Origin: Solwaraspora sp. WMMA2056
GTDB taxonomy: Bacteria; Actinomycetota; Actinomycetes; Mycobacteriales; Micromonosporaceae
DNA: 64,000 nucleotides
Assembly: GCF_030345095.1 (NCBI RefSeq)
Contig: NZ_CP128360.1
Coordinates: 6,758,001-6,822,000, forward strand
Reading direction: 5' to 3'
Under the pieces are notes generated by a model. It searched no databases. It worked only from the letters and a program-made list of their open reading frames with translations, and was not told where the DNA came from. Position numbers and translations under genes: made by a program. Shown here in pieces: positions 1 to 64,000 of the stretch; position 1 is the first letter of the stretch, and every line of letters starts with the position of its first letter.

Positions 1-100
1 CCACAGTCCACCGAGCACACCATCTGTCGACGGCACCCCTCGATCCACTCGTCGGACCGCCGGGCCGCACCCCGAGTCGCGACTCAGCCCATCACCCGGG

Positions 101-1183
101 TCAGCCGATCAGCTTCGCGTAGGCCGGTTTGATCACGTCGTCGATGATCGCCAACCGCTCGTCGAACGGGATGAACGCACTCTTCATCGCGTTGACCGTC
201 AACCATCGCAACTCCGACCACCCCCACCCGAACGCCTCCACCAACAACCACATCTCCCGCGACATCGACGTCCCACTCATCAACCGGTTGTCCGTATTCA
301 CCGTCACCCGGAACCGCAGATCACGCAACAACCCGATCGGATGCTCACCAATCGACCCCACCGCCCCCGTCTGCACATTCGACGACGGACACAACTCCAA
401 CGGAATCCGCTTGTCCCGCACATACGCCGCCAACCGCCCCAACCTCACCGCACCACCAGCACCCACCTCCACATCATCCACAATCCGCACCCCATGCCCC
501 AACCGATCCGCCCCACACCACTGAATCGCCTGCCAGATCGACGGCAACCCAAAAGCCTCACCCGCATGAATAGTGAAATGAAAATTCTCCCGCTGCAGAT
601 ACTCGAACGCATCCAGATGACGCGTCGGCGGAAACCCCGCCTCCGCCCCCGCGATGTCGAACCCCACCACCCCCGCATCCCGGTACCGCACCGCCAACTC
701 CGCGATCTCCTGCGACCGCGCCGCATGCCGCATCGCCGTCAACAACGTCCCCACCCGCACCACCCGACCCGCCGCCGCCGCCCGCGCACACCCGTCCGCG
801 AACCCCGCCACCACCGCCTCCACCACCTGACCCAAACCCAACCCCCGCGACAGATGCTGCTCCGGCGCGAACCGCACCTCCGCGTACACCACCCCGTCCG
901 CCGCCAGATCCACCGCACACTCCGACGCCACCCGGAACAACGCCGACTCCGTCTGCATCACCGCCACCGTGTGCGCGAACGTCTCCAGATACCGCTCCAA
1001 CGACCCCGAATCCGCCGCCGACACGAACCACCGACCCAACTCCACCGGATCCGACACCGGCAACACATGACCCACCTCATCGGCCAACTCCACCACCGAC
1101 TCCGGACGCAACCCCCCATCCAGATGATCATGCAACAACGCCTTCGGCGCCCGAACGATCTCCGCCAACGAAACAACCGTCAT
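101..1183 (-). CDS. add: Adenosine deaminase
   Basis: Zinc hydrolase that converts adenosine or deoxyadenosine to (deoxy)inosine in purine salvage. The 360-residue product has the usual family length. Metal ligands H18 and H20 lie in the HDHLDGG motif, the HAGE motif with the catalytic Glu is near residue 205, LGHG near 229, and the metal-binding Asp sits in NTDN near 296. The ATG at 1183 was chosen because the family begins a few residues before this HDHLDG motif, although the frame stays open far upstream over the divergent methyltransferase gene. It lies in the same neighbourhood as the nucleoside uptake and pyrimidine salvage genes but is separated from them by a plus-strand gene. The sense strand is very rich in G: codons such as GTG, GCG, GGG and TTG dominate, unlike the C-ending codons of its neighbours. 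Confidence 0.95.
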
Positions 1184-1238
1184 GGCTGGAGGGTAGTAGG
1201 TCGACCCGCCCGTACCGGCGGGGGCGCGGGCCGGCAGG

Positions 1239-2096
1239 ATGACCAGGATGCTTGCCGACGTGCTGCCGTACCTGCGCTGCCCGGTCTGCCACGGACCGTT
1301 CGGGGCCGACGATGCCGGCCGGACGCTGCGCTGCGCCGCCCGGCACAGCTTCGACGTGGCCCGGCACGGGCAGGTCGACCTGCTCACCGGTCGGGTACCG
1401 CACACCGGCGACACCGCGCAGATGATCGCGGCCCGCGACGAGTTCCTGCGCGCCGGCCACTTCGCGGCGATCACTTCCGGTCTGGTCCGGGCCGCGACCG
1501 CGCGGCCGCACCCGACGGGACCGACGGCCGGAGCCGCCCCGCTGGTGGTCGACGCCGGCGCCGGCACCGGTTTCCACCTGGCCGCGGTGCTGGACGCGCT
1601 ACCCGACGGCGTCGGGCTCGCGCTGGACATCTCCAAGGCGGCGGTACGGCGGGCCGCCCGCGCCCATCCGGCGGCCGCCGCCGTCCGATGTGACACCTGG
1701 CGTCGGCTGCCGGTGGCCGACGGCTGCGCCGACCTGCTGCTCAACGTGTTCGCCCCGCGCAACGGCGCCGAGTTCGCCCGGGTGCTGCGTCCCGGCGGGA
1801 CGTTGATCGTGGTCACGCCGTTGCCGGAGCATCTCGGTGAGCTCGTCCGGGCGCTCGGGCTGCTCGGGGTGGACCCGGCGAAGGAGGACCGGTTGGCCGC
1901 CACGCTGGACCGGCACTTCGCCGAGGTGTCCCGACGGACGGTAGGAGACCGGCTGACGCTGAGCCACCGTGACGCCGACGCGGTGGTCCAGATGGGGCCC
2001 AGCGCCTGGCACACCGCTCCGGCCGTAGCGGCCGCGCTGCCCGATCCGGTCGAGGTCACCGTCGCGGTACGGCTGACCACCTACCGGCTGCGCTGA
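1239..2096 (+). CDS. RlmA-type 23S rRNA (guanine-N1)-methyltransferase family protein
   Basis: Predicted SAM-dependent RNA methyltransferase of the RlmA/TlrB/MyrA family, which modifies G745 or G748 of 23S rRNA; some members give macrolide resistance. The N-terminal zinc finger is visible (C14, C17, C32, H36), followed by the family-typical stretch with [15 protein letters not shown] Rossmann methyltransferase core follows, with the glycine-rich SAM loop [10 protein letters not shown] near residue 104 and a later [19 protein letters not shown] segment. Length (285 residues) fits the family. It is divergent from adenosine deaminase across only 55 bp, so the two promoters must overlap. Whether it methylates rRNA as a housekeeping enzyme or in self-resistance cannot be told from sequence. 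Confidence 0.85.
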
Positions 2097-2119
2097 GCGT
2101 TCCCACCGGGCGCGGTCGG

Positions 2120-2800
2120 TCAGGTCGACAGATCGACCTCTTCCCACCCGGCCGGCGGGTCGTGGTACGGACCGTGGAAGATCACCGCCCATTCCAGGGC
2201 CCAGCGTCGTTGCCCGATCGCGTTGGCGTCCACCACGCCGGGCAGTGGATCGCCCCGCCGTTCCGCCTCCAGGTACCCCCAGTCCAGGCAGTAGTAGAAG
2301 TCGAGCAGCACCGCCGCCTCGGCCGCGTCGCGAGGAGCGACCAGGGTCCGCGACCGCCACTGGGCGAACGTCTCGCCGGCCGGCAGGTTCGGTAGCAGCG
2401 CCATCAGCCGCTCGTCCGAGGCGGCGACCGGGTCCAGGTGCCGGGTCAGACCCAGCACCCAGGCCAGGGCGAAGATCGCGTCGTGGTGCAGGACGAACGA
2501 CCGGTGGTCGCCCCGGCCGCCGATGACGAACTGCCACTCCGGCGCGGTGACCAGTTCCACCAGGTGCGAGTTGAGCAGCCAGCTCATCGCGGCCTGCGGG
2601 GGCATGCCGAAGCAGCGGGCCAGCACCAGGTGCAGGATCGCCGTACGGGCCTCGATCTCCGGGGTGGGCCGCAGCTCGACGCCGTCGCCCGGCTCCCAGA
2701 CCAGGGGGAAACCGTCCGGAGGCAGTGGCAGGCGGAGCCGACGCAGCTCGTCGAGACTCTCCGCGCGAATGGCCCGGGGGTCAGGAGCGAGTACGATCAC
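2120..2800 (-). CDS. DUF4272 domain-containing protein
   Basis: A 226-residue soluble protein that resembles the DUF4272 family: it has the EIEARTAILHLVLARCFG stretch near residue 49, aromatic-rich helices, and a closing RRWALEWAV motif near residue 200. No catalytic residues can be assigned and the family has no established function. GTG start, with AGGGA about 10 nt upstream. It lies downstream of the thymidine phosphorylase gene on the same strand, 132 bp away, so it may be transcribed with the salvage genes, but nothing in the sequence links it to nucleosides. It converges on the methyltransferase gene with a 23-bp gap. Confidence 0.7.
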   Translation of the reverse strand: MIVLAPDPRAIRAESLDELRRLRLPLPPDGFPLVWEPGDGVELRPTPEIEARTAILHLVLARCFGMPPQAAMSWLLNSHLVELVTAPEWQFVIGGRGDHRSFVLHHDAIFALAWVLGLTRHLDPVAASDERLMALLPNLPAGETFAQWRSRTLVAPRDAAEAAVLLDFYYCLDWGYLEAERRGDPLPGVVDANAIGQRRWALEWAVIFHGPYHDPPAGWEEVDLST

Positions 2801-2932
2801 AGGCTTCGTTCCCTGCTAGTCGGCGCCGGCTGCTCTCCTGGACGAACCCCCCGGCGAGGGAGGATATCCGCTCTGTCACGGGTACCACGACAAGGGGTGT
2901 CCGATACGGGGTGTGGCGCGGGTGGCGGCGGC

Positions 2933-4255
2933 TCAGCCGATCCGTTCGAGCACCAGGTCCGGTGCCGACGGCGGCTGGTCGGCGATGCGGATCCCGCCGG
3001 TCGGGCCGATCGCGGCGACGATGTCGGGTGCCACGTCGGCGATCCGGGCCGGGTCGTCGGCCCGCAGCTCGACGATCGGGTCACCGGCCCGGACCGCGTC
3101 CCCGGGCCGCCGGTGCAGGATCACGCCGGCGGCGGCGCTGACCGGATCCTCCTTGCGGGCCCGACCAGCGCCGAGCCGCCAGGCGGCCAGCCCGATCAGC
3201 CGGGCGTCGACGGCTGCGAGGTAGCCGTCCCGGTCGGCGCGGATCAGTTCCGCCTCGGCGGCGACCGGCAACGGGGCGTGCGGGTCACCACCCTGGGCGG
3301 CGATCATTGCCCGCCAGGTGTCCATCGCCCGGCCGTCGCGCAGCGCCGCCGCCGGGTCGGCGTCGGGCAGCCCGGCGGCGTCGAGCATCTCGCGGGCCAG
3401 GGCCAGGGTGAGGGCGACGACGTCGGCGGGCCCGCCCCCGGCGAGGACCTCGACCGATTCGGTGACCTCGACGGCGTTGCCGACCGCCCGACCCAGCGGG
3501 GTGGACATGTCGGTGAGCAGGGCGACCGTGCGCACGCCGTGCGCGTGGCCCAGGTCGACCATGGTGCGGGCGAGTTCGCGGGCGTCGGCGACCGACGACA
3601 TGAACGCGCCGGTGCCGACCTTGACGTCGAGCACCAGGGCACCGGTGCCCTCGGCGATCTTCTTGCTCATGATCGAGCTGGCGATCAGCGGGATCGCCTC
3701 GACGGTGCCGGTGACGTCGCGCAGGGCGTACAACTTGCGGTCGGCCGGGGCGAGCCCGTCGCCGGCCGCGCAGATCACCGCGCCGACGTCGCGCAGTTGG
3801 CTGACGAACCGGGCGTTGGTCACCTCGGCCCGCCAGCCCGGGATCGACTCGAGTTTGTCCAGCGTGCCGCCGGTGTGGCCGAGCCCACGGCCGGACAGCT
3901 GCGGTACGGCGGCCCCGCAGGCGGCCACCAGCGGGGTCAACGGCAGGGTGATCTTGTCACCGACGCCGCCGGTGGAGTGCTTGTCGACGGTGGGCCGGGG
4001 TACGCCGGACAGGTCGAGCCGCTCTCCGCTGGCGATCATGGCGGCGGTCCACCGGGCGATCTCGCCGGTGTCCATGCCGCGCAGCAGGATCGCCATGGCC
4101 AACGCGGACATCTGCTCGTCGGCGATCTCGCCCCGGGTGTACGCGGCGATCGTCCAGTCGATCTGCGCGTCGCTGAGTCGGCCGCCGTCGCGCTTGGTCC
4201 GGATCACGTCCACGACGCCGGCGATCTTGGAGTTGTCGTTCGACAATTCGGTCAT
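2933..4255 (-). CDS. deoA: Thymidine phosphorylase
   Basis: Catalyses reversible phosphorolysis of thymidine (and deoxyuridine) to the base and 2-deoxyribose-1-phosphate. The 440-residue length is typical. Signature blocks are intact: KHSTGGVGDK at residues 92-101 (phosphate binding) and SGRGLGHTGGTLDK at 121-134; the C-terminal domain contains the usual VILHRRPGDAV lipoyl-like hairpin. An AAAGG element lies just before the ATG; the N-terminus is about ten residues longer than common homologues, so a shorter start is possible. It follows the cytidine deaminase gene in the same direction. Together they would turn imported deoxycytidine and thymidine into bases and sugar phosphate. Confidence 0.95.
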   Translation of the reverse strand: MTELSNDNSKIAGVVDVIRTKRDGGRLSDAQIDWTIAAYTRGEIADEQMSALAMAILLRGMDTGEIARWTAAMIASGERLDLSGVPRPTVDKHSTGGVGDKITLPLTPLVAACGAAVPQLSGRGLGHTGGTLDKLESIPGWRAEVTNARFVSQLRDVGAVICAAGDGLAPADRKLYALRDVTGTVEAIPLIASSIMSKKIAEGTGALVLDVKVGTGAFMSSVADARELARTMVDLGHAHGVRTVALLTDMSTPLGRAVGNAVEVTESVEVLAGGGPADVVALTLALAREMLDAAGLPDADPAAALRDGRAMDTWRAMIAAQGGDPHAPLPVAAEAELIRADRDGYLAAVDARLIGLAAWRLGAGRARKEDPVSAAAGVILHRRPGDAVRAGDPIVELRADDPARIADVAPDIVAAIGPTGGIRIADQPPSAPDLVLERIG

Positions 4256-4320
4256 ACCTTTACAAAAGGCCGAGATCTCGACGGATCCCGGAAGGGGAAG
4301 GGGACGGTACGCAGGGCGGC

Positions 4321-4383
4321 GGTCAGCCGCCGGGCCAGCCGGTCAGCCGGACAGGCGGTCAGCCGGCCGCCGCCGGTCAGCCG
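4321..4383. repeat. Four copies of GGTCAGCCG spanning the 3' end of cdd
   Basis: The 9-mer GGTCAGCCG occurs at 4321, 4341, 4357 and 4375, with 16-20 bp between starts. The last copy contains the cdd stop codon (TCA on this strand), and each other copy repeats that stop downstream. It looks like local tandem duplication of the gene's end followed by drift. No function can be assigned. Confidence 0.7.
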
Positions 4384-5186
4384 GCCCAGCGGGCGCTGAC
4401 CTCGGCGGGCGGGTCGCCCTCGCCGGCCCAGGAGACCGCCCCGTCGGCGTCGACCACCACCACCCGGTGGGTCCGGGCCCGACCCCAGGCCACCGCCGAC
4501 TGCGGCGACGGCCAGCTGGGCGCCTCCTCCAGGATGCCGGAGCCGGTCGCCTCGCCGGTGGACTCCGACCGCTCCCAGTAGCCGGTCCAGACCAGCTCCC
4601 CGCCGGCCGAGTCCGGGTGCACGAAGACGGTGCCCCGCCCGCGCCACTTGGCCAACCGGGCCGGTACGGCGGTGTCCGGTGCGACCACCGGCCGGCCGGC
4701 GGCGTCGGCCCGCCCGACGTGCTCCGTGCCGACCCGGTGTCCGCCGGAGGCGCCCCGCCCGGTACCCCGTTCGGCACCGCCGCCAGGGGCCAGGGCCGCC
4801 GCCGCGAGGTCCGCCGGCCCGAACGCGTTCGGCAGCAGCTCGGCCACGGTCAGCGGCGCGGGCAACGCCTCGACCAGGCAGTCCGGCCCGCCGTGCTCCC
4901 ACAGCAGCTGCCGGCAGCGCCCGCACGGCATCAGCGGCTGGCCGTCACCACCGACGCAGGACAGCGCCACCAGCCGACCACCGCCGCTGCTGTGCAGCGC
5001 CGAGACCACGCCGCACTCGGCACAGAGCACCACCCCGTACGCGGCGTTCTCCACGTTGCAGCCGACGACCACCCGGCCGTCGTCGACCAGGGCGGCCGCG
5101 CCGACCGGGAAATTCGAGTACGGCGCGTACGCGTGCCGCATCGCCTCGGTCGCGGCCCGCCGCAACTCCACCCAGTCGATCTCCAC
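4377..5186 (-). CDS. cdd: Cytidine deaminase with a C-terminal extension
   Basis: Deaminates cytidine/deoxycytidine to uridine/deoxyuridine. Residues 1-132 form a standard homotetrameric-type deaminase: NVENAAYG at 44-51, the zinc and proton-shuttle motif C55-A-E57, and PCGRC at 87-91 with C88 and C91 as zinc ligands. The ordinary enzyme ends near residue 130; here about 135 further residues follow, first a low-complexity Gly/Ala stretch and then a compact-looking segment (about 180-269) with WRGRGTVFVHPD, VWTGYWERS and THRVVVVDADGAVSWAG. That segment looks like a separate small domain; I do not recognise it. The gene sits between a nucleoside permease gene and thymidine phosphorylase in one transcriptional direction. 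Confidence 0.92.
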   Translation of the reverse strand: MEIDWVELRRAATEAMRHAYAPYSNFPVGAAALVDDGRVVVGCNVENAAYGVVLCAECGVVSALHSSGGGRLVALSCVGGDGQPLMPCGRCRQLLWEHGGPDCLVEALPAPLTVAELLPNAFGPADLAAAALAPGGGAERGTGRGASGGHRVGTEHVGRADAAGRPVVAPDTAVPARLAKWRGRGTVFVHPDSAGGELVWTGYWERSESTGEATGSGILEEAPSWPSPQSAVAWGRARTHRVVVVDADGAVSWAGEGDPPAEVSARWAG

Positions 5187-5311
5187 GACTGCCCTCCTCG
5201 ACCCCGGTGCCGGCTACCGCCACCACCTCCCGACCACCCGACGCGGGTGGGGCCCGTCGGGGCACCCACCACGTACCTGACCGGCCAGTAGTAAACGGTA
5301 GCCGGCCCTGA

Positions 5312-6586
5312 TCAGGCCTTGATGTAGGGCTTGCCGTCGGCGGCCGGTGCCCGCACCCGGCCGACCAGTCCGGCGACCGCGAGCAGCGTCGCCAGGTACG
5401 GCAGCATCGCCAGGAACTGGCTCGGGATGGCGCTGCTGATCGCCCCCAGGTAGGCACCGAGCTGGTCGGCGAAGCCGAAGAACAGCGAGGCCAGCAGCGC
5501 CCCGGTCGGGCTCCACCGGCCGAAGATCATCGCGGCGAGGGCGATGAAGCCCTTGCCGCCGATCATGTTCTTGGTGAACGAGTAGAGCAGCAGGGTGTAC
5601 GACCCGCCGCCGATCCCGGCGACCATGCCGGCCAGCAGCACGTTGCGGTAGCGCAGCCCCAGCACCCGGACGCCGAGGGTGTCGGCCGCGATCGGGTGCT
5701 CGCCGACCGACCGGGTCCGCAGCCCCCACCGGGTCCGGAACAGCGCCACGTTGATCACCACGACGAGGATCAGCGCCAGGTAGAGGAAGATGTTGCCGCG
5801 AAACAGCGCCGGCCCGATCACCGGGATCTGCGACAGCAGCGGAATCTCCCAGGTGCCGAAGTGCGGCGGCTGGTTGTAAGCCGGCTGGTCGGTCTGCATG
5901 AGCCGCTCGTAGAGGAACCCGGTCAGGCCGACCGCGAACAGGTTCAGCACGATGCCGATGACCACCTGGTCGACCAGGTAGCGGATGGCGAACAGGGCCA
6001 GCAGCAGTGAGATGAACGCTCCACCGAACGCGGCGGCGATCAGCCCGATCCAGACGCTGCCGGACATGGTGCCGATCAGCGCGCCGGCGAAGGCACCCAT
6101 CAGCAGCTGGCCTTCGATGGCCACGTTGACCACACCGGAGCGTTCACAGAGGACCCCGGCCAGCGAGCCGAAGATCAGCGGCAGGGCCAGCAGGAATGTG
6201 CCGCGCACCATGTTGACCATCGGCATGAAGTTCTGCCCGGTCGGCGCGGTGGAGATCTGCCAGCACAGGAAGCTGAGCACGAAGCCGACGACACCGACAG
6301 CGAGCAGCGACTTGTACCAGCGACCGTACGGGCTCAGCAGCACCGCCCCGGCGACGAGCGCGATCAGGCCGAACAGCACCGCGCCGACGGTGCCGGGAAT
6401 GCGCAGCGCCGCGCCGCCGGCGGTCTCGCTCAGGGTGAACCGGGCCTCCTGCGGGTCGGCGAGCGCGCCGAAGACGGCCGCGGCGACGGCGCCGGCCACG
6501 ACCAGGCCGGCCCCGGTGATCCGGGTACGGTTCCAGAACCGTGCCGTGACGGCGACCGGTGTGTCAGTTGCGATCATGGTGGACAA
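5312..6586 (-). CDS. Nucleoside-type ABC transporter permease (second subunit)
   Basis: Integral membrane subunit of a BMP-dependent ABC importer, related to the NupQ/YufQ group. The 424-residue protein has several hydrophobic helices; the conserved block from LPLIFGSLAGVLCERSGVVN with NVAIEGQLLMGAF (residues about 135-165), and later the block GKGFIALAAMIFGRW. A cytosolic loop with TRSVGEHPIAADTLGV is typical of this family. It is separated by only 6 bp from the preceding permease gene and lies upstream of cdd in the same direction. Family members take up purine or pyrimidine nucleosides; the salvage genes next door agree with that, but exact substrates cannot be read from sequence. Confidence 0.92.
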   Translation of the reverse strand: MSTMIATDTPVAVTARFWNRTRITGAGLVVAGAVAAAVFGALADPQEARFTLSETAGGAALRIPGTVGAVLFGLIALVAGAVLLSPYGRWYKSLLAVGVVGFVLSFLCWQISTAPTGQNFMPMVNMVRGTFLLALPLIFGSLAGVLCERSGVVNVAIEGQLLMGAFAGALIGTMSGSVWIGLIAAAFGGAFISLLLALFAIRYLVDQVVIGIVLNLFAVGLTGFLYERLMQTDQPAYNQPPHFGTWEIPLLSQIPVIGPALFRGNIFLYLALILVVVINVALFRTRWGLRTRSVGEHPIAADTLGVRVLGLRYRNVLLAGMVAGIGGGSYTLLLYSFTKNMIGGKGFIALAAMIFGRWSPTGALLASLFFGFADQLGAYLGAISSAIPSQFLAMLPYLATLLAVAGLVGRVRAPAADGKPYIKA

Positions 6587-6592
6587 CGCCGG

Positions 6593-8007
6593 TCACCAGC
6601 CCTTCGCCATGCTGGTCTGCAGCCGGGCGGTGCGGGCCGCCCGGAGCTGGAAGATCGCCTTCACCAGAGCGGGGGCGGCGATGAAGATGACGATCAGTGC
6701 CTGCAGTACAGTGACCAGCTCCAGCGAGATCCCGGAGCTGGACTGCATGGCGTTGCCGCCGGCCCGCAGCGCCCCGAACAGCAGCGCCGCCAGCGCGACC
6801 CCCCAGGGTCTGACCCGGCCGAGCAGGGCGACCAGGATGCCGTCGAAGCCGATCTGGGCGGCGACGAGCGGGGTCAACGCGTTCGCCGTACTGCCGAGCA
6901 CCATGTTGGCGCCGCCGAGCCCGGCCAGCCCACCGGCGATCACCATCAGCAGGACGTAGGTGCCGGTGACGCTGATCCCGGCGGTACGGGCGGCGTCCGG
7001 GTTGGCGCCGACCGCGCGCAGCTCGAAGCCGACCGTGGAACGGTTGAGCAGCCAGGCCACGGCGGCGGTGGCGGCGATCGCCAGCAGGATGCCGGCGTGC
7101 ACCCGCAGCCCGTCGCCGAGCAGCCGGGGCAGCTGGGCGGTGGCCTCCACCGGCCGGCTGATCGCGTCCGGCCGCTCCTCGTTCTGTACGCCGGGCTGCA
7201 CGATGATCCAGGTGAGGAAGTACAGCGCGACGTAGTTGAGCATGATCGTGGTGATCACCTCGTGGGCACCCGTACGGGCCTTGAGGAAACCGGGGAAGAA
7301 CCCCCACAGCGCCCCGCCGAGCGCGCCGGCCGCCACCGCGACGACCAGATGCAGCACCGGCGGCAGCGGCAGCAGGAAGCCGGCCAGGGCGGCGACGATG
7401 ACACCGATGATCGCCTGTCCCTGGGCGCCGATGTTGAACAGCCCGCCCCGGAACGCCAACGCCACCGACAGGCCGGTGAAGACCAGCGGGGTGGTGTAGG
7501 TCAACGTCTCGGAGATCGGCCGGAACACCGCCGACCATTCGGCGTCGCCGCCGGCCCAGGCCCGTACCGTGTCGGGGTTGATCACCGCGCCCTTGAACAG
7601 GTTCGCGTACGCCTGGCTGACCAGCGCCCAGCTGTCGCCGAGCGCGTCACCCGGTCGGGCGAAGAAGTAGGTGTAGGCGGCGAGCACCTCCGGGTCGGAG
7701 ACGACCATCAGTACGCCGCCGATGACGACGGCCAGCAGCAGGGCCAACGCGGTCACGGTGACCGTGTTGGCGGCCCACAGGTGGTGCAGGAAGCGCTGGC
7801 CGAGGGATTCGCCGTCGGGGGCCGGACCGGTCGGTGCGGGGCCGGCGGGGGCCGGACCGTCGGCGACGGTGCCGGGCTGGCCGTCGGCCGATGTCGCGGC
7901 CTGCGGGCTGGCGGCGTCCGCGCTGGCCGCGTGCTGCGCGGCGGCGGCCGGTTCGGCGCCGGCGGGCGGCTTGTCCGGCGAGCCTGCCGGCACGCCGTTC
8001 TCGCTGG

Positions 8008-8011
<4 letters not shown>
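6593..8011 (-). CDS. Nucleoside-type ABC transporter permease (first subunit)
   Basis: Partner permease of the NupP/YufP group, 472 residues. The first 70 or so residues are a disordered Ala/Pro/Gly-rich tail without obvious homology, longer than usual. Transmembrane segments begin at about residue 88. The family motif [19 protein letters not shown] and the [15 protein letters not shown] coupling-helix region (the contact to the ATPase) are present. The ATG overlaps the stop codon of the ATPase gene (ATGA), so translation of the two is probably coupled. The heteromeric pair of permeases with one double-domain ATPase and a BMP lipoprotein makes a complete importer. Confidence 0.92.
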
Positions 8012-9531
<1,520 letters not shown>

Positions 9532-9592
9532 CGGAGCCTCCTGGGAGACCTCCGGGCCACCGGTGTGCGCCCGGACGGGTCGATGGCTGAGG

Positions 9593-9636
9593 CCGCCCCT
9601 GTCACCGGGGTCTGCGGACCCTGGTGACAGGGGCGG
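9593..9636 (-). terminator. Long hairpin between the BMP gene and the transporter genes
   Basis: Arms CCGCCCCTGTCACC (9593-9606) and its exact complement (9623-9636) enclose a second 5-bp stem (GGGTC/GACCC) with a TGCG loop; the total is about 20 pairs with one G/T position. It lies 37 nt past the end of the BMP gene and 62 nt before the ATPase start. No U-tract follows. Such elements often act as partial terminators or RNA-stability stops, giving more binding protein than membrane subunits. Confidence 0.7.
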
Positions 9637-9673
9637 GTGTCGCGAGGTGCGCCGTCAGCGGCGCCGCGGGTCG

Positions 9674-10762
9674 TTACTCCGGCTGCGCGTCGGAGGTGAC
9701 CTCGATGGTGCCGGCGATGATGTCGGCCTTGAGCTGCTCGACCTCGGCCTTGAGCTCGTCGGAGACCTTGTCCTCGAACTGGTTGTACGGGGCCAGCGAG
9801 ACGCCGTTGTTCTCCAGGTTGCCCAGGTAGCCCGGGTCGGCGCTGAGCGTCTCGCCGTCGGCACCGGCCACCACGGCCTGCTTGACGGCGTCCCCGATGT
9901 TCTTGACCACCGTGGTCAGGAAGACGTCGCAGTACTGCTCGGCGCTCTGGCAACCGTCCACGTCGACCCAGATCACGCTGTACGCCCCACCGGCGGCCTG
10001 CGCGGCGGCGGCGGTGCCGAGGCCGGCGCCACCGGCGACCGGCATGATCACGTCGGCACCCTGGGCGACAAGGCTGTCGCCGACCTTCTTGCCCTCGTCC
10101 TGCTTGACGAAGTCGTTGGTGAACGAGCCGTTCTGGGTGGCCTTGTCCCAGCCCAGCACCTGCACGTCGGCGCTCTTGACCTGGTTGTAGTGGGCGACGC
10201 CGTCGACGAAGCCGTCCATGAAGATGGTCACCGGCGGGATCGGCAGACCGCCGTAGGTGCCGACGATGCCGCTCTCGGAGTACCCGGCCGCCAGGTAGCC
10301 GGCGAGGAACGCCGCCTGGGCGGTGTCGAACTGCATCGGGTACACGTTGGGCTGACCGGTCGTGGCGTCCACGATGCCGAACTGCTGGTCGGCGTTGGCC
10401 TCGGCGACCGCCTTGGTGGCGTCGCCCATCAGGCCGCCGACGGCGAGGATGAAGTTGCAGTCCTCGTTGACGTAGCCGGTCAGGTTCGGCTCGTAGTCGG
10501 CCTCGGCGCTGGAGGCGACGTACTTGCCCTCGACCGCGTCGCTCTCGTCCTCGGCGGCCTGGATACCGGCCCACGCCGAGGCGTTGAACGACCGGTCGTC
10601 GATACCACCGACGTCGGTCACCATGCACGCGGAGTACGTCTCGGTGGTCCCGTCGCCACCGCTGCCTTCGTTATCGGGCGCCTCGCCACACGCGGCAGCG
10701 GTGAGAACCAGCCCACCCGCCGCGAACACCGAGACGATCCGCATCCCACGCGTAGAGCGCAA
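9674..10762 (-). CDS. BMP-family nucleoside-binding lipoprotein
   Basis: Substrate-binding lipoprotein of the basic membrane protein (BMP/Med) family that delivers nucleosides to the adjacent permeases. A signal peptide with lipobox LTAAAC puts the lipidated Cys at residue 25. The mature part starts with an acidic linker, then the BMP motifs VTDVGGIDDRSFNASAWAGIQ and NFILAVGGLMGD and the hinge segments of a periplasmic-binding fold; the C-terminus ends in an acidic helix. I prefer the TTG at 10762, because AAGGAG lies 6 nt upstream; an ATG at 10744 is the alternative. First gene of the nucleoside uptake block, followed by the hairpin and the ATPase gene. Confidence 0.93.
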   Translation of the reverse strand: MRSTRGMRIVSVFAAGGLVLTAAACGEAPDNEGSGGDGTTETYSACMVTDVGGIDDRSFNASAWAGIQAAEDESDAVEGKYVASSAEADYEPNLTGYVNEDCNFILAVGGLMGDATKAVAEANADQQFGIVDATTGQPNVYPMQFDTAQAAFLAGYLAAGYSESGIVGTYGGLPIPPVTIFMDGFVDGVAHYNQVKSADVQVLGWDKATQNGSFTNDFVKQDEGKKVGDSLVAQGADVIMPVAGGAGLGTAAAAQAAGGAYSVIWVDVDGCQSAEQYCDVFLTTVVKNIGDAVKQAVVAGADGETLSADPGYLGNLENNGVSLAPYNQFEDKVSDELKAEVEQLKADIIAGTIEVTSDAQPE

Positions 10763-10875
10763 GACGGTCTCCTTCCATTGCACACCGCCACTGTCGCGGC
10801 ATCGCGTCACCACCCGGCCGGTCGGACCGGACGTACTTTGGACGGGAGCGTACGCGCGGACCCGTCCACCGGCCG

Positions 10876-10893
10876 ACAATCGTGCACGACTGT
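10876..10893. promoter_or_regulatory. Candidate operator upstream of the BMP gene
   Basis: ACAATCGTGCACGACTGT is an 18-bp inverted repeat with one mismatched pair around a perfect TCGTGCACGA core. It lies about 115 bp before the BMP start, where a regulator of the nucleoside genes (LacI or GntR type) could bind. No regulator gene is adjacent. Confidence 0.4.
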
Positions 10894-10959
10894 TGAGCCG
10901 CCGTTACCCTCGCGTAACTCTCCCGTGCGGGAGGTCACTCGCGGATCCGCAGGGTCGCT

Positions 10960-10992
10960 CCCGCCGCCGACCTTATCGGGGGCGGCGGCGGG
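10960..10992 (-). terminator. Possible terminator after the small membrane protein gene
   Basis: CCCGCCGCC (10960-10968) pairs with GGCGGCGGG (10984-10992) across a 15-nt loop, about 70 bp past the end of the minus-strand membrane protein gene. GC-rich and without a U-tract, so only a weak call. Confidence 0.4.
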
Positions 10993-11063
10993 TCGCCGGG
11001 GGTTCACCCGGTCGTGACCGACCCGGGTGACGGCACGATCGGTGGCCGGGCGGTGGCGTGGCG

Positions 11064-11405
11064 TCAGCGCCAGAAGACGGCGACAGCGGCGTTGACCAAC
11101 GTCAGCCCGATGATCGCCAGGAAATGCCCCTTGTTGACCGATTCGCGCTTACGGGAGAAGAAGACCATCGCCAGGATGGCCAGGGCCAGCACCAGTTTGG
11201 TAACGAGTTTCGCGGGTGCCGGTTCGTCGCCGTCGCGCAGCGGCGCGGACAGCCCGATGCCGGTGACGACCTGGATCACCGCACCCCAGAGCATCGCCGG
11301 GTTGATCCGGAACCGACCGGTGATCCACTGGGCGACGGCCCCGCCGAGCAGCAACGCGAACCCGATCAGGTGGGCGTAGAGCAGTACGAGTCTGAGAGCT
11401 TCCAC
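11064..11405 (-). CDS. Small integral membrane protein
   Basis: A protein of about 113 residues with four hydrophobic segments (YAHLIGFALLLGGAVA, AMLWGAVIQVVTGIGL, LVTKLVLALAILAMVFF, FLAIIGLTLVNAAVAVFW) and short polar loops including SRKRESVNKGH. I know similar small actinobacterial membrane proteins of unknown function; no catalytic motif is visible. GTG at 11405 was chosen because GAGG lies 8 nt upstream and the first helix starts right after; a longer frame starting at 11456 would add an unlikely acidic leader. It stands alone between the nucleoside uptake block and the polyester hydrolase gene, on the same strand as both. Confidence 0.75.
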   Translation of the reverse strand: MEALRLVLLYAHLIGFALLLGGAVAQWITGRFRINPAMLWGAVIQVVTGIGLSAPLRDGDEPAPAKLVTKLVLALAILAMVFFSRKRESVNKGHFLAIIGLTLVNAAVAVFWR

Positions 11406-11467
11406 TTGCTCATCCTCGCGCACCGTGCCGTTCCCGGCCGCCCCCGGGTCCGGCACCTCCTACCCGT

Positions 11468-12418
11468 TCAGAGCAGCGGGCAGCTGTCGATGTACTCGGA
11501 GAAGGCGCGGTCGTCGGCCGGCGGCGGGCAGAGGAACTGCTCGTACCGCAGGTCGTCGTCGACGAACCGCTTCAACCAGGCGACACTGGACGAGGCGATC
11601 GTGGCATTCGGGATGTTGGGCGCGAAGTGGCTGGCACCCCGCAGTTCCAGATACGCCGACTCGAGGTCGTCCGGGAAGCTCGCGTGGAACCGTTCCGAGT
11701 GGCGCCGTACCGAAGCGATGCCGTCCCGCTCTGCGCCGATGATCATCGTCGGCACCTGCAGGTCGGACCAGTTCTTGGTGAGGTTCCACGGGGTCAACGG
11801 GATGGCTGCCCGCAGTTCCGGCCGGGCGTCCGCCGCTTCCAGAGCTCCTCCCCCACCCATCGAGTGTCCGATAACTGCCAACCGGTCGGCATCGACCCGG
11901 TCCTGCACCGGACTGTCCTGAGTGAGGAAGTCCAGCGCGGCCAGCATCTGCCGGCCCCGACTGGCCGGCTGGTCGGTCGTCGTGTTCGTGTCGATGTTGA
12001 ACACCACGAAGCCCTGCGACGCCAGCCTCGGCGCCAGCCACGCCATCGACGACTGCCGGGCGGTGAAACCGGGCGCGATCACCACCCCGCCGAAGGTGCC
12101 CTCCGTGGTCGACGTCGGGAAGAAGATGGTCCCACCCCCGAAGCCCGAGGCCTGGGAACGACGTACCACCGTCTCGTCGATGTCGAACGGACCGTTGGCC
12201 GCCGTGATGCTGGCCGCCGACGGCGCCGGTCCCCGCTCGAACGGGCTCTCCGCCGCCTGCGCGGTCGGCGCCAGTACGACGCCGGCGGAGATCGCCGCCG
12301 CCGCCGCGCCGCCCACGAAGAGGTTCCGCAGCCGGAGCCAGCCCGGCCGGTTGCGCGGGCGGCGCCGCCGCCCGCGCGGCGACCGGTAGGCCGCCGTCGA
12401 TGCTGTCTGTCCTGTCAC
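11468..12418 (-). CDS. Secreted polyester hydrolase / cutinase of the Cut190-PETase type
   Basis: Secreted alpha/beta hydrolase, 316 residues, closely resembling actinobacterial cutinases such as Cut190 and TfCut2, which cleave cutin and synthetic polyesters. Catalytic triad by motif: S186 in GHSMGG, D232 in GAERDG, H264 in GASHFAPN. The substrate-cleft residues F118 (GFTA), M187 and W211 (PLTPWN) occupy the positions of the known aromatic clamp, and C297/C313 match the C-terminal disulfide. The N-terminus is long and arginine-rich, then a hydrophobic stretch and ALA-type cleavage site near residue 56, so export is expected; the arginine cluster is not a clean Tat motif. GTG at 12418 is the chosen start. 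Divergent from the reductase gene across 230 bp. Confidence 0.9.
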   Translation of the reverse strand: MTGQTASTAAYRSPRGRRRRPRNRPGWLRLRNLFVGGAAAAAISAGVVLAPTAQAAESPFERGPAPSAASITAANGPFDIDETVVRRSQASGFGGGTIFFPTSTTEGTFGGVVIAPGFTARQSSMAWLAPRLASQGFVVFNIDTNTTTDQPASRGRQMLAALDFLTQDSPVQDRVDADRLAVIGHSMGGGGALEAADARPELRAAIPLTPWNLTKNWSDLQVPTMIIGAERDGIASVRRHSERFHASFPDDLESAYLELRGASHFAPNIPNATIASSSVAWLKRFVDDDLRYEQFLCPPPADDRAFSEYIDSCPLL

Positions 12419-12648
12419 GATCCTGCTGCCCTTCCTCGTCGCCACAGGGATGTTTACGCAGGTCAATAGGGCTGTCCTGCACCTGTCGCAACTCGGGGTA
12501 CGGCGGTCGGACACCGGCGGATCATGGGATTGGCCGAACGTCTGAACACCTCGGTACGGACAGCCAGGTACCGCTGCTGTCCTGGTGACCGGAGGTGGTC
12601 CCGCTCCCTCTCAGCACGCTCACAGCGTGCCTGCACCATCATCGCCAC

Positions 12649-13635
12649 ATGCGAGCGGTGATGTTCGACGCGTACGGCCCGCCCGACGTACTCACCCAGG
12701 TCGACCTGCCGACCCCCGTGCCCCGTGGCGACCAGGTGCTGGTCCGGGTGCACGCCACCACGGTGACGTCCGCCGAGTGCGGGATGCGCAGGGGCAAACC
12801 CCGCTGGGGCCGGGCAATCATCGGCGTACGGCGTCCACGCAAGGGGATCCGGGTGCTCGGGCTGGAGTTCGCCGGCGAGGTCACCGCGACCGGGCCGGCG
12901 ACCAGCCGGTTCCGGGTCGGCGACCGGGTCTTCGGCTTCACCGGCTTCGGTGTCGGGGCGAACGCCGAGTACAAGTGCCTGCCGGAGCGGGCGTCGATGA
13001 CGACGATGCCGGCGAACGTGACGTACCCGCAGGCGGCTGCGACCGTCGACGGCTTCACCACCGCCTGGCACTTCCTGCACGACCTGGCCGACCTGCGTCC
13101 CGGTCAGAAGGTGCTGGTCGTCGGTGCCTCCGGCAGCATCGGCACGTACGCCGTCCAGCTCGCGAAGCACCTCGGCGCCGAGGTGCACGGCGTGTGCAGC
13201 GGCCGCAACGCCGAACTGGTCCGCTCGCTCGGCGCACACCGGGTGTTCGACTACACCGCCGAGGACTTCACCGCCAGCGGCGAACGCTACGACGTGGTCT
13301 TCGACACCGTAGGTCGCAGCTCATTCGCCCGGTGCCGGCCGGTGCTGAACCGGCGCGGCCGCTACCTGCCGACGACCGGGCTGATGACGAACAGCCTGCT
13401 GGCTGCCGGCACGGCCGTCACCGGCGGCCGGCGGGTCCGGACCGGGATGTCGGTACGCAAGCACGCCGCCCTGGCCGCGCTGCGGGACCTGCTCGGCGAC
13501 GGCCGGCTCCGGGTCGTCATCGACCGCAGCTACCCGTTGGCCGAGATCGTCGAGGCCCACCGGTACGTCGACAGCGGGCACAAGGTCGGCAACGTCGTGA
13601 TCACCGTCGCGGACAGCGATGCCCCGGCTACCTAG
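12649..13635 (+). CDS. Zinc-independent MDR-family NAD(P)-dependent alcohol dehydrogenase/quinone reductase
   Basis: Medium-chain dehydrogenase/reductase of 328 residues. The N-terminal GroES-like part starts MRAVMFDAYGPPDVL and contains GLEFAGEV and GDRVFGF; the NAD(P)-binding Rossmann part has VLVVGASGSIGTYAVQLAKHLGAEV near residue 155. The GxGxxG-type loop reads GASGSIG. No structural four-cysteine zinc site is seen, which fits quinone-oxidoreductase-like members. The ATG at 12649 fits family N-termini; an upstream in-frame start at 12595 would add an unrelated leader. Substrate unknown. Divergent from the polyester hydrolase gene, with no sign of functional linkage. Confidence 0.85.
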   Translation: MRAVMFDAYGPPDVLTQVDLPTPVPRGDQVLVRVHATTVTSAECGMRRGKPRWGRAIIGVRRPRKGIRVLGLEFAGEVTATGPATSRFRVGDRVFGFTGFGVGANAEYKCLPERASMTTMPANVTYPQAAATVDGFTTAWHFLHDLADLRPGQKVLVVGASGSIGTYAVQLAKHLGAEVHGVCSGRNAELVRSLGAHRVFDYTAEDFTASGERYDVVFDTVGRSSFARCRPVLNRRGRYLPTTGLMTNSLLAAGTAVTGGRRVRTGMSVRKHAALAALRDLLGDGRLRVVIDRSYPLAEIVEAHRYVDSGHKVGNVVITVADSDAPAT

Positions 13636-13748
13636 TTGCGGAGACAGGCGATCACGCTAATCTCCGCTTGAAGCAGCTCGTCGAGAAGCGTTTCCTGCGA
13701 CAGCTCGTCCCACGCCACCGCATCAGGACCATCGAGCACCGGCGCGGC

Positions 13749-14207
13749 CTACCTGCCCGCCCATTCCCGGGCATTTGCCGCGCGTAGCAGGGTCGGTGCC
13801 GAGTCGGCTCCGATCCGCGGGTGGATCGCCCTGAGGTAGCCGGCCTGCCCGGTCAGGGCCTTCCGGAGGCTGGTCAGCGTGTGCGCGGACTGCGGGACCT
13901 GGTTACGTGGGCCGAGTTCCGCGGCCGCGACGAGATCCGGCAGGTCGGCGACCAGGGTCTTGGCGCCGACGTCCATCGCGACCTGGGTCAGCACGAGCTT
14001 GTCGGCCGGGTCGAGCATGACGGCGTACCTGGCCACCGGCGAGGTGAACGTGACAGTCTGCGGGACGACATCGTCGTACACCGGTCCGACCAGCCCGAAC
14101 TCGTCGCCGAGGAAGCTGAACGCGGTTCCCGCTTCCTCGGCGAACGCCTTCTGGACGGTGACGAACCCCTTACCGGCCACCGCACGTCCACCTTCCACCC
14201 CGGTCAC
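13749..14207 (-). CDS. Candidate immunity protein for the RHS toxin
   Basis: A 152-residue acidic, soluble protein without signal peptide. It lies 36 bp downstream of the toxin gene on the same strand, the usual place of the cognate immunity gene in polymorphic toxin systems. The stretch FLGDEFGLVGP...VTFTSPVARYAVMLDPADKLVLTQV resembles small immunity-type proteins annotated around RHS genes, but I do not recognise a named family. GTG start; a second GTG at 14180 is possible. Binding to and neutralising the toxin tip is inferred from position only. Confidence 0.65.
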   Translation of the reverse strand: MTGVEGGRAVAGKGFVTVQKAFAEEAGTAFSFLGDEFGLVGPVYDDVVPQTVTFTSPVARYAVMLDPADKLVLTQVAMDVGAKTLVADLPDLVAAAELGPRNQVPQSAHTLTSLRKALTGQAGYLRAIHPRIGADSAPTLLRAANAREWAGR

Positions 14208-14220
14208 CCCGACCGGGACC

Positions 14221-14256
14221 GTCTCCTAGGGTCGGACTGTCTCCTACGGTCGGACC
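14221..14256. repeat. 18-bp tandem duplication over the toxin stop codon
   Basis: GTCTCCTAGGGTCGGACT (14221-14238) is followed directly by GTCTCCTACGGTCGGACC (14239-14256), 16 of 18 positions equal. Each copy encodes, on the minus strand, the last toxin residues, a TAG stop and the GGAGAC sequence that could serve as a ribosome binding site. Likely slippage at the toxin/immunity junction. Confidence 0.8.
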
Positions 14257-17200
14257 TTGGTGACCAACCAGTGGTCACCCACGGGCGCCCACCCGTAGCC
14301 CTTGTCCCGAAGGTACTTCAACTCCCGCTGGAACACGTTCCCACCCGCATAGTTCGGAACGTTGGGGTTGGTCACGATCCGCACCTCGTTGCCGTTGGCG
14401 AAAGCGTCGTTGATGAACCGCTTGTTCCGCGTCCAGTTCCAGCCACCCACGCCGCCCTTACCGTTGTTCAACGTCCCCCTGATGTTCAGGAAGTCCGCGT
14501 CGAAGGCTCCACTGGGCCGATCGAGCATGTACCGCTTGATGTCCGCGAACCGGCCGAGCAACGTGGTCTTCCGGCTGCAGTTGTGCACCAGGACCGGCGC
14601 CTCACCAGCAAGGACGTAGTAGGTGTGGACGCCGCCGACGGTGAGGTCGCGCATCCACTTCAGGCCGGTCCACACCCGGACCGCCGCGACCCGCTGGCTG
14701 GTCTCGCCGTCCGGACTGCGCAACCGGTCACCGGGCCGCAGGTCCGCGGCGTCGGTCCACCTGTTGGTGTCGACATTCCAGAACGGGTGCCGGGCGGTCG
14801 TCTCGACCACCGCGCTCTCACCGGTGTCCGTGTCGGTGACCGTGACGTCGGTCAACTCCCGGTCGGCGTGACCGTGCAGCACCCGCACCGGCCGGGCGGC
14901 GCTCCGCCCCGTGGCCGGGTCGGTGGCCAGCACCTCGTCACCGAGCTCCACCTCGCCGATCGGCTTGGTGCTGCCGTCGGCCATCCGCACCCGGGTGTCC
15001 GGGGCGAAACTGTGCAGCATGCAGCCGGCGGCACCGTCCGCCGTCCCGTCGGCGGCGTCGTCGGCCCGGCTGCCACCAGTCCGGGCGGCGTCGTCGACCC
15101 GGCTCCCGCCGGCGCGGGCGGCGTCGTCGGTGTGTTCGGCGGCTTCCCGGGTGGACCGGCTGGAGCCGCGGGACACCGCCCGGGACGCGTCGTCGGCTTT
15201 GCGGGTGACCGCCCGGCTGAACGACCGGGCCCCGGCGACGGCCTTCGCGCCGACCCGTGCGCCGGCCTTGCCGAGGCTCGTACCGGCGACCTTCTTCGCC
15301 CCGGTGGAGCCGAGCTTGCCGAGGGCTTTACCGGCAGCGGGGCCCATCATCGGCAGGGCGCCGCCGAGGCCACCGGCCAGGCCGCCGATCGCGACGTCCT
15401 GCAGCAGCTCCAAGCCTCTCTTGCCGTCGATGAGGCCGGCGACCAGGGCATCGGTCATGCCGCCGACCATGCCGCAGGCGACCGCCCCGACACCGGTCCA
15501 ACCGATCGCGACCAGGCAGCCGGCCTCGACGACCATGCCGACGATCGCGCCGACGATCGCGGCCTTGTGCTCGACGATCCAGTCACGGGCCGTACGGGCC
15601 CACTGTCCGATCTGGTCGAGACCGGCTTCGAATGCCCGGGCGGCGTCCTGGTACGTCTGCTGCACGTTCTGTTTGATGTCGTTGACAAGCTTCGTCGCGT
15701 CTTTGTACCGGTCGCCGACCCAGTCGGTGACGTCTTCCCATCTGTCGCCGGCCCAGTCGGTGAAGTCGTCCCAGCCCTTCGTCAACCGCTCTCCGACGTG
15801 GCCGGTGGGGTCGACCACCGTCAACGGGCTGCCGTCGCCGTACTGGTAGCGGTTGGCCCGGATCGAGTCCGGCACCGGGCTGACGGTCAGATTGTCGCGG
15901 GCACCGAACTGCGCCGTCACCGGGTCGTACCAGCGGGCATGCATGTTGACCTGCCCGCTGCGGATGTCGGTCCACTCCGACTGGTAGCCGAGGTCACCGA
16001 GCATGCCGCTGTCCGCGGTCACCTCACCCAACGGCGAATAGGTGCGGCTGCCGGTCACCGACGCCCCGGCCGGGTTCAGCTGGGCGACCACGTCACCGTG
16101 CAGATCCGTCCACACCAACCGGCGGGTGTTGTTGTGCCGCGCCCCGACCACACCACCACCCGGATCCCGGGTGAACAACGCGTTGGAACTGTCCCGCGCG
16201 AGATGGTTACCCAGACCGGTGTACTCCCACCCGCCCCGAAACGCCCGACCCAACCCGTCGTAGTCGAACACCCGCGCGTTACCACCCGCCGGAACGTGCT
16301 CAACCACCTGGTCGAACGCGTCCGACACCGTCGCCGCACCACCAGCCGCGCTGCGGGTGCCCCGCGCCGTGTACTGGTAACCGACACCGGTACTGTCCGA
16401 CACAAGGCGGTTACGGGCGTCGTACACGTAGTCGACGTCACCGACCCCGGTCCGGTTCCCCGCCCTGTCGTAGCGGTAACCGACCGTCGTGTTCCCGTCG
16501 TCCCACGACGTCAACCGGTCCGCCAGATCGTAGCTGTACGTGTTGACCGTCGTCGACGAGCCACGGGTGACCGTCCTACTGGTCTCGTTACCATTGACGT
16601 CCCAGCCGTAGCTGATCGACGCGATCGTCGACCCACCCGACGACACCAACCGGTCACTGGTCAACCGGTGCAGATCGTCGTAGGCGAACACCCGCCGGTT
16701 CCCCGACGTCCCGAACGTCATCGACGACACCGCCGACATCACGTCATACGTGTAGCCGATCGCCGTGCCCATGTCCGCGTTGTCCACCGACGCCAACCGG
16801 CCCGCACCGTCATACCCGTACTCGGTCAACCCCGCCGCGTCATCCCGCGACGCCATCAACCCGTCCGCCGTGTACGTGAACGCCGCGTCCCCCGACGGAC
16901 CGGTCACCGACAACGGCAGGCCCCGATCGTCGTACACGACCTGATTGCTGCCCCCCGGCGCGGAGAACTCCACCAACCGACCCGCCGCGTCGTAGCCGTA
17001 CGTCCGATCCGTGGTGGCCGCCTCCGCGCCCGACCCGGACTGACGCACCAACCGGCCCGCGTCGTCGTAGACCAGGGTCCGCGCCACCCCACCCGGGGCA
17101 CGCTGCGACACCGGCTGCCCGGCCACGTCGTACACCGTCGTGAACGTCCGGTCCGCAGCATCCGGATACGCCGCCGTCACCGGCTCGATCCGCGACTGCG

Positions 17201-20200
17201 GCAACCCCCACACGTTGTACGTCGACCGGAACGCCTGACCACGACCGTCAGTGAACCGCGTCGGATTCCCCGCCAGGTCATACCCGAACGACGACTCGAT
17301 CGTCGTCGCCGCATCCACCGGCTCGGACTGCGTCCGCAACAGACCCGCCGCGTCATAACCGAACCGCGTCACCGTGCCCCGCGCGTCCGTCGCCGACACG
17401 GTGTTGCCGGCGGCGTCGTAGGTCCAACTCGACGTGGCCAACGCGGCCCCACCGGACGCCCGGAACGCCGCCGCCGACACCGGCCGGGACAACATGTCGT
17501 AACCCGTGGTGGTGTACGTACCGTCCGGATTGACCTCCTTCACCGCACGACCCAACCCGTCGTGGACGACAACCCGGGTCTGCCCCGCACCGTCGACCAC
17601 ACCCGTCACCTCACCAGCAGCGTTGTAGCCGTACCCGACCGTCACCCCCGCCGGCGACCGCACCGACGACAACCGACCGGCGGCGTCATAACCCACCGTC
17701 GTCGTGTGCACCTGACCGGTCTGCCGCACCGCCTCACTCACACTCGTGACCCGACCCAGGAAGTCGTAACCACTACCGGCCACCGCACCCGTCGGATCCG
17801 TGACCGCCAACACATTGCCCATCAGGTCGTAGCGCGCCGTCGTGGTGCCACCGTCCGGCGCCACCCGCGTCACCACCCGACCCAACTGGTCATAGTCGAA
17901 CTCCGTGACCCGGCCAAGCGGATCCGTCTGCGACACCACCTGCCCCAGACTGTCGTAACTCGCCGTCCTGACCGGAGTGACCGGGGTCAAACTCCCCGGC
18001 GGCGTGTAGCTCGGCAACCGCACCTCCACCGGCCGACCCACCCGATCCACCCCGAACGTCGTCACCGCCCCGTTCGGATCCGACTCCGCAACCACCTCAC
18101 CGAACGTGTTGTAACCAACCCGCTCCACCGGCCGGGCCGACACCACCGGACCATCCAACTCACCCGACTCCACCTGCACCGCCGGACCCGTCGTCACCAC
18201 CGGACGATCCGCCTCGTCATACTCCACAAACGTCGCCTGACCCAACGGATCCACCACCGACGTCGCCAGACCAGCGTTGTCGACCACATAACTCGTCCGC
18301 GACACCCCCGCATCCGCCACCGGCACCGCACCCGCCATCACCCCAGCGGCCCAGCCGTCGTCGCCCGGCACCCCCTGATAGATCTGCAGATCGGAGACGG
18401 CCCCCTTGAGCCCGCCACCGATCCGCAGACCGCCCCGCGCCTGGTTGCTCAGCGCCAAAAAGTGACCGATGTAGACGCCGTCGAGGTACACCGTGGTCGA
18501 TCCGGAGAGCGGGTTCAGCCCGATGGCCACGTGCTGCCACTCGCCCGCCTGCACCGTGCCCTGGCCGAAGGTCTGATCGCGGGTCACGTAGGCGCCCGGG
18601 CCCACCTGCTCGGTCATGGTCATCCGCCATCCATCGGTGGCGGAGTCGAAGCTCAGTTGCAAGGCGGCAAGGAACGCGGTCCGACCCAGGCGGGCGGAGC
18701 CGGGTATCTCCAGTACCAGAGCGTCAGCCGCGACGTCGTCCACCTTCACCCAGGCGGCGACCGTGTACGGCCGGGTGGTGTCCACCACCGGCGCATCGGT
18801 GACGATCCGCGACGACGAACCATTGAACGACGCGACCCGACCCCGCTCGGCATCCGACGCCCAGACCACGTCCGTGGCCGTACCCGGACTGTTCCCCGCC
18901 GAGTCGACCGCCGTCGTCCCACCCGCCTCGTCCAACCGCCACCGCGCCACCGGCGTCACCGACCGGTCCGCCGACAGATACCGGGTCTGCGACACCGGCC
19001 GACCCAACACGTCGTAGGCGTAGTCGACGACCGACAACGCCTCCCCCGCAGCGTCCCGATCCACCCGCGACAACACCCGGTCAGCCGGCGACAACGTCAC
19101 CTCGGACACCCGATCCAGGCCGCCCGGATCCAGCACACTCCGCACCTGCCGACCCGCAGCGTCGTACTCGAACGCCGTCACCGTCGCACCGTTGCCGGTC
19201 ACCTGCTCGACCAGATTCCCCGCCGCGTCGTAACCGTTGCCCTCCAGCAGGAACGAACTGTCACCGTCGGAGCGGGTCACCGACGCCGTCCGCCCATCAT
19301 CGGTATACGTGTAACTCGTGACGTAGCCCATCGCGTCGGTGCTCGACGCCAACCGACCCGCCGGGTCGTACACGTTCGACTCCACCACCAGATCCACCGG
19401 ATCCGTCGGATCATTCGGATCCCCGGTGAACCCCTTCACCGTCCGCGACAACACATTCCCGTTGACATCCACCTCGTAGGCGTTCACCACCCCGTCCGGA
19501 TCAACCTGCTCCACCAGGTGCCCGTACACGTCATAGCCGTAACCGGTCACCGCCCCCTCAGCGTCCACCGACGCCGACCGACGACCGAGCCAGTCGTACG
19601 ACCAGGTACTGACCCGGGCCACATCCCCACCCGACGCGTCACTCACCCGCTCCTCCACCAGGAACCCGTCCACGCTGTACGAAAAACGCGTCACCGCCCG
19701 ATGCACCGCACCCGACACCCGGTCCGTCACCAACGGACCCGTCCGCGTCACCACCCGACCCACCGAGTCGTACGTGAACGACGTCGTCCGCCCCTGCGGA
19801 AACGACGACGTCACCACCGTCTCCGTCAACGTCCGACCCAACCCGTCGTACGTGAACGTCGTCTCCGCATTCGCCGCGTCCAACACCCCGGCCACGTCAC
19901 CCGCCGTGGTGTACGTGATCTCCTGGGATCCGGCGGAGAAGTCCAGCACCCGCAAAGGCATACCTGCCGACCTGCCAGACACGCCATAGGTGATTCTCAT
20001 CTGCCGGCCGACCGGGTCCCGCAACTCGGTCAGGTTGCCCTTGTGGTCGTATGAGTAGCGGCTGAGGTATTCGTTGTCCTGCGCGCTATCCGAGCCCGGG
20101 CCGCGCAGCTCAGTCAGCCGGTCGTTCCGCGGATCCGCCACGTTGTCGCTGTTCCAGAAGTAGCGGTAGTAGCTGCTGGAACACTTGTCCGCGGCCTGAT

Positions 20201-23200
20201 CCTGGCAGGTCACCTCCTGGATGGTGTTGCCCCGCTCGTCCTGCACCGACCGGGTCACGTGCCCGTTCGGGTCGTACACCAGACTCGTGAACCCACCCGT
20301 GTCATAGCCGTACAACGTCGTCTGACCCAACGCGTCGGTCTGCGACACCCTCCGCCCCGACACCAGGTCGTACGAGTACGACACCTCGTTGCCACCCGGA
20401 CCGGTCACCGACACGATCTTCACCGGATTCGACACCGTCGTCGTCTGCACGTGCTCCGCCGCCTCGTCGACCCGCACCGCACCCGGCGGCAACACCTCGA
20501 CCGGCAACCCACCCGCCGCCGTCTCCGACAACGACGACTCGGCAACCTCATCGCCCGCCGCAGTCACTACCAACGGCACCGTCCGACCCACCGACTCGTA
20601 GTGCAACGCCACCTCGTCCGCGCTCAACGCCCGGTCGTAGAGCGCGACCTCCGCCAACGAACCCGCGTAGAGCGCGACCCATATTTCCTCCGGGAACCCC
20701 GACCAACCGTTGTCCACGTACCCCGCGCCCAGGCTCGCGCGGCTGAGCGGAGGTGCCCCGTCGAACGGCTCGGCACTCGTGGTGGTCTGCACGTGCACGC
20801 CGTCCAGGTACAGCGACTGGGCCGTGCCGGTGGATTCCTTGCTCGCGGTCAGCACCGCGTGGTGCCACTTGCCGTCGTTGACCGGCACCGCCGACACCAA
20901 CGCGAACGCCCACGACTGATTGGCCTGGTCGTTGCAGTTGCGGATCGCCAGCTGGGTGCCGTCCGTAGTCGACGAGCCGGGCACCTCCAGGCAACGGCCG
21001 GCACCCACATTGCGCCATGCGTCCCGGTCCGGCGCCCACTGCTGCCTCGAGCTGCTCGAACAGTCCTGCACCTGGACCAGGGTGCCGTTGCCGGTCGCCT
21101 GACCGGTCAGACCCAGACATTTGGTGCCTTGGCGCAGCTGCTGGCTTTCGCGGTCGAAGAGCCAGCTCTGCTCCCACTCACCGTTGCAGGTGCGCAGCCG
21201 CACGCTGTTGTCGGCCTTGTCCCACTCCGCGCACTTGCCGGCGATCCCCGTCAACGGCCCGTTCGGATCTTCCGACGGCGTCAGCCCCCGCAACCGGCCG
21301 TCGGCGTCGATCCACAGCGCCGGCGAAGGGATGCCACCGAGCGTGGGCAGCGGCGCGCCCACCAGTACCCCGCTGGTCGCCGTGGTCCTGAACCACAGCT
21401 CCTGGGACCGCGGCCCCGCCGGCATCACCCGCCCCCCTGGCACGTACACCGACGACGATTCCCCGTCGAACTCCGCCGCCGTTCCGTCCGCGAACGGACC
21501 CGCCGCCCCCAACCTCACCGACTCGAACGAATCACTCGGCTGTCGCGTCTCGTTGACAGGTTGCGCACCGGCCGCATCCCGCAACCGCCAGTAGTCCGTC
21601 GGCTCGGAGGACAGCACCGCCGCGGCGTACACAGCGCTCGTCCCCGCCACCCGCGGCGTCCCCAACCCCCAGGTCCCACCGTTGCTGTCGGTCACCGACG
21701 CCAGCTTCCCGGTCACCGAATCCATCGACAGCGACGCCAGCGTCCGCCCTTCGGCGCTGGTCACCTTCGACAGCTGCCAGCTCTGGCTCGTCGCCGCCGT
21801 GTACAGCTCGGTGACGTCCGCTCCGGTCAGCGAGTGGTCGAAGTACGCGACGTCCGCGACCTGCCCGTCGAAGAAGTTCGCGAATCCGAGGTGGACAACG
21901 GGGTTGTGAAGGCTCTGGTCCGGCCATTTTCCACCCAGGAACCCGGCGCCGACGTACTCGTTGGCTGCCCCGCCGTACTGGAACATGTCGATGATGCCGT
22001 CGGCGGTGTCCTGGCGCGCTCCGTCGAGGTAGAGCGCCTGGCTGTCACCCGCTCCGGCCAGCACCGCGTGATGCCACTGCCCGTCGTCGACCCGCTGGGC
22101 GGTCACCATCGTGTCGAACTCGCCGTCCCAGAACTTCGCCCGCAGCTTGCCGCTCGCGCCGACGTACATCACCGGTGTGAAGCCGTCCTCCGTACTTCCC
22201 GCTGTGATCGGATCCTTCTGGTACGAGTAGAGCACCTGATCGGTGTCGGTCGTCCGGAACCACAGACTGATCGACTGGTAGGCCCCGTCGGTCACCAGCC
22301 GACGGGGCAACCGCACCCACGACGACGAGCCGTTGAAGTCGGTCGACGCGGAGGTCGATCCCGGCCACACCCCCGGCACCACGCCCGCTGACGTGTTCTG
22401 GTGGAACCCCAGGTCGGTGCCGCCGTTGTCCAGCACGCTGCTGGTCGCCCACCTCTCGCCGGCGGGTTCGTTCAACCGCCAGAACGACGACGGCGCATGA
22501 TTCAGCACCGCGTTCGCCCCCTGGTTGGCGCTGTTACCCCAGGAGTACGTGGTGCACGAGTCCGTCGGCGGACACACCTTCGTCAGGCGGTCATAGCTGC
22601 CGTACGTGTACTGCCACACGTACCCACTGCCACCGGCGGTCGGCGGGTCCGTCGTCACCTTCGTCACATGCGACCCGACCGACGGACTCGCCGTCGCCCC
22701 CCAGGTCAACGTCAACGACCGCCCCGACGCGCTGGTCAGCTTCGACACCAGCCCGCTGCCGTTGTAGGTCAACGTCAGGGTGTTCCCGTTCGCGTCGATC
22801 ACCGAGGTGAGCTTGAAGACCCCGCCACCGGCGGCCCGGCCGAACACGTACGTCGTCCCGTGTTTGACGGTCAACCGGTACCCGGTCACCGTGGTCCCGG
22901 ACCTCACCGCGGTCAACACCTCATGCCGCCCCGACGGTGGCGCGAACGACCCGTCCGTGTTCGGCCCGAATCCTGCTGCCGACCCGTCCGGATAGGTGAC
23001 CGTCGCGGTGCGCAACAGGCCGGTCCAGTTCCGGCGTTCCACCACCTGGGTGTCGAGCAGGCTCGACCAGCCCTGCCCGAACGCCCCCGACCGCCGGGTG
23101 TCCAGGCTGTTGTACGACCGGGTGATCTCCAATGCCGGCCCCAGCCCGGCGACCTGCGCGTCCGTCGCCGACGTGGTGTAGTTGCCGATCTCCGGGTGGT

Positions 23201-25280
23201 AGCCCACCCCCGGGTTCTGCACCAACCGCGACCCCAACGCCGGCTGCGGCGCCCGCGTGTAGAACGCGTACTTCGGGTACCGCGCGCCGAGGACACCGTT
23301 GACAATTGCCCCAATAATGTCCTCGGGCTGCACCGACCACGAATACGTCTGGTTCCATTTCAACACGCCGGGCGGAATGGTGAGCGAGGCAGATTTCATC
23401 CCCGGTGGTTGCGATGCGGTCCCGGAGAAGATGACGTCACCGTCACTGTCATGAACGTAGATGTGGTAGACCATGCCGAGAACGCCGTCCAGGTCGCGAC
23501 CCGACATCAGCAGCTCCGGCGTCAGCGTCGAGATCACCGTCCCGGGTCCCGGGGAGCGTGCCTCGACCAGCGGTGCCAGGTTGCCGCTCAGCTCCAGCAC
23601 CAGCTTGGGCGCGTACTGTCCGGAGCCGTAGTCGGACGAGGTGAACAGCGCCCAGGTGACCGGACTCGTCGCCGCCACGGCGTCCAGCGCGAGCCCGAAG
23701 TTCGGGGCACCGAGCGCCCACCCGCCGATCAGCGACCTTCCCAGCCCGTACGTCCCCCACCGGCCGACGGACGGATTCACCGACGAGTTGGTGCACACTG
23801 CCTGCGCCGAGGCCGCCGCGACCAGGCTGGGCGCGTACCTCGTGTCGACGCCCGGCCCGGGATAGGAGGCGGTCGCCAACTCGTCGACCGTCCACTCCTT
23901 CTCGACCAGGTGGCTGCCCACCGGCAGCTGTTCACAGACCGGCCGGTAGGTCAGGTACAGCTCGAGCTGTGCGTTACGGATCGTCGGCGTCGTGTTGATC
24001 AACTCCGACGAGATGTCGAATTCGAGGAAGGTGCGGGCCTTGACTCCGTCCTCGTCCACCCCGATCGCCAGGTAGTTGCCGTCCTGCACGGTCTCGTCGG
24101 TGTCCGGGTCGCTGTCGACGAACACGTCGCCGTCGGTGTCGACCTCGGGGTCGGCCAGCACGGTCGGGTCGACCCGCACCGGGAACACCCGGGCCGGGTC
24201 GGTCAGCCAGGCCCGGTCCGCGACCAGCCTGATCGCCGGCCCGCCGTCAACCTCCACCAGCTGCATCGACACCGCCGGCGACTGGGCCGGCAGGCCTGTT
24301 TTCGCGTCGACCGACGAGTCCAGCATGAACGGCGCCGGAATCGACCCGGCCACCTCGCCCGCGTCGTCGACCAGCTCGATCGATCCGCCGTCGCCGGCCC
24401 GGACCGTCAACCCGGCAAGGACGAGCGGGAACACCCATTCCGACGCCGCGCGCGGTGACGCCAGGATCAGCGTCTCCTTCACCCCGTCCGGCCGTGCCAC
24501 CAGCTCCAGATCGGTGCCCGGCAGCACCTTCGGATAGATCGCGGTCGCACCGGTCACGGTCGGCGTCACCGCCGCCGCACCGGCCAGACTCCACCCCAGT
24601 GACCCGCCCGCCGGCAGGGTCAGCTCCACCAGCGGCTCAGGCGAGGCCTCGGCCGTGTCGGCCAGCGAGATCCCCAGCGAGTTGTCCGTCACCGTCCACC
24701 GGTCGCCGCGCCGCGTCAACGTCGAGTCGACCGGCCGCCACGACCCGTCCGCCGCCTGGTAGTTGACCCGGCCCGTGGAAATTTCCACGGTCTTCGAACC
24801 GTCTGCGTTGACGTACACGTCCATGTTCGACCGCGACGCCCGCGCGTCCCGCCGGCTCGTCTCGGGCTCGAGCTGACTCCCGGTGTCCGATGTCACCGTC
24901 CGGTCCACCGCCGGCTGCGTCGCCCACCCGGGGAGACCGTCGACCAGCTCCTGCGCCGAGCCCGCGCCACCGGACGCCCGGGTCGCCGCCGACGACACGT
25001 AGCCACCCGGGCCTGCACCGTCACCGACCCGCGCCGTCGGCAGCTCCACCGGCGACCCGCTCAACCCCAGCAGCCACGACGGCCGATCGGTGAGCCAGGA
25101 GGTCAACCAGCCGATCGGGAACTCGCCACCCGGCTGCACCGCGCCGGGCGGCGCCGACGCGGTCAGCCCGACCAGCACGACCAGGGCGGTCGCCACCCCG
25201 GCCGTGCATCGCCGCCAAACGGCACGCAGCCACGCCTGCTCTGCTCGAGTCCGCTGCTGAGTACTCCGGCCCGTGCCCAT
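14244..25280 (-). CDS. Giant secreted RHS polymorphic toxin with LamG, ricin-lectin and Hint domains
   Basis: About 3,678 residues. Order from the N-terminus: basic signal peptide with hydrophobic core (VATALVVLVGLTASA); DNRLRE-like beta domain (nt about 24130-23560); DUF6531-type RHS entry (NPGVGYHPEIGNYTTSATDAQ, nt 23200); LamG 1 (nt 22400-21790); LamG 2 (nt 21480-20600) with an inserted ricin-type QxW lectin (nt 21240-20890); YD/RHS repeats (nt 20350-16100) interrupted by LamG 3 (nt 18830-18350); RHS core closing in DPTGH (nt 15800); Gly/Ala hydrophobic stretch (nt 15600-15350); Hint autoprotease with SFAPDTRVRMADG and closing VLVHNC (nt 15030-14577); then a toxin tip of about 110 residues. 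I chose the ATG at 25280 because AAGGGGAAGG lies 9 nt upstream; an ATG at 25304 lacks such a site. RHS parts use G-ending codons, N-terminal parts C-ending ones. Confidence 0.92.
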   Translation of the reverse strand: MGTGRSTQQRTRAEQAWLRAVWRRCTAGVATALVVLVGLTASAPPGAVQPGGEFPIGWLTSWLTDRPSWLLGLSGSPVELPTARVGDGAGPGGYVSSAATRASGGAGSAQELVDGLPGWATQPAVDRTVTSDTGSQLEPETSRRDARASRSNMDVYVNADGSKTVEISTGRVNYQAADGSWRPVDSTLTRRGDRWTVTDNSLGISLADTAEASPEPLVELTLPAGGSLGWSLAGAAAVTPTVTGATAIYPKVLPGTDLELVARPDGVKETLILASPRAASEWVFPLVLAGLTVRAGDGGSIELVDDAGEVAGSIPAPFMLDSSVDAKTGLPAQSPAVSMQLVEVDGGPAIRLVADRAWLTDPARVFPVRVDPTVLADPEVDTDGDVFVDSDPDTDETVQDGNYLAIGVDEDGVKARTFLEFDISSELINTTPTIRNAQLELYLTYRPVCEQLPVGSHLVEKEWTVDELATASYPGPGVDTRYAPSLVAAASAQAVCTNSSVNPSVGRWGTYGLGRSLIGGWALGAPNFGLALDAVAATSPVTWALFTSSDYGSGQYAPKLVLELSGNLAPLVEARSPGPGTVISTLTPELLMSGRDLDGVLGMVYHIYVHDSDGDVIFSGTASQPPGMKSASLTIPPGVLKWNQTYSWSVQPEDIIGAIVNGVLGARYPKYAFYTRAPQPALGSRLVQNPGVGYHPEIGNYTTSATDAQVAGLGPALEITRSYNSLDTRRSGAFGQGWSSLLDTQVVERRNWTGLLRTATVTYPDGSAAGFGPNTDGSFAPPSGRHEVLTAVRSGTTVTGYRLTVKHGTTYVFGRAAGGGVFKLTSVIDANGNTLTLTYNGSGLVSKLTSASGRSLTLTWGATASPSVGSHVTKVTTDPPTAGGSGYVWQYTYGSYDRLTKVCPPTDSCTTYSWGNSANQGANAVLNHAPSSFWRLNEPAGERWATSSVLDNGGTDLGFHQNTSAGVVPGVWPGSTSASTDFNGSSSWVRLPRRLVTDGAYQSISLWFRTTDTDQVLYSYQKDPITAGSTEDGFTPVMYVGASGKLRAKFWDGEFDTMVTAQRVDDGQWHHAVLAGAGDSQALYLDGARQDTADGIIDMFQYGGAANEYVGAGFLGGKWPDQSLHNPVVHLGFANFFDGQVADVAYFDHSLTGADVTELYTAATSQSWQLSKVTSAEGRTLASLSMDSVTGKLASVTDSNGGTWGLGTPRVAGTSAVYAAAVLSSEPTDYWRLRDAAGAQPVNETRQPSDSFESVRLGAAGPFADGTAAEFDGESSSVYVPGGRVMPAGPRSQELWFRTTATSGVLVGAPLPTLGGIPSPALWIDADGRLRGLTPSEDPNGPLTGIAGKCAEWDKADNSVRLRTCNGEWEQSWLFDRESQQLRQGTKCLGLTGQATGNGTLVQVQDCSSSSRQQWAPDRDAWRNVGAGRCLEVPGSSTTDGTQLAIRNCNDQANQSWAFALVSAVPVNDGKWHHAVLTASKESTGTAQSLYLDGVHVQTTTSAEPFDGAPPLSRASLGAGYVDNGWSGFPEEIWVALYAGSLAEVALYDRALSADEVALHYESVGRTVPLVVTAAGDEVAESSLSETAAGGLPVEVLPPGAVRVDEAAEHVQTTTVSNPVKIVSVTGPGGNEVSYSYDLVSGRRVSQTDALGQTTLYGYDTGGFTSLVYDPNGHVTRSVQDERGNTIQEVTCQDQAADKCSSSYYRYFWNSDNVADPRNDRLTELRGPGSDSAQDNEYLSRYSYDHKGNLTELRDPVGRQMRITYGVSGRSAGMPLRVLDFSAGSQEITYTTAGDVAGVLDAANAETTFTYDGLGRTLTETVVTSSFPQGRTTSFTYDSVGRVVTRTGPLVTDRVSGAVHRAVTRFSYSVDGFLVEERVSDASGGDVARVSTWSYDWLGRRSASVDAEGAVTGYGYDVYGHLVEQVDPDGVVNAYEVDVNGNVLSRTVKGFTGDPNDPTDPVDLVVESNVYDPAGRLASSTDAMGYVTSYTYTDDGRTASVTRSDGDSSFLLEGNGYDAAGNLVEQVTGNGATVTAFEYDAAGRQVRSVLDPGGLDRVSEVTLSPADRVLSRVDRDAAGEALSVVDYAYDVLGRPVSQTRYLSADRSVTPVARWRLDEAGGTTAVDSAGNSPGTATDVVWASDAERGRVASFNGSSSRIVTDAPVVDTTRPYTVAAWVKVDDVAADALVLEIPGSARLGRTAFLAALQLSFDSATDGWRMTMTEQVGPGAYVTRDQTFGQGTVQAGEWQHVAIGLNPLSGSTTVYLDGVYIGHFLALSNQARGGLRIGGGLKGAVSDLQIYQGVPGDDGWAAGVMAGAVPVADAGVSRTSYVVDNAGLATSVVDPLGQATFVEYDEADRPVVTTGPAVQVESGELDGPVVSARPVERVGYNTFGEVVAESDPNGAVTTFGVDRVGRPVEVRLPSYTPPGSLTPVTPVRTASYDSLGQVVSQTDPLGRVTEFDYDQLGRVVTRVAPDGGTTTARYDLMGNVLAVTDPTGAVAGSGYDFLGRVTSVSEAVRQTGQVHTTTVGYDAAGRLSSVRSPAGVTVGYGYNAAGEVTGVVDGAGQTRVVVHDGLGRAVKEVNPDGTYTTTGYDMLSRPVSAAAFRASGGAALATSSWTYDAAGNTVSATDARGTVTRFGYDAAGLLRTQSEPVDAATTIESSFGYDLAGNPTRFTDGRGQAFRSTYNVWGLPQSRIEPVTAAYPDAADRTFTTVYDVAGQPVSQRAPGGVARTLVYDDAGRLVRQSGSGAEAATTDRTYGYDAAGRLVEFSAPGGSNQVVYDDRGLPLSVTGPSGDAAFTYTADGLMASRDDAAGLTEYGYDGAGRLASVDNADMGTAIGYTYDVMSAVSSMTFGTSGNRRVFAYDDLHRLTSDRLVSSGGSTIASISYGWDVNGNETSRTVTRGSSTTVNTYSYDLADRLTSWDDGNTTVGYRYDRAGNRTGVGDVDYVYDARNRLVSDSTGVGYQYTARGTRSAAGGAATVSDAFDQVVEHVPAGGNARVFDYDGLGRAFRGGWEYTGLGNHLARDSSNALFTRDPGGGVVGARHNNTRRLVWTDLHGDVVAQLNPAGASVTGSRTYSPLGEVTADSGMLGDLGYQSEWTDIRSGQVNMHARWYDPVTAQFGARDNLTVSPVPDSIRANRYQYGDGSPLTVVDPTGHVGERLTKGWDDFTDWAGDRWEDVTDWVGDRYKDATKLVNDIKQNVQQTYQDAARAFEAGLDQIGQWARTARDWIVEHKAAIVGAIVGMVVEAGCLVAIGWTGVGAVACGMVGGMTDALVAGLIDGKRGLELLQDVAIGGLAGGLGGALPMMGPAAGKALGKLGSTGAKKVAGTSLGKAGARVGAKAVAGARSFSRAVTRKADDASRAVSRGSSRSTREAAEHTDDAARAGGSRVDDAARTGGSRADDAADGTADGAAGCMLHSFAPDTRVRMADGSTKPIGEVELGDEVLATDPATGRSAARPVRVLHGHADRELTDVTVTDTDTGESAVVETTARHPFWNVDTNRWTDAADLRPGDRLRSPDGETSQRVAAVRVWTGLKWMRDLTVGGVHTYYVLAGEAPVLVHNCSRKTTLLGRFADIKRYMLDRPSGAFDADFLNIRGTLNNGKGGVGGWNWTRNKRFINDAFANGNEVRIVTNPNVPNYAGGNVFQRELKYLRDKGYGWAPVGDHWLVTKVRP

Positions 25281-25481
25281 CGGCGGCGACCTTCCCCTTG
25301 GCATTGCGATCCGTCAATCGGAATCGCGATACATCGTGCAGGACCGTGCACGGAGAGACTTGAGGAAGATCTGAGGAAATTGTTCGTGAGTTTGTCTGAG
25401 GGACCTCGCGAGAGACTCCGGCCGGAGTTCGGGCAACCGGTCCAGCCAGGACACCTCGTCGCTCGGCGGCGGCGGACGAAG

Positions 25482-26774
25482 TCAGGGTTGCAGCCACCAT
25501 GGACTGCTGTACGCCACCCCGAAGTCGTTGCACGGGTGCCCGGCCGGGCCGGGCGTCGGGTTGGCCAGCTCCGGGTCGGAGACCCGCAGCACGATCCAGT
25601 CGCCGTCGGCGGCGTCGAGCGGCACGGTGAAGTCGGCGACCGACCCGGAGACGGTGTCGACGACGTCGACGACGGTGGGGGCCGACGTACCGGGGCGCAG
25701 GACCTGGATCCGCAGCGGCTTGCCGTCCCAGACCGCACCTCGGTCCAGGTCAACCCGGAACCGGACGTCACCGGCGGTCAGCCCGATGACTCCGCCCATC
25801 CGTACGCCGTTCGCGGTCGCGTCCAGGCGCAGGCCGGAGACCCGGGTGGCGAAGCAGCGGCGGGCCGCCATCGCCTCGAACACCGCCGCGCGGGTGTTCT
25901 CGGTGACCCAGAGTCCGCTGCGACCCTTGCCTTCGTGGAACCCCCAGGTGGTGCCGTGCTCGTCGGTGACCCCGGTCAGACCGGGTCGCCAGCCGGCGTT
26001 GAGGCAGGCCACCAGCGGTGAGGTCGTCCGGGACGACCAGCCTTCGAACAGGTAGTCGTCGGTCCGGTTGAACATTTCCAGGCCGACGAGTTGCGGGCGG
26101 GCCGCCGCCTCGTACGAGAAGTTGTCGAACCGGCCGATCTCCCGCCCTGGGTGGTTGAAGCTGGCCAGGCCACCGGGCCGGCCGGTCAGCCACCGGTAGA
26201 GGCTGCCGGGGCTGCCGGCCCGCAGCAGGTCGGCGAAGTCCGAGGTGTTCCACACGTTGATGTGGCCCTGCAGCGGGTGCGACCACTCGAAGCCACGGAT
26301 CGCGGTGAACTGACCGGGGTCGTCGGCGGCGTTGGCGAGGTTGCCGGTGGTGTTCCACTCCGACTGGCTGAGCCCGCTGATGGCGAACATCGTGGCGTGG
26401 TCGGTGAGCGCGGCGACGTCGAGTCCGGCTTCGCGCATCGAGGCGAACGCCTGGTCGGCGCTGCCGTCCCCGTCGGACATGACGGTGTGGTTGTGCAGGT
26501 CGGCGTGGACCAGAGTGGTGCCCTGGCTGATCCGGGACGCGCGGGACGCGCCGGGTGCGGTCACGGCCGGTGTGACGGCGGTCATGGCGGTGGCGGCCCG
26601 CGCGGTGCCGGGGACGGCGGCGAGCATCAGCATGCCGCCGGCGGCGGCCAGCATGGACCGACGCCCGAGGCCGCCGGCCGCGTGCCCGGCGGGGTCGATC
26701 TGGCCGTACGGGACCTGGTCGGGCTGGTAGTCGTCGATCGGGTGATGGCAGTGGTGGGGGTGCGATCCACTCAT
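25482..26774 (-). CDS. Exported PHP-domain (CehA/McbA-like) metallohydrolase
   Basis: A 430-residue protein with a twin-arginine-type signal (GLGRRSMLAAAGGMLMLAA then ARA) after a His-rich leader, so a folded, metal-loaded enzyme probably exported by Tat. The PHP motif HADLHNHTVMSDGDGS followed by AGLDVAALTDHA supplies metal ligands; further histidines sit in GFEWSHPLQGHINVW and FNHPGREIG. CehA/McbA members hydrolyse phosphoesters or carbamates; substrate here unknown. The C-terminus is a beta domain ending in SSPWWLQP. Start at 26774 is uncertain, since an ATG 9 nt upstream (26783) is equally placed and neither has a strong ribosome site. Same strand as, and 177 bp upstream of, the RHS toxin gene. 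Confidence 0.85.
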   Translation of the reverse strand: MSGSHPHHCHHPIDDYQPDQVPYGQIDPAGHAAGGLGRRSMLAAAGGMLMLAAVPGTARAATAMTAVTPAVTAPGASRASRISQGTTLVHADLHNHTVMSDGDGSADQAFASMREAGLDVAALTDHATMFAISGLSQSEWNTTGNLANAADDPGQFTAIRGFEWSHPLQGHINVWNTSDFADLLRAGSPGSLYRWLTGRPGGLASFNHPGREIGRFDNFSYEAAARPQLVGLEMFNRTDDYLFEGWSSRTTSPLVACLNAGWRPGLTGVTDEHGTTWGFHEGKGRSGLWVTENTRAAVFEAMAARRCFATRVSGLRLDATANGVRMGGVIGLTAGDVRFRVDLDRGAVWDGKPLRIQVLRPGTSAPTVVDVVDTVSGSVADFTVPLDAADGDWIVLRVSDPELANPTPGPAGHPCNDFGVAYSSPWWLQP

Positions 26775-26924
26775 GCCAATCATTAGATCGGCACAAATCT
26801 TTCCAACGCGCTGCGTTGAGCTGGCCGGAGGTCGAACACCGGGCGGCTCACCCGTGGCGTATCCAGGACTGCGGGGACCGGCCAGGTGCCGATCCGGCGA
26901 CACCCCATGGGCGTGTAGGGATTG

Positions 26925-27341
26925 TCAGGGACGCGGGACCGACCGCACGTCGACCAGGTTGGTCAGACCGATGAAGTCGTCCGGGTTCGTGGTGTACAGC
27001 GGCAGCCTGTTGACTACCGCCACCGAGGCGATCATCAGGTCGGTGAGCCGGCGCCGTGGCTTACGGCCGGCACCGAGCACGGCCGCACGGATCATCCCGT
27101 ACGCTCGGGCAGCCTCCGCGTCGAACGGCAACGGGTCGAAGGCGGCCTCGACGTGTTGCAGAACGTTGAGCCGTCGAGCACGTTCATTGGGGTCGTCGGT
27201 GTGGTGCGGGCCAGCTGACAACTCCGCAAGGGTGACCGCGCTGATGACGAGTTCGGCCGGCAGGCAGTCGGGGTCGAGCACTGCCAGGTGCACGACGATG
27301 TTGGTGTCGATCAGGCCACGACCGGCCGGTTCACCAGTCAC
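26925..27341 (-). CDS. PIN-domain ribonuclease toxin (VapC-like)
   Basis: 138-residue PIN-domain protein, expected to be an RNA-cleaving toxin. Acidic catalytic residues appear in order: D in GLIDTNIVVH, E in VTLAELSAGP, D in LTDLMIASVA and D in TTNPDDF. GTG start at 27341 lies 10 nt inside the end of the antitoxin gene, so the two are translationally coupled, antitoxin first. Length is normal for VapC. Target RNA cannot be predicted. Confidence 0.9.
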   Translation of the reverse strand: MTGEPAGRGLIDTNIVVHLAVLDPDCLPAELVISAVTLAELSAGPHHTDDPNERARRLNVLQHVEAAFDPLPFDAEAARAYGMIRAAVLGAGRKPRRRLTDLMIASVAVVNRLPLYTTNPDDFIGLTNLVDVRSVPRP

Positions 27342-27600
27342 GATCGAACGGATCCTGATCGACCGCGTCGTCGAGGTCGGCTCGGAGCCGCTCGACGTCG
27401 AGCACCGGGGCGGTAGCGAACGCCGCGATCGCCTCAGCCCGTGGGACGAACGTCCGTCGCCGGAGTGGGATGAGCCGGGCGATCGGGGTGCCGTTGCGGG
27501 TGATGACGTACGACTCGCCGCGCTCGACACCACGCATGATCGCACCGGACTCGTTGCGCAGCTCGCGCTGGGTGATCTCTCTCGGCAGCGGTTCGGCCAT
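27331..27600 (-). CDS. Phd/YefM-type antitoxin
   Basis: 89-residue antitoxin of the Phd/YefM fold: TQRELRNESGAIMRGVERGESYVITRNGTPIARLIPL is the DNA-binding and dimer part, and the acidic tail LDVERLRADLDDAVDQDPFD would wrap the PIN toxin. First gene of the pair; such complexes usually repress their own promoter, which should lie in the 60 bp upstream of 27600. Overlaps the toxin start. Confidence 0.92.
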   Translation of the reverse strand: MAEPLPREITQRELRNESGAIMRGVERGESYVITRNGTPIARLIPLRRRTFVPRAEAIAAFATAPVLDVERLRADLDDAVDQDPFDRDW

Positions 27601-27671
27601 AGGGACAGCATAATCACGAGTGCTACAAGGTGCTACACGATTGCACCGTAACCCTGAGGACGTGCGGGCCC

Positions 27672-27871
27672 AGCCGATGTCTCAAGGTCCCCAAGCAGAT
27701 GCACCTGGACCTGCGGGTAACGACCGTTGACGCGTTGGAGCGGCACCGCCGACGAGCGGAGCAGTTCGGGGCCAGCCTGCTCTACGACCGCACGGACGAC
27801 GCCGAGGACCGCTCCACGTACTCGCCGACCCCGCCGGGCACCCGTTCTGCATCCTCGTCGGTCGACAGTGA
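27672..27871 (+). pseudogene. Frameshifted fragment of a glyoxalase/VOC-like protein
   Basis: The segment MHLDLRVTTVDALERHRRRAEQFGASLLYDRTDDAED (from 27699) matches the second half of actinobacterial VOC-like proteins. The expected ending LADPAGHPFCILVGRQ and TGA (27869-27871) follows in the next frame; a single lost C near 27808-27811 would restore EDPLHVLADPAG. The N-terminal half of the domain is absent. So this is a relic, truncated at 5' and frameshifted. It lies between the toxin-antitoxin pair and a reductase gene. Confidence 0.7.
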
Positions 27872-27928
27872 CCAGTTGCGGCACTCTTGGGCGCAGCACC
27901 GGCAGGGAGGGCAGGATCACGCCGATCT

Positions 27929-28837
27929 TCACGCGACCAGCACCACCTTGCCACGGCCGTGACGCCTTTCCACCTCGCGGTGGGCGTCGGCGGCCTGCGC
28001 CATCGGATAGGCACGGCGGATCAGGAAACGCAGATCACCGGTGGCGTAGCGGGCGGCCAGCGCGGCCAGGCGGTCGGCCGATCTCAGGTTCTCGGTGGTC
28101 CGGATGCCGAGTTCGGCGGCGCGGTCGTGGTCGACCAGGGTGAGGATCCGGGACCGGTCGGCGCACAGGTCGAGCGACAGGTCCAGGGCCGCGCCGCCGG
28201 CACCGTCGAGCACCGCGTCGGCACCGTCGGGCAGCAGCGTACGGAGCTGTTCGGTCAGCCCTAGCCGGTAGTCGACCGGCACCGCGCCGAGGGACCGCAG
28301 GTAGTCCCGGTTGGCGGCACTGGCCGTGCCCACGACGCGGGCTTCCGCGTCGACGGCGAGCTGCACCGCGACCGCGCCGACGGCACCGGCCGCGCCGTGC
28401 ACCAGCAGGGTCTCACCGGCCACGGGGCGGATGATCTCGAGGGCGATGTGCGCGGTCTGGGCTGCGCCGCTGAAGCCACCGGCGACCTCCCACGTCATCC
28501 CGGCCGGTTTGGCGGTCACCTGGTCGGCGGGTACGACGACGAACTCCGCCGCCGCGTTCATGAAGCCGAAGCCGAGCACCTCGTCGCCGACGGCGATCCC
28601 GGTGACGTCGGCGCCGACCTGGTCGACCACTCCGGCGAACTCGTTGCCCGGCACGGCGGGCAGTCTCGACTTCAGCCAGACGGGGGTGAACCCGGCCCGT
28701 ACCGCGCAGTCGATGGGTTGCACGCCGGCCGCCCGTACGCGGACCCGGACCTCGCCGGGCCCCGCGTCCGGGGTGTCGACCTGCCCCCATTCCAGCACCT
28801 CCGGCCCGCCGTACCGACGGAAAACCGCAGCCCACAT
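27929..28837 (-). CDS. NADP-dependent quinone-oxidoreductase-like enzyme (MDR family)
   Basis: 302 residues, medium-chain reductase without zinc site. N-terminus MWAAVFRRYGGPEVLEWG, then VPGNEFAGVVDQVGADVTG and GDEVLGFGFMNAAAEF; the cofactor loop is LLVHGAAGAVGAVAVQLAVDAEARVVGT near residue 140. The end GKVVLV is family-typical. ATG at 28837 preceded by GGAGGT 7 nt upstream decides the start over a longer frame to 28888. Substrate unknown; it is a single transcription unit. Confidence 0.88.
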   Translation of the reverse strand: MWAAVFRRYGGPEVLEWGQVDTPDAGPGEVRVRVRAAGVQPIDCAVRAGFTPVWLKSRLPAVPGNEFAGVVDQVGADVTGIAVGDEVLGFGFMNAAAEFVVVPADQVTAKPAGMTWEVAGGFSGAAQTAHIALEIIRPVAGETLLVHGAAGAVGAVAVQLAVDAEARVVGTASAANRDYLRSLGAVPVDYRLGLTEQLRTLLPDGADAVLDGAGGAALDLSLDLCADRSRILTLVDHDRAAELGIRTTENLRSADRLAALAARYATGDLRFLIRRAYPMAQAADAHREVERRHGRGKVVLVA

Positions 28838-29077
28838 CCTGTCCACCTCCGATGATCCGTGGTCACTGGAGACAGTCTCGAATGTCAAGTCGACGTGAAG
28901 TCAAGGTCGCGGCTCCCCCGGTGTCGAGCCGCGACGGTGGTCAGTCGCAACGCTGCGCAGGGCTGCCGGCCCGATAGAAGACGAAGCTGGCGAGCCGGCC
29001 GAACTGACCGCGGCTGCGGGCGGTCACCGCCGGGTGCGGCTGGCGCTGTCGCGACCTTCGGCAGCAGACTGGCGGCC

Positions 29078-29638
29078 ATGTTGGCACAGGTGCGGGACGT
29101 CGCCGACCGGATGGCCGCCGGTCACCGGGTCAGGTTCCTGTTCTTCTGGGGTCATCAGCCGGAGGCCGACGGCAGCGTCGGCGCGGGCTGCCTCAGCCAG
29201 TGGTCGCCGATCGGGTTCACCGTCGACGGGGTCGGGTTCGCCACCGCCGAGCACTACATGATGTGGCGTAAGGCGATTCTGTTCGACGACCGGGCCATGG
29301 CGCAGCGGATTCTCGCCGCACCCCACCCGCGCGCCGCGAAGGTGCTCGGCGGCCGGGTCGCCGGCTTCGACCAGCGCACCTGGAACGCCCACCGGGTACC
29401 GATCGTGGTCGCCGGCAACCTGGCCAAGTTCAGCCAGCACCCCGACCTGGGCGCGTACCTGCTCGGCACCGGGGAGCGGGTCCTGGTCGAGGCCAGCCCG
29501 ATGGACCGGATCTGGGGCATCGGGCTGACCCGCGACGACCCGGCCGCCGCCGATCCCACCCGGTGGCGTGGGCTCAACCTGCTCGGCTTCGCCCTCATGC
29601 AGGTGCGGGACACTCTGCGGGAGCAGGCGGGCGGGTAG
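29078..29638 (+). CDS. NADAR-family (YbiA-like, DUF1768) protein
   Basis: 186-residue NADAR domain: VRFLFFWGHQPEADGSVGAGCLSQWSPIGFTVDGVGFATAEHYMMWRKA at the N-terminus holds the typical F.W and AEH.M segments, and ILAAPHPRAAKVLGGRV and PMDRIWGIGL follow. Family members act on ADP-ribose adducts or on riboflavin-pathway intermediates, so this is likely a glycosidase of nucleotide-sugar linkages; the exact role is open. Follows about 240 bp of non-coding sequence after the divergent reductase, which holds the promoter. Confidence 0.88.
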   Translation: MLAQVRDVADRMAAGHRVRFLFFWGHQPEADGSVGAGCLSQWSPIGFTVDGVGFATAEHYMMWRKAILFDDRAMAQRILAAPHPRAAKVLGGRVAGFDQRTWNAHRVPIVVAGNLAKFSQHPDLGAYLLGTGERVLVEASPMDRIWGIGLTRDDPAAADPTRWRGLNLLGFALMQVRDTLREQAGG

Positions 29639-29680
29639 CCGCCGGCGACCGGGAGTGCGAGGGCCGAGGGGCGGTACGGC

Positions 29681-30358
29681 GTGCCGGGAACGATCACGGG
29701 TGTGGTCCTGTGCACGGTTGCCGTACTGCCGGTGGCCGCCCTGGCGGTGTGGGCGTTGGCGTACCGACGGACCGTCGCCGGGGCCACGCCCACGCGGGCG
29801 TGGCGGCGCTCGGTGGCCGAGGTCGGCATCGGGTACGGCACCGCGCCCTGGGTCTGGATGATCATGTTGCCGGGCGACCGGGCCGGCACCGTCGACGGGC
29901 GGCTGAGCCTCGTGCCGCTGCGGGATCTGCTCGCGGTCCTGGCCAGCGATCCGGTGACGGTCACCGTTCAGGTCGTCGGCAACCTGCTGGTCTTCGCCGC
30001 GCTGGGTTTCTTCGCCCCGCTGCGGTTCGCGGCGTTCGCGTCGGTGCCGCGTGTCCTGGCCCTCGCGGCCGGCTGTTCGGTCCTGGTCGAGACCGCGCAG
30101 TACGTCCTGCGGCTGGACCGGGTCTCCTCGGTCGACGACGTGCTGCTCAACACCGTCGGCGCCGGGCTGGCCGCGTTGGCGTCGCGTCGCTGGTGGTACG
30201 GAACGCCGGGCGTGCGCCCGGCGTTCACCGCCGGGTACGGCGGCGCGGCTGCGGCACCGGCGGCACCGGGACGCCGGCGGCCTCCAGCGCGTCCCGCTGA
30301 CCACGCGCCGCGAGCCGGTCGGCGCGTTCGTTCTCCACGTGGCCGGCGTGGCCCTTGA
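29681..30358 (+). CDS. VanZ-family membrane protein, overlapping rnhA
   Basis: 225 residues. Transmembrane helices occur at the N-terminus ([22 protein letters not shown]), centre ([18 protein letters not shown]) and second half ([21 protein letters not shown]); the VanZ motif NLLVF...G...E..Q......R..S.DD..LN is present as [13 protein letters not shown] and [19 protein letters not shown] start 42 nt after the NADAR gene, so probably co-transcribed. The last 45 residues or so (Pro/Arg-rich) run 134 bp into the convergent RNase HI gene and look like read-through rather than a selected domain. Function unknown; VanZ relatives affect lipoglycopeptide susceptibility. Confidence 0.75.
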
Positions 30359-30737
30359 CCCAGTGCCAGACGACCTCGTGGTGGCGGGCGACGGCCGCGT
30401 CGAGTTCCCGCCACAGGTCCTCGTTCTTGACCGGCTCGCCGGCCTTGGTCCGCCAGCCGTTGCGTTTCCAGTTCGCCATCCACGACATGACACCGTTGCG
30501 GACGTACGTGCTGTCGGTCCAGAGGTCGACGGTGGACGGGCGGGTCAGCGCGGCCAGCGCCCGGATGGGGGCGGTGAGTTCCATCCGGTTGTTCGTCGTC
30601 ATGGCGGCCTCACCGCCGGACAGTTCCTTCTCGGCTTCGCCGTAGCGCAGCAGGGCACCCCAACCGCCCGGCCCCGGATTGCCGCTGCACGCGCCGTCGG
30701 TCCAGATCTGCACCCGCGTCGCCGCCACCCCCGTCAC
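30225..30737 (-). CDS. rnhA: Ribonuclease HI
   Basis: Degrades RNA in RNA-DNA hybrids. The four catalytic carboxylates are present: D14 in [17 protein letters not shown]53 in NNRMELTA, D75 in TDSTYV, D140 in ENERADRLA, with the catalytic-loop His in VKGHAGH. 170 residues, slightly longer than the basic enzyme, with a Pro/Arg-rich C-terminal tail. Convergent overlap of 134 bp with the VanZ gene and divergent from a TetR gene with an operator between them. Confidence 0.95.
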
Positions 30738-30798
30738 CGGGACAACCTACCGTGGCCGAACATCAGGATCTTCACCCTGCACCTCGTACGGTAGACTG

Positions 30799-30819
30799 AA
30801 ATGGAGATCATCTCCATTT
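30799..30819. promoter_or_regulatory. TetR operator, 10-bp arms
   Basis: AAATGGAGAT, one central C, then ATCTCCATTT: perfect 10-bp arms. It overlaps the probable promoter (TAGACT at 30792 as -10) and ends 19 bp before the TetR start, so autoregulation is expected; it also lies 62 bp from the divergent rnhA start. Confidence 0.8.
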
Positions 30820-30838
30820 TGGTCGACACGAGGTGCCC

Positions 30839-31453
30839 ATGACCGACAAGCCGCTGCGCGCCGACGCCCGACGCAACCGCGCAGCCCTGCTCGCCACGGC
30901 CCGGGAGCTCTTCGCCACCGGGGCCTTCTTCGACCTGCGCTTCGATGACTTCGCCCGGCTCGCCGGAGTGGGCACCGGCACGCTGTACCGCCACTTCCCC
31001 ACCCGGGAGGCGCTGGCCGAGGCGGTCTACCGCGAGGAGGTCGCCACGCTGTGCGCCCGCGCCCGCGACCTGCAGGCAACGCTGCCCGCCGCAGAGGCGT
31101 TGACGACCTTCCTGCGCGGCATGGTCGACTACCTGCAGGCCCACGCCGGCCTGGCCCGGACCCTGGCCACGCTGATGACCACCGGAGCGGCGGCGAGTGC
31201 CGGGTCCGGCACCCTCGCCGAGGGCAGTCGGGCGCTGGAGCAGGCCGTCACCGACCTGGTGGCCGCCGCCGCCCGCAGCGGCGCGATCCGCGACGACGTG
31301 GGCGCCGGCGCCATCATGATGGCCCTGCACGGCATCGGCGCGGCCCACGACCGCGACGACTGGCGGGCCGAGGCCGACGGCGTCGTCACCCTCCTCCTGG
31401 ACGGGCTGCGCCGGCCACCATCGGACACCACCCAGTCACCCGGGCGCCCGTAG
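30839..31453 (+). CDS. TetR-family transcriptional regulator
   Basis: 204 residues. N-terminal helix-turn-helix: ADARRNRAALLATARELF...FDDFARLAGVGTGTLYRHFPTREAL, with the GTGTLYRHF recognition helix. The C-terminal ligand-binding half is typical of the SbtR-like group (LTTFLRGMVDYLQAHAGLARTLATLM). ATG at 30839 has GAGG 5 nt upstream. Self-control through the palindrome just upstream is likely. No obvious target gene is adjacent other than rnhA. Confidence 0.9.
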   Translation: MTDKPLRADARRNRAALLATARELFATGAFFDLRFDDFARLAGVGTGTLYRHFPTREALAEAVYREEVATLCARARDLQATLPAAEALTTFLRGMVDYLQAHAGLARTLATLMTTGAAASAGSGTLAEGSRALEQAVTDLVAAAARSGAIRDDVGAGAIMMALHGIGAAHDRDDWRAEADGVVTLLLDGLRRPPSDTTQSPGRP

Positions 31454-31492
31454 AACGGGCTGCGCCGGTAGACCAGCGGCAGCGGCAGCAGA

Positions 31493-31526
31493 CGGCTCGT
31501 CGGCCCGACCCAGGGCCGACGAGCCG
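31493..31526. terminator. Bidirectional terminator between TetR and MarR genes
   Basis: CGGCTCGTCGGCCC and its exact complement (14 bp) around the loop GACCCA. It lies in the 92-bp gap between two convergent genes, 39 bp after TetR and 20 bp after MarR. Confidence 0.8.
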
Positions 31527-31545
31527 AGCTTGTCGCAGGTGAGGT

Positions 31546-31995
31546 TCAGTACTTGTCGCGGCAGGAGTCCGCGTCGGCGACCTTGGCCAGCAGCCGCTCG
31601 AGCTGATCTCGCTCGTCGGGGGAGAGCGCGGCGAACAGGTCGTCGTCCGCGCTGTTCAGCGCCGAGTCGACGGACCGCAGCGCCGCGGTGCCCTGTGGCG
31701 TGATCGTGACGATGTGCCGGCGGCGGTCCGCCGGGTCACGCTGCCGGGAGGCCATGCCCAGGCTCTCCAACTCGTTCAGCACCGCGACGAGCGCGCTCGG
31801 GTCGACGCCGAGAAGGTCGACGAGCGCCTGCTGGCTGACCGGCCCGTCGGCCAGGTGGGTCAGCGTGAAGACACACCGCATGGTCAGGCCCTGGGCGGCC
31901 AGGGTGTCACGGACGCGGGCACTGGCGACCGCGCCGCGACCGGCGAGGAGCACGCCCAACTGTGCCAGTGGCTCGGTGCGCGTCGTCGTTGCCAT
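31546..31995 (-). CDS. MarR-family transcriptional regulator
   Basis: 149 residues with the winged helix-turn-helix: GPVSQQALVDLLGVDPSALVAVLNELESLGMASRQRDPADRRRHIVTITPQG, including the DRR wing. Start at ATG 31995 is preferred over one at 32058 because the longer leader lies over the operator-like region. Divergent from the alpha/beta hydrolase and MFS genes, which are its likely targets, since MarR genes commonly control adjacent drug- or aromatic-handling genes. Confidence 0.9.
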   Translation of the reverse strand: MATTTRTEPLAQLGVLLAGRGAVASARVRDTLAAQGLTMRCVFTLTHLADGPVSQQALVDLLGVDPSALVAVLNELESLGMASRQRDPADRRRHIVTITPQGTAALRSVDSALNSADDDLFAALSPDERDQLERLLAKVADADSCRDKY

Positions 31996-31997
31996 GT

Positions 31998-32038
31998 GAC
32001 CCATCATACCCAGCCCTCGATTGTATGGGTCAAACAAT
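31998..32038. promoter_or_regulatory. Candidate MarR operator region
   Basis: GACCCAT (31998) and ATGGGTC (32025) form an inverted pair, and the second lies inside ATTGT...ACAAT (32020-32038), a 19-bp element with 5-bp arms. Position between the MarR start and the divergent hydrolase gene suits control of both. Confidence 0.45.
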
Positions 32039-32118
32039 CGTTGTAGTGTTCCAACCATTGGCCGATACTGACCATCGGAGCGGCCCAGCCACCCTCGTCA
32101 GCTCATCGAAGGAGAAGC

Positions 32119-32835
32119 ATGTCCACCTACCTTCTGGTGCACGGCGCCTGGCACAGCGGTGCAGCCTGGCAGCGGGTGGTCCCGCTGCTGGCCGAAGCCG
32201 GACACCGGGTCCTCACTCCGTCACTGACCGGCTACGGCGACAAGGCTCACCTGCTGAGTCCGGCCACGGGTCTCGACACCCACGTCGAGGACGTCGTACG
32301 GCTGATCAAGGACGAGGACCTGACCGATGTGGTGCTGGTCGGACACAGCTACGCCGGGATGGTCGTCACCTCGGTGATCAACGAGGTCCCGGAACGGATC
32401 GCGCAGCTGGTCTACCTCGACGCCATGGTCCCCACCGACGGCGAGAACGTCGTCGACGTCATTCCGCTGACCCAGTTCCTGATCGACCAGGCCGCCCAGA
32501 CCGACGCCCCCTGGCGCATCCCACCGCTGCCGGAGCGGCCCGACACCGGGCTGTTCGGCGTGACCGATCCCGCCGACAAGGCGTGGCTGCGCACCCTGCT
32601 CTCCGACGCCACAGTCCTCTCCTTCCAGCAGCGGGTCCGATTGGACAACCCGGCGGCGGACCGGATCCCGCGTACGCACATCGAGTGCACCGTCGGCGCC
32701 CCGCCGCACCGGCGGCCGGTGCCCCCGGTCCAGCCCAACGGCACCCCCGCCCAGCGGTGGGAACTGGCCACCGGGCACGACTGCATGGTCACCGCGCCCG
32801 TCGAGCTTTCCGACCTGCTCCTCAAGCTCGGCTGA
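32119..32835 (+). CDS. Alpha/beta-fold hydrolase (salicylate-esterase-like group)
   Basis: 238 residues. Oxyanion motif VHGAWHSGAAW at 8-18, nucleophile Ser in GHSYAGM near residue 77, terminal His in GHDCMVTAP. The compact lid and GYGDKAHLLSPATGLDTHVEDV segment resemble plant-methylesterase-like bacterial hydrolases. AAGGAG 8 nt before the ATG. Divergent from MarR and followed, after a strong hairpin, by an MFS exporter; a role in handling a small aromatic or ester compound is inferred. Confidence 0.88.
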   Translation: MSTYLLVHGAWHSGAAWQRVVPLLAEAGHRVLTPSLTGYGDKAHLLSPATGLDTHVEDVVRLIKDEDLTDVVLVGHSYAGMVVTSVINEVPERIAQLVYLDAMVPTDGENVVDVIPLTQFLIDQAAQTDAPWRIPPLPERPDTGLFGVTDPADKAWLRTLLSDATVLSFQQRVRLDNPAADRIPRTHIECTVGAPPHRRPVPPVQPNGTPAQRWELATGHDCMVTAPVELSDLLLKLG

Positions 32836-32843
32836 CGCCGCAC

Positions 32844-32886
32844 GGCCGCCCTGCCCACCCCGGCGTCGCGCGTAGGCAGGGCGGCC
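32844..32886 (+). terminator. Rho-independent-type hairpin after the hydrolase gene
   Basis: GGCCGCCCTGCC (32844-32855) and its exact complement (32875-32886) with a 19-nt loop, 8 nt past the stop codon. No U-tract. It would limit read-through into the MFS gene. Confidence 0.75.
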
Positions 32887-32929
32887 ATCGGCGACAGTTT
32901 CCGCCCAGAACACGCGAAACGGAACTGGT

Positions 32930-34327
32930 GTGACCCCTCCTGATGTGACCCGACAAAGACTCCGGTCGCCGCGTGGAGCGTTCGCCGCCCTGCTGTGCGC
33001 GGTGCTGTCGTTCTCGCTCCTGCAGACAATGGTGATTCCCGCGCTACCGGAACTGCGTACCGAGTTCCGCGCCTCGCCCTCGACCATGTCCTGGGTGCTC
33101 AGCGCGTTCCTGCTGACCTCGTCGGTCGGCGCGGTCCTGCTCGGACGGCTCGGCGACATGTTCGGCAGGAAGCGGCTGATGCTGGTCAGCCTCGCCCTCC
33201 TCGGGCTCGGCACGCTCGTGTCGGCCCTCGCCGCCGACGCGGGCACGCTGATCGCCGGCCGGGCCGTCCAGGGACTCGGCGCGGCCAGCTTCCCGCTCGC
33301 GTTCGGCCTGGTGCGAGACATGTTCGACCGCGACCGGGTGCCCGTGGTCATCGGCACGATCAGCGCCACCTTCGGCATCGGTTTCGGCATCGGCCTCGTC
33401 GTCGCCGGCCCGATCCTGGACCACCTCGGCTGGTCCTGGATCTTCTGGATCAGCCTGATCGCGGTCACGATCGCGTTCGCCGCCGTTGCCGCGTCGATCA
33501 GCGAGACCCCGACCCGACATCCCGGCCGGATCGACTGGCTGGGCGCGATCCTGGTGACGGCGGGGCTGGCTGCGGTGCTCCTCGCGATCAGCCAGGCCCG
33601 GACGTGGACACTGACCGCTACCGCCGCGCTCGTCGTGTCCGGCGCTGTGGCGCTCGCGGTGTTCGCCGTGGTCGAGCGACGCGTCGACGAGCCGCTGATC
33701 GACCTGTCGATGCTGGGACGGCGGTCGGTGCTGGGCGCGAACCTCGTCGCCCTGCTCATCGGCTCCGGGCTCTACAGCGCGTTCAGTCTGGTCCCGCAGT
33801 TCGTCCAGACGCCGGCCGACGCAGGCTACGGATTCGGTGCCACGCCGACCGGATCCGGGCTGTTCCTGCTGCCGATGGCCGTCACGATGCTGATCGCCGG
33901 TCCCGCCGCCGGGCGGCTCGGTGCCCGTACCGGCTTCAAGAGCATTCTCGTGGCGGCCTGCGTGATCAGCCTGGCCGGCTTCGTCGTGATCGCTGCGGGA
34001 CTCGACTCCGCGTGGGCCATCGCGACCGGTGCCGGCATCATCGGTGTCGGCGTCGGCTTCTCCTTCTCCTCGGTGGTCAACCTCGTCGTTTCCGCCGTCC
34101 AGCCGCAGGAGACCGGCGTGGCCACCGGCGTCAACACCATCATGCGCACGATCGGCGGGGCGCTCGGTGCCCAAGCGGGGCCGGCGATCGTGACGTCGGC
34201 CCTGGTAGCCGGCACGTCCGTGCCGGCCGAGTCCGGCTACGCAGTCGCCTTCGTCGTCTCGGCGGCAGTCATGGCCGCGGCGGCGCTCGCCGCGCTGGCG
34301 GTCCCAGGTTCTCGCCTCGCCGCCTGA
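32930..34327 (+). CDS. MFS transporter, DHA2-type drug exporter
   Basis: 465 residues, about 14 transmembrane segments. MFS loop motif GRLGDMFGRKRLMLV near residue 72 and the antiporter-type GLVVAGPILDHLGWSWIFWI segment near 155 are diagnostic of proton-driven drug exporters. GTG start. Downstream of the hydrolase and divergent MarR gene, so probably part of a small resistance unit; substrate unknown. Confidence 0.9.
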   Translation: MTPPDVTRQRLRSPRGAFAALLCAVLSFSLLQTMVIPALPELRTEFRASPSTMSWVLSAFLLTSSVGAVLLGRLGDMFGRKRLMLVSLALLGLGTLVSALAADAGTLIAGRAVQGLGAASFPLAFGLVRDMFDRDRVPVVIGTISATFGIGFGIGLVVAGPILDHLGWSWIFWISLIAVTIAFAAVAASISETPTRHPGRIDWLGAILVTAGLAAVLLAISQARTWTLTATAALVVSGAVALAVFAVVERRVDEPLIDLSMLGRRSVLGANLVALLIGSGLYSAFSLVPQFVQTPADAGYGFGATPTGSGLFLLPMAVTMLIAGPAAGRLGARTGFKSILVAACVISLAGFVVIAAGLDSAWAIATGAGIIGVGVGFSFSSVVNLVVSAVQPQETGVATGVNTIMRTIGGALGAQAGPAIVTSALVAGTSVPAESGYAVAFVVSAAVMAAAALAALAVPGSRLAA

Positions 34328-34403
34328 GCGGAGAAATCTTGCCGGGGCGTGCAGCGTTCGGGCGGGCTGCGGACGTCCTGTCACCATCGGAGGGAGCAAC
34401 CCG

Positions 34404-34994
34404 GTGACACCAGAGCACCAAGATGAATTCCGTGAGTTCGTGGCTTCCCGGATGGGCGCGCTGCGGAACCTGGCGTTCCTGACCTGCGGCAACTGGCACG
34501 CCGCCGAGGACGCGGTCGCCAACGCACTGTCGAAGCTGTATCCGCGCTGGGGACGCCTCGACCACCCGGACAGCTACGCCCGGACCATGGTGATCCGGGC
34601 TGCGATCGACGAGGTCCGTCGGCCGTGGTGGCGCCACGAACGACCGGCGGGTGACGCCATACCCGATCTCCCCCACGCCGACCCGAGCGGAGCCGTCGAC
34701 GACCGGTTACGGATCCGTACGGCGCTGCGCGCGGTGCCGGTCCGCCAACGGGCCGTGCTCGTGCTGCGGTTCTACCTGGGCCTGACGGCGGAGGAGGCCG
34801 GGAAGGCCCTCGGCCTACGGGCCGGCACGGTCCGGAGCCAGACAGCAAGGGGTCTGGCGAAGCTACAGGCAGCTCTCGCCGCCGAAGGTATTGCCCTGGA
34901 GGGGATCACGGAGCATGAGGAGTGGCCCGATGCGAATGCAGGATCTGGTGGACCTGGCGACGTCCGAGTCACCGCCGCCGCGCTACAGCGTTGA
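34404..34994 (+). CDS. SigE-family ECF RNA polymerase sigma factor
   Basis: 196 residues. Region 2: FVASRMGALRNLAFLTCGNWHAAEDAVANALSKLYPRW (the DA/ED core-binding pattern) and YARTMVIRAAIDEVRR; region 4: LRAVPVRQRAVLVLRFYLGLTAEEAGKALGLRAGTVRSQTARGLAKLQ. The C-terminal 30 residues or so have no known role. GTG start at 34404 with GGAGGGAG 8 nt upstream. Its end overlaps the next gene by 65 bp, a typical arrangement for a sigma factor and its membrane partner. Confidence 0.93.
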   Translation: MTPEHQDEFREFVASRMGALRNLAFLTCGNWHAAEDAVANALSKLYPRWGRLDHPDSYARTMVIRAAIDEVRRPWWRHERPAGDAIPDLPHADPSGAVDDRLRIRTALRAVPVRQRAVLVLRFYLGLTAEEAGKALGLRAGTVRSQTARGLAKLQAALAAEGIALEGITEHEEWPDANAGSGGPGDVRVTAAALQR

Positions 34995-36069
34995 CGACAT
35001 CGTCGAATCGGGGCGGCGCGCCCAGCGTCGTCGCAGGTTCGGTTGGCTGACCTCCGGCGCGACGGCTGTCGCGGCCGGCGTCGCGACGGCCATCATGGCA
35101 CCGTCGCTGCTCGGCGGGGCGTCCCCACCGGTCACCGGCGACCCGTTCGGCGAGGCAACGGCTGCGGGTGCGGCCCAGGCCGCTGCGGTACCGGGGCCAC
35201 CCTTTACCTTCACCTTCGCCGGCTACCGGGTCGGAGAACTGCGGGTCGCGGACCCGGTCATCGTGTCGACCGCCTACCAGCTCACCAGGGTGTACGCGGA
35301 CGGCATGACGACCAACGACAAGTCGGAGAAGGAGGACTCGGGGCTGAACCCCGGGCGGGACGAGCCGAGCCTGCACGCCTACCTGACGGTCTACCGGCCC
35401 GGCGCGTACGACCCCACGACGCTGGTCGACGCGCAGAGCGTGACGGTCGCCGGCCGCCCCGGGCTCGAACTCGACAGACGATGGCTGAACTGGGCGGCGC
35501 ACCGGACTCTTGCCTGGGAGTACGCCGAGGACGCCTGGGCGGTGATCGACTCCATGTCCGACAACGCCAGCTTGCCGTCGGCGGAGGATCTGCGCGACCT
35601 GGCCGCCGGATGGCGCCCCGCCCCGCCCACGCCGGCCAGGGTACCGATCACGTTGGACTACCTACCGGCCGGATACAGCCTGGACGAGGCCGCGATGCAC
35701 ACGATGACCGGGCTGAACGGCATCGCTTCCGCTCGCAACGGTGACTACGCGGGTCTGCTGTTCAGCAGCCCGGCCCAGCCGACCGCTGGCCTCACCGGGC
35801 CGTACGGTACGGGGCTGGACGAAGGACCGCCGGGGAGTTTCTTCATCTACGTCGGGCCGGCGGAGAACTCCAACCAGCAGCCGTCGCCCGGGATCACCTG
35901 CCTCGTCGGATTCTGCAACAGGGTGTACGCGGACGACAGCGTGAAGGTGCAGGTTGCCAGCAGCGGTCGGCTGTCGAACGCCGAGATGACGAAGATCCTC
36001 GACGGTATCTCCGTCGGGGACGTGCACGACGACAGCACCTGGATCGAGGTGGGCGCCGCGATCCCCTGA
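34930..36069 (+). CDS. Membrane-anchored partner of the ECF sigma factor
   Basis: 379 residues: short cytosolic head MRMQDLVDLATSESPPPRYSVDDIVESGRRAQRRRR, one transmembrane helix at about 38-57, then a large extracytoplasmic domain. Overlap with the sigma gene and the single-helix topology suggest an anti-sigma or sensor role, but no zinc-binding anti-sigma motif is present. The outer domain has two similar-looking halves (GYRVGELRV... and LPAGYSLDEA...) and two Cys in ITCLVGFCNRVY. ATG at 34930 was chosen over 34915 or 34891 because GAGGAG lies 7 nt before it. Confidence 0.75.
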   Translation: MRMQDLVDLATSESPPPRYSVDDIVESGRRAQRRRRFGWLTSGATAVAAGVATAIMAPSLLGGASPPVTGDPFGEATAAGAAQAAAVPGPPFTFTFAGYRVGELRVADPVIVSTAYQLTRVYADGMTTNDKSEKEDSGLNPGRDEPSLHAYLTVYRPGAYDPTTLVDAQSVTVAGRPGLELDRRWLNWAAHRTLAWEYAEDAWAVIDSMSDNASLPSAEDLRDLAAGWRPAPPTPARVPITLDYLPAGYSLDEAAMHTMTGLNGIASARNGDYAGLLFSSPAQPTAGLTGPYGTGLDEGPPGSFFIYVGPAENSNQQPSPGITCLVGFCNRVYADDSVKVQVASSGRLSNAEMTKILDGISVGDVHDDSTWIEVGAAIP

Positions 36070-36488
36070 CAGGTTCCTCCGCAACGGCGACGCTCACCCC
36101 TCACTGCGGGGGTGGGCTGTCGTGTCCACGCAACGCTCGGACTACGCCCCGGATTCCGTCTCGCTCGTCTCGGCGGCTAGTGGTGCTTTGTTAGGTCTGT
36201 CGATGTCGTTCATCCAGACTCAGGCGGACGAGGACGCACCACCCCAACCGGCCGCTCGCACCATCCAAGCAACATCGGGGACCACAAATGGGACATTACC
36301 ATCGTAAATTGATCTCGCAGGGTGAGTCTGGTGGCCGCCGTGTGGCAACCTGTATACGTGCTTCGGCTCAGCGCTGACAATCGGATCCATGGTCGACCGC
36401 CGCTCTGGATCAGCCTCGCTTGCCCTCGACGGGACACCGTCGACGATGTCGTCACGGCGGGTGCCTCGCAAGCACCGGACCCGGTGTC
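36070..36488. other. Non-coding boundary of the low-G+C island
   Basis: 419 bp with no convincing gene. It starts with a terminator-like hairpin at 36095 and then changes from C/G-rich to clearly A/T-richer sequence (for example GTGGTGCTTTGTTAGG around 36182). Short frames here do not show actinobacterial codon use. It probably holds the left junction of the accessory island and the promoter of the STAND gene. Confidence 0.55.
36095..36114 (+). terminator. Terminator-like hairpin after the sigma/partner pair
   Basis: CACCCC and GGGGTG enclose an 8-nt loop, 26 nt after the stop codon of the membrane partner gene. Short and without a U-tract. Confidence 0.5.
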
Positions 36489-39400
36489 ATGACCCCTTCC
36501 GACATTAGGCAAATCCGCTTCTACGAGCGCCTCGGCGGTAGTTGGCGTGATCTTGCAGACCACCTTGGCATCCCGCCCGTTGACCAGGCACGGTTCGTGT
36601 CAGGCTACGAGGCGCGTGGGATCTGGCACTGGCTGGACGAACGCGACCTGCGCGATCGGCTGCCCGCAGCGCTGCGGGCGGTACGCCGCCCAGATCTTGC
36701 CGAGTTACTCGGATCGGTCCAACCACCAGCTGACCGGGTCGCCAACATTGTCTCGAAGCCGTACGACCTACTGACGGCACCAGACGGGCTCGTCGGCAGG
36801 ACCGACATTCTGGCCACGCTGAAGGACTTCGCCGTCGCCGACTCGCCCGCAAGACGCATCGTCGTGCTCCGCGCCGTAGGTGGCATGGGCAAATCTGCCA
36901 TTGCCTGGACCTTCTGGGACCAGATTGTCCCGGCCCTGCCCCTCGCAGATCGCCCAGAGGTTGCAGTTTGGTGGTCATTCACAGATCTTGACGGGACCGT
37001 AAGTGCCCTGATCAGCAAGCTGGCTGATCAGGCATCGTCAGACGTTGCCGGTGGGCCGGTCGAGCGCGCAGTACACACGCTGCTAAACCGTCGTTGCCTT
37101 CTGGTCATCGACGCGCTGGAACGCCAGCTCGAAGCTTTCAGTTCGATGGTTTTCCGAAGCGATCTTGAAGTCGGTCAGCAGCCGATGTCCGACCTGGCTG
37201 GTGACCGACGACGGATAGTCGACCCTCGACTGGTAGACCTACTTTCCGCCGTTCGCACCGGCAAGCGGTCACAGATTGTCATTACCAGCAGACTCATGCC
37301 GATCAACCTCGAGGCGGCACCAGATCGACCACGGTACGGAGTGGAACTTGTCAACGTGCCGCCACTCACTACGACAGACGGACAGCGCCTACTATCGAGC
37401 TTTGGATTACCAGAAGACAAATTGCTCATGGCGCGACTAGACGAATCTACCGGAATGCATCCCTTGCTCCTCCAACTTGCAGCCCGATTTCTCGCCTCGC
37501 GCCGCGTAGACTCCTCCGAAATAGTCACCACCGTTGCCACCGAAGGTCTTCCAACAAATCTGAAGCAGGAAATCGACCGCGCACGAGCTACTTTCATGAA
37601 CTCCATCCTGCAGCAACTCTCCTCGGAAGAGGTCCTTGTCGCGCAGGTCGTGGCGGCCTCCACCCAGCCGCTGGCAACCGGGGAGGTCCGAGCGATGGTC
37701 ACCCGCCTCAGCACAGATCCGATCGACGTACCCAGGGTATTGGGGAGTCTAGCGGATCTCTCGCTTGTCGCCTCGGATCGTCGCCCTCTCGGCGACACCC
37801 GCTGGGCGATCCATCCGGTCGTACAGGGCGCTATCCGCGCCCTACAGACGGCCACCGCACCAGACACCATCGTTCAGGCAGTAGCGATCGAGTTCACGTC
37901 GGCCCTGAATCGTGCCTATACAGATGTACGCGGCATCTCAGATTTGCAGCGCCCAATTGAGCTATTCAATGCCTTGTGCAGCCTTCAGCGATACGATGAC
38001 GCGGCCATACACTACATCCGGTCACTGCATCAGCCACTGACTTTTGCCTGCCCACGGGACCATCAGGAGCGATTGATCCTGATCGGAAGGCTCTTCCCTA
38101 ACGGCTGGCGTGCGGAGACACCGATTGGCGACAGTCGACTCCAAAGCATCATTCTCAATGCGGCTGCGTTGGCCCACCAATGGGTGGGTCAGAACCGACT
38201 TGCCGCCGATTTGCTGAAGCGGGCCGTTCAGGCCGAGGAGAGCAAGCAAAACGCAACGTTGTGGAGCAATTTGGCCTCGATCCTGATGTACACCGACGAT
38301 CTCGCTGAGGCCTACCGCGCGGCGATGACGGCTATCCGCTGCAGTTGGGGCAGCGGTGAATCCCGTATTCCGATCACCTACCTTGCCCTGATTCTCCGGC
38401 AAGCAGGCCGACCGGCTGATCGACTCACAGCGCTGCTGAAAGCACCCGCATCGGGTAGAATATCACCAGCTTGGCGCGCCCTCCGGCTCGGCGATCTGGC
38501 ACTGTGGAACGGCAAGCCGGAGGAGGCGCTGGCGCTAGGAGAGCAGTCACTGGCCTACGCACAGAGGCAGGTTCCACCATTCGAGGCAAGCCTCATCGAA
38601 GCATCGCGACTGATCGGCCAGTCCCTCGTTGCCCTCAGTCTGTTCGACGAGGCAGTCCCCGTTCTGGAGGAGGCGCTACGCCGCACCCGTGACTTCGCTA
38701 TTGTGCAAGAGGAGCTACCAATCCGGGTGTCGTTGGCCAGAGCATTGCTGATACGGTCTCCCGAACGCGTTGAAAGAATCATCGCGGACGGATTCGAACG
38801 CTACGATGCCATCGACTATAGATGGTTCACAGTAGAAGCAGAACTTGTCCTTGCCGATCTCCATCAGCGTCGTGGGGACGCCGATCGGGCGGCTATTCAT
38901 CGGCGGTCGGCGCTTGATCTAGCTGTTGGCCCGGACGGTTGGAGCTACGTCCACGGCCCGCTGCGGATCGGCGTACAGAGCCACGCAGGATATTCCTTCA
39001 TCGATCCGCAGCCAGCGATGGCAGAGGTTGACCAGCTGCTGGACAAGTTTCAGGCTATGGCCGATACCGGCAGCGCCTCATCAGGAGCCATACAGGACGA
39101 CTCAACGGTGGTGAGTGCTGAAGGAAAGCGCGCCAATCTTCCACGTTCCGGAGGTTATCAAGGTGCCGCGCCTCCGACGATGATCCGCGCACAAACCGGG
39201 TTCGGGCATCGGCGACAAATCCTTGCGATCGGCACCGAATGGAGATCCGGCAACGGCGGCTTGAGCACTCTCAATCGCGACCTATGCACCGCACTCGCCG
39301 CCGCCGGGCAAGACGTCACCTGCCTAGTCCTCTTTGCAACCGACGCTGATCGGGCAGCTGCAGAGGCAGGCGGTGTCCGACTCCTGATCGCCGATTCAAC

Positions 39401-40409
39401 TCCCGGCGGGGGTGGACTTGAAGCCCTGTCGCGACGCTCGGTGCTCCGCGCCGACTACGTCCCCGAAGTCATCATCGGCCACGGCAGGATTACTGGTCCG
39501 GCCGCGTTTCGCCTTGCTGAGGACTACCCCCAAGCCAAACGTCTTCATGTTATCCACATGGCACCAGACGAGATCGAATGGTACAAGGCGAAGAGCTCGC
39601 CGGGCTCGGAGACGTCGACCGACGTCGGTGCCCTCGCCGAAGATCGCCTCTGGGTCGAACTGGAACTGGCCCGAGACGCCAATCTGACTGCCGCCGTCGG
39701 GCCACGGCTATTCGAACGCTATCAGGGGTACCTCCACGAGGCTCCGACCCGGATAGTTCGCCTCGATCCGGGCTTCGATACCGGCAGTGTCCCGCACCCT
39801 GGTCCACCACCAGGTCAGCCTTGGCGGATTCTGGTCGTCGGCCGGGCTGAGGATGCCAGACTCAAAGGGCTCGATCTCGCCGCTCAGGCGGTTGCGCAAG
39901 CCGTAAGGTATCGCGACACAAACGCTGCCCGCCTTGAACTTGTCGTCCGTGGTGCCCCCGATCGACACTCCGCCGAGCTTCGGAATAGCTTGCTGGCCTG
40001 GGCAGGCCCAGGACCGTTGGACGTCGTGGTCCTCCCGTACTCCTTGAACGAAGCACGGCTGAGCCAAGACCTGCGTGCAGCTAGCTTGGTGCTGATGCCC
40101 TCGCGGAAGGAGGGTTTCGGCCTTGTCGGCGTCGAGGCGATCAAGGCAGGTGTACCGGTGTTGATCAGCCGAGACACTGGCCTCGGCGAGCTTCTGAAGG
40201 AAGTTTGGCCAACGGACAGGATCGGGCAATTGCTTGTTCCGATCACAGGCGACAATACCGAGGACGCGCCAGCTTGGGGTAGAGCTATTGACCGAGCGCT
40301 TGGCGATCGCGAGGCGGCATTTGCTCGCGCCGAGCAGCTACGTGTTGATCTGATTCGGCAACGCTCCTGGGCATCCACAGTGGCTGGATTGCTTGCCGAA
40401 CTAGGGTAG
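36489..40409 (+). CDS. STAND ATPase with N-terminal death-like domain and C-terminal GT4 glycosyltransferase
   Basis: 1,306 residues. Residues 1-75 resemble the bacterial death-like/effector-associated domains (FYERLGGSWRDLADHLGIP, ARGIWHWLDERD, RPDLAELLG). An NB-ARC-like ATPase follows: P-loop GGMGKS at 131-136, Walker B LLVIDALE near 205, sensor segment QIVITSRLMP near 270, then a winged-helix-like part. Residues about 540-860 are helical repeats of TPR type. From about 907 a GT4 glycosyltransferase begins (RQILAIGTEWRSGNGGLSTLNRDL), with a second Rossmann half (ILVVGRAEDARLKGLDL) and the catalytic EX7E pattern EGFGLVGVE near 1205. This is the layout of NLR-like immune proteins with sensor repeats, though here both ends carry effector-type modules. 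ATG 36489 is the likely start; its ribosome site is weak. Codons are A/T-richer than the chromosome. Confidence 0.88.
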   Translation: MTPSDIRQIRFYERLGGSWRDLADHLGIPPVDQARFVSGYEARGIWHWLDERDLRDRLPAALRAVRRPDLAELLGSVQPPADRVANIVSKPYDLLTAPDGLVGRTDILATLKDFAVADSPARRIVVLRAVGGMGKSAIAWTFWDQIVPALPLADRPEVAVWWSFTDLDGTVSALISKLADQASSDVAGGPVERAVHTLLNRRCLLVIDALERQLEAFSSMVFRSDLEVGQQPMSDLAGDRRRIVDPRLVDLLSAVRTGKRSQIVITSRLMPINLEAAPDRPRYGVELVNVPPLTTTDGQRLLSSFGLPEDKLLMARLDESTGMHPLLLQLAARFLASRRVDSSEIVTTVATEGLPTNLKQEIDRARATFMNSILQQLSSEEVLVAQVVAASTQPLATGEVRAMVTRLSTDPIDVPRVLGSLADLSLVASDRRPLGDTRWAIHPVVQGAIRALQTATAPDTIVQAVAIEFTSALNRAYTDVRGISDLQRPIELFNALCSLQRYDDAAIHYIRSLHQPLTFACPRDHQERLILIGRLFPNGWRAETPIGDSRLQSIILNAAALAHQWVGQNRLAADLLKRAVQAEESKQNATLWSNLASILMYTDDLAEAYRAAMTAIRCSWGSGESRIPITYLALILRQAGRPADRLTALLKAPASGRISPAWRALRLGDLALWNGKPEEALALGEQSLAYAQRQVPPFEASLIEASRLIGQSLVALSLFDEAVPVLEEALRRTRDFAIVQEELPIRVSLARALLIRSPERVERIIADGFERYDAIDYRWFTVEAELVLADLHQRRGDADRAAIHRRSALDLAVGPDGWSYVHGPLRIGVQSHAGYSFIDPQPAMAEVDQLLDKFQAMADTGSASSGAIQDDSTVVSAEGKRANLPRSGGYQGAAPPTMIRAQTGFGHRRQILAIGTEWRSGNGGLSTLNRDLCTALAAAGQDVTCLVLFATDADRAAAEAGGVRLLIADSTPGGGGLEALSRRSVLRADYVPEVIIGHGRITGPAAFRLAEDYPQAKRLHVIHMAPDEIEWYKAKSSPGSETSTDVGALAEDRLWVELELARDANLTAAVGPRLFERYQGYLHEAPTRIVRLDPGFDTGSVPHPGPPPGQPWRILVVGRAEDARLKGLDLAAQAVAQAVRYRDTNAARLELVVRGAPDRHSAELRNSLLAWAGPGPLDVVVLPYSLNEARLSQDLRAASLVLMPSRKEGFGLVGVEAIKAGVPVLISRDTGLGELLKEVWPTDRIGQLLVPITGDNTEDAPAWGRAIDRALGDREAAFARAEQLRVDLIRQRSWASTVAGLLAELG

Positions 40410-40456
40410 AATGCTTCCAACAGGGAGAACACGGTGGCGGACGGAGCGATGCGCAC

Positions 40457-41206
40457 TTGAACGGAGTCGTCGAGCAACTGGCTCTTGGTGTCGCTGCCAG
40501 CGCAATCGCTGGCAGCGCGGTCTGGGGATATCAACAGCTGCGTACGGGTAGCCGTATCCGCACTGAACGTAGTTTCCTTGGACTGCCGATGAAGGGCGCC
40601 CATCCCATCCGGATAATCGTTGGAGATCAGGCAGGCACGACCGGGCAGGTCAATCGGACCGACATGGCCGCCGTCTTTGAGCTGGCTTTCCTGCTACGCA
40701 ACACTGGCGCCGCCGTCGATCTGCAAACTGCAGAAGAAGCCCGAGTTCGACGCGCTGACGATACTGAGTTTTGTGTCGGCGGCCCACACTCTAACACACG
40801 TACCGCCGCAGCAATTCGACGACACTTTCCTGGTCTCGTTTTTCCTCCATTCGATCCAATCAACGGGACCCACTGGACGTTGTCGGTTGGTAAACGAAGG
40901 TTGTTGGGCGTCAAGGGTCAGGTGGAGTACGTCATGCTTGCCCGGATACAGCGGACGGGTCGGCCGCATCTGTTTATCGTCGCCGGGCAGGCAGCCGTGG
41001 CCAATCACGCCGCAGCGGCGTACTTCGCCCAAGAGGTGCCCAGCCTGCGCCGCCGATTCGGCGACACCAGCACCTTCTGTCTGGGGCTGCGGGTGCTGGA
41101 TTCGAAGATCTATGGTCATCACGAGGTTGAAGAACTGGCTGACCTGACAGCTGAGGCACAGGGGCATGATCCGGAAGAGGAAAGAGGCGCTGCAGCGGCT
41201 GAATAG
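40457..41206 (+). CDS. Membrane-anchored protein of unknown function beside the STAND gene
   Basis: 249 residues. One N-terminal hydrophobic helix (LALGVAASAIAGSAVW), then a soluble domain with the segments FELAFLLRNTGA, DTEFCVGGPHSNTRTAAAIRRHFPG, VEYVMLARIQ, HLFIVAGQAAVANHAAAAYFAQEV and CLGLRVLDSKIYGHHEVEEL. The GGPHSNTRT turn between a strand and a helix looks like a ligand-binding loop, but I recognise no family. TTG start at 40457 with GGAG 10 nt upstream, 47 bp after the STAND gene, same strand and same A/T-richer codons, so probably the second gene of a two-gene unit. Confidence 0.7.
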   Translation: MNGVVEQLALGVAASAIAGSAVWGYQQLRTGSRIRTERSFLGLPMKGAHPIRIIVGDQAGTTGQVNRTDMAAVFELAFLLRNTGAAVDLQTAEEARVRRADDTEFCVGGPHSNTRTAAAIRRHFPGLVFPPFDPINGTHWTLSVGKRRLLGVKGQVEYVMLARIQRTGRPHLFIVAGQAAVANHAAAAYFAQEVPSLRRRFGDTSTFCLGLRVLDSKIYGHHEVEELADLTAEAQGHDPEEERGAAAAE

Positions 41207-41287
41207 GGCCGCGCTCGACGAACGCGGCATCGCCTACAGCGTCCAGGTCAAAGGCGAGGCCCTCGCGCAGCCCGCCGACCGGCCGGC

Positions 41288-41521
41288 CACCGCATCACCC
41301 ACGACACCGACGGCAGCCTGCCCGAACGGTGGCTGGTCCCCGAATGGCCTGCGACACGACCCAAAAGCGGCTGCGTCGGCCTGACCCCCTACCGCACGAT
41401 CCGCGAGTTGCAATCCCTACTCGCCACCTGGGCCGACGCATGCCCCACCTGCCACCAAACCGTCACACCCTCGACCCTCGACCGGCAACAGACATCGACA
41501 GACCCAACGAAGCACTACTAG
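41288..41521 (+). pseudogene. Remnant of an IS701/SRSO17-like transposase
   Basis: In one open frame the segment reads HRITHDTDGSLPERWLVPEWP..., then GLTPYRTIRELQSLLATWADACPTC and a stop at 41519. Both pieces match the late part and the C-terminal end of IS701-family transposases, but about 60 residues between them are missing, and nothing of the N-terminal catalytic part is left. A relic of an insertion sequence next to the accessory island; terminal inverted repeats were not found. Confidence 0.6.
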
Positions 41522-42503
41522 CCGCCGGGCATGGTCCCGTGTGATGGAGGCGGGAGTGCCGCGCTGAAGCGGGCCGCGACCGTGGCGACGGCGGCCCGCA
41601 GCTGCGGGCCTGCTTCGACGGTGAAATCGAACGGTACGGCGGCCAGCCACTCCTGGGCGTAAATCGCGGGGTTGCGGGTGCTGCCGACCAGGACGCACCG
41701 GTCGCCGGCCGGAGTGAGGCGGCCCATCGGTGGCCGGATCCATGGGGCGACCTGCTCGTACGGCGCGTGGAACACGACCCGGGTGGGGTACTGCCAGCCG
41801 ACGCCGAGATGCTCCTCGAGGGCGGCGACCGGGTCCAGGTCGTCGGGTGGGGTAAAGCCGTGCGGCAGCTGTCGTACGGCACGTACCCGGTCGATCCGGT
41901 AGGTGCGTACCGCGTCGGCGCGGTGCGAGTGGCACAGCAGGTACCAGCGTCGGTGCCGCACCACGACCGCCCACGGGTCGACCTCGGCGTCGTACTGCTC
42001 GCCGCTCTCACCCCGATAGGTGACGATCACGCGGCGTCGGTCGGCGACGGCGGTGACCAGGGCGTTCGTGATGGCGGGGTCGGGGCGGGCGGTATGCCGG
42101 TCGGGGGTGGCCGAGGCGTACCCCCGTAGTGCCGCCGCCTGCCGTCCGATGCTGTCGGGCAGGGCCCGGATGACTTTGCTGAGTGCCGCGCCGATCGGGT
42201 CGTCGGGGTCGATCGCGGCCGGCTGCCCGTCGAGCACCGCCATGACCAGGCCGAGGGCCTGTTCCTGGGTGAAGACGACCGGTGGCAGCCGGGTGCCCCG
42301 GCCGAGAGCCGGTAGCCGCCGTACGGCCCGCGGACCGATTCGACCTCGATGCCGGCTTCCCGAAGGATCCCGATGTAGCGTCGCGCGGCTCGCTCGGTCA
42401 CGCCGAGGGCGGCGGCGAGCTGGTCGGCGGTCGTTCCGGGGCGGTCCCGCAGGATTTCGAGGGTCCGGATGGCGCGGGCGGTAGGGCTCGTTCCGGTGCA
42501 CAC
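41518..42503 (-). pseudogene. WYL-domain transcriptional regulator split by a frameshift
   Basis: The HTH half (TARAIRTLEILRDRPGTTADQLAAALGVTERAARRYIGILREAGIEVESVRGPYGGYRL, from GTG 42503) and the WYL half (GRGTRLPPVVFTQEQALGLVMAVLDG... to the stop at 41518) are in different frames. They meet near 42304-42308, where CTCTCGG replaces an expected CTCGG; removing one TC pair restores YRLGRGTRLPP. Both halves are otherwise intact. Either a recent inactivating dinucleotide insertion or a sequencing error. Divergent from the hydrolase gene it probably controlled. Confidence 0.8.
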
Positions 42504-42517
42504 AAGCCCAGACCATA

Positions 42518-42535
42518 CCGGAGTAGAACGTCCGG
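42518..42535. promoter_or_regulatory. Weak candidate operator between the WYL and hydrolase genes
   Basis: CCGGA and TCCGG (5-bp arms, 8-bp spacer) lie in the 53-bp divergent gap. Short arms make chance likely. Confidence 0.25.
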
Positions 42536-42556
42536 AATCGCGGTTAGCGTGAGGCC

Positions 42557-43300
42557 ATGACTGATGCCATGACCGCAGAACAGATCGTGCTCGTCGGCGG
42601 CTTGTGGCTCGACGGGTCGGCGTGGACCGACGTCGCCGCCGAGCTGGAAAGGATGGACCGGCGTACGGTGCCGGTGACCCTGCCAGGGCAGGGCGACGGG
42701 AACACCTCGGCTACGCTGGCCGACCAGCTGGCCACGGTGCTCGCCGCCGTGGACGCAGCCCCCGGCCGGTCGATCGTGGTGGGGCACTCGGCGGCGTGCA
42801 GCCTGGCCTGGATGGCGGCCGACGCCCGGCCGGATCGGGTGGCGAAGGTCGTGCTGATCGGCGGGGTTCCCGCAGTCGACGGAGACACGTACGCCAACTT
42901 CTTCGAGGTCCGTGACGGTGTCATGCCGTTCCCGGGCTGGGAGCCGTTCGACGGCGCGGATGCGGCCGACCTGGACGAGCAGGCCCGGCGGGACTTCGCG
43001 GCGGCGGCCGTCCCGGTCCCCGAGGGCGTGGCCAGAGGCGTCGTACGGCTGACCGACGAGCGGCGGTTCGACGTACCGGTCGTGCTGGTGTGCCCGGAGT
43101 TCACACCCGCCCAGGCACGGGACATGATCGCCGCCGGGCAGGTGCCCGAGCTGGCCCGGGTCACGAGCCTCGACCTGGTCGACATCGACTCCGGGCACTG
43201 GCCGATGCTCACCAAGCCCGCCGAGCTCGCCCGGATCCTCGCCGAGGTCCAGCGGCACCTGGGTGTCGGTGCGCGGGACACTCCGGTGACGCGCGGCTGA
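42557..43300 (+). CDS. Alpha/beta-fold hydrolase
   Basis: 247 residues. Oxyanion segment LVGGLWLDGSAWTDVAAEL, nucleophile Ser in GHSAACSLAW near 77, Asp near the PVVLVCPEFTP segment, His in DSGHWPMLTKP. The same broad family as the MarR-linked hydrolase upstream but clearly different in sequence. Divergent from the WYL regulator gene. Substrate unknown. Confidence 0.85.
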   Translation: MTDAMTAEQIVLVGGLWLDGSAWTDVAAELERMDRRTVPVTLPGQGDGNTSATLADQLATVLAAVDAAPGRSIVVGHSAACSLAWMAADARPDRVAKVVLIGGVPAVDGDTYANFFEVRDGVMPFPGWEPFDGADAADLDEQARRDFAAAAVPVPEGVARGVVRLTDERRFDVPVVLVCPEFTPAQARDMIAAGQVPELARVTSLDLVDIDSGHWPMLTKPAELARILAEVQRHLGVGARDTPVTRG

Positions 43301-43315
43301 CACGCGGCGAGGAGG

Positions 43316-43921
43316 TCAATTCTGGGCGTTGAGGACGCAGTCGACGGCCATGTAGAGGGTTTCGGTTTCGGCGGTCAGAATCGAGTCCTCGGCGGGCAGA
43401 GCCCGTTCGACGGAAAGCCCGTTGAGGACGGTGAGCAGGAATCTCACGCGACGTGCGTGGTCTTGCCTGGGGAGCGCGCCTTCGTCGGCGAGAACCGTCA
43501 GCCAGTACTCGATACGGCGCCACCCTTCCCGTTCCAAGGCGAGATACCCGGCGCGCACCTTCTCGCTCGGTTCGGGTGCGATGAACATCTGGTATGCGTT
43601 GCCCCACGCCTCACGTGCCTGCTCCCCGACGCCGGCGGGGGCGAGCACTTGCCGGAGACAGTTGACCAGTCGATCCCGGGCGGGTAGCGATCGGTCGTGG
43701 ATCGGGTCGTCCGGGAACATCTGGCCGTAGATCCTGGCGAGCACGGTGTCCTGCAGGGCTCGTTGGGTCGGAAAGTGGAACCTGAGCGAGCCCGTGCTCA
43801 CCCCGGCCCGCGCCGCGACCGCCCGGACGCTCAACCGCGCTGTCACATCCTCGGCGAGCATCGCGGCCGCGGCCGCGAGGATCCGTTCCCGTGAGCCGGT
43901 ACTCCGGTCGTCCTGTGCCAT
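43316..43921 (-). CDS. TetR-family regulator
   Basis: 201 residues. HTH: RERILAAAAAMLAEDVTARLSVRAVAARAGVSTGSLRFHFPTQRAL. C-terminal part resembles the TetR_C group with VRFLLTVLNGLSVERALP. ATG 43921 with GGAGGT upstream; a longer frame to 43951 would run into the operator. Convergent with the hydrolase gene and divergent from the CPBP protease gene; two near-identical operators in the divergent region suggest control of itself and the CPBP gene. Confidence 0.9.
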   Translation of the reverse strand: MAQDDRSTGSRERILAAAAAMLAEDVTARLSVRAVAARAGVSTGSLRFHFPTQRALQDTVLARIYGQMFPDDPIHDRSLPARDRLVNCLRQVLAPAGVGEQAREAWGNAYQMFIAPEPSEKVRAGYLALEREGWRRIEYWLTVLADEGALPRQDHARRVRFLLTVLNGLSVERALPAEDSILTAETETLYMAVDCVLNAQN

Positions 43922-43944
43922 CCGCCACCTCCTGACACAGCGTA

Positions 43945-43961
43945 CTAGCACGCCGTGCTAG
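43945..43961. promoter_or_regulatory. TetR operator 1
   Basis: CTAGCACG, central C, CGTGCTAG: perfect 8-bp arms, 24 bp upstream of the TetR start. A second, imperfect copy begins 25 bp further on. Confidence 0.75.
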
Positions 43962-43969
43962 CTTTGCCA

Positions 43970-43986
43970 CTAGTACAGCGTGTTAG
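43970..43986. promoter_or_regulatory. TetR operator 2 (imperfect copy)
   Basis: CTAGTACAGCGTGTTAG matches operator 1 at 13 of 17 positions and has the same length. The 25-bp spacing would put two repressor dimers on related faces of the helix. Confidence 0.55.
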
Positions 43987-44227
43987 TCGCAGCGGCGGTC
44001 GACGATGAGCGAGGCGACGTGATCGAGGACTGACGGCAACGGCGGGCAGCCAAGCGCGTCAAGAGCGGCGACGGGCGGGCGTTGAAACGCCTCCGCTGGT
44101 GGCAGCTGCCCTTCCGCGCGCTGTTCTACCTCCCGCGGCCGTACTGGGCAGCACCGAGCGGGCGCTCCGCCTGCGGTACAGCGTGCTCGACCACGCCGGG
44201 AAGTATCCCACTCCACAAGAGGAAGCC

Positions 44228-45178
44228 GTGACCACGACAATCAGCACGAACTCACTACTCGCTCCGGCCGAACCCCGCGATCAGCCGTCAGTTCCGCAGG
44301 GAGTCGAATACCACCGGGTACTGGCCGGCGACAAACGCCGGATCGGTCGAGGCATTCTCGCGATCGTCCTCCTGCTGGCCGGAATCGTCATCTTCCCGAC
44401 GGTGATCGGCAGGGCGACGGCGCTCATCGACGTACGGATGGGCAACACCCCACCGATCCTGGGTGGCACCGACTACACGCCGCTCGCCCACGCCAGCGCG
44501 ATGCTCGCTCTCGGCCTGCTCGTTCCGTGGAGCATGCTCATCCAGCGGTGGCTCTACGGCGTGCCCGGCTCGTCCCTGCACTCCGTGACATCGCGATTCC
44601 GCTTCGACCTGCTCGGCAGATCGTTGCTCATCTTCGGTCCCGCCTGGCTGGTGGTCAACGTCCTCGGAGCTCTCACGCCCGTCGACGAGTCCCCCTGGTC
44701 GCAGACCGACCTCATCGCCATCTTCGTCGCCACGATGCTCCTCACCCCGCTCCAGTCGGCGGGCGAGGAGTACGGCGTACGCGGGCTGATCTTCCGCGTG
44801 ATCGGAAGCTGGACCCGCAGCCCACGGGCGGGACTCGTCGCCGGGGTGCTGGTCTCGAGCGTGCTGTTCACGGCCGTCCACGGTGCGACGGATCCGTACA
44901 TCATCGTCTGGTATTTCGTGCTCTGGAGCGGACTGGCCGTCATCACCTGGCGCACCGGTGGGCTGGAGATCGCGGTCATGCTCCACGCCGTACTCAACAC
45001 GTTCACCTTCATCCTGGCCACCTCCCTGCGGGTGGACCTCGGTAGCGCACTGCAGGACCGCTCAGCCGGAGTCGGCACGCCGTACCAGCTCGTCCCCACC
45101 GTCGCGGTCATCGTCATCGCCGCGATCATCTGGTGGCGCACCCGAAAGACCGGACCAGCGCTCACCCCTCAGCCGTAG
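44228..45178 (+). CDS. CPBP-family intramembrane metalloprotease
   Basis: 316 residues with about eight transmembrane segments. The Abi/CPBP motifs are present: SAGEEYGVRGLIFR (EExxxR-type, near residue 177), the His in FTAVHGATDP, and HAVLNTF (HxxxN). Such proteases process prenylated proteins or act in bacteriocin self-immunity; the substrate here is unknown. GTG 44228 has AGAGGAAG close upstream and fits family N-termini; the open frame before it is not convincing. Probably under the divergent TetR repressor. Confidence 0.85.
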   Translation: MTTTISTNSLLAPAEPRDQPSVPQGVEYHRVLAGDKRRIGRGILAIVLLLAGIVIFPTVIGRATALIDVRMGNTPPILGGTDYTPLAHASAMLALGLLVPWSMLIQRWLYGVPGSSLHSVTSRFRFDLLGRSLLIFGPAWLVVNVLGALTPVDESPWSQTDLIAIFVATMLLTPLQSAGEEYGVRGLIFRVIGSWTRSPRAGLVAGVLVSSVLFTAVHGATDPYIIVWYFVLWSGLAVITWRTGGLEIAVMLHAVLNTFTFILATSLRVDLGSALQDRSAGVGTPYQLVPTVAVIVIAAIIWWRTRKTGPALTPQP

Positions 45179-45284
45179 TCAGGTCGCGCCGGAGCCGGCT
45201 GATCGACGCGGGCCGCCTGTACATCCGTGTACGTCGCGGCCCGCACCGCTATCTGACTGCGGGTACGGGCACTATCGTGCTGGG

Positions 45285-45782
45285 GTGCGCATCCGATTCG
45301 ACGTCCCGGCCGATCCCGACTATCCGGGCAGGGCGGCCGCCGCGCTCAGCCGGGTGCGGCTGGCCAAGTACGGCTACATCGGCGCGGGCCTGGCGGCGAC
45401 CGGGGTGGCCGCTTTCGTCGCCGCCCGGGAGTACGGCTGGGGCGAGCAGTTCTCGCTGCTGTGGATGTCGCTGGTCACCGCCGGCGTGCTGTCGATGCTG
45501 TACGGGCCGTGGGTGCGCTCACGGGCCCGGCGCCGGTCCAGCGAGTACGCGGTCGACGGCGGCTACGACATCACCGACGACACCATCACGATGCGCAGCG
45601 GTTCGGAGTTCAGCGACATCGCCTGGAACGCGGTCAGCCAGGTCCGCGACACCCCCGGCTTCTGGATCGTGTACGTGGGCCGGATGCCGGCGACGGTGAT
45701 CCCCCGCGAGTTGATGTCCGCCGACGACGTCGAGACGTTGCGTGACTTCATGACCAGGCGCGGCCTGCTCCAGGTCCAGTAA
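45285..45782 (+). CDS. YcxB-like domain membrane protein
   Basis: 165 residues. Two hydrophobic helices (YIGAGLAATGVAAFVAA and FSLLWMSLVTAGVLSMLYG), then a cytosolic C-terminal YcxB-like domain: YDITDDTITMRSGSEFSDIAWNAVSQVRDTPGFWIVYVGRMPATVIPRELM. GTG start at 45285. Stands alone, about 100 bp after the CPBP gene and on the same strand. Function unknown. Confidence 0.8.
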   Translation: MRIRFDVPADPDYPGRAAAALSRVRLAKYGYIGAGLAATGVAAFVAAREYGWGEQFSLLWMSLVTAGVLSMLYGPWVRSRARRRSSEYAVDGGYDITDDTITMRSGSEFSDIAWNAVSQVRDTPGFWIVYVGRMPATVIPRELMSADDVETLRDFMTRRGLLQVQ

Positions 45783-45863
45783 GGACAGTTTCAGCCTCCA
45801 CCCGAGCGCCCGGTACGCACCGCGAGCGCGCGGTCAGGCGCGCCCAGGACTACCGACAGCAAA

Positions 45864-45878
45864 CGACAACCGTTATCA
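45864..45878. promoter_or_regulatory. Zur-like palindrome in front of the biosynthetic operon
   Basis: CGACAACCGTTATCA (reverse TGATAACGGTTGTCG) has the 7-1-7 layout of actinobacterial Zur boxes, with two mismatched arm pairs. It overlaps a TATCAT that could be the -10, 34 bp before the first gene. If real, zinc would repress the ten-gene operon. Confidence 0.35.
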
Positions 45879-45911
45879 TAACCACGCCTGTTTCCCAGGG
45901 AGGAGGCGCCG

Positions 45912-47222
45912 ATGGCGCACGTGTTGCTGGTGGAGAGCTGGGTCGGAGCGATGAGCCACCTGCTGCCCAGGGCGGTGCTGGAGGCCGGCCACCGGTTCAC
46001 CTTCCTGACCCGGGACCTGCACCACTACCTACGTGGCGCGCCGGCCGGGGGTGCGCATCCGCTGCTCGCCGCGCACAACGTGCTCACCGCCGAGACCAAT
46101 GACCTGCCCAACCTGCTGGAGCACGCGGGCCGGCTGCACCAGGCGCTGCGTTTCGACGGCGTGCTCACCTCCTGCGACTACTACCTCGACACCGCCGCCT
46201 GCCTGGCCACCCACCTGGGTCTGCCGGGCGCGGACCCGGAAGCGGTGCGCCGCGCGTACCGGAAGGACCTCGCCCGGGCGGCGATGGACGTTGCCGGCGT
46301 GCCGCAACCCCGGTACGCGCTGGCGGAAAGCTGGTCCGCCATGTCGCAGGCGGCCCGGGAGCTGGGTTTCCCCCTGGTGGTCAAACCGGTGGACCTTTGC
46401 GCCGGCATGTACGTGCGCGAAGTCGCCGACGAGGCCGGGCTGCGGGCGGCGTTCGACGCTCTCGCCGGGTTCCCGGTCAACGCCCGACGCCAGCCCCGGG
46501 TGCCGACGGTGCTGCTGGAGGAGCTGCTGTCCGGCCCGGAGGTGAGCGTGGAAACGGTCACCGTGGACGGGGACACGACGGTCGTCGGGGTGACCGACAA
46601 GAGCCTCGGTGGTGCCTCAGGGTTCGTCGAGACCGGGCACATGTTCCCGGCGGTGCTCGACCCGGCGACCGCCCGCCGGGCCGGTGAGGTGGCGGTGGCC
46701 GCGCTGACGGCGGTCGGTCTGGACCGCGGGGTCGCCCACACCGAGCTGCGGTTGACACCGTCCGGGCCCCGGGTGGTGGAGATCAACCCCCGGCCGGCCG
46801 GCAACCAGATCACCGAGCTGGTACGCCGGGTCACCGGCATCGACCTGCCCATGGTGTACGCGCAGCTGGCGCTCGGTGAAGACCCCGACCTCACCGCGAC
46901 CGACACCGGCGTACGCAGTGCGGCGATCGCGTTCGTGCTGCCGCCGCGCCCCGGTGTCGTCGCCCGGATCGACGGGACGCGGGCCTGGCAGGCGGACCCA
47001 CGGGTCGTCGACTGGTCGGTGAAACCCGAAGGCCACCGAGCCGGTGACGCCAGCAGCAACAACGGCTACCTGGGCCACGTGATGGTCGTCGACACCGCAG
47101 GAGCCGGCGCGCGGACCACCGCCGACGGCCTGGCCGCACAGGTACGCGTCGGATACGTCGACGAGGACAGTGCCACCGACCGGTTGCGGTCCGCCGACGA
47201 GCCGGCCGGAGCCGCCGTATGA
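45912..47222 (+). CDS. ATP-grasp ligase
   Basis: 436 residues. N-terminal pre-ATP-grasp domain (MAHVLLVESWVGAMSHLLPRAVLEAGHRFTFLTRD), ATP-grasp core at about 115-310 (FPLVVKPVDLCAGMYV for ATP, PTVLLEELLSGPEVSVETV, and the metal motif VVEINPRPAGNQITELV), and a C-terminal cap. It would join a carboxylate to an amine via an acyl phosphate, like the L-amino-acid ligases. GGAGGAGG before the ATG gives strong initiation. First gene of a ten-gene operon; the next gene overlaps its stop. Confidence 0.9.
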   Translation: MAHVLLVESWVGAMSHLLPRAVLEAGHRFTFLTRDLHHYLRGAPAGGAHPLLAAHNVLTAETNDLPNLLEHAGRLHQALRFDGVLTSCDYYLDTAACLATHLGLPGADPEAVRRAYRKDLARAAMDVAGVPQPRYALAESWSAMSQAARELGFPLVVKPVDLCAGMYVREVADEAGLRAAFDALAGFPVNARRQPRVPTVLLEELLSGPEVSVETVTVDGDTTVVGVTDKSLGGASGFVETGHMFPAVLDPATARRAGEVAVAALTAVGLDRGVAHTELRLTPSGPRVVEINPRPAGNQITELVRRVTGIDLPMVYAQLALGEDPDLTATDTGVRSAAIAFVLPPRPGVVARIDGTRAWQADPRVVDWSVKPEGHRAGDASSNNGYLGHVMVVDTAGAGARTTADGLAAQVRVGYVDEDSATDRLRSADEPAGAAV

Positions 47223-48073
47223 CGGCGTCCACCGCCGGCAGTTCGGCAACGTCCGTGTCGCCGGCCCGGCCGGCGTACCGGTCCCTCGCCGCGCTGATCG
47301 ACGCGGTACGGGTCGGACGCCACGGGGCGGACCCGACCCGCCGACAGGTCAGCGTGGGGTTCGTGACCAGGCAGGGCGCGCGGCACGCGACCCGGCTGCG
47401 GGGTTACCGCAACGAGGTGCTGAGCCTGCGGGTCGACGCGGCGGTCGGTTCCTGCGCGGTCGAGCCCGGCGAGCTGCCCGACGAGGTCGTCTACGACTGC
47501 GTCGGTGCCACGGTCGCCGACCTGCTCGCGCATCCGCTGCTGCCGGTGCGGGTGGCCGCGCTGGACGCGTACCTGATGGCGCAGCGGCCGCACGCCGACG
47601 CGGCGGACGCGGCGGTCACCGTGCCCGCCGGTAGCTCGCTGGCCAAGTCGCAGGCCCGGGCCGCCGCCGTGGTCGACCTGCTGCCGGCGACCAGCGGCAC
47701 GGTCCTGGTCGTCGGGGTGGTGAACTCGCTGCTGGCCGGGCTCCGGACCGCCGGACGGCGGTATCTGCCGTGCGACCTGGCCGGCGGCCGTACCGAATGG
47801 GACGAGCCGTGCCTGCCCGACGCGACGGCGCTGCTGGACCGGTGCGACGCGATCCTCGCCTCGGGGATGACACTCGGCAACGGCACGTTCGAGCCGCTCC
47901 TGACCCACGCCGCCACCGAGGGCAAGCCGTTCGTGGCGTTCGCGCAGACCGGCAGCGCGGTGTTGCCGTGGTTCATCGGAGCCGGGCTGACGGCGGTGTC
48001 AGCCGAGCCGTACCCGTTCTTCTGGCTCGACGGCGGCCCGACGAACCTGTACCGGTACGGGGTGTCCGGGTGA
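47219..48073 (+). CDS. DUF364/DUF4213-type Rossmann protein
   Basis: 284 residues related to the family labelled putative heavy-metal chelation. N-terminal DUF4213-like part (RQVSVGFVTRQGARHATRLRGYRNEVL), then a Rossmann-like DUF364 domain (VLVVGVVNSLLAGLRTAGRRYLPCDL, DAILASGMTLGNGTFEPLL, GKPFVAFAQTGSAVLPWFIGAGL). The metal-chelation label is historical and no metal site is certain. ATG overlaps the stop of the ATP-grasp gene (ATGA). Its presence in a small-molecule operon supports a biosynthetic role. Confidence 0.8.
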   Translation: MTASTAGSSATSVSPARPAYRSLAALIDAVRVGRHGADPTRRQVSVGFVTRQGARHATRLRGYRNEVLSLRVDAAVGSCAVEPGELPDEVVYDCVGATVADLLAHPLLPVRVAALDAYLMAQRPHADAADAAVTVPAGSSLAKSQARAAAVVDLLPATSGTVLVVGVVNSLLAGLRTAGRRYLPCDLAGGRTEWDEPCLPDATALLDRCDAILASGMTLGNGTFEPLLTHAATEGKPFVAFAQTGSAVLPWFIGAGLTAVSAEPYPFFWLDGGPTNLYRYGVSG

Positions 48074-49122
48074 GCGCGCCGCAGCTGCTGAACCTGGTGG
48101 GGCACACCCCGCTGATCTACGTCGAAGCGCCGCTGCCACACCCGCACGGTGGCTTCTGGGCGAAGGTCGAGTCCGCCGCGCCGGGTGGGATGAAGGCCCG
48201 CGCGGCGGTGGCGATGCTGGCCGGTGCGCGACGGCGCGGCGAGCTCCGCGACGGCGCACCCGTGGTGGAGTCGACCAGCGGCACCCTCGGCATCGGCCTG
48301 GTGTTCGCCGGGCAGGCCCTCGGCCACCCGGTGGTGCTGGTCGTCGACCGGGAGCTGGAGCCGTCGATGCGGGCGCTGCTGCACGCGTACGGGGCCCAAC
48401 TGGAGGTGGTCGACCGGCCCCATCCGACGGGTGGTTGGCAGCAGGCCCGCCGGGAGCGGCTGACGCAGGTGCTGGCGGCGCTGCCCGGCGCGTACTGGCC
48501 GGACCAGTACCACAACCCCGACAACGTCGCCGGGTACGTGAGCCTCGGTGACGAGATCGCGGCCCAGGTCGACGCGGTGGACGTGCTGGTGTGCAGCGTC
48601 GGCACCGGTGGGCACAGCGCCGGGCTGGCCCGGGCGCTGCGCCGGCACTGGCCGCAGCTGCGCCTGATCGGCGTGGACACCATCGGTTCGACGATCTTCG
48701 GCCAGCCGGCCCGGCGACGGGTTATGCGCGGGCTGGGCAGCAGCATCTATCCGAACAATGTGGACTACCTGGCGTTCGACGAGGTGCACTGGTTGGGCCC
48801 GGCGGAGGCGGTGGACACCTGCCGCAGGCTGGCCCGGACGGCGTTCGTCACCGGCGGGTGGTCCACCGGCGCGGTCGCCCGGGTGGCCGCCTGGACGGCG
48901 CGCACCCAGCCGCAGACACGGGTGCTGACGGTGTTCCCGGACGGCCCGCACCGCTACCTCGGCTCCATCTTCGACGACGGCTGGTGCGCCCGGCACGGGC
49001 TGCTCGGCCCTACCCCGGGACATCCGGTCGAGATACCGCACCCCGGTGCGGTGGAGGTCACCCGGTGGAGCCGCTGCCGGGTGGTCGACGACCCGCTACG
49101 CCACGAACGGGTGCCGGCGTGA
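48070..49122 (+). CDS. PLP-dependent cysteine-synthase-like enzyme
   Basis: 350 residues of the fold II PLP family (cysteine synthase, SbnA and similar). PLP lysine by motif: K42 in APGGMKARAAVAML, where the common form is SVKDR; substrate-carboxylate loop ESTSGTLG near 71; PLP-phosphate loop CSVGTGGHSAG near 175. In metallophore pathways relatives make beta-substituted alanine units such as N-(amino-carboxyethyl)glutamate or 2,3-diaminopropionate precursors; whether this one does so is inference. GTG start overlapping the previous stop (GTGA). Confidence 0.85.
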   Translation: MSAPQLLNLVGHTPLIYVEAPLPHPHGGFWAKVESAAPGGMKARAAVAMLAGARRRGELRDGAPVVESTSGTLGIGLVFAGQALGHPVVLVVDRELEPSMRALLHAYGAQLEVVDRPHPTGGWQQARRERLTQVLAALPGAYWPDQYHNPDNVAGYVSLGDEIAAQVDAVDVLVCSVGTGGHSAGLARALRRHWPQLRLIGVDTIGSTIFGQPARRRVMRGLGSSIYPNNVDYLAFDEVHWLGPAEAVDTCRRLARTAFVTGGWSTGAVARVAAWTARTQPQTRVLTVFPDGPHRYLGSIFDDGWCARHGLLGPTPGHPVEIPHPGAVEVTRWSRCRVVDDPLRHERVPA

Positions 49123-50138
49123 AGCTGTCCTGGCACTCGTACCAGCTGGTGCTGCGCGAGCCGCTGCGGATCTCCCGGTCGGTGATGGCCCATCGCGAAG
49201 CGGTCCGGCTGACCGTCACCCACGACGGGGCCACCGGCCACGGCGAGGTCGTCACCAGCCGCTACTACGGCCTCGACCGGGCCGCGATCGAACGTACCTG
49301 TGCCGGCTGGACCGGCCGGCTCGCCGGCTACCCGGATCCGGTGGCCCTGCGCGGCGAGCTGAACACGTTCGACGGGCCCGCCGGAGTGCTCTCGGCGTTG
49401 GACGCCGCCGTGCACGACCTGCTCGGCCAGGCCCGAAAGCTGCCGGTGCACCGGCTGCTGGCAGCGCCGACGCCGACGCCGGTGGCCACCGCGTACACGA
49501 TCGGGCTGGTGCCGGTCGCGGACGCGGCGGCGACCGCGCGGCGGCTGGTCGCCGCCGGGTTCGCGGTGCTGAAGGTGAAGGCCGGCGCCGCCGACGACGT
49601 GGCCCGGGTCGCGGCGGTACGCGCGGAGGCACCTTCGGCCCGGCTGCTGCTCGACCCCAACGGCGGCTGGTCCGCCGAGCAGGCGGTACGGCGACTCGAC
49701 GCGCTCACCCCGTACCGGATCGACGCCGTCGAGCAACCGATCCCGCCGGGGCGGCCCGACCTGCTGGCCCGGGTGGCCGCCCGCACCGCGATCCCGGTCG
49801 TCGCCGACGAGGACGCCGAGAAGCTGGCTGACCTGGACCGGCTCACCGGCGCGGTCGCCGGGGTCAACGTCAAGCTGGCCAAGTGCGGTGGGATCGCCGC
49901 CGCCACCCGGATCGTCGAGGCGGCCAGGGAACGGGGCCTGGACATCATGCTCGGCTGTCTGGTCGCCAGCACCCTCGGCGTCGCACCGGCCGTGCACCTG
50001 GCCGGCCTCGCCCGCTGGGTCGATCTGGACGGGCACCTGCTGATCGCCGACGACCCGTGGACCGGGATCGGCGGCCACGACGGCGTGCTGCGGCTGACGG
50101 ACGCCCCCGGACTGGGCGTGACAGAGGCGGCGCGGTGA
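49119..50138 (+). CDS. Enolase-superfamily dipeptide epimerase-like enzyme
   Basis: 339 residues. All catalytic elements of the Ala-Glu epimerase group are visible: KxK in VLKVKAG near 150, metal ligands D in LLLDPNGGW, E in VEQP and D in VVADEDAE, and the opposite base K in VNVKLAKCGG. It would epimerise a residue in a dipeptide or N-acylated amino acid, fitting with the ATP-grasp ligase upstream. GTG overlaps the previous stop. Confidence 0.87.
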   Translation: MKLSWHSYQLVLREPLRISRSVMAHREAVRLTVTHDGATGHGEVVTSRYYGLDRAAIERTCAGWTGRLAGYPDPVALRGELNTFDGPAGVLSALDAAVHDLLGQARKLPVHRLLAAPTPTPVATAYTIGLVPVADAAATARRLVAAGFAVLKVKAGAADDVARVAAVRAEAPSARLLLDPNGGWSAEQAVRRLDALTPYRIDAVEQPIPPGRPDLLARVAARTAIPVVADEDAEKLADLDRLTGAVAGVNVKLAKCGGIAAATRIVEAARERGLDIMLGCLVASTLGVAPAVHLAGLARWVDLDGHLLIADDPWTGIGGHDGVLRLTDAPGLGVTEAAR

Positions 50139-51397
50139 GAGCGACCTGGACGACGCTGACCAGCTTCCCGCCGGCGATCCGGCTGCTGGTGGTCAACCAG
50201 CTCGGCGTCAACGTCGGCTTCTACATGCTGCTGCCCTATCTGGCCGGCTACCTGCGTGACGACATCGGCCTGTCGGCCACCCTGGTCGGCCTGGTCCTCG
50301 GCGTGCGCAACCTGAGCCAGCAGGGGCTGTTCCTGGTCGGCGGGTCGGCCGCCGACCGGCTCGGCGCACGCGGCGTGATCATCGCGGGCTGCGGGCTACG
50401 GGCGGTCGGCTTCGCGGTGTTCGCGGTCGGCGGGTCGCTGCCCGCGCTACTGGCCGCCTCGGTGCTGACCGGGCTGGCCGGGGCGCTGTTCAACCCGGCG
50501 GTACGGGCCTACCTCGCCCAGGCCGCACCCGAGCGCCGGGCCGAGGCGTTCGCCCTGTTCAACGTCTTCGCCAGCGCGGGTGCGCTGCTCGGGCCGCTGC
50601 TCGGCAGCGCGCTGCTGCTGGTCGACTTCCGGGCCGCCGCGATCGGCGCGACGGTGGTGTTCGCCGCGCTGACCGTGGCGCAGCTGCTGGTCCTGCCACC
50701 GCACCCGGTGACCAGCAGCGGGCAGAGCGTCGGCCGGGACTGGCGGGAGGCCCTGACCGACGGCCGGTTCCTGGCGTTCACGGTGGCGTTGAGCGCGCTG
50801 TTCGCCCTGCAGACCCAGCTCTACCTGGTGCTGCCGGTGCAGGCCGAGGCCGCCGCCGGCACCGCGCTGGCGGTGGCGGCGCTCTTCGTCGTGTCCACGG
50901 TGGTCACTCTCGTCTGGCAGGTACGGCTGACCGGCTGGCTGCGTCAGCGGTGCAGCCGTGGGGTGTCCATCGCGGCCGGGATGGCGGTGGCCGGTCTCGG
51001 TTTCCTGCTGCCGCTGCTGCCGGCGGCCGGCCCGCCGCCGGTGCGGGCGCTGCCGACGCTTGCCGCCGCGCTGGCGCTGGCCGTCGGGGTGATGATGGCG
51101 CAGCCGTTCGTGCTGGAACTGGTGCCCGGCTTCGCCCGCGACGGGCTGACCGGCACCTACTTCGGGGTGTTCTACCTCGCCTCGGGGGTCGTGGCGGCAC
51201 TGGCCACCACCGCCGTCGGCCGGTTCATGCAGACCGGCGGCCAGCCGGACGGGGCGGCACCGGGCGTACCCGCCGGGGCGTGGCTGCTCTGCGCCGGGCT
51301 GGGCCTGGCCTCCGGCGCCGCCGTGTGGCTGCTGCACCGAGGGGGCCTGCTCACCCCACGAACGGTGCCGGCCGTTGCCGGAAAGGCGGCCCGGTGA
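50135..51397 (+). CDS. MFS transporter, probable exporter of the cluster product
   Basis: 420 residues, 12 transmembrane segments. MFS loop motif GGSAADRLGARGVII near residue 70 and the repeat GARNL-type second helix are present; the central cytosolic loop is short. GTG overlaps the epimerase stop (GTGA), so it is in the same operon, and in such clusters an MFS protein usually secretes the finished molecule. Direction of transport is inferred from context. Confidence 0.87.
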   Translation: MRATWTTLTSFPPAIRLLVVNQLGVNVGFYMLLPYLAGYLRDDIGLSATLVGLVLGVRNLSQQGLFLVGGSAADRLGARGVIIAGCGLRAVGFAVFAVGGSLPALLAASVLTGLAGALFNPAVRAYLAQAAPERRAEAFALFNVFASAGALLGPLLGSALLLVDFRAAAIGATVVFAALTVAQLLVLPPHPVTSSGQSVGRDWREALTDGRFLAFTVALSALFALQTQLYLVLPVQAEAAAGTALAVAALFVVSTVVTLVWQVRLTGWLRQRCSRGVSIAAGMAVAGLGFLLPLLPAAGPPPVRALPTLAAALALAVGVMMAQPFVLELVPGFARDGLTGTYFGVFYLASGVVAALATTAVGRFMQTGGQPDGAAPGVPAGAWLLCAGLGLASGAAVWLLHRGGLLTPRTVPAVAGKAAR

Positions 51398-52263
51398 GCG
51401 AGCCGGTGGTCGGGGGCGAAACACTGGTCACGGGCGGACCGGTGGTGACGGGCGGACCGGTGGTGACGGGCGGAAACCTGCTCACCGACAACCCGCAGCT
51501 GTACGAGGCCCAGTTCCCCGACCCGCAGCACCGGGCGGCGACGTTCGTGGCCGACCTGGTCGACCGGTTCGCGCCCGGCCCGCCCGGCCGGCGGCTGCTC
51601 GACCTCGGCTGCGGCACCGGCCGCGACGCCGGACACCTCGCCGGCATCGGCTACGACGTCACCGGGCTGGATCTGTCCACCCGGATGCTGGCGTACGCCC
51701 GCCGCCGCCACGGGCGGGTCCGGTTCGTCGAAGGTGATCTGCGTACCTTCGACCTCAGCCACCACTTCGACGTGATCACCTGCCTGGACAGCGCGCTGCT
51801 GTACTGCCACGACAACGCCGACCTGGCCGCCGCGCTGGCCACCTGCCGGCGGCACCTGGCCCCCGGTGGGCTGCTCGTCGCCGAGATGCGCAACGGCGCG
51901 TACTTCCTCGGCAACACCGACCTGCTCGACGGGCCCAGCATCCGGTCGGTGCGCTGGCAGGGCGTCACCTACACGTCCCGTACCACCTTGTGGATCGACG
52001 CCGCCGCGCAGCTGCTGCGCCGCCGCCGGGTGTGGACCTGGCCAAGCGCCGAACAGGAACTGGTGCAGACCTCCGCGTGGCGGCTGCTCTTCCCGCAGGA
52101 GCTGCGCCACCTGCTGGACCGCGCCGGGTTCGACGTCCTCGCCCTGTTCGACTCCCCCGGCCCGCGTACCGAACCGCCCTGGCATCCCGGCGCCGAGCTG
52201 GCGACCGGCCTACGCGGCGACCGCCTGCACCTGGTCGCCCGCCGCCGCGACGACGCGGCCTGA
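51394..52263 (+). CDS. Class I SAM-dependent methyltransferase
   Basis: 289 residues. SAM loop LLDLGCGTGRDAGHLAGIGYDVTGLDLS near residue 68, then motif II-like FDVITCLDSALLYC and LAPGGLLVAEM. The first 35 residues are an odd low-complexity tail encoded by an 18-bp tandem repeat (VTGGPVVTGGPV). Probably N- or O-methylates the cluster product. GTG overlaps the MFS stop. Confidence 0.88.
   Translation: MSEPVVGGETLVTGGPVVTGGPVVTGGNLLTDNPQLYEAQFPDPQHRAATFVADLVDRFAPGPPGRRLLDLGCGTGRDAGHLAGIGYDVTGLDLSTRMLAYARRRHGRVRFVEGDLRTFDLSHHFDVITCLDSALLYCHDNADLAAALATCRRHLAPGGLLVAEMRNGAYFLGNTDLLDGPSIRSVRWQGVTYTSRTTLWIDAAAQLLRRRRVWTWPSAEQELVQTSAWRLLFPQELRHLLDRAGFDVLALFDSPGPRTEPPWHPGAELATGLRGDRLHLVARRRDDAA
51432..51474 (+). 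repeat. 18-bp tandem repeat in the methyltransferase gene
   Basis: The unit GGGCGGACCGGTGGTGAC occurs twice in full (51432, 51450) and a third time in part. It is in frame and adds VTGGPV units to the N-terminus, so copy number can change without breaking the gene. Confidence 0.85.
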
Positions 52264-52303
52264 AATCCCCGCTGAAAATCCCCGTTGGAAGGAAAGAACT
52301 GAC

Positions 52304-53866
52304 ATGTCAACTGCTGCCCGACTACGTCGCCGAACATTGCTCGGCGGCGGTGCCGCCGTGACCGCCGCGCTCCTCGCCGGTTGCGGCGACGACACCCCCG
52401 CCGGTTCCGACAACGCCGCAGGTTCCGCCACCCCGAAGCGGGGCGGCCGGCTGCGGGTCGCGTTCGCCGGTGGCGGTGCCACCGAGAGCCTCGACCCGCA
52501 CCTGGCGAACCTGTTCAACGAGGCGTCCCGGGCCAAGGCGATCTTCGACAAGCTCGCCGACTACGGCCCGGACGTGTCGATCCAGCCCCGGCTCGCACTG
52601 AGCTGGGAGCCCAACGCCGACCTCACCCGCTGGCGGGTGCCGCTGCGCGAGGCGACCTTCCACGACGGCCGGCCGGTGCGGGCCGCCGACGTACTGGCCA
52701 GCTACGCCCGGATCACCGACCCGGACCAGGCTTTCCGCGCCAAGGCCAGCCTGTCCCTGATCGATCTGCGGGCGAGCCGGGCCGTCGACGACCGTACGGT
52801 CGAGTTCGCGCTGACCCGTCCGTTCGCCGAGTTCGGCAACGTGCTCGCCGCGTTCGGCGCGTACATCGTGCCCGAGGGAAGCGAATCGTTCGACCGGCCG
52901 ATCGGCTCCGGACCGTTCACGTTCAGCAGCTTCACCCCCGGCACGTCGCTGCTGCTGGCCCGGTACCCGGACTACTGGGACGGCGCCTCGCACCTCGACG
53001 AGCTGGAGTACGTGATCGCCAACGAGGAGTCGGCCAGGATCAACGCGCTGCTCGCCGGGCAGGTCGACTACGCGCACGACATCAGCCCCACCACGGCCCG
53101 CAGCTACGCCGCCGACGAACGGATCGCCATCACCCGGATGGCCAACAGCGGCCTACAGGGTTTCACCATGAAGCTGGACCGGCCTCCGTTCGACAACCGG
53201 GACCTGCGGGAGGCGATGTTCCTGCTCACCGACCGGCAGCAGCTCGTCGAGACGGTCCTGTCCGGTTCCGGGCAGGTCGGCAACGACCTGTTCGGCAAGG
53301 GCTACCAGTACTACGCCGACGACATCCCGCAACGCGAACCCGACCTCGACCGGGCCCGGGCGCTCATCGACCGGGCCGGCGCAGGCGGCCTGCGGATCCC
53401 GCTGGACACCGCGCCGGTGGCCGCCGGGTTCGTCGAGGCGGCCAGCGTCTTCGCCGACCAGGCCCGCGCGGTCGGGCTGAACGTCGAACCGGTGCAGCGA
53501 AACAAGGACACGTACTGGCGGGAGGTGCTCGACAACGGAGTGATGGCCTGCTTCCGCTCCGGTGCCATGCCGATCGAGACCCACATCTCGCAGCGGCTGC
53601 TGAGCACCTCCACGACGAATGCCACCAAGTGGACGCGGCCCGAGTTCGACGAGCTCTACGCCACCGCCGTCTCCTCGGCCGACGAGGCGGGCCGGCGGCA
53701 GGCGTACGGCGACATGCAGCGGATGCTGCACGCCGAGGGCGGGCTGCTGGTGTGGGGCTTCGCCGACTTCCTCGTCGCCACCACGCCCCGGGTCGGCGGC
53801 GTGTCCGCCGAGGCACCCGCCAACACCCTCGACTGGGCCCGCTTCGACAAGGTGTGGCTGGCTTGA
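52304..53866 (+). CDS. Family 5 (peptide/nickel-type) substrate-binding lipoprotein
   Basis: 520 residues. Tat-type lipoprotein signal: RRRTLLGGGAAVTAALLAGC, with the lipidated Cys at 27. The SBP_bac_5 core follows (RLRVAFAGGGATESLDPHL, FHDGRPVRAADVLASYARITDP, IGSGPFTFSSFTPGTSLLLARYPDYW). In the operon it would bind the re-imported product, perhaps as a metal complex, rather than ordinary peptides; family members bind peptides, nickel or opine-type metallophores. GGAAGGA 11 nt before the ATG; 40-bp gap after the methyltransferase gene. Confidence 0.9.
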   Translation: MSTAARLRRRTLLGGGAAVTAALLAGCGDDTPAGSDNAAGSATPKRGGRLRVAFAGGGATESLDPHLANLFNEASRAKAIFDKLADYGPDVSIQPRLALSWEPNADLTRWRVPLREATFHDGRPVRAADVLASYARITDPDQAFRAKASLSLIDLRASRAVDDRTVEFALTRPFAEFGNVLAAFGAYIVPEGSESFDRPIGSGPFTFSSFTPGTSLLLARYPDYWDGASHLDELEYVIANEESARINALLAGQVDYAHDISPTTARSYAADERIAITRMANSGLQGFTMKLDRPPFDNRDLREAMFLLTDRQQLVETVLSGSGQVGNDLFGKGYQYYADDIPQREPDLDRARALIDRAGAGGLRIPLDTAPVAAGFVEAASVFADQARAVGLNVEPVQRNKDTYWREVLDNGVMACFRSGAMPIETHISQRLLSTSTTNATKWTRPEFDELYATAVSSADEAGRRQAYGDMQRMLHAEGGLLVWGFADFLVATTPRVGGVSAEAPANTLDWARFDKVWLA

Positions 53867-54813
53867 GCCTGGCCCGCTACACCGTACGGCGGCTACTGCT
53901 CGGCGTCGGGCAGGTCGCCGGCATCACCACCATCGTGTTCGTGCTCACCGAGGCGCTGCCCGGTGACGCGGCGGTGGTGATCGCCGGTGACCAGCCCGAC
54001 CCGGAGCGGATCGCACTGATCCGCGAACAGCTCGACCTCGACCAGCCGCCCTGGCAGCGGTACCTCGACTGGCTCGCCGGGCTGCTGCACGGAGACTTCG
54101 GCGTATCGCTGATCTCCCAACGGCCGGTCCTGGACATGATCGTCGGCAGTGCCGCCGCGACCGTACTGCTGGCCGCCGCGACGCTGCTCGTCCTCGTCCC
54201 GCTCGCGATCGGCCTCGGCATGCTCGCCGCCCGACACGAAGGCGGCCGGCTCGACCGCGCCATCAGCGCCGTCGCCGTCGGTCTCTACGCCGTGCCGGAG
54301 TTCGCCCTGGCCATCCTGCTGGTCGCGGTCTTCGGCGTACAGCTGGGCTGGTTTCCGCCGACCGCCGTCGGCACCGGCCCCAACCTGCTCACCCAGCCGG
54401 CCGTGCTGGTCCTGCCGCTGCTGGTGCTGCTGGCCCGACCGATCTGCTCACTCAGCCGGCTGACCCGCGCCGGCATGGTCGACGCGCTGCGGTCCGAGTA
54501 CGTCGCCCACGCCCGCCGGCTCGGCCTCGGCACCGGTCGGCGGTGGCTGGCCCACGCGCTGCCCACCGCCGCCGCCCCGGTCGTGCAGCAGCTCGCGCGT
54601 ACCACCGACTGGCTGCTCGGCGGCGTCATCGTCGTCGAGGCCGTCTTCGTCATCCCCGGCCTGGGCACCGCCCTGGTCGACGCGGTCGCCGCCCGCGACA
54701 TCCCCACGGTCCAAGGGCTGTGCGTGATCGTGGCGGTCACCACCGTGGTCGTGAACCTGGTCGCCGACCTCGTCGCGTTCCGGCTCGCCCCGCGCACGGC
54801 CGGTGCCCGATGA
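53863..54813 (+). CDS. ABC transporter permease, DppB/OppB type; TTG start
   Basis: 316 residues, six transmembrane segments. N-terminal YTVRRLLLGVGQVAGITTIVFVLTEALPGDAA and the loop LDQPPWQRYLDWLAGLLHGDFGVSL are family hallmarks; the EAA loop reads YVAHARRLGLGTGRRWLAHALP. The TTG start overlaps the stop of the binding protein (TTGA), which fixes it. Forms the membrane channel with the permease part of the next protein. Confidence 0.9.
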   Translation: MSLARYTVRRLLLGVGQVAGITTIVFVLTEALPGDAAVVIAGDQPDPERIALIREQLDLDQPPWQRYLDWLAGLLHGDFGVSLISQRPVLDMIVGSAAATVLLAAATLLVLVPLAIGLGMLAARHEGGRLDRAISAVAVGLYAVPEFALAILLVAVFGVQLGWFPPTAVGTGPNLLTQPAVLVLPLLVLLARPICSLSRLTRAGMVDALRSEYVAHARRLGLGTGRRWLAHALPTAAAPVVQQLARTTDWLLGGVIVVEAVFVIPGLGTALVDAVAARDIPTVQGLCVIVAVTTVVVNLVADLVAFRLAPRTAGAR

Positions 54814-57260
54814 CCGGCCGGGTTCCGCGCGTGCTCACCGGGGTCGTCCTGCTCGCCGTACCGCTGCTGCTGGCCCTCGCCGGTCCGACCCTGGTCGATC
54901 TGGCCCTGGTCGGCGACGGCGCGGCCCGGACCCGCCCGTTCGACGACAGCGGAATGCTCGGCACCGACTTCGTCGGCCGGGACGTCACCGAGCAGATCCT
55001 GCTCGGCGGCCGGTCCGTCGTCGCGGTCGCCGCAGCCGCGACCGCCCTGGCCTACCTGGTCGGCGTACCCGTCGGTCTGTTCGCCGCCCTCACCCGCCGC
55101 CGCTGGCTCGACGAGGCGCTCATGCGCCCGCTTGACCTGCTGCTCGCCGTCCCGTCCCTGCTGTTGCTCATCCTGCTCGCCGCGACCGCACCCCGGGGAC
55201 CGGTGACGCTGGTGGCCATCGTCGCCGTCATCGCCCTGCCGGAGATCGCCCGGATCACCCGCGCCGCGGCCCTGCCGCTGGCCCACGGCACCGTGATCGA
55301 AGCGATGCGCCTCTATCAGGAGACATGGTGGCGACGGGCGGTCGGCTACGTCGCCCGGGGCATCCGCCGGGTCCTGCTCGCCGACGCCGGGGTCCGGTTC
55401 ATCGGTGCCGTCTACCTGGTCGCCACCGCCAGTTTCCTGGGCATCGGCGTCGCTGCGGACGCCGCCGACTGGGCGGTCATGGTCGACCGCAACCGTACCG
55501 GGATCTTCCTGCAGCCATGGGCGGTCGTCGTGCCCGCCGCACTGCTCGTCGCGCTCGCGGTCGGAGTCAACCTGGTCACCGATCAGCTGCTGGCCACCCG
55601 GCACGAGACGACCGGCCCGACGGACACCCGCCCGTCCGGCCCGTCCGGCCCGTCCGGCCCATCCGGCCCGTCCGACACATCCGGTCCTTCACCGTACGGA
55701 AGGAATCCGACGATCCGGGTCGACGGCCTGTACGCCGACGCCGGTGGACAGCGGTTACTGCGCGACGTGTCGTTCACCGTGGCGGCCGGCGACGTCCTCG
55801 CCGTCGTCGGTCCGTCCGGCAGCGGTAAGACGACCCTCGGGCGGGCGCTGCTCGGCGAAGCCGGACCCGGCGTCCGGCTCGCCGGCACCATCGAGATCGA
55901 CGGTCGCCCGGTCACCCCTGACGCGCCGCCGGCAGGCGGCACCGTCAGCTACATCCCACAGCAACCAGCGGCCGCGCTGACTCCCGTACGCCGGATCGGT
56001 CCGGTGCTGCGCGAGATCGCCCGCCGGCACACCCCGGCGCCATCTCGCGGAACGCGGCGTGTGCTGATCCGGCAGGCGGTCCGGGCGGTGCTGGCCCGCG
56101 TCGGCCTGCCGGACGACCGCGACCTGCTCCGGCGCTACCCGCACCAGCTCTCCGGCGGCCAACAGCAACGGCTCGTCATCGCGCACGCCCTGCTGGCCGG
56201 TGCCCGCGTCCTGGTCGCCGACGAACCGACCACCGGGCAGGACAGCCTCAACCGCCGCGACGTCGCCACCGAACTGCGCCGTCTCGCCGCCGGCGGCGTC
56301 GCGGTCGTCCTGCTCACCCACGACCTGCACCTGGTACGGGCAGTTGCCGACGGCGCCCTCGTGCTCGACGAAGGTGCCGTCGTCGCCACCGGTCCACCGG
56401 ACGCGGTGCTGCATCGCACCGGCCCGGCCCGCCCGCCGACGACTCCGACCGCCGACGCGCCGGGCGGTACCGGCCAGCTACTGCGGGTCACCGGGCTCCG
56501 CGCAGTGCACCAGGGCGGCACGGTCCTGCACGGGATCGACGTGGCCATCCGCCCTGGGCAGCGCCTCGCCCTGGTCGGCCGCTCCGGCAGCGGAAAGACC
56601 ACCTTCGCCCGGTGTCTGGCCGGACTACACCCGCCGAGCGGCGGAAGTGTCGAACTCGACGGTCGCCGGCTCGCCGGCTCGATCGACCGGCGGGAGCCGG
56701 CCGACCTCGCCGCCGTGCAGTACGTCTTCCAGGATCCACGGGCCAGTTTCCAGTCGTATGCTCCGCTGCTCGACCAGGTCGCCCGCCCCGCCGTACGGCT
56801 GCACCGCCAACCGACCGCCGACGCCGCGCTGACCGCCCGGGACATGTTGCGCCAGGTCGGGATCGACGATGCCCTCGCCGTCCGCCGCCCCGACCGGCTC
56901 TCCGGCGGTGAACTTCAACGCGCCGCTCTCGCCCGTGCCCTCGTGGCCCGACCCCGCCTCCTCGTCTGCGACGAGATCACCTCCGGCCTCGACGGCGTCA
57001 ACCAGGACCGGATCCTCGATCTGCTCGACGGGCTGTGCCGCACCCACCACCTCGCGCTGCTGGTCATCACGCACGACCCCGACGTGGTCGGCCGGCTCGC
57101 CGACCACGTCACGGTGCTCGACCAGGGCCACGTCGTGGAACACGGTCCCGCCGCCACCCTGCTCACCGCCGGCCGGCAACCGCTGACCCGCGCACTTCTG
57201 GACCCCGACATGCCACGACCCGCAACCACGTTGAGTACCGACGAGATAGGCAGGACATGA
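54810..57260 (+). CDS. Fusion of DppC-type permease with two ABC ATPase domains
   Basis: 816 residues in one chain. Residues 1-262: permease with FDDSGMLGTDFVGRDVTEQILLGGRS and an EAA-like segment (TRAAALPLAHGTVIEAMRLY). Residues about 265-295: flexible linker with SGP repeats. NBD1: Walker A GPSGSGKTTL near 335, signature LSGGQQQRLVIAHAL near 447, Walker B VLVADEPT. NBD2: Walker A GRSGSGKTTF near 590, Q-loop QYVFQDPRASF, signature LSGGELQRAALARAL near 697, Walker B LLVCDEITSG. In oppABCDF systems these are three separate proteins (C, D, F). ATG overlaps the previous stop (ATGA); no internal stop or frameshift. Confidence 0.92.
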   Translation: MTGRVPRVLTGVVLLAVPLLLALAGPTLVDLALVGDGAARTRPFDDSGMLGTDFVGRDVTEQILLGGRSVVAVAAAATALAYLVGVPVGLFAALTRRRWLDEALMRPLDLLLAVPSLLLLILLAATAPRGPVTLVAIVAVIALPEIARITRAAALPLAHGTVIEAMRLYQETWWRRAVGYVARGIRRVLLADAGVRFIGAVYLVATASFLGIGVAADAADWAVMVDRNRTGIFLQPWAVVVPAALLVALAVGVNLVTDQLLATRHETTGPTDTRPSGPSGPSGPSGPSDTSGPSPYGRNPTIRVDGLYADAGGQRLLRDVSFTVAAGDVLAVVGPSGSGKTTLGRALLGEAGPGVRLAGTIEIDGRPVTPDAPPAGGTVSYIPQQPAAALTPVRRIGPVLREIARRHTPAPSRGTRRVLIRQAVRAVLARVGLPDDRDLLRRYPHQLSGGQQQRLVIAHALLAGARVLVADEPTTGQDSLNRRDVATELRRLAAGGVAVVLLTHDLHLVRAVADGALVLDEGAVVATGPPDAVLHRTGPARPPTTPTADAPGGTGQLLRVTGLRAVHQGGTVLHGIDVAIRPGQRLALVGRSGSGKTTFARCLAGLHPPSGGSVELDGRRLAGSIDRREPADLAAVQYVFQDPRASFQSYAPLLDQVARPAVRLHRQPTADAALTARDMLRQVGIDDALAVRRPDRLSGGELQRAALARALVARPRLLVCDEITSGLDGVNQDRILDLLDGLCRTHHLALLVITHDPDVVGRLADHVTVLDQGHVVEHGPAATLLTAGRQPLTRALLDPDMPRPATTLSTDEIGRT
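55630..55675 (+). repeat. 9-bp repeat coding for the SGP linker
   Basis: Tandem copies of GGCCCGTCC (one with a changed base) encode serial Gly-Pro-Ser units between the permease and the first ATPase domain. It marks the seam of the fusion. Confidence 0.85.
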
Positions 57261-57823
57261 ACGACCAGAACATCGGTCCGTACGAGATCCGCACGGCCAC
57301 GCCGCAGCACCTCGAGGGTGCCCGCAGCGTCATGCTCGACACCTTCTACCACGTCTTCGGCTACGGCTATCAGCCGCAGTGGCACGCCGACGTCATCGAT
57401 CTCGCCGGCACCTACCTACGGCCCGAGCGGCATGCACTGTTCGTCGCGGTCAAGGGCGACGAGGTCGTCGCCACCACCGCCGTACGCGCCGCCGCGCCGA
57501 ACAGCCCACCACATCCCCGCTGGCTCGTCGACCGTTACCCCGCGACGAGCACGGCCCAACTGTTCCGGGTCTACGTACGCCCCGAACACCGCCGCAACGG
57601 ACTGGCCCGCGCACTTGTCCGACGCGCCGTCGCATTCGCCACTGAACGGCCCGGCTATCAGACCGTCTACCTGCACACCGATACCCGCGTCCCCGGCGCG
57701 GAGGGATTCTGGCGAAGCGTCGCCGACGTCGTACACGACCCCCGCGACGGCAGCCCGCACGCCTCCCAGGTCGTTCACTTCGAAATCCCGATCTGCCACC
57801 GCAGCCTGCCCCAGACCGGGTGA
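57257..57823 (+). CDS. GNAT N-acetyltransferase
   Basis: 188 residues. Acetyl-CoA motif: LFRVYVRPEHRRNGLARALVRRAVAFA near 100-125, then YQTVYLHTDTRVPGAEGFWRSVADVV. Last gene of the operon, ATG overlapping the previous stop. It could acetylate an amine of the product or protect the producer by modification. Confidence 0.87.
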   Translation: MNDQNIGPYEIRTATPQHLEGARSVMLDTFYHVFGYGYQPQWHADVIDLAGTYLRPERHALFVAVKGDEVVATTAVRAAAPNSPPHPRWLVDRYPATSTAQLFRVYVRPEHRRNGLARALVRRAVAFATERPGYQTVYLHTDTRVPGAEGFWRSVADVVHDPRDGSPHASQVVHFEIPICHRSLPQTG

Positions 57824-57829
57824 CGGGTC

Positions 57830-57866
57830 CTCAGCCGTACCGCTCTGCTGGCTCTCAGCCGTACCG
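57830..57866. repeat. Duplicated 3' end of the WYL regulator gene
   Basis: CTCAGCCGTACCG occurs at 57830 and again at 57854. The second copy contains the stop codon and last codons (RYG) of the minus-strand WYL gene; the first repeats them 24 bp downstream. Confidence 0.75.
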
Positions 57867-58802
57867 TTCGACGAGCGCGGTGCCGATCGCGGCCAGCTGG
57901 TCCCGCACCCCGGCGGGGCCGGTCACCTCCAGCCATTCGACCTGCCAGGCGAGCTCGCCAGCGAGGGTGTACTCGCTGTAGCCACGGATCACGACCTCGA
58001 CGCGGCCGTCGGCGGTGGGACCGCCCACCTCGAGCCGGTCGCCGAGCGCCATCCGGAGCGTGGCTATGCCGTCGGGCGCGCAGACCGCCTGGATCTCGAC
58101 GGGCATCCGCCGGCGGTCGACCTCGTCGGCGATCTCCCGCCAGCTCTCGGCGAGGTCGAAGTCCGCAGGCCGGTGCACCGGATCGTCGGTCGGGTCGACG
58201 GACGACACCCGGTCGATCCGAAAGGTCCGCCGGCCGGTCTCCGTGGTGGCGACGAGGTACCACCACGGATCCTTGGCGACGATGCCCAGCGGGTGGACGG
58301 TCCGCTCGCTCACGGTGCCGGTGCTGTCGACGTAGCCGAACCGCACCTGGACGCCCCGGATCACCGCGTCCTGGAGTTCGTCGAGGAGGCGCGGCGGCGG
58401 GCGATCGGCCCGGCCCGCCCCCCATCGTTGCGGGTCGATCGCGATCGACGACGCCGCTGCCTGCGCCTGGGCCCGGAAGGGCTCCGGCAGGGCACGGACG
58501 AGCTTGCGCAGCGCGGTTTTCACGGCCGGCGTCGTGGCCGAGGCCGGGCCGGCGACCAGGAACAGGGCGCGGGCCTCGCCTGCGGTCAACCCGGACAGGT
58601 CGGTACGGGCACCGCCGACGAGGCGCCAGCCGCCGCCTCGGCCCTGCGTCGAGTACACGGGCACTCCGGCCATGGCCAGGGCGTCGAGGTCGCGGCGGGC
58701 GGTGCGTTCGGAGACCTCCAGCTCCCGGGCGACCTCCGCCGCCGTCACCTGCTCGCGCTGCTGCAGCAGCAGGAGTACGGCCACCAGCCGGTCGGTGCGC
58801 AT
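57855..58802 (-). CDS. WYL-domain transcriptional regulator
   Basis: 315 residues. N-terminal HTH: MRTDRLVAVLLLLQQREQVTAAEVARELEVSERTARRDLDALAMAGVPVY; WYL domain with WWYLVATTETGRRTFRIDRV and a C-terminal WCX-like extension ending VERYG. ATG 58802 fits the family exactly; an ATG at 58832 lies inside the palindromic operator and is rejected. Divergent from the epoxide hydrolase gene, which it likely controls together with itself. Same class as the frameshifted regulator near 42 kb. Confidence 0.92.
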   Translation of the reverse strand: MRTDRLVAVLLLLQQREQVTAAEVARELEVSERTARRDLDALAMAGVPVYSTQGRGGGWRLVGGARTDLSGLTAGEARALFLVAGPASATTPAVKTALRKLVRALPEPFRAQAQAAASSIAIDPQRWGAGRADRPPPRLLDELQDAVIRGVQVRFGYVDSTGTVSERTVHPLGIVAKDPWWYLVATTETGRRTFRIDRVSSVDPTDDPVHRPADFDLAESWREIADEVDRRRMPVEIQAVCAPDGIATLRMALGDRLEVGGPTADGRVEVVIRGYSEYTLAGELAWQVEWLEVTGPAGVRDQLAAIGTALVERYG

Positions 58803-58821
58803 GCCGCCAAGATTGTCAGAT

Positions 58822-58846
58822 AAACCGGTCATGAGGTGACCGGTTT
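58822..58846. promoter_or_regulatory. WYL-regulator operator
   Basis: AAACCGGTCA, 5-bp spacer, TGACCGGTTT: perfect 10-bp arms, 19 bp upstream of both divergent starts. Strong candidate for the binding site of the adjacent WYL protein. Confidence 0.8.
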
Positions 58847-58865
58847 TGGTCGGCAGGATGGCGGC

Positions 58866-59807
58866 ATGAACTTTCCCGAGCCCAGTCTTGTCCCCGTCAA
58901 CGGTGTGAAGCTCGAAGTCTTCGAAGCCGGCCGGCAGAATGCTGGCAAGCCGATCGTGCTCTGTCACGGCTGGCCGGAGCATGCCTACTCGTGGCGCCAC
59001 CAGATGCAGGCCCTGGCCCAAGCGAGCTACCACGTCATCGTCCCGAACCAGCGGGGCTACGGCAATTCGTCGCGCCCGAGCGAGGTGACCGACTACGACA
59101 TCGCGCACCTGTCGGGTGATCTCGTCGCGCTGCTCGATCACTACGGGTACGACGATGCCACCTTCGTCGGCCACGACTGGGGTGCGATGGTCGTCTGGGG
59201 GCTGACCCTGCTGCATCCGGACCGCGTCAACAAGGTGATCAACCTGAGTCTGCCGTACCAGGAGCGCGGCGAGACGCCCTGGATCGAGCTGATGGAATCC
59301 GTACTCGGTGGCGACTTCTATTTCGTCCACTTCAACCGACAGCCCGGTGTCGCGGACGCCGTGTTCGACGAGAACACCTTCCAGTTCCTGCGCAACCTGT
59401 ACCGGAAGAACCTGCCCCTGATGGAGCCTCGGCCCGGTATGGCGTTCATCGAGCTGGCCCGAGCGGAAGCGCCACTCGGTGAGCCGGTGATGAGCGACAG
59501 CGAACTGGCCGTCTTCGTCTCCGCCTTCGAGTCGACCGGTTTCACCGGCAGCATCAACTGGTATCGCAACCTCGACCGCAACTGGCATCTGCTGGCGGAC
59601 GTCGACCCGATCATCCGACAGCCCACGCTGATGATCTACGGCGACCGGGACATGATCGCGAAGTCCGACCGACTGGCCGACTTCGTGCCCAACGTGGACG
59701 TGGTCACCCTGGACTGCGGTCACTGGATCCAGCAGGAGAAGCCGGACGAGACGACCCGGGCGATCCTGACCTGGCTGGAACAGCAGGACGCCACCCGGGA
59801 CAGGTAG
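58866..59807 (+). CDS. Epoxide hydrolase-like alpha/beta hydrolase
   Basis: 313 residues. HGWPE oxyanion motif at 34-38, nucleophile D104 in GHDWGAMVV, lid tyrosine in INWYRNLDRNW, and catalytic His in CGHWIQQEKP near the C-terminus, the pattern of soluble epoxide hydrolases that open epoxides to diols. ATG 58866 is the only good start. Divergent from the WYL regulator with a palindrome between. Confidence 0.9.
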   Translation: MNFPEPSLVPVNGVKLEVFEAGRQNAGKPIVLCHGWPEHAYSWRHQMQALAQASYHVIVPNQRGYGNSSRPSEVTDYDIAHLSGDLVALLDHYGYDDATFVGHDWGAMVVWGLTLLHPDRVNKVINLSLPYQERGETPWIELMESVLGGDFYFVHFNRQPGVADAVFDENTFQFLRNLYRKNLPLMEPRPGMAFIELARAEAPLGEPVMSDSELAVFVSAFESTGFTGSINWYRNLDRNWHLLADVDPIIRQPTLMIYGDRDMIAKSDRLADFVPNVDVVTLDCGHWIQQEKPDETTRAILTWLEQQDATRDR

Positions 59808-59872
59808 ACCCTGACGGCGTCCTGACGACCCAGGGTGGCCGTCGACCCGAGGAGCTGAACTATCCTTCATGG

Positions 59873-61273
59873 ATGGAAGAATCCGAAAGCGGATACCGTT
59901 GGGAGACCGCCAGCGCAGGACAGATCCCGGCCGGCGCGGCACCCCACGGCTACGAGGAGGACGGCGCGCTGCTCTGGGTGTGCCGCGCCGAGCTGCACGG
60001 GGGTATGCACCCGGGCCGGGTCCGTCCTGATCTTGGTGCCGCCCTTATCGCCTGGGGCGGCGCGGAGGTCAGCGTCGACGAGTACGAAGTGCTGATGGAT
60101 CGCGGCGTCTGGGGCATCGGGTCAGACGGCGCAGTGCCGTCGGACGCGACGCCGGTGGGCCGGGAGCACAGCGGCGAACCGCTCTACGTCGCCCGTGCCG
60201 CGGTCGCGCCCGGCGCGCTGCACGTCGGCAAGGTGCGGCCCGCTTTCGGCGCGGCCAACATCGGGTACGGCAAGAACGAACGCACGGTCGCGACGTACGA
60301 GGTGCTGCTGGACCCGCAGCCGGCTCCTGCCGCACATGTCGACGACCGCACCGGCGTCCAGATGGAGCCCACCTACGCCGACTTCGGCACCGACCCGGCG
60401 CGCACCGGCAACGTGACCATCACCGGCATCGACCGGTCGTGGAACGCCGACGGTCACCTGGCCATCAATGCATGCGGCTCGGTCGAGCTGGAGTTCGACG
60501 TACCCGATCCGGGCGTCGTCGGCGAGGCATGCGTCGCCGTCGTGGCGCTCGCGTCGATGCTCTCCGGCTCGCCCGGACACGCCCCGCTGACCGTTCGCCT
60601 CAACGGCAGGCCACTGGCCGACCGGCTGCGGATCCCGAACGGCGGCGGGCTGCCGCAGCGGCTGATCTTCGCGGTCTCGGCCGAGGATCTGCTGGCCGGC
60701 CGCAATACGCTGCGGGTGGAAAGCGGTGGCGACGCCAAGAGCATGCTGTGGCTGTACCGGGTGACGATCGACCCGATGCACGCACATGACCAGGCCAGGT
60801 CGGCGCTCGAAAGCCAGCTGATCGCAGATCCGGTGCTGAGGTACGCCACCAGCCGGGGTGAGGTCACTCTCTTCATCGACCGGGGCGAGCATTGCCTGCT
60901 CGAGCACGTGGCCTGGGCGGACGAGTCCGGCGCCGAGTACGCCGTCACCTTCGAGGCCCAGCAAGCCGCCTTCTACGGCTGGTGTCGCCGGCCGGGCAAG
61001 CGACCGAAGGAGTTCCGGGGCCAGCTCATCGAACGTAGTCCCGCCACCAGGGATACCTCGCGATACGTGGCCCAGGAAGGCTGGGGTGGTGGCTGGTATC
61101 CCTCGCACGACCTCCTGCTCGCGGTGGGGGTGGGTGGTCGCCCGCTCACCCGGTTGGCCTGGCGCGACAACCGGGGCGGAAACGGCACGATCGCCTTCCG
61201 TGACGACACCTTCCTGGGGACCCACCAGCGGGTCGGAGAGGGCCCTGTCGGCTACCGGGGCCGAATGAGGTAG
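59873..61273 (+). CDS. DM9-repeat (DUF3421) protein with a C-terminal beta-sandwich
   Basis: 466 residues, no signal peptide. Two DM9 repeats: LLWVCRAELHGGMHPGRVRPDLGAALIAWGGAEVSVDEYEVL (about 35-75) and LYVARAAVAPGALHVGKVRPAFGAANIGYGKNERTVATYEVL (about 103-145). DM9 proteins of animals bind sugars; bacterial ones are little known. Residues 165-305 look like a galactose-binding or polysaccharide-lyase-type beta-sandwich (VELEFDVPDPG, LTVRLNGRPLADRL, NTLRVESGG). The last part has no name. No clear ribosome site; the start is provisional. Confidence 0.75.
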   Translation: MEESESGYRWETASAGQIPAGAAPHGYEEDGALLWVCRAELHGGMHPGRVRPDLGAALIAWGGAEVSVDEYEVLMDRGVWGIGSDGAVPSDATPVGREHSGEPLYVARAAVAPGALHVGKVRPAFGAANIGYGKNERTVATYEVLLDPQPAPAAHVDDRTGVQMEPTYADFGTDPARTGNVTITGIDRSWNADGHLAINACGSVELEFDVPDPGVVGEACVAVVALASMLSGSPGHAPLTVRLNGRPLADRLRIPNGGGLPQRLIFAVSAEDLLAGRNTLRVESGGDAKSMLWLYRVTIDPMHAHDQARSALESQLIADPVLRYATSRGEVTLFIDRGEHCLLEHVAWADESGAEYAVTFEAQQAAFYGWCRRPGKRPKEFRGQLIERSPATRDTSRYVAQEGWGGGWYPSHDLLLAVGVGGRPLTRLAWRDNRGGNGTIAFRDDTFLGTHQRVGEGPVGYRGRMR

Positions 61274-61340
61274 GAGCATCGCTGCCGGGCATCCCGGCCA
61301 GGCCGGACCACACCCCCTCACCCACACAGTCGGCCGGGAG

Positions 61341-62285
61341 TTACCGCTGGTTTCCCGCGCGCAGCCAGGCGATGTAGTCAGCGGCAGCCGCGGCGGTGTC
61401 GTACTGGGGGTTGAATCTGGTGTCCTCGCGCAGGCGGGTGATGTCGAGCCAGCTCACCGGGCGGCCTCCGCCCGAGGCAAGTTCGCACTGGAAGCCGGGC
61501 TCGACAGAGGCGATCGCGGTGACGACGTCGGCGTTGCTTGTGGCGCGACCAGAGGCGACGTTGTACGTGGAGTTGGTCAGCTTCTCGGCGAGCTGCAGCA
61601 GCGCGAGTGCGCGACCGGTGTCCTTGACGTAGAGCAGGTCGAGAGCGTCTTCGGCGTGCGGCGGTGCGAGGAGTCCGGACAGGTCGGGTTCGCTGCGCCG
61701 GGCTGCGGCATGAGCCAGGGAGGGCGCGGCGAAGAACGGGTCGGGCAGGTGTCCGCCGGGACCCCAGGTGCCGCAGATGCGGGCGTTGATGATGTCCACG
61801 TCGGTCACGTCTGAGAGGTGGCCGGCGAGGAGTTCGGTGATCTTCTTGAACGTCGGGATGGCGTGGACGTGCCCCAAGGGGATCGGCACGTCCTCGGTGA
61901 GCGCACCTTCAGAGGTGAAGCCGTAGACGCCGATGGTGCTGGCGGTGACGACGCGGCGCACACCCCAGGTCTGCGCGACGCGGACGATGTTGAGGAACGC
62001 CTCCAGGGCTCCTCCCGTCGCTCCGATCGGGTCGACGTCGGTCGCCGGCCAGGGCAGGGCGAGGGCGAGGTGCACGATTCCGGTGATCGGGTACCGCCGG
62101 CCGACGGCGAGCAGCGCGTCGAGGTCGGCGACGTCGGCCTGGACGACGTGGATGGGCAGGTCCGCCAGGTGTGGGGGGATTTGGGGGGTGCGGCGCTGGA
62201 GCAGGACGCACTCCTCGCCGGCCTCGGCGAGGGCGCGGACGGTGTGGGAGCCGATGAACCCGACCCCTCCGGTAACGATGATCAT
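61341..62285 (-). CDS. NAD-dependent epimerase/dehydratase (extended SDR)
   Basis: 314 residues. Cofactor loop MIIVTGGVGFIGSHTVRALAEAGEE at the N-terminus (GGxGFIG). The usual YxxxK motif is altered: after STIGVYGFTSEG the stretch HAIPTFKKITELL has F rather than Y at the expected position, so catalysis may differ. ATG 62285 has AAAGG upstream; longer frames run through the operator. Divergent from a MarR gene with a long palindrome between; substrate unknown. Confidence 0.85.
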   Translation of the reverse strand: MIIVTGGVGFIGSHTVRALAEAGEECVLLQRRTPQIPPHLADLPIHVVQADVADLDALLAVGRRYPITGIVHLALALPWPATDVDPIGATGGALEAFLNIVRVAQTWGVRRVVTASTIGVYGFTSEGALTEDVPIPLGHVHAIPTFKKITELLAGHLSDVTDVDIINARICGTWGPGGHLPDPFFAAPSLAHAAARRSEPDLSGLLAPPHAEDALDLLYVKDTGRALALLQLAEKLTNSTYNVASGRATSNADVVTAIASVEPGFQCELASGGGRPVSWLDITRLREDTRFNPQYDTAAAAADYIAWLRAGNQR

Positions 62286-62303
62286 GACAAGCCTTTCGCA
62301 GTA

Positions 62304-62336
62304 AGTCTGATCGTCAGCGGTACTGACGATCAGACT
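62304..62336. promoter_or_regulatory. Large MarR operator, 14-bp arms
   Basis: AGTCTGATCGTCAG, spacer CGGTA, CTGACGATCAGACT: perfect 14-bp arms between the divergent epimerase and MarR genes, ending 10 bp before the MarR start. Confidence 0.85.
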
Positions 62337-62346
62337 ATGCCCTAAG

Positions 62347-62793
62347 ATGGGAGCCGTGTCCACCGAGCCGAGCGCCACCGCTGACCCGCACGAGGTCCTG
62401 GGGTACCTCCTCAAGCACGCGGCCCTGAAGCTCACCGCGTTGACCGACGCAGCGCTCGAGCCACTGGGGATCGACAGCAAGGACTTCGGAGCGCTCCGGG
62501 TCCTGGCCCACCGGGAACCGACCTCGCAGCTGCAGGTGGCGCAGACCCTCGGTATCGACCGCACCACGATGGTCGCCTTGCTGGATGTACTTGAGCGCAA
62601 GGGCATCATCACGCGACGACCGGACCCCACGGACCGGCGCAGGAACGTCGTTGAGCTCACCGAACAGGGGTTGCAGACCTACGACGCGGCACAGGTGGCG
62701 TACGGGAAGGCCGAGAGCGCGTTCCTGGCCGGGATCAGTCCGAGTGCGACAAGTCAGCTTCGCCGGACACTGCGGACCCTCGTGGAGAACTGA
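62347..62793 (+). CDS. MarR-family transcriptional regulator
   Basis: 148 residues; winged HTH TSQLQVAQTLGIDRTTMVALLDVLERKGIITRRPDPTDRRRNVVELTEQG with the DRR wing. Start at ATG 62347, or GTG 62356. The palindrome 10 bp upstream is the likely binding site, controlling itself and the epimerase gene. Its 3' end overlaps the convergent coaD-like gene by 59 bp. Confidence 0.9.
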   Translation: MGAVSTEPSATADPHEVLGYLLKHAALKLTALTDAALEPLGIDSKDFGALRVLAHREPTSQLQVAQTLGIDRTTMVALLDVLERKGIITRRPDPTDRRRNVVELTEQGLQTYDAAQVAYGKAESAFLAGISPSATSQLRRTLRTLVEN

Positions 62794-63244
62794 CCCGACC
62801 CCCAGCGTCGTACGACGCACGGGCCGACTTCGCCGCATGCTGTGCTCGTGCGACGGTGGACGAGATGGCGGCCAGCTGCGGACGGGTCGGCAACCAGACG
62901 GTCCGGACACCGAGCCGCTCGTTCATCGCGGCGAGCTGGTGCTCGTAGTGGACGTCTGCAGCCGTACGCACGCCACGGACGATGACCGTGGCACCACGGC
63001 GCAGGCAGTAGGTGGCGGTCAGGCCGGCCCACGCGTCGACCTCGACGTTGCCCCAGTCCGCCGGGAGGGCGTCGCGCACGCGTACCGCCCTGGCCGTGGC
63101 CTCGGCGGTCGGTTGCTTGTCGGCGTTCACCGCCAGCAGCACGATGATCCGGTCGAACATCACCCGGGCACGGGCCACCAGGTCGCCGTGCCCCGGGGTG
63201 AACGGGTCGAACGTACCGGGATAGACCGCCAACGAACCGCGCAC
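62735..63244 (-). CDS. coaD: Phosphopantetheine adenylyltransferase-like protein (CoaD family)
   Basis: 169 residues. Nucleotidyltransferase motifs: YPGTFDPFTPGHGDL (TxGH) and the ISSTxxR-like AAISSTVARAQ; RGVRTAADVHYEHQLAAMNERL is the pantetheine region. CoaD makes dephospho-CoA from ATP and 4'-phosphopantetheine. The context is not the usual housekeeping one (no rsmD or rpmF nearby), and the C-terminal tail is long and unordered (SSPRGSAVSGEADLSHSD), overlapping the MarR gene. Probably a paralogue rather than the main enzyme. Follows the HD gene by 5 bp. Confidence 0.8.
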   Translation of the reverse strand: MRGSLAVYPGTFDPFTPGHGDLVARARVMFDRIIVLLAVNADKQPTAEATARAVRVRDALPADWGNVEVDAWAGLTATYCLRRGATVIVRGVRTAADVHYEHQLAAMNERLGVRTVWLPTRPQLAAISSTVARAQHAAKSARASYDAGGRVSSPRGSAVSGEADLSHSD

Positions 63245-63249
63245 CGACG

Positions 63250-63843
63250 TCAGCCGTCCGTGATGGGATAGCTGTTCTGGAAGGCGAGCCGCTGGTCAGC
63301 GTCCGCCGCGATGCCGTCAAGGTGATCGTCGAGGTTGACGAAGGCCTGCCAGGGTTCCTGCCCGGAGGCGGCAGCGAGACGGTCGACGACGAGTTGTTCG
63401 AGGTCGACGACCCGTTTGGCTTTCCAGATCTTGTCGGCGAGGCTGACGAGCAGGTCTTCGCACTCGATGCCGGGCGACTGCCAACTGGCGTGCGTCGCGG
63501 CGAAGCGCGCCAGGTACGGGCCGATGCCGGCGTCGAGCAGGATCTGTTGACCGGCCGGCTCGTGCCGCGAACCCGGCCCGGACAACTCCGCCACGTGAAC
63601 GGTCTTGCCGATGTCGTGGGTGGCAGCGCCGAAGAGTACGGCGTCGCGATCGACGGCCAGGGCCGGGTAGTGGACGGCCAGCCAGCCCGTGAGCTGGGCG
63701 GCGACGTCGTGTACGGCGCGCAGATGCGCGGCCAGCCGCGGCGGCGCGTCGAGCCTGAGCAGAAGGTCACCGACCGGAGCCGGCAGCGGCCGCAGCGGCC
63801 GCAGCGGCGGATCATCCAGGGCATGGCGCAGCGTCAACGGCAT
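63250..63843 (-). CDS. HD-domain phosphohydrolase-like protein
   Basis: 197 residues. HD residues: H in HLRAVHDVAAQL, HD in FGAATHDIGKT, and further His in SRHEPAGQQILL and FAATHASW; together a typical metal site of small HD hydrolases acting on nucleotides or phosphoesters. ATG 63843 with GGAG 5 nt upstream decides the start. Immediately precedes the coaD-like gene (5 bp), so the two probably work together in some nucleotide or cofactor repair step; this is inference. Confidence 0.8.
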   Translation of the reverse strand: MPLTLRHALDDPPLRPLRPLPAPVGDLLLRLDAPPRLAAHLRAVHDVAAQLTGWLAVHYPALAVDRDAVLFGAATHDIGKTVHVAELSGPGSRHEPAGQQILLDAGIGPYLARFAATHASWQSPGIECEDLLVSLADKIWKAKRVVDLEQLVVDRLAAASGQEPWQAFVNLDDHLDGIAADADQRLAFQNSYPITDG

Positions 63844-63897
63844 ATCTGCTCCATGGCGCTCGGCTGTTGGGTCCCGGCGAACAATCGTAGGGCGCAA

Positions 63898-64000
63898 TCA
63901 ACTGACCACGTGCCGCCGGTAGCGCGCAGCCCGCTGATCGGTCCGCCAGCACCAGGGGCGTTCGGGCAGTTCGACCTTGCGTCGTACGTTGGCCGGGCAT
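63898..64000 (-). CDS. C-terminal end of an unidentified gene (partial)
   Basis: The last 33 or so residues of a minus-strand gene cut by the window edge: ANVRRKVELPERPWCWRTDQ then RAARYRRHVVS and a stop at 63898. Aromatic and basic residues and absence of a better frame suggest real coding; no family can be assigned. It ends 55 bp before the HD-domain gene. Confidence 0.4.
   Translation of the reverse strand, partial: CPANVRRKVELPERPWCWRTDQRAARYRRHVVS

What the first reader, a model, noticed from the sequence alone, without database searches (positions are those of the whole stretch)
36489..41206. NLR-like STAND protein carrying a glycosyltransferase, with an unknown membrane partner
One protein joins a death-like/effector-associated domain, an NB-ARC-like ATPase (P-loop GGMGKS), TPR-like repeats and a complete GT4 glycosyltransferase with the EX7E pattern. 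Established: STAND NTPases of this build sense phage or stress and fire an effector. Seen: domain motifs, A/T-richer codons than flanks, transposase relic next door. Inferred: sugar transfer is the killing or protective reaction, or the GT part is a sensor of sugar nucleotides, and the 249-residue membrane-anchored protein is a partner. I know of no characterised immune system with this combination.
Basis: partly seen in the sequence, partly recalled or inferred. Interest (0 to 1): 0.88.

Follow-up and report, generated by a model that had tools for sequence, protein, structure and literature searches.

The report
Mobile NLR-like receptor carrying a glycosyltransferase
An actinobacterium carries, on a degenerate jumping element, a predicted immune receptor that fuses a death-like domain, an ATP switch, repeats and an intact sugar-transferring enzyme, followed by a probable membrane-anchored partner; this receptor type was predicted in 2021, while the partner and the mobile unit were not seen in the papers I could read.

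Summary
36489-40409 encodes 1306 aa: bDLD3 death-like domain, STAND-type P-loop NTPase, TPRs and a complete GT4-conflict glycosyltransferase. 40457-41206 encodes 249 aa with an N-terminal hydrophobic helix. The combination is not unheard of: Kaur et al. 2021 (eLife, PMC8195603) named bDLD3 and predicted STAND-GT4 fusions as counter-invader proteins. My paper searches listed no experimental study of one.

Added here. (1) Both genes sit in a 5337-bp element with inverted ends and flanking CTAG, derived from an IS701-like insertion sequence whose transposase is only a relic. (2) The small protein belongs to an unnamed family, mostly found without GT4. But it lies directly downstream of GT4-conflict genes in two further species, and the tree requires three separate recruitments, so it is probably a real partner. 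Its soluble part has the fold of the GH67 N-terminal/BcsB/S-layer-anchor group. (3) Only one bDLD3 was found in the genome, so no bDLD3-bearing effector in trans. The nearest STAND-TPR relative lacks GT4, and some relatives put GT4 in the effector slot.

Most likely GT4 is the effector, clustered by the oligomerised receptor near the membrane. Substrate, trigger and any anti-phage activity are untested. Verdict: a new variant of a known, predicted kind.

The parts
36181..41517 (.). 5337-bp IS701-derived mobile element carrying both genes
   Evidence: inverted ends and CTAG on both sides; ends match complete insertion sequences in three other genomes
36177..36180 (.). left copy of CTAG, read as target duplication
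41518..41521 (.). right copy of CTAG, at the 3' end of the WYL-regulator gene
36171..36207 (+). left arm of the 37-nt inverted repeat (92% complementary), right-end type of the parent IS
41491..41527 (-). right arm of the 37-nt inverted repeat
36489..40409 (+). bDLD3-STAND-TPR-GT4 protein, 1306 aa
36510..36710 (+). bDLD3 death-like domain, residues 8-74, with W19, W46/W48 and R67xD69
36879..37292 (+). STAND-type NTPase core motifs: P-loop 131-136, Walker B 204-211, TSR 264-268
   Evidence: weak AAA_16 match
38253..38690 (+). TPR region, residues about 589-734
39222..40391 (+). GT4-conflict glycosyltransferase, residues 912-1301
   Evidence: structure model and fold match
40110..40136 (+). EX7E motif, residues 1208-1216
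40457..41206 (+). 249-aa partner: N-terminal hydrophobic helix (2-40) plus alpha/beta domain
41205..41365 (+). transposase relic: residues 251-275 (84% identical) and 343-368 (62%) of a 447-aa transposase of the parent IS
   Evidence: DDE_5 match of the L205 copy

Best explanation
A self-contained, horizontally moved immune (counter-invader) receptor with a glycosyltransferase effector. Proposed working: the TPR region senses an infection or stress cue; the STAND NTPase exchanges nucleotide and the receptor oligomerises; the bDLD3 domains, with no other bDLD3 found in this genome to bind, nucleate self-assembly of the receptor; this clusters or unlocks the C-terminal GT4, which transfers a sugar from a nucleotide-sugar (probably a UDP-sugar, as in its nearest solved relatives MshA and BshA) to an unknown acceptor. 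The downstream 249-aa protein holds its sugar-enzyme-like alpha/beta domain on the cytoplasmic face of the membrane and acts as docking site, acceptor carrier or product reader. Shown: gene structure, domains, conserved active-site residues, mobile unit, single bDLD3, repeated pairing with the partner family. Inferred: trigger, oligomerisation, effector role, donor sugar, topology, membrane step and anti-phage outcome.
Against: GT4 is C-terminal here, where STAND proteins usually carry sensors, and C. tritici has TIR-STAND-TPR-GT4, which already has an N-terminal effector. No PADLOC model matches either protein, and 10 flanking genes add no defence gene except a WYL regulator, which also gave a weak Cas3c hit. 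Most partner-family members have no GT4, bDLD3, NTPase or TPR relative of this protein nearby: 57 of 60 family loci and 77 of the best 80 loci of 550. Their upstream genes are often sugar-related (LacI-type in 13, F5_F8_type_C in 9, GH16 in 3 of 59 proteins scanned), which fits a carbohydrate role outside immunity. GT4-linked members are not a clade, which could also mean chance neighbours. No ortholog of the whole protein was found in 354 family or 396 phylum genomes (two candidates scored per genome), so selection on this exact architecture cannot be tested. No functional data.
Confidence: 0.5

Rival explanations
1. The GT4 domain is a sensor: it binds a nucleotide-sugar or an invader glycan at the C-terminal sensor end, and the bDLD3 recruits a separate effector in trans.
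For: C-terminal position as in STAND-lectin fusions (Kaur et al. 2021, passages); C. tritici protein has TIR in front and GT4 behind; bDLD3 is an adaptor by precedent.
Against: Only one bDLD3 found in the genome; catalytic residues kept; chassis relative without GT4; GT4 in the effector slot or fused to bDLD3 in relatives.
Confidence: 0.25
2. Not immunity: a STAND regulator that glycosylates a cell-envelope or small-molecule acceptor during differentiation or stress, with the partner as membrane scaffold.
For: Closest solved folds are small-molecule GTs MshA and BshA; partner-family genes often lie next to sugar-related genes; actinobacteria have developmental STAND regulators (recalled); no defence island around the window.
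Against: Mobile, foreign-codon element; receptor absent from 6 congeners; relatives carry or neighbour TIR, CHAT, VMAP-M0, bDLD3; patchy distribution.
Confidence: 0.15
3. The 249-aa gene is a passenger unrelated to the receptor, a stray copy of a common chromosomal gene caught between the insertion-sequence ends.
For: Family is widespread and usually not beside GT4; GT4-linked members do not form a clade.
Against: Same-strand, directly downstream position in three unrelated pairs (gaps 47, 22 and 117-174 bp) against about 0.001 expected adjacencies in 354 genomes (rough estimate).
Confidence: 0.2

Closest known systems
STAND-GT4 fusion proteins and bDLD3 systems of Kaur, Iyer, Burroughs and Aravind 2021 (eLife, PMC8195603)
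   Same: GT4 domain fused, often C-terminally, to STAND NTPases, sometimes with TIR or caspase in front; bDLD3 as terminal adaptor domain
   Different: Here bDLD3, STAND, TPR and GT4 are in one protein, no second bDLD3 was found in the genome, and a gene for a membrane-helix protein follows; I did not see this partner in the passages read, and the paper's source data are not held
TIR-NACHT-TPR-GT4 gene of Catellatospora tritici (L069)
   Same: STAND-TPR-GT4 order and a partner-family gene directly downstream
   Different: TIR instead of bDLD3, NACHT match below cut-off; partner from another branch of the family
Streptomyces sp. NBC_00690 plasmid protein WP_329028165.1 (L065)
   Same: nearest STAND-TPR chassis found, 38.5% over residues 87-820
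   Different: sub-threshold TCAD9 match in front, no GT4, beside a convergent S_4TM effector gene
MshA / BshA GT4 glycosyltransferases
   Different: 24% and 16% identity; acceptor and donor unknown here
GH67 N-terminal domain / BcsB domain / S-layer anchoring domain folds
   Different: Foldseek alone gave no E-value below 0.001; no sequence match; fused to a membrane helix, cytoplasmic by the positive-inside rule; sugar binding not shown

Membership tests
GT4-conflict (PF20706) | profile match above curated cut-off over the full domain | tested here: met
   429.6 bits against 26, model positions 1-385 of 385
GT4-conflict (PF20706) | intact GT4 catalytic residues (EX7E, R/K donor site) | tested here: met
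   E1208 (20 of 21), E1216 (18 of 21), R1119 (20 of 21), K1126 and H1023 (21 of 21) present; their roles are recalled from other GT4 enzymes
bDLD3 (PF20690) | profile match, W in helices 2 and 4, RxD at helix 6 | tested here: met
   72.9 bits against 27.1; W19, W46/W48, R67xD69 in alignment A6; helix assignment follows the text of Kaur et al., no model of this domain was made
[quoted passage not shown]
   one copy found with PF20690 and with alignment A6; next hit E 0.23
STAND NTPase (AP-ATPase/NB-ARC clade) | P-loop, Walker B, sensor Arg, winged-helix His motif, TPR C-terminus | tested here: inconclusive
   motifs present but no STAND model above its cut-off; AAA_16 18.6 of 32.6 bits; clade not assigned
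Known anti-phage system in PADLOC-DB 2.0.0 | match to a system model | tested here: not met
   0 families for both proteins
Anti-phage defence | protection against phage | not testable with these tools
   needs bench work
nSTAND2 two-gene GT4 operon (Kaur 2021) | second gene also encodes a STAND NTPase | tested here: not met
   second gene is a 249-aa alpha/beta protein without a family match
IS701-family insertion sequence | matching terminal inverted repeats and CTAG target | tested here: met
   the family name and its YTAR target are recalled
IS701-family insertion sequence | intact DDE transposase inside the element | tested here: not met
   only two pieces of the transposase remain

The most novel reading that the evidence does not exclude
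A two-component glycosylation-effector immune system: an NLR-like receptor whose assembled death-like domains switch on a glycosyltransferase in cis, and a membrane-tethered protein with a carbohydrate-enzyme-type fold that presents the acceptor or reads the sugar product. The partner was recruited separately at least three times to GT4 proteins with different front ends, and the window's unit moved as an insertion-sequence-derived cassette.
Probability: 0.3. Interest if true: 0.8.

Novelty: new variant of a known kind. Interest (0 to 1): 0.55.

Why it matters
No GT4-conflict protein with an experimental immune function turned up in my paper searches (listed in the report), so its chemistry in immunity appears open. 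This locus is compact (two genes, 5.3 kb), has no second bDLD3 that I could find to confuse the result, and names a partner family, so it makes the question 'is glycosylation an immune effector reaction in bacteria?' directly testable. Related GT4 domains also occur in invertebrate immune-type proteins, with over 500 copies in one coral (Kaur et al. 2021, passages), so the answer would reach beyond bacteria.

Tried and rejected
Rejected: GT4 from an envelope-sugar operon (Pfam gives GT4-conflict; 10 flanking genes do not fit). Rejected: defence island around the locus (10 flanking genes). No sign of a phage-borne gene (no match at E 1e-5 in 50,697 phage records; viral contigs not searched). 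Rejected: partner as a dedicated GT4 subfamily (three separate changes on the tree). Not found: partner as a known Pfam, NCBIfam or PDB sequence family (weak hits such as Phage_TAC_11 E 0.007, AbrB E 0.033 in 11 of 54 members, obscurin E 0.47 were read as chance).

Led nowhere: the search for related loci with residues 1-905 (no relative); narrow paper terms (no paper; one unrelated jumbo-phage paper, seen as listing). Searches matched 826 and 50 papers, of which only 20 each were listed, so a study could be missed.

Rows dropped: 60 of 63 non-own partner places were fetched (three weakest left out); alignment A2 holds the window protein and 53 of those 60. The partner tree uses 35 rows: the window, 22 of the 60 family loci and 12 of the 80 collection loci. 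The GT4 alignment and tree use 20 of the 21 fetched non-own loci (L131 left out because its frame is broken by a stop); GT4 places weaker than about 1e-57 were not fetched, except G292 (STAND match). 12 GT4 proteins of the 21 loci were scanned with Pfam. 59 of 66 upstream neighbour proteins were scanned. G098 C34 and C43 hold the same pair in one assembly and count as one. Alignment A5 held three wrong-strand rows and was replaced by A6. Gene calls in fetched loci come from a simple script of mine and may misplace starts.

Full report
Observation. The two genes are as described. The large protein (1306 aa) has bDLD3 at 8-74, a weakly scoring but motif-complete P-loop NTPase, TPRs, and a full-length GT4-conflict domain at 912-1301. 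The small protein (249 aa) matches nothing in Pfam, NCBIfam or PADLOC.

Prior knowledge. Kaur et al. 2021 (PMC8195603; I read the abstract, outline, passages on GT4, bDLD3 and glycosyltransferase, and section 12) defined bDLD3 as a bacterial relative of metazoan Death domains. They described GT4 domains fused, often C-terminally, to STAND NTPases (AP-ATPase, NACHT, SWACOS), some with N-terminal TIR or caspase, and proposed GT4 as a potential effector in counter-invader systems. A preprint (PMC10055258, passages) reports that bacterial death-fold domains, one bDLD3 in each operon tested, can be supersaturable. The CARD-NLR-like LypABC paper (PMC13236601, one passage) has no glycosyltransferase in its main text. 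Searches for an experimental study of a GT4 immune protein listed none (two searches showed 20 of 826 and 20 of 50 papers). That library holds only open-licence papers, and no supplements were available to me.

Mobile unit. A 37-nt, 92% inverted repeat (36171-36207 and 41491-41527) frames both genes; its core pattern, with up to 3 mismatches, occurs twice in the genome, only here. Each end is bordered by CTAG, leaving a 5337-bp element. The joined flanks with one CTAG resemble the uninterrupted 3' end of the WYL-regulator gene in congeners G006 and G001 on the right side; the left flank has no clear counterpart there. CTAG is itself a palindrome, so reading it as a target duplication is an inference. 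It is supported by the complete copies: the end pattern occurs in 8 of 354 family genomes, own included, and in G110, G332 and G112 it bounds 1542-1547-bp insertion sequences with CTAG at both ends and a 447-449-aa transposase; the L205 copy matches DDE_5. In the window only residues 251-275 and 343-368 of that transposase remain, right of the partner gene, and both ends are of the parent's right-end type. GC3 is 0.646 and 0.604 against a mean of 0.887 for 34 other genes. None of 6 congeners has the receptor; in G002 and G001 the same interval holds other genes. IS701 is a name from memory, as is its YTAR target.

Effector or sensor. Among 12 non-own GT4 proteins scanned by Pfam (of 21 loci), five carry other recognised domains: L069 TIR + sub-threshold NACHT + TPR + GT4; L127 GT4 + VMAP-M0 + NB-ARC + TPR; L128 AAA_16 + GT4; L130 GT4 + sub-threshold AAA_22/NACHT + WD40; L132 GT4 + bDLD3. 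Five have an N-terminal extension without a Pfam match (L068, L134, L136, L137, L138) and two no other domain match (L126, L135). Among the neighbours scanned, L134 and L136 have CHAT proteins, L133 an AAA_22/NACHT protein, and L140 a protein with only sub-threshold nSTAND3/AAA_16 matches. GT4 thus appears at both ends of NLR-like proteins. The closest relative found of the STAND-TPR part, a Streptomyces plasmid protein (38.5% over residues 87-820), has no GT4 at all. With a single bDLD3 found in a one-contig genome, I favour GT4 as the effector in cis; the sensor reading stays open.

The partner. Homologues occur in 61 of 354 family genomes, own included, and at 550 loci of the 84,980-species collection, of which the best 80, all actinobacterial by record title, were examined. 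Tests for relatives of the window receptor's four parts near them found GT4 only, in 3 of 60 family loci and 3 of 80 collection loci, which are the same two species. There a GT4-conflict gene lies directly upstream on the same strand: Paractinoplanes atraurantiacus (22-bp gap) and Catellatospora tritici (117-174 bp, depending on the start; two scaffolds of one assembly), as in the window (47 bp). On the partner tree these three are separate (three changes, forced by well-supported branches), and on the GT4 tree they are also not one group (at least two changes). About 0.001 such adjacencies are expected by chance in the family set (rough estimate assuming 7000 genes per genome). This repeated recruitment is the best evidence that it is a partner. 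Against it, the family otherwise lives apart from GT4, and 59 upstream neighbours scanned often look sugar-related (LacI-type 13, F5_F8_type_C 9, GH16 3); that could mean a general carbohydrate role.

Distribution. No full-length relative was found: 354 family genomes gave matches to the GT4, NTPase or bDLD3 regions only, and 3 of 395 other phylum genomes gave GT4-region matches. These searches scored two candidates per genome. The exact architecture may be a recent assembly of modules.

Verdict. An unusual and well-framed case of a predicted immune receptor type, here self-contained, mobile and paired with a family not linked to it in what I could read. Mechanism steps beyond domain content are inference.

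Noticed in passing
L132 (G085:C61) 32-1582 and 2225-2620, minus strand: A GT4-conflict domain fused directly to a C-terminal bDLD3, with a second small bDLD3 protein nearby: an apparent effector-adaptor arrangement.
   Followed up: partly
L205 (G332:C52) 5050-6596 and 7740-11060: A complete copy of the parent insertion sequence lies near a 1106-aa gene with a NPHP3_N match.
   Followed up: no
alignment A2 family, e.g. L225, L233, L090: The partner's family has invariant D69, E75, E104 and R115 in 54 sequences and no Pfam entry; function unknown.
   Followed up: partly
interval between window 36085 and 41518 in congeners (L186, L188): The same chromosomal interval holds different genes in congeners G002 and G001, including a shared 214-219-aa gene.
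   Followed up: no
window 14244-25304, minus strand: A 3686-aa open reading frame fills 11 kb of the window.
   Followed up: no
L145 (G292:C1) 4649-9064, minus strand: The best NTPase-region match within the family is a 1471-aa protein with DUF4062 in front, sub-threshold TPR and HEAT matches and an Hsp90-associated winged-helix match at its end.
   Followed up: no
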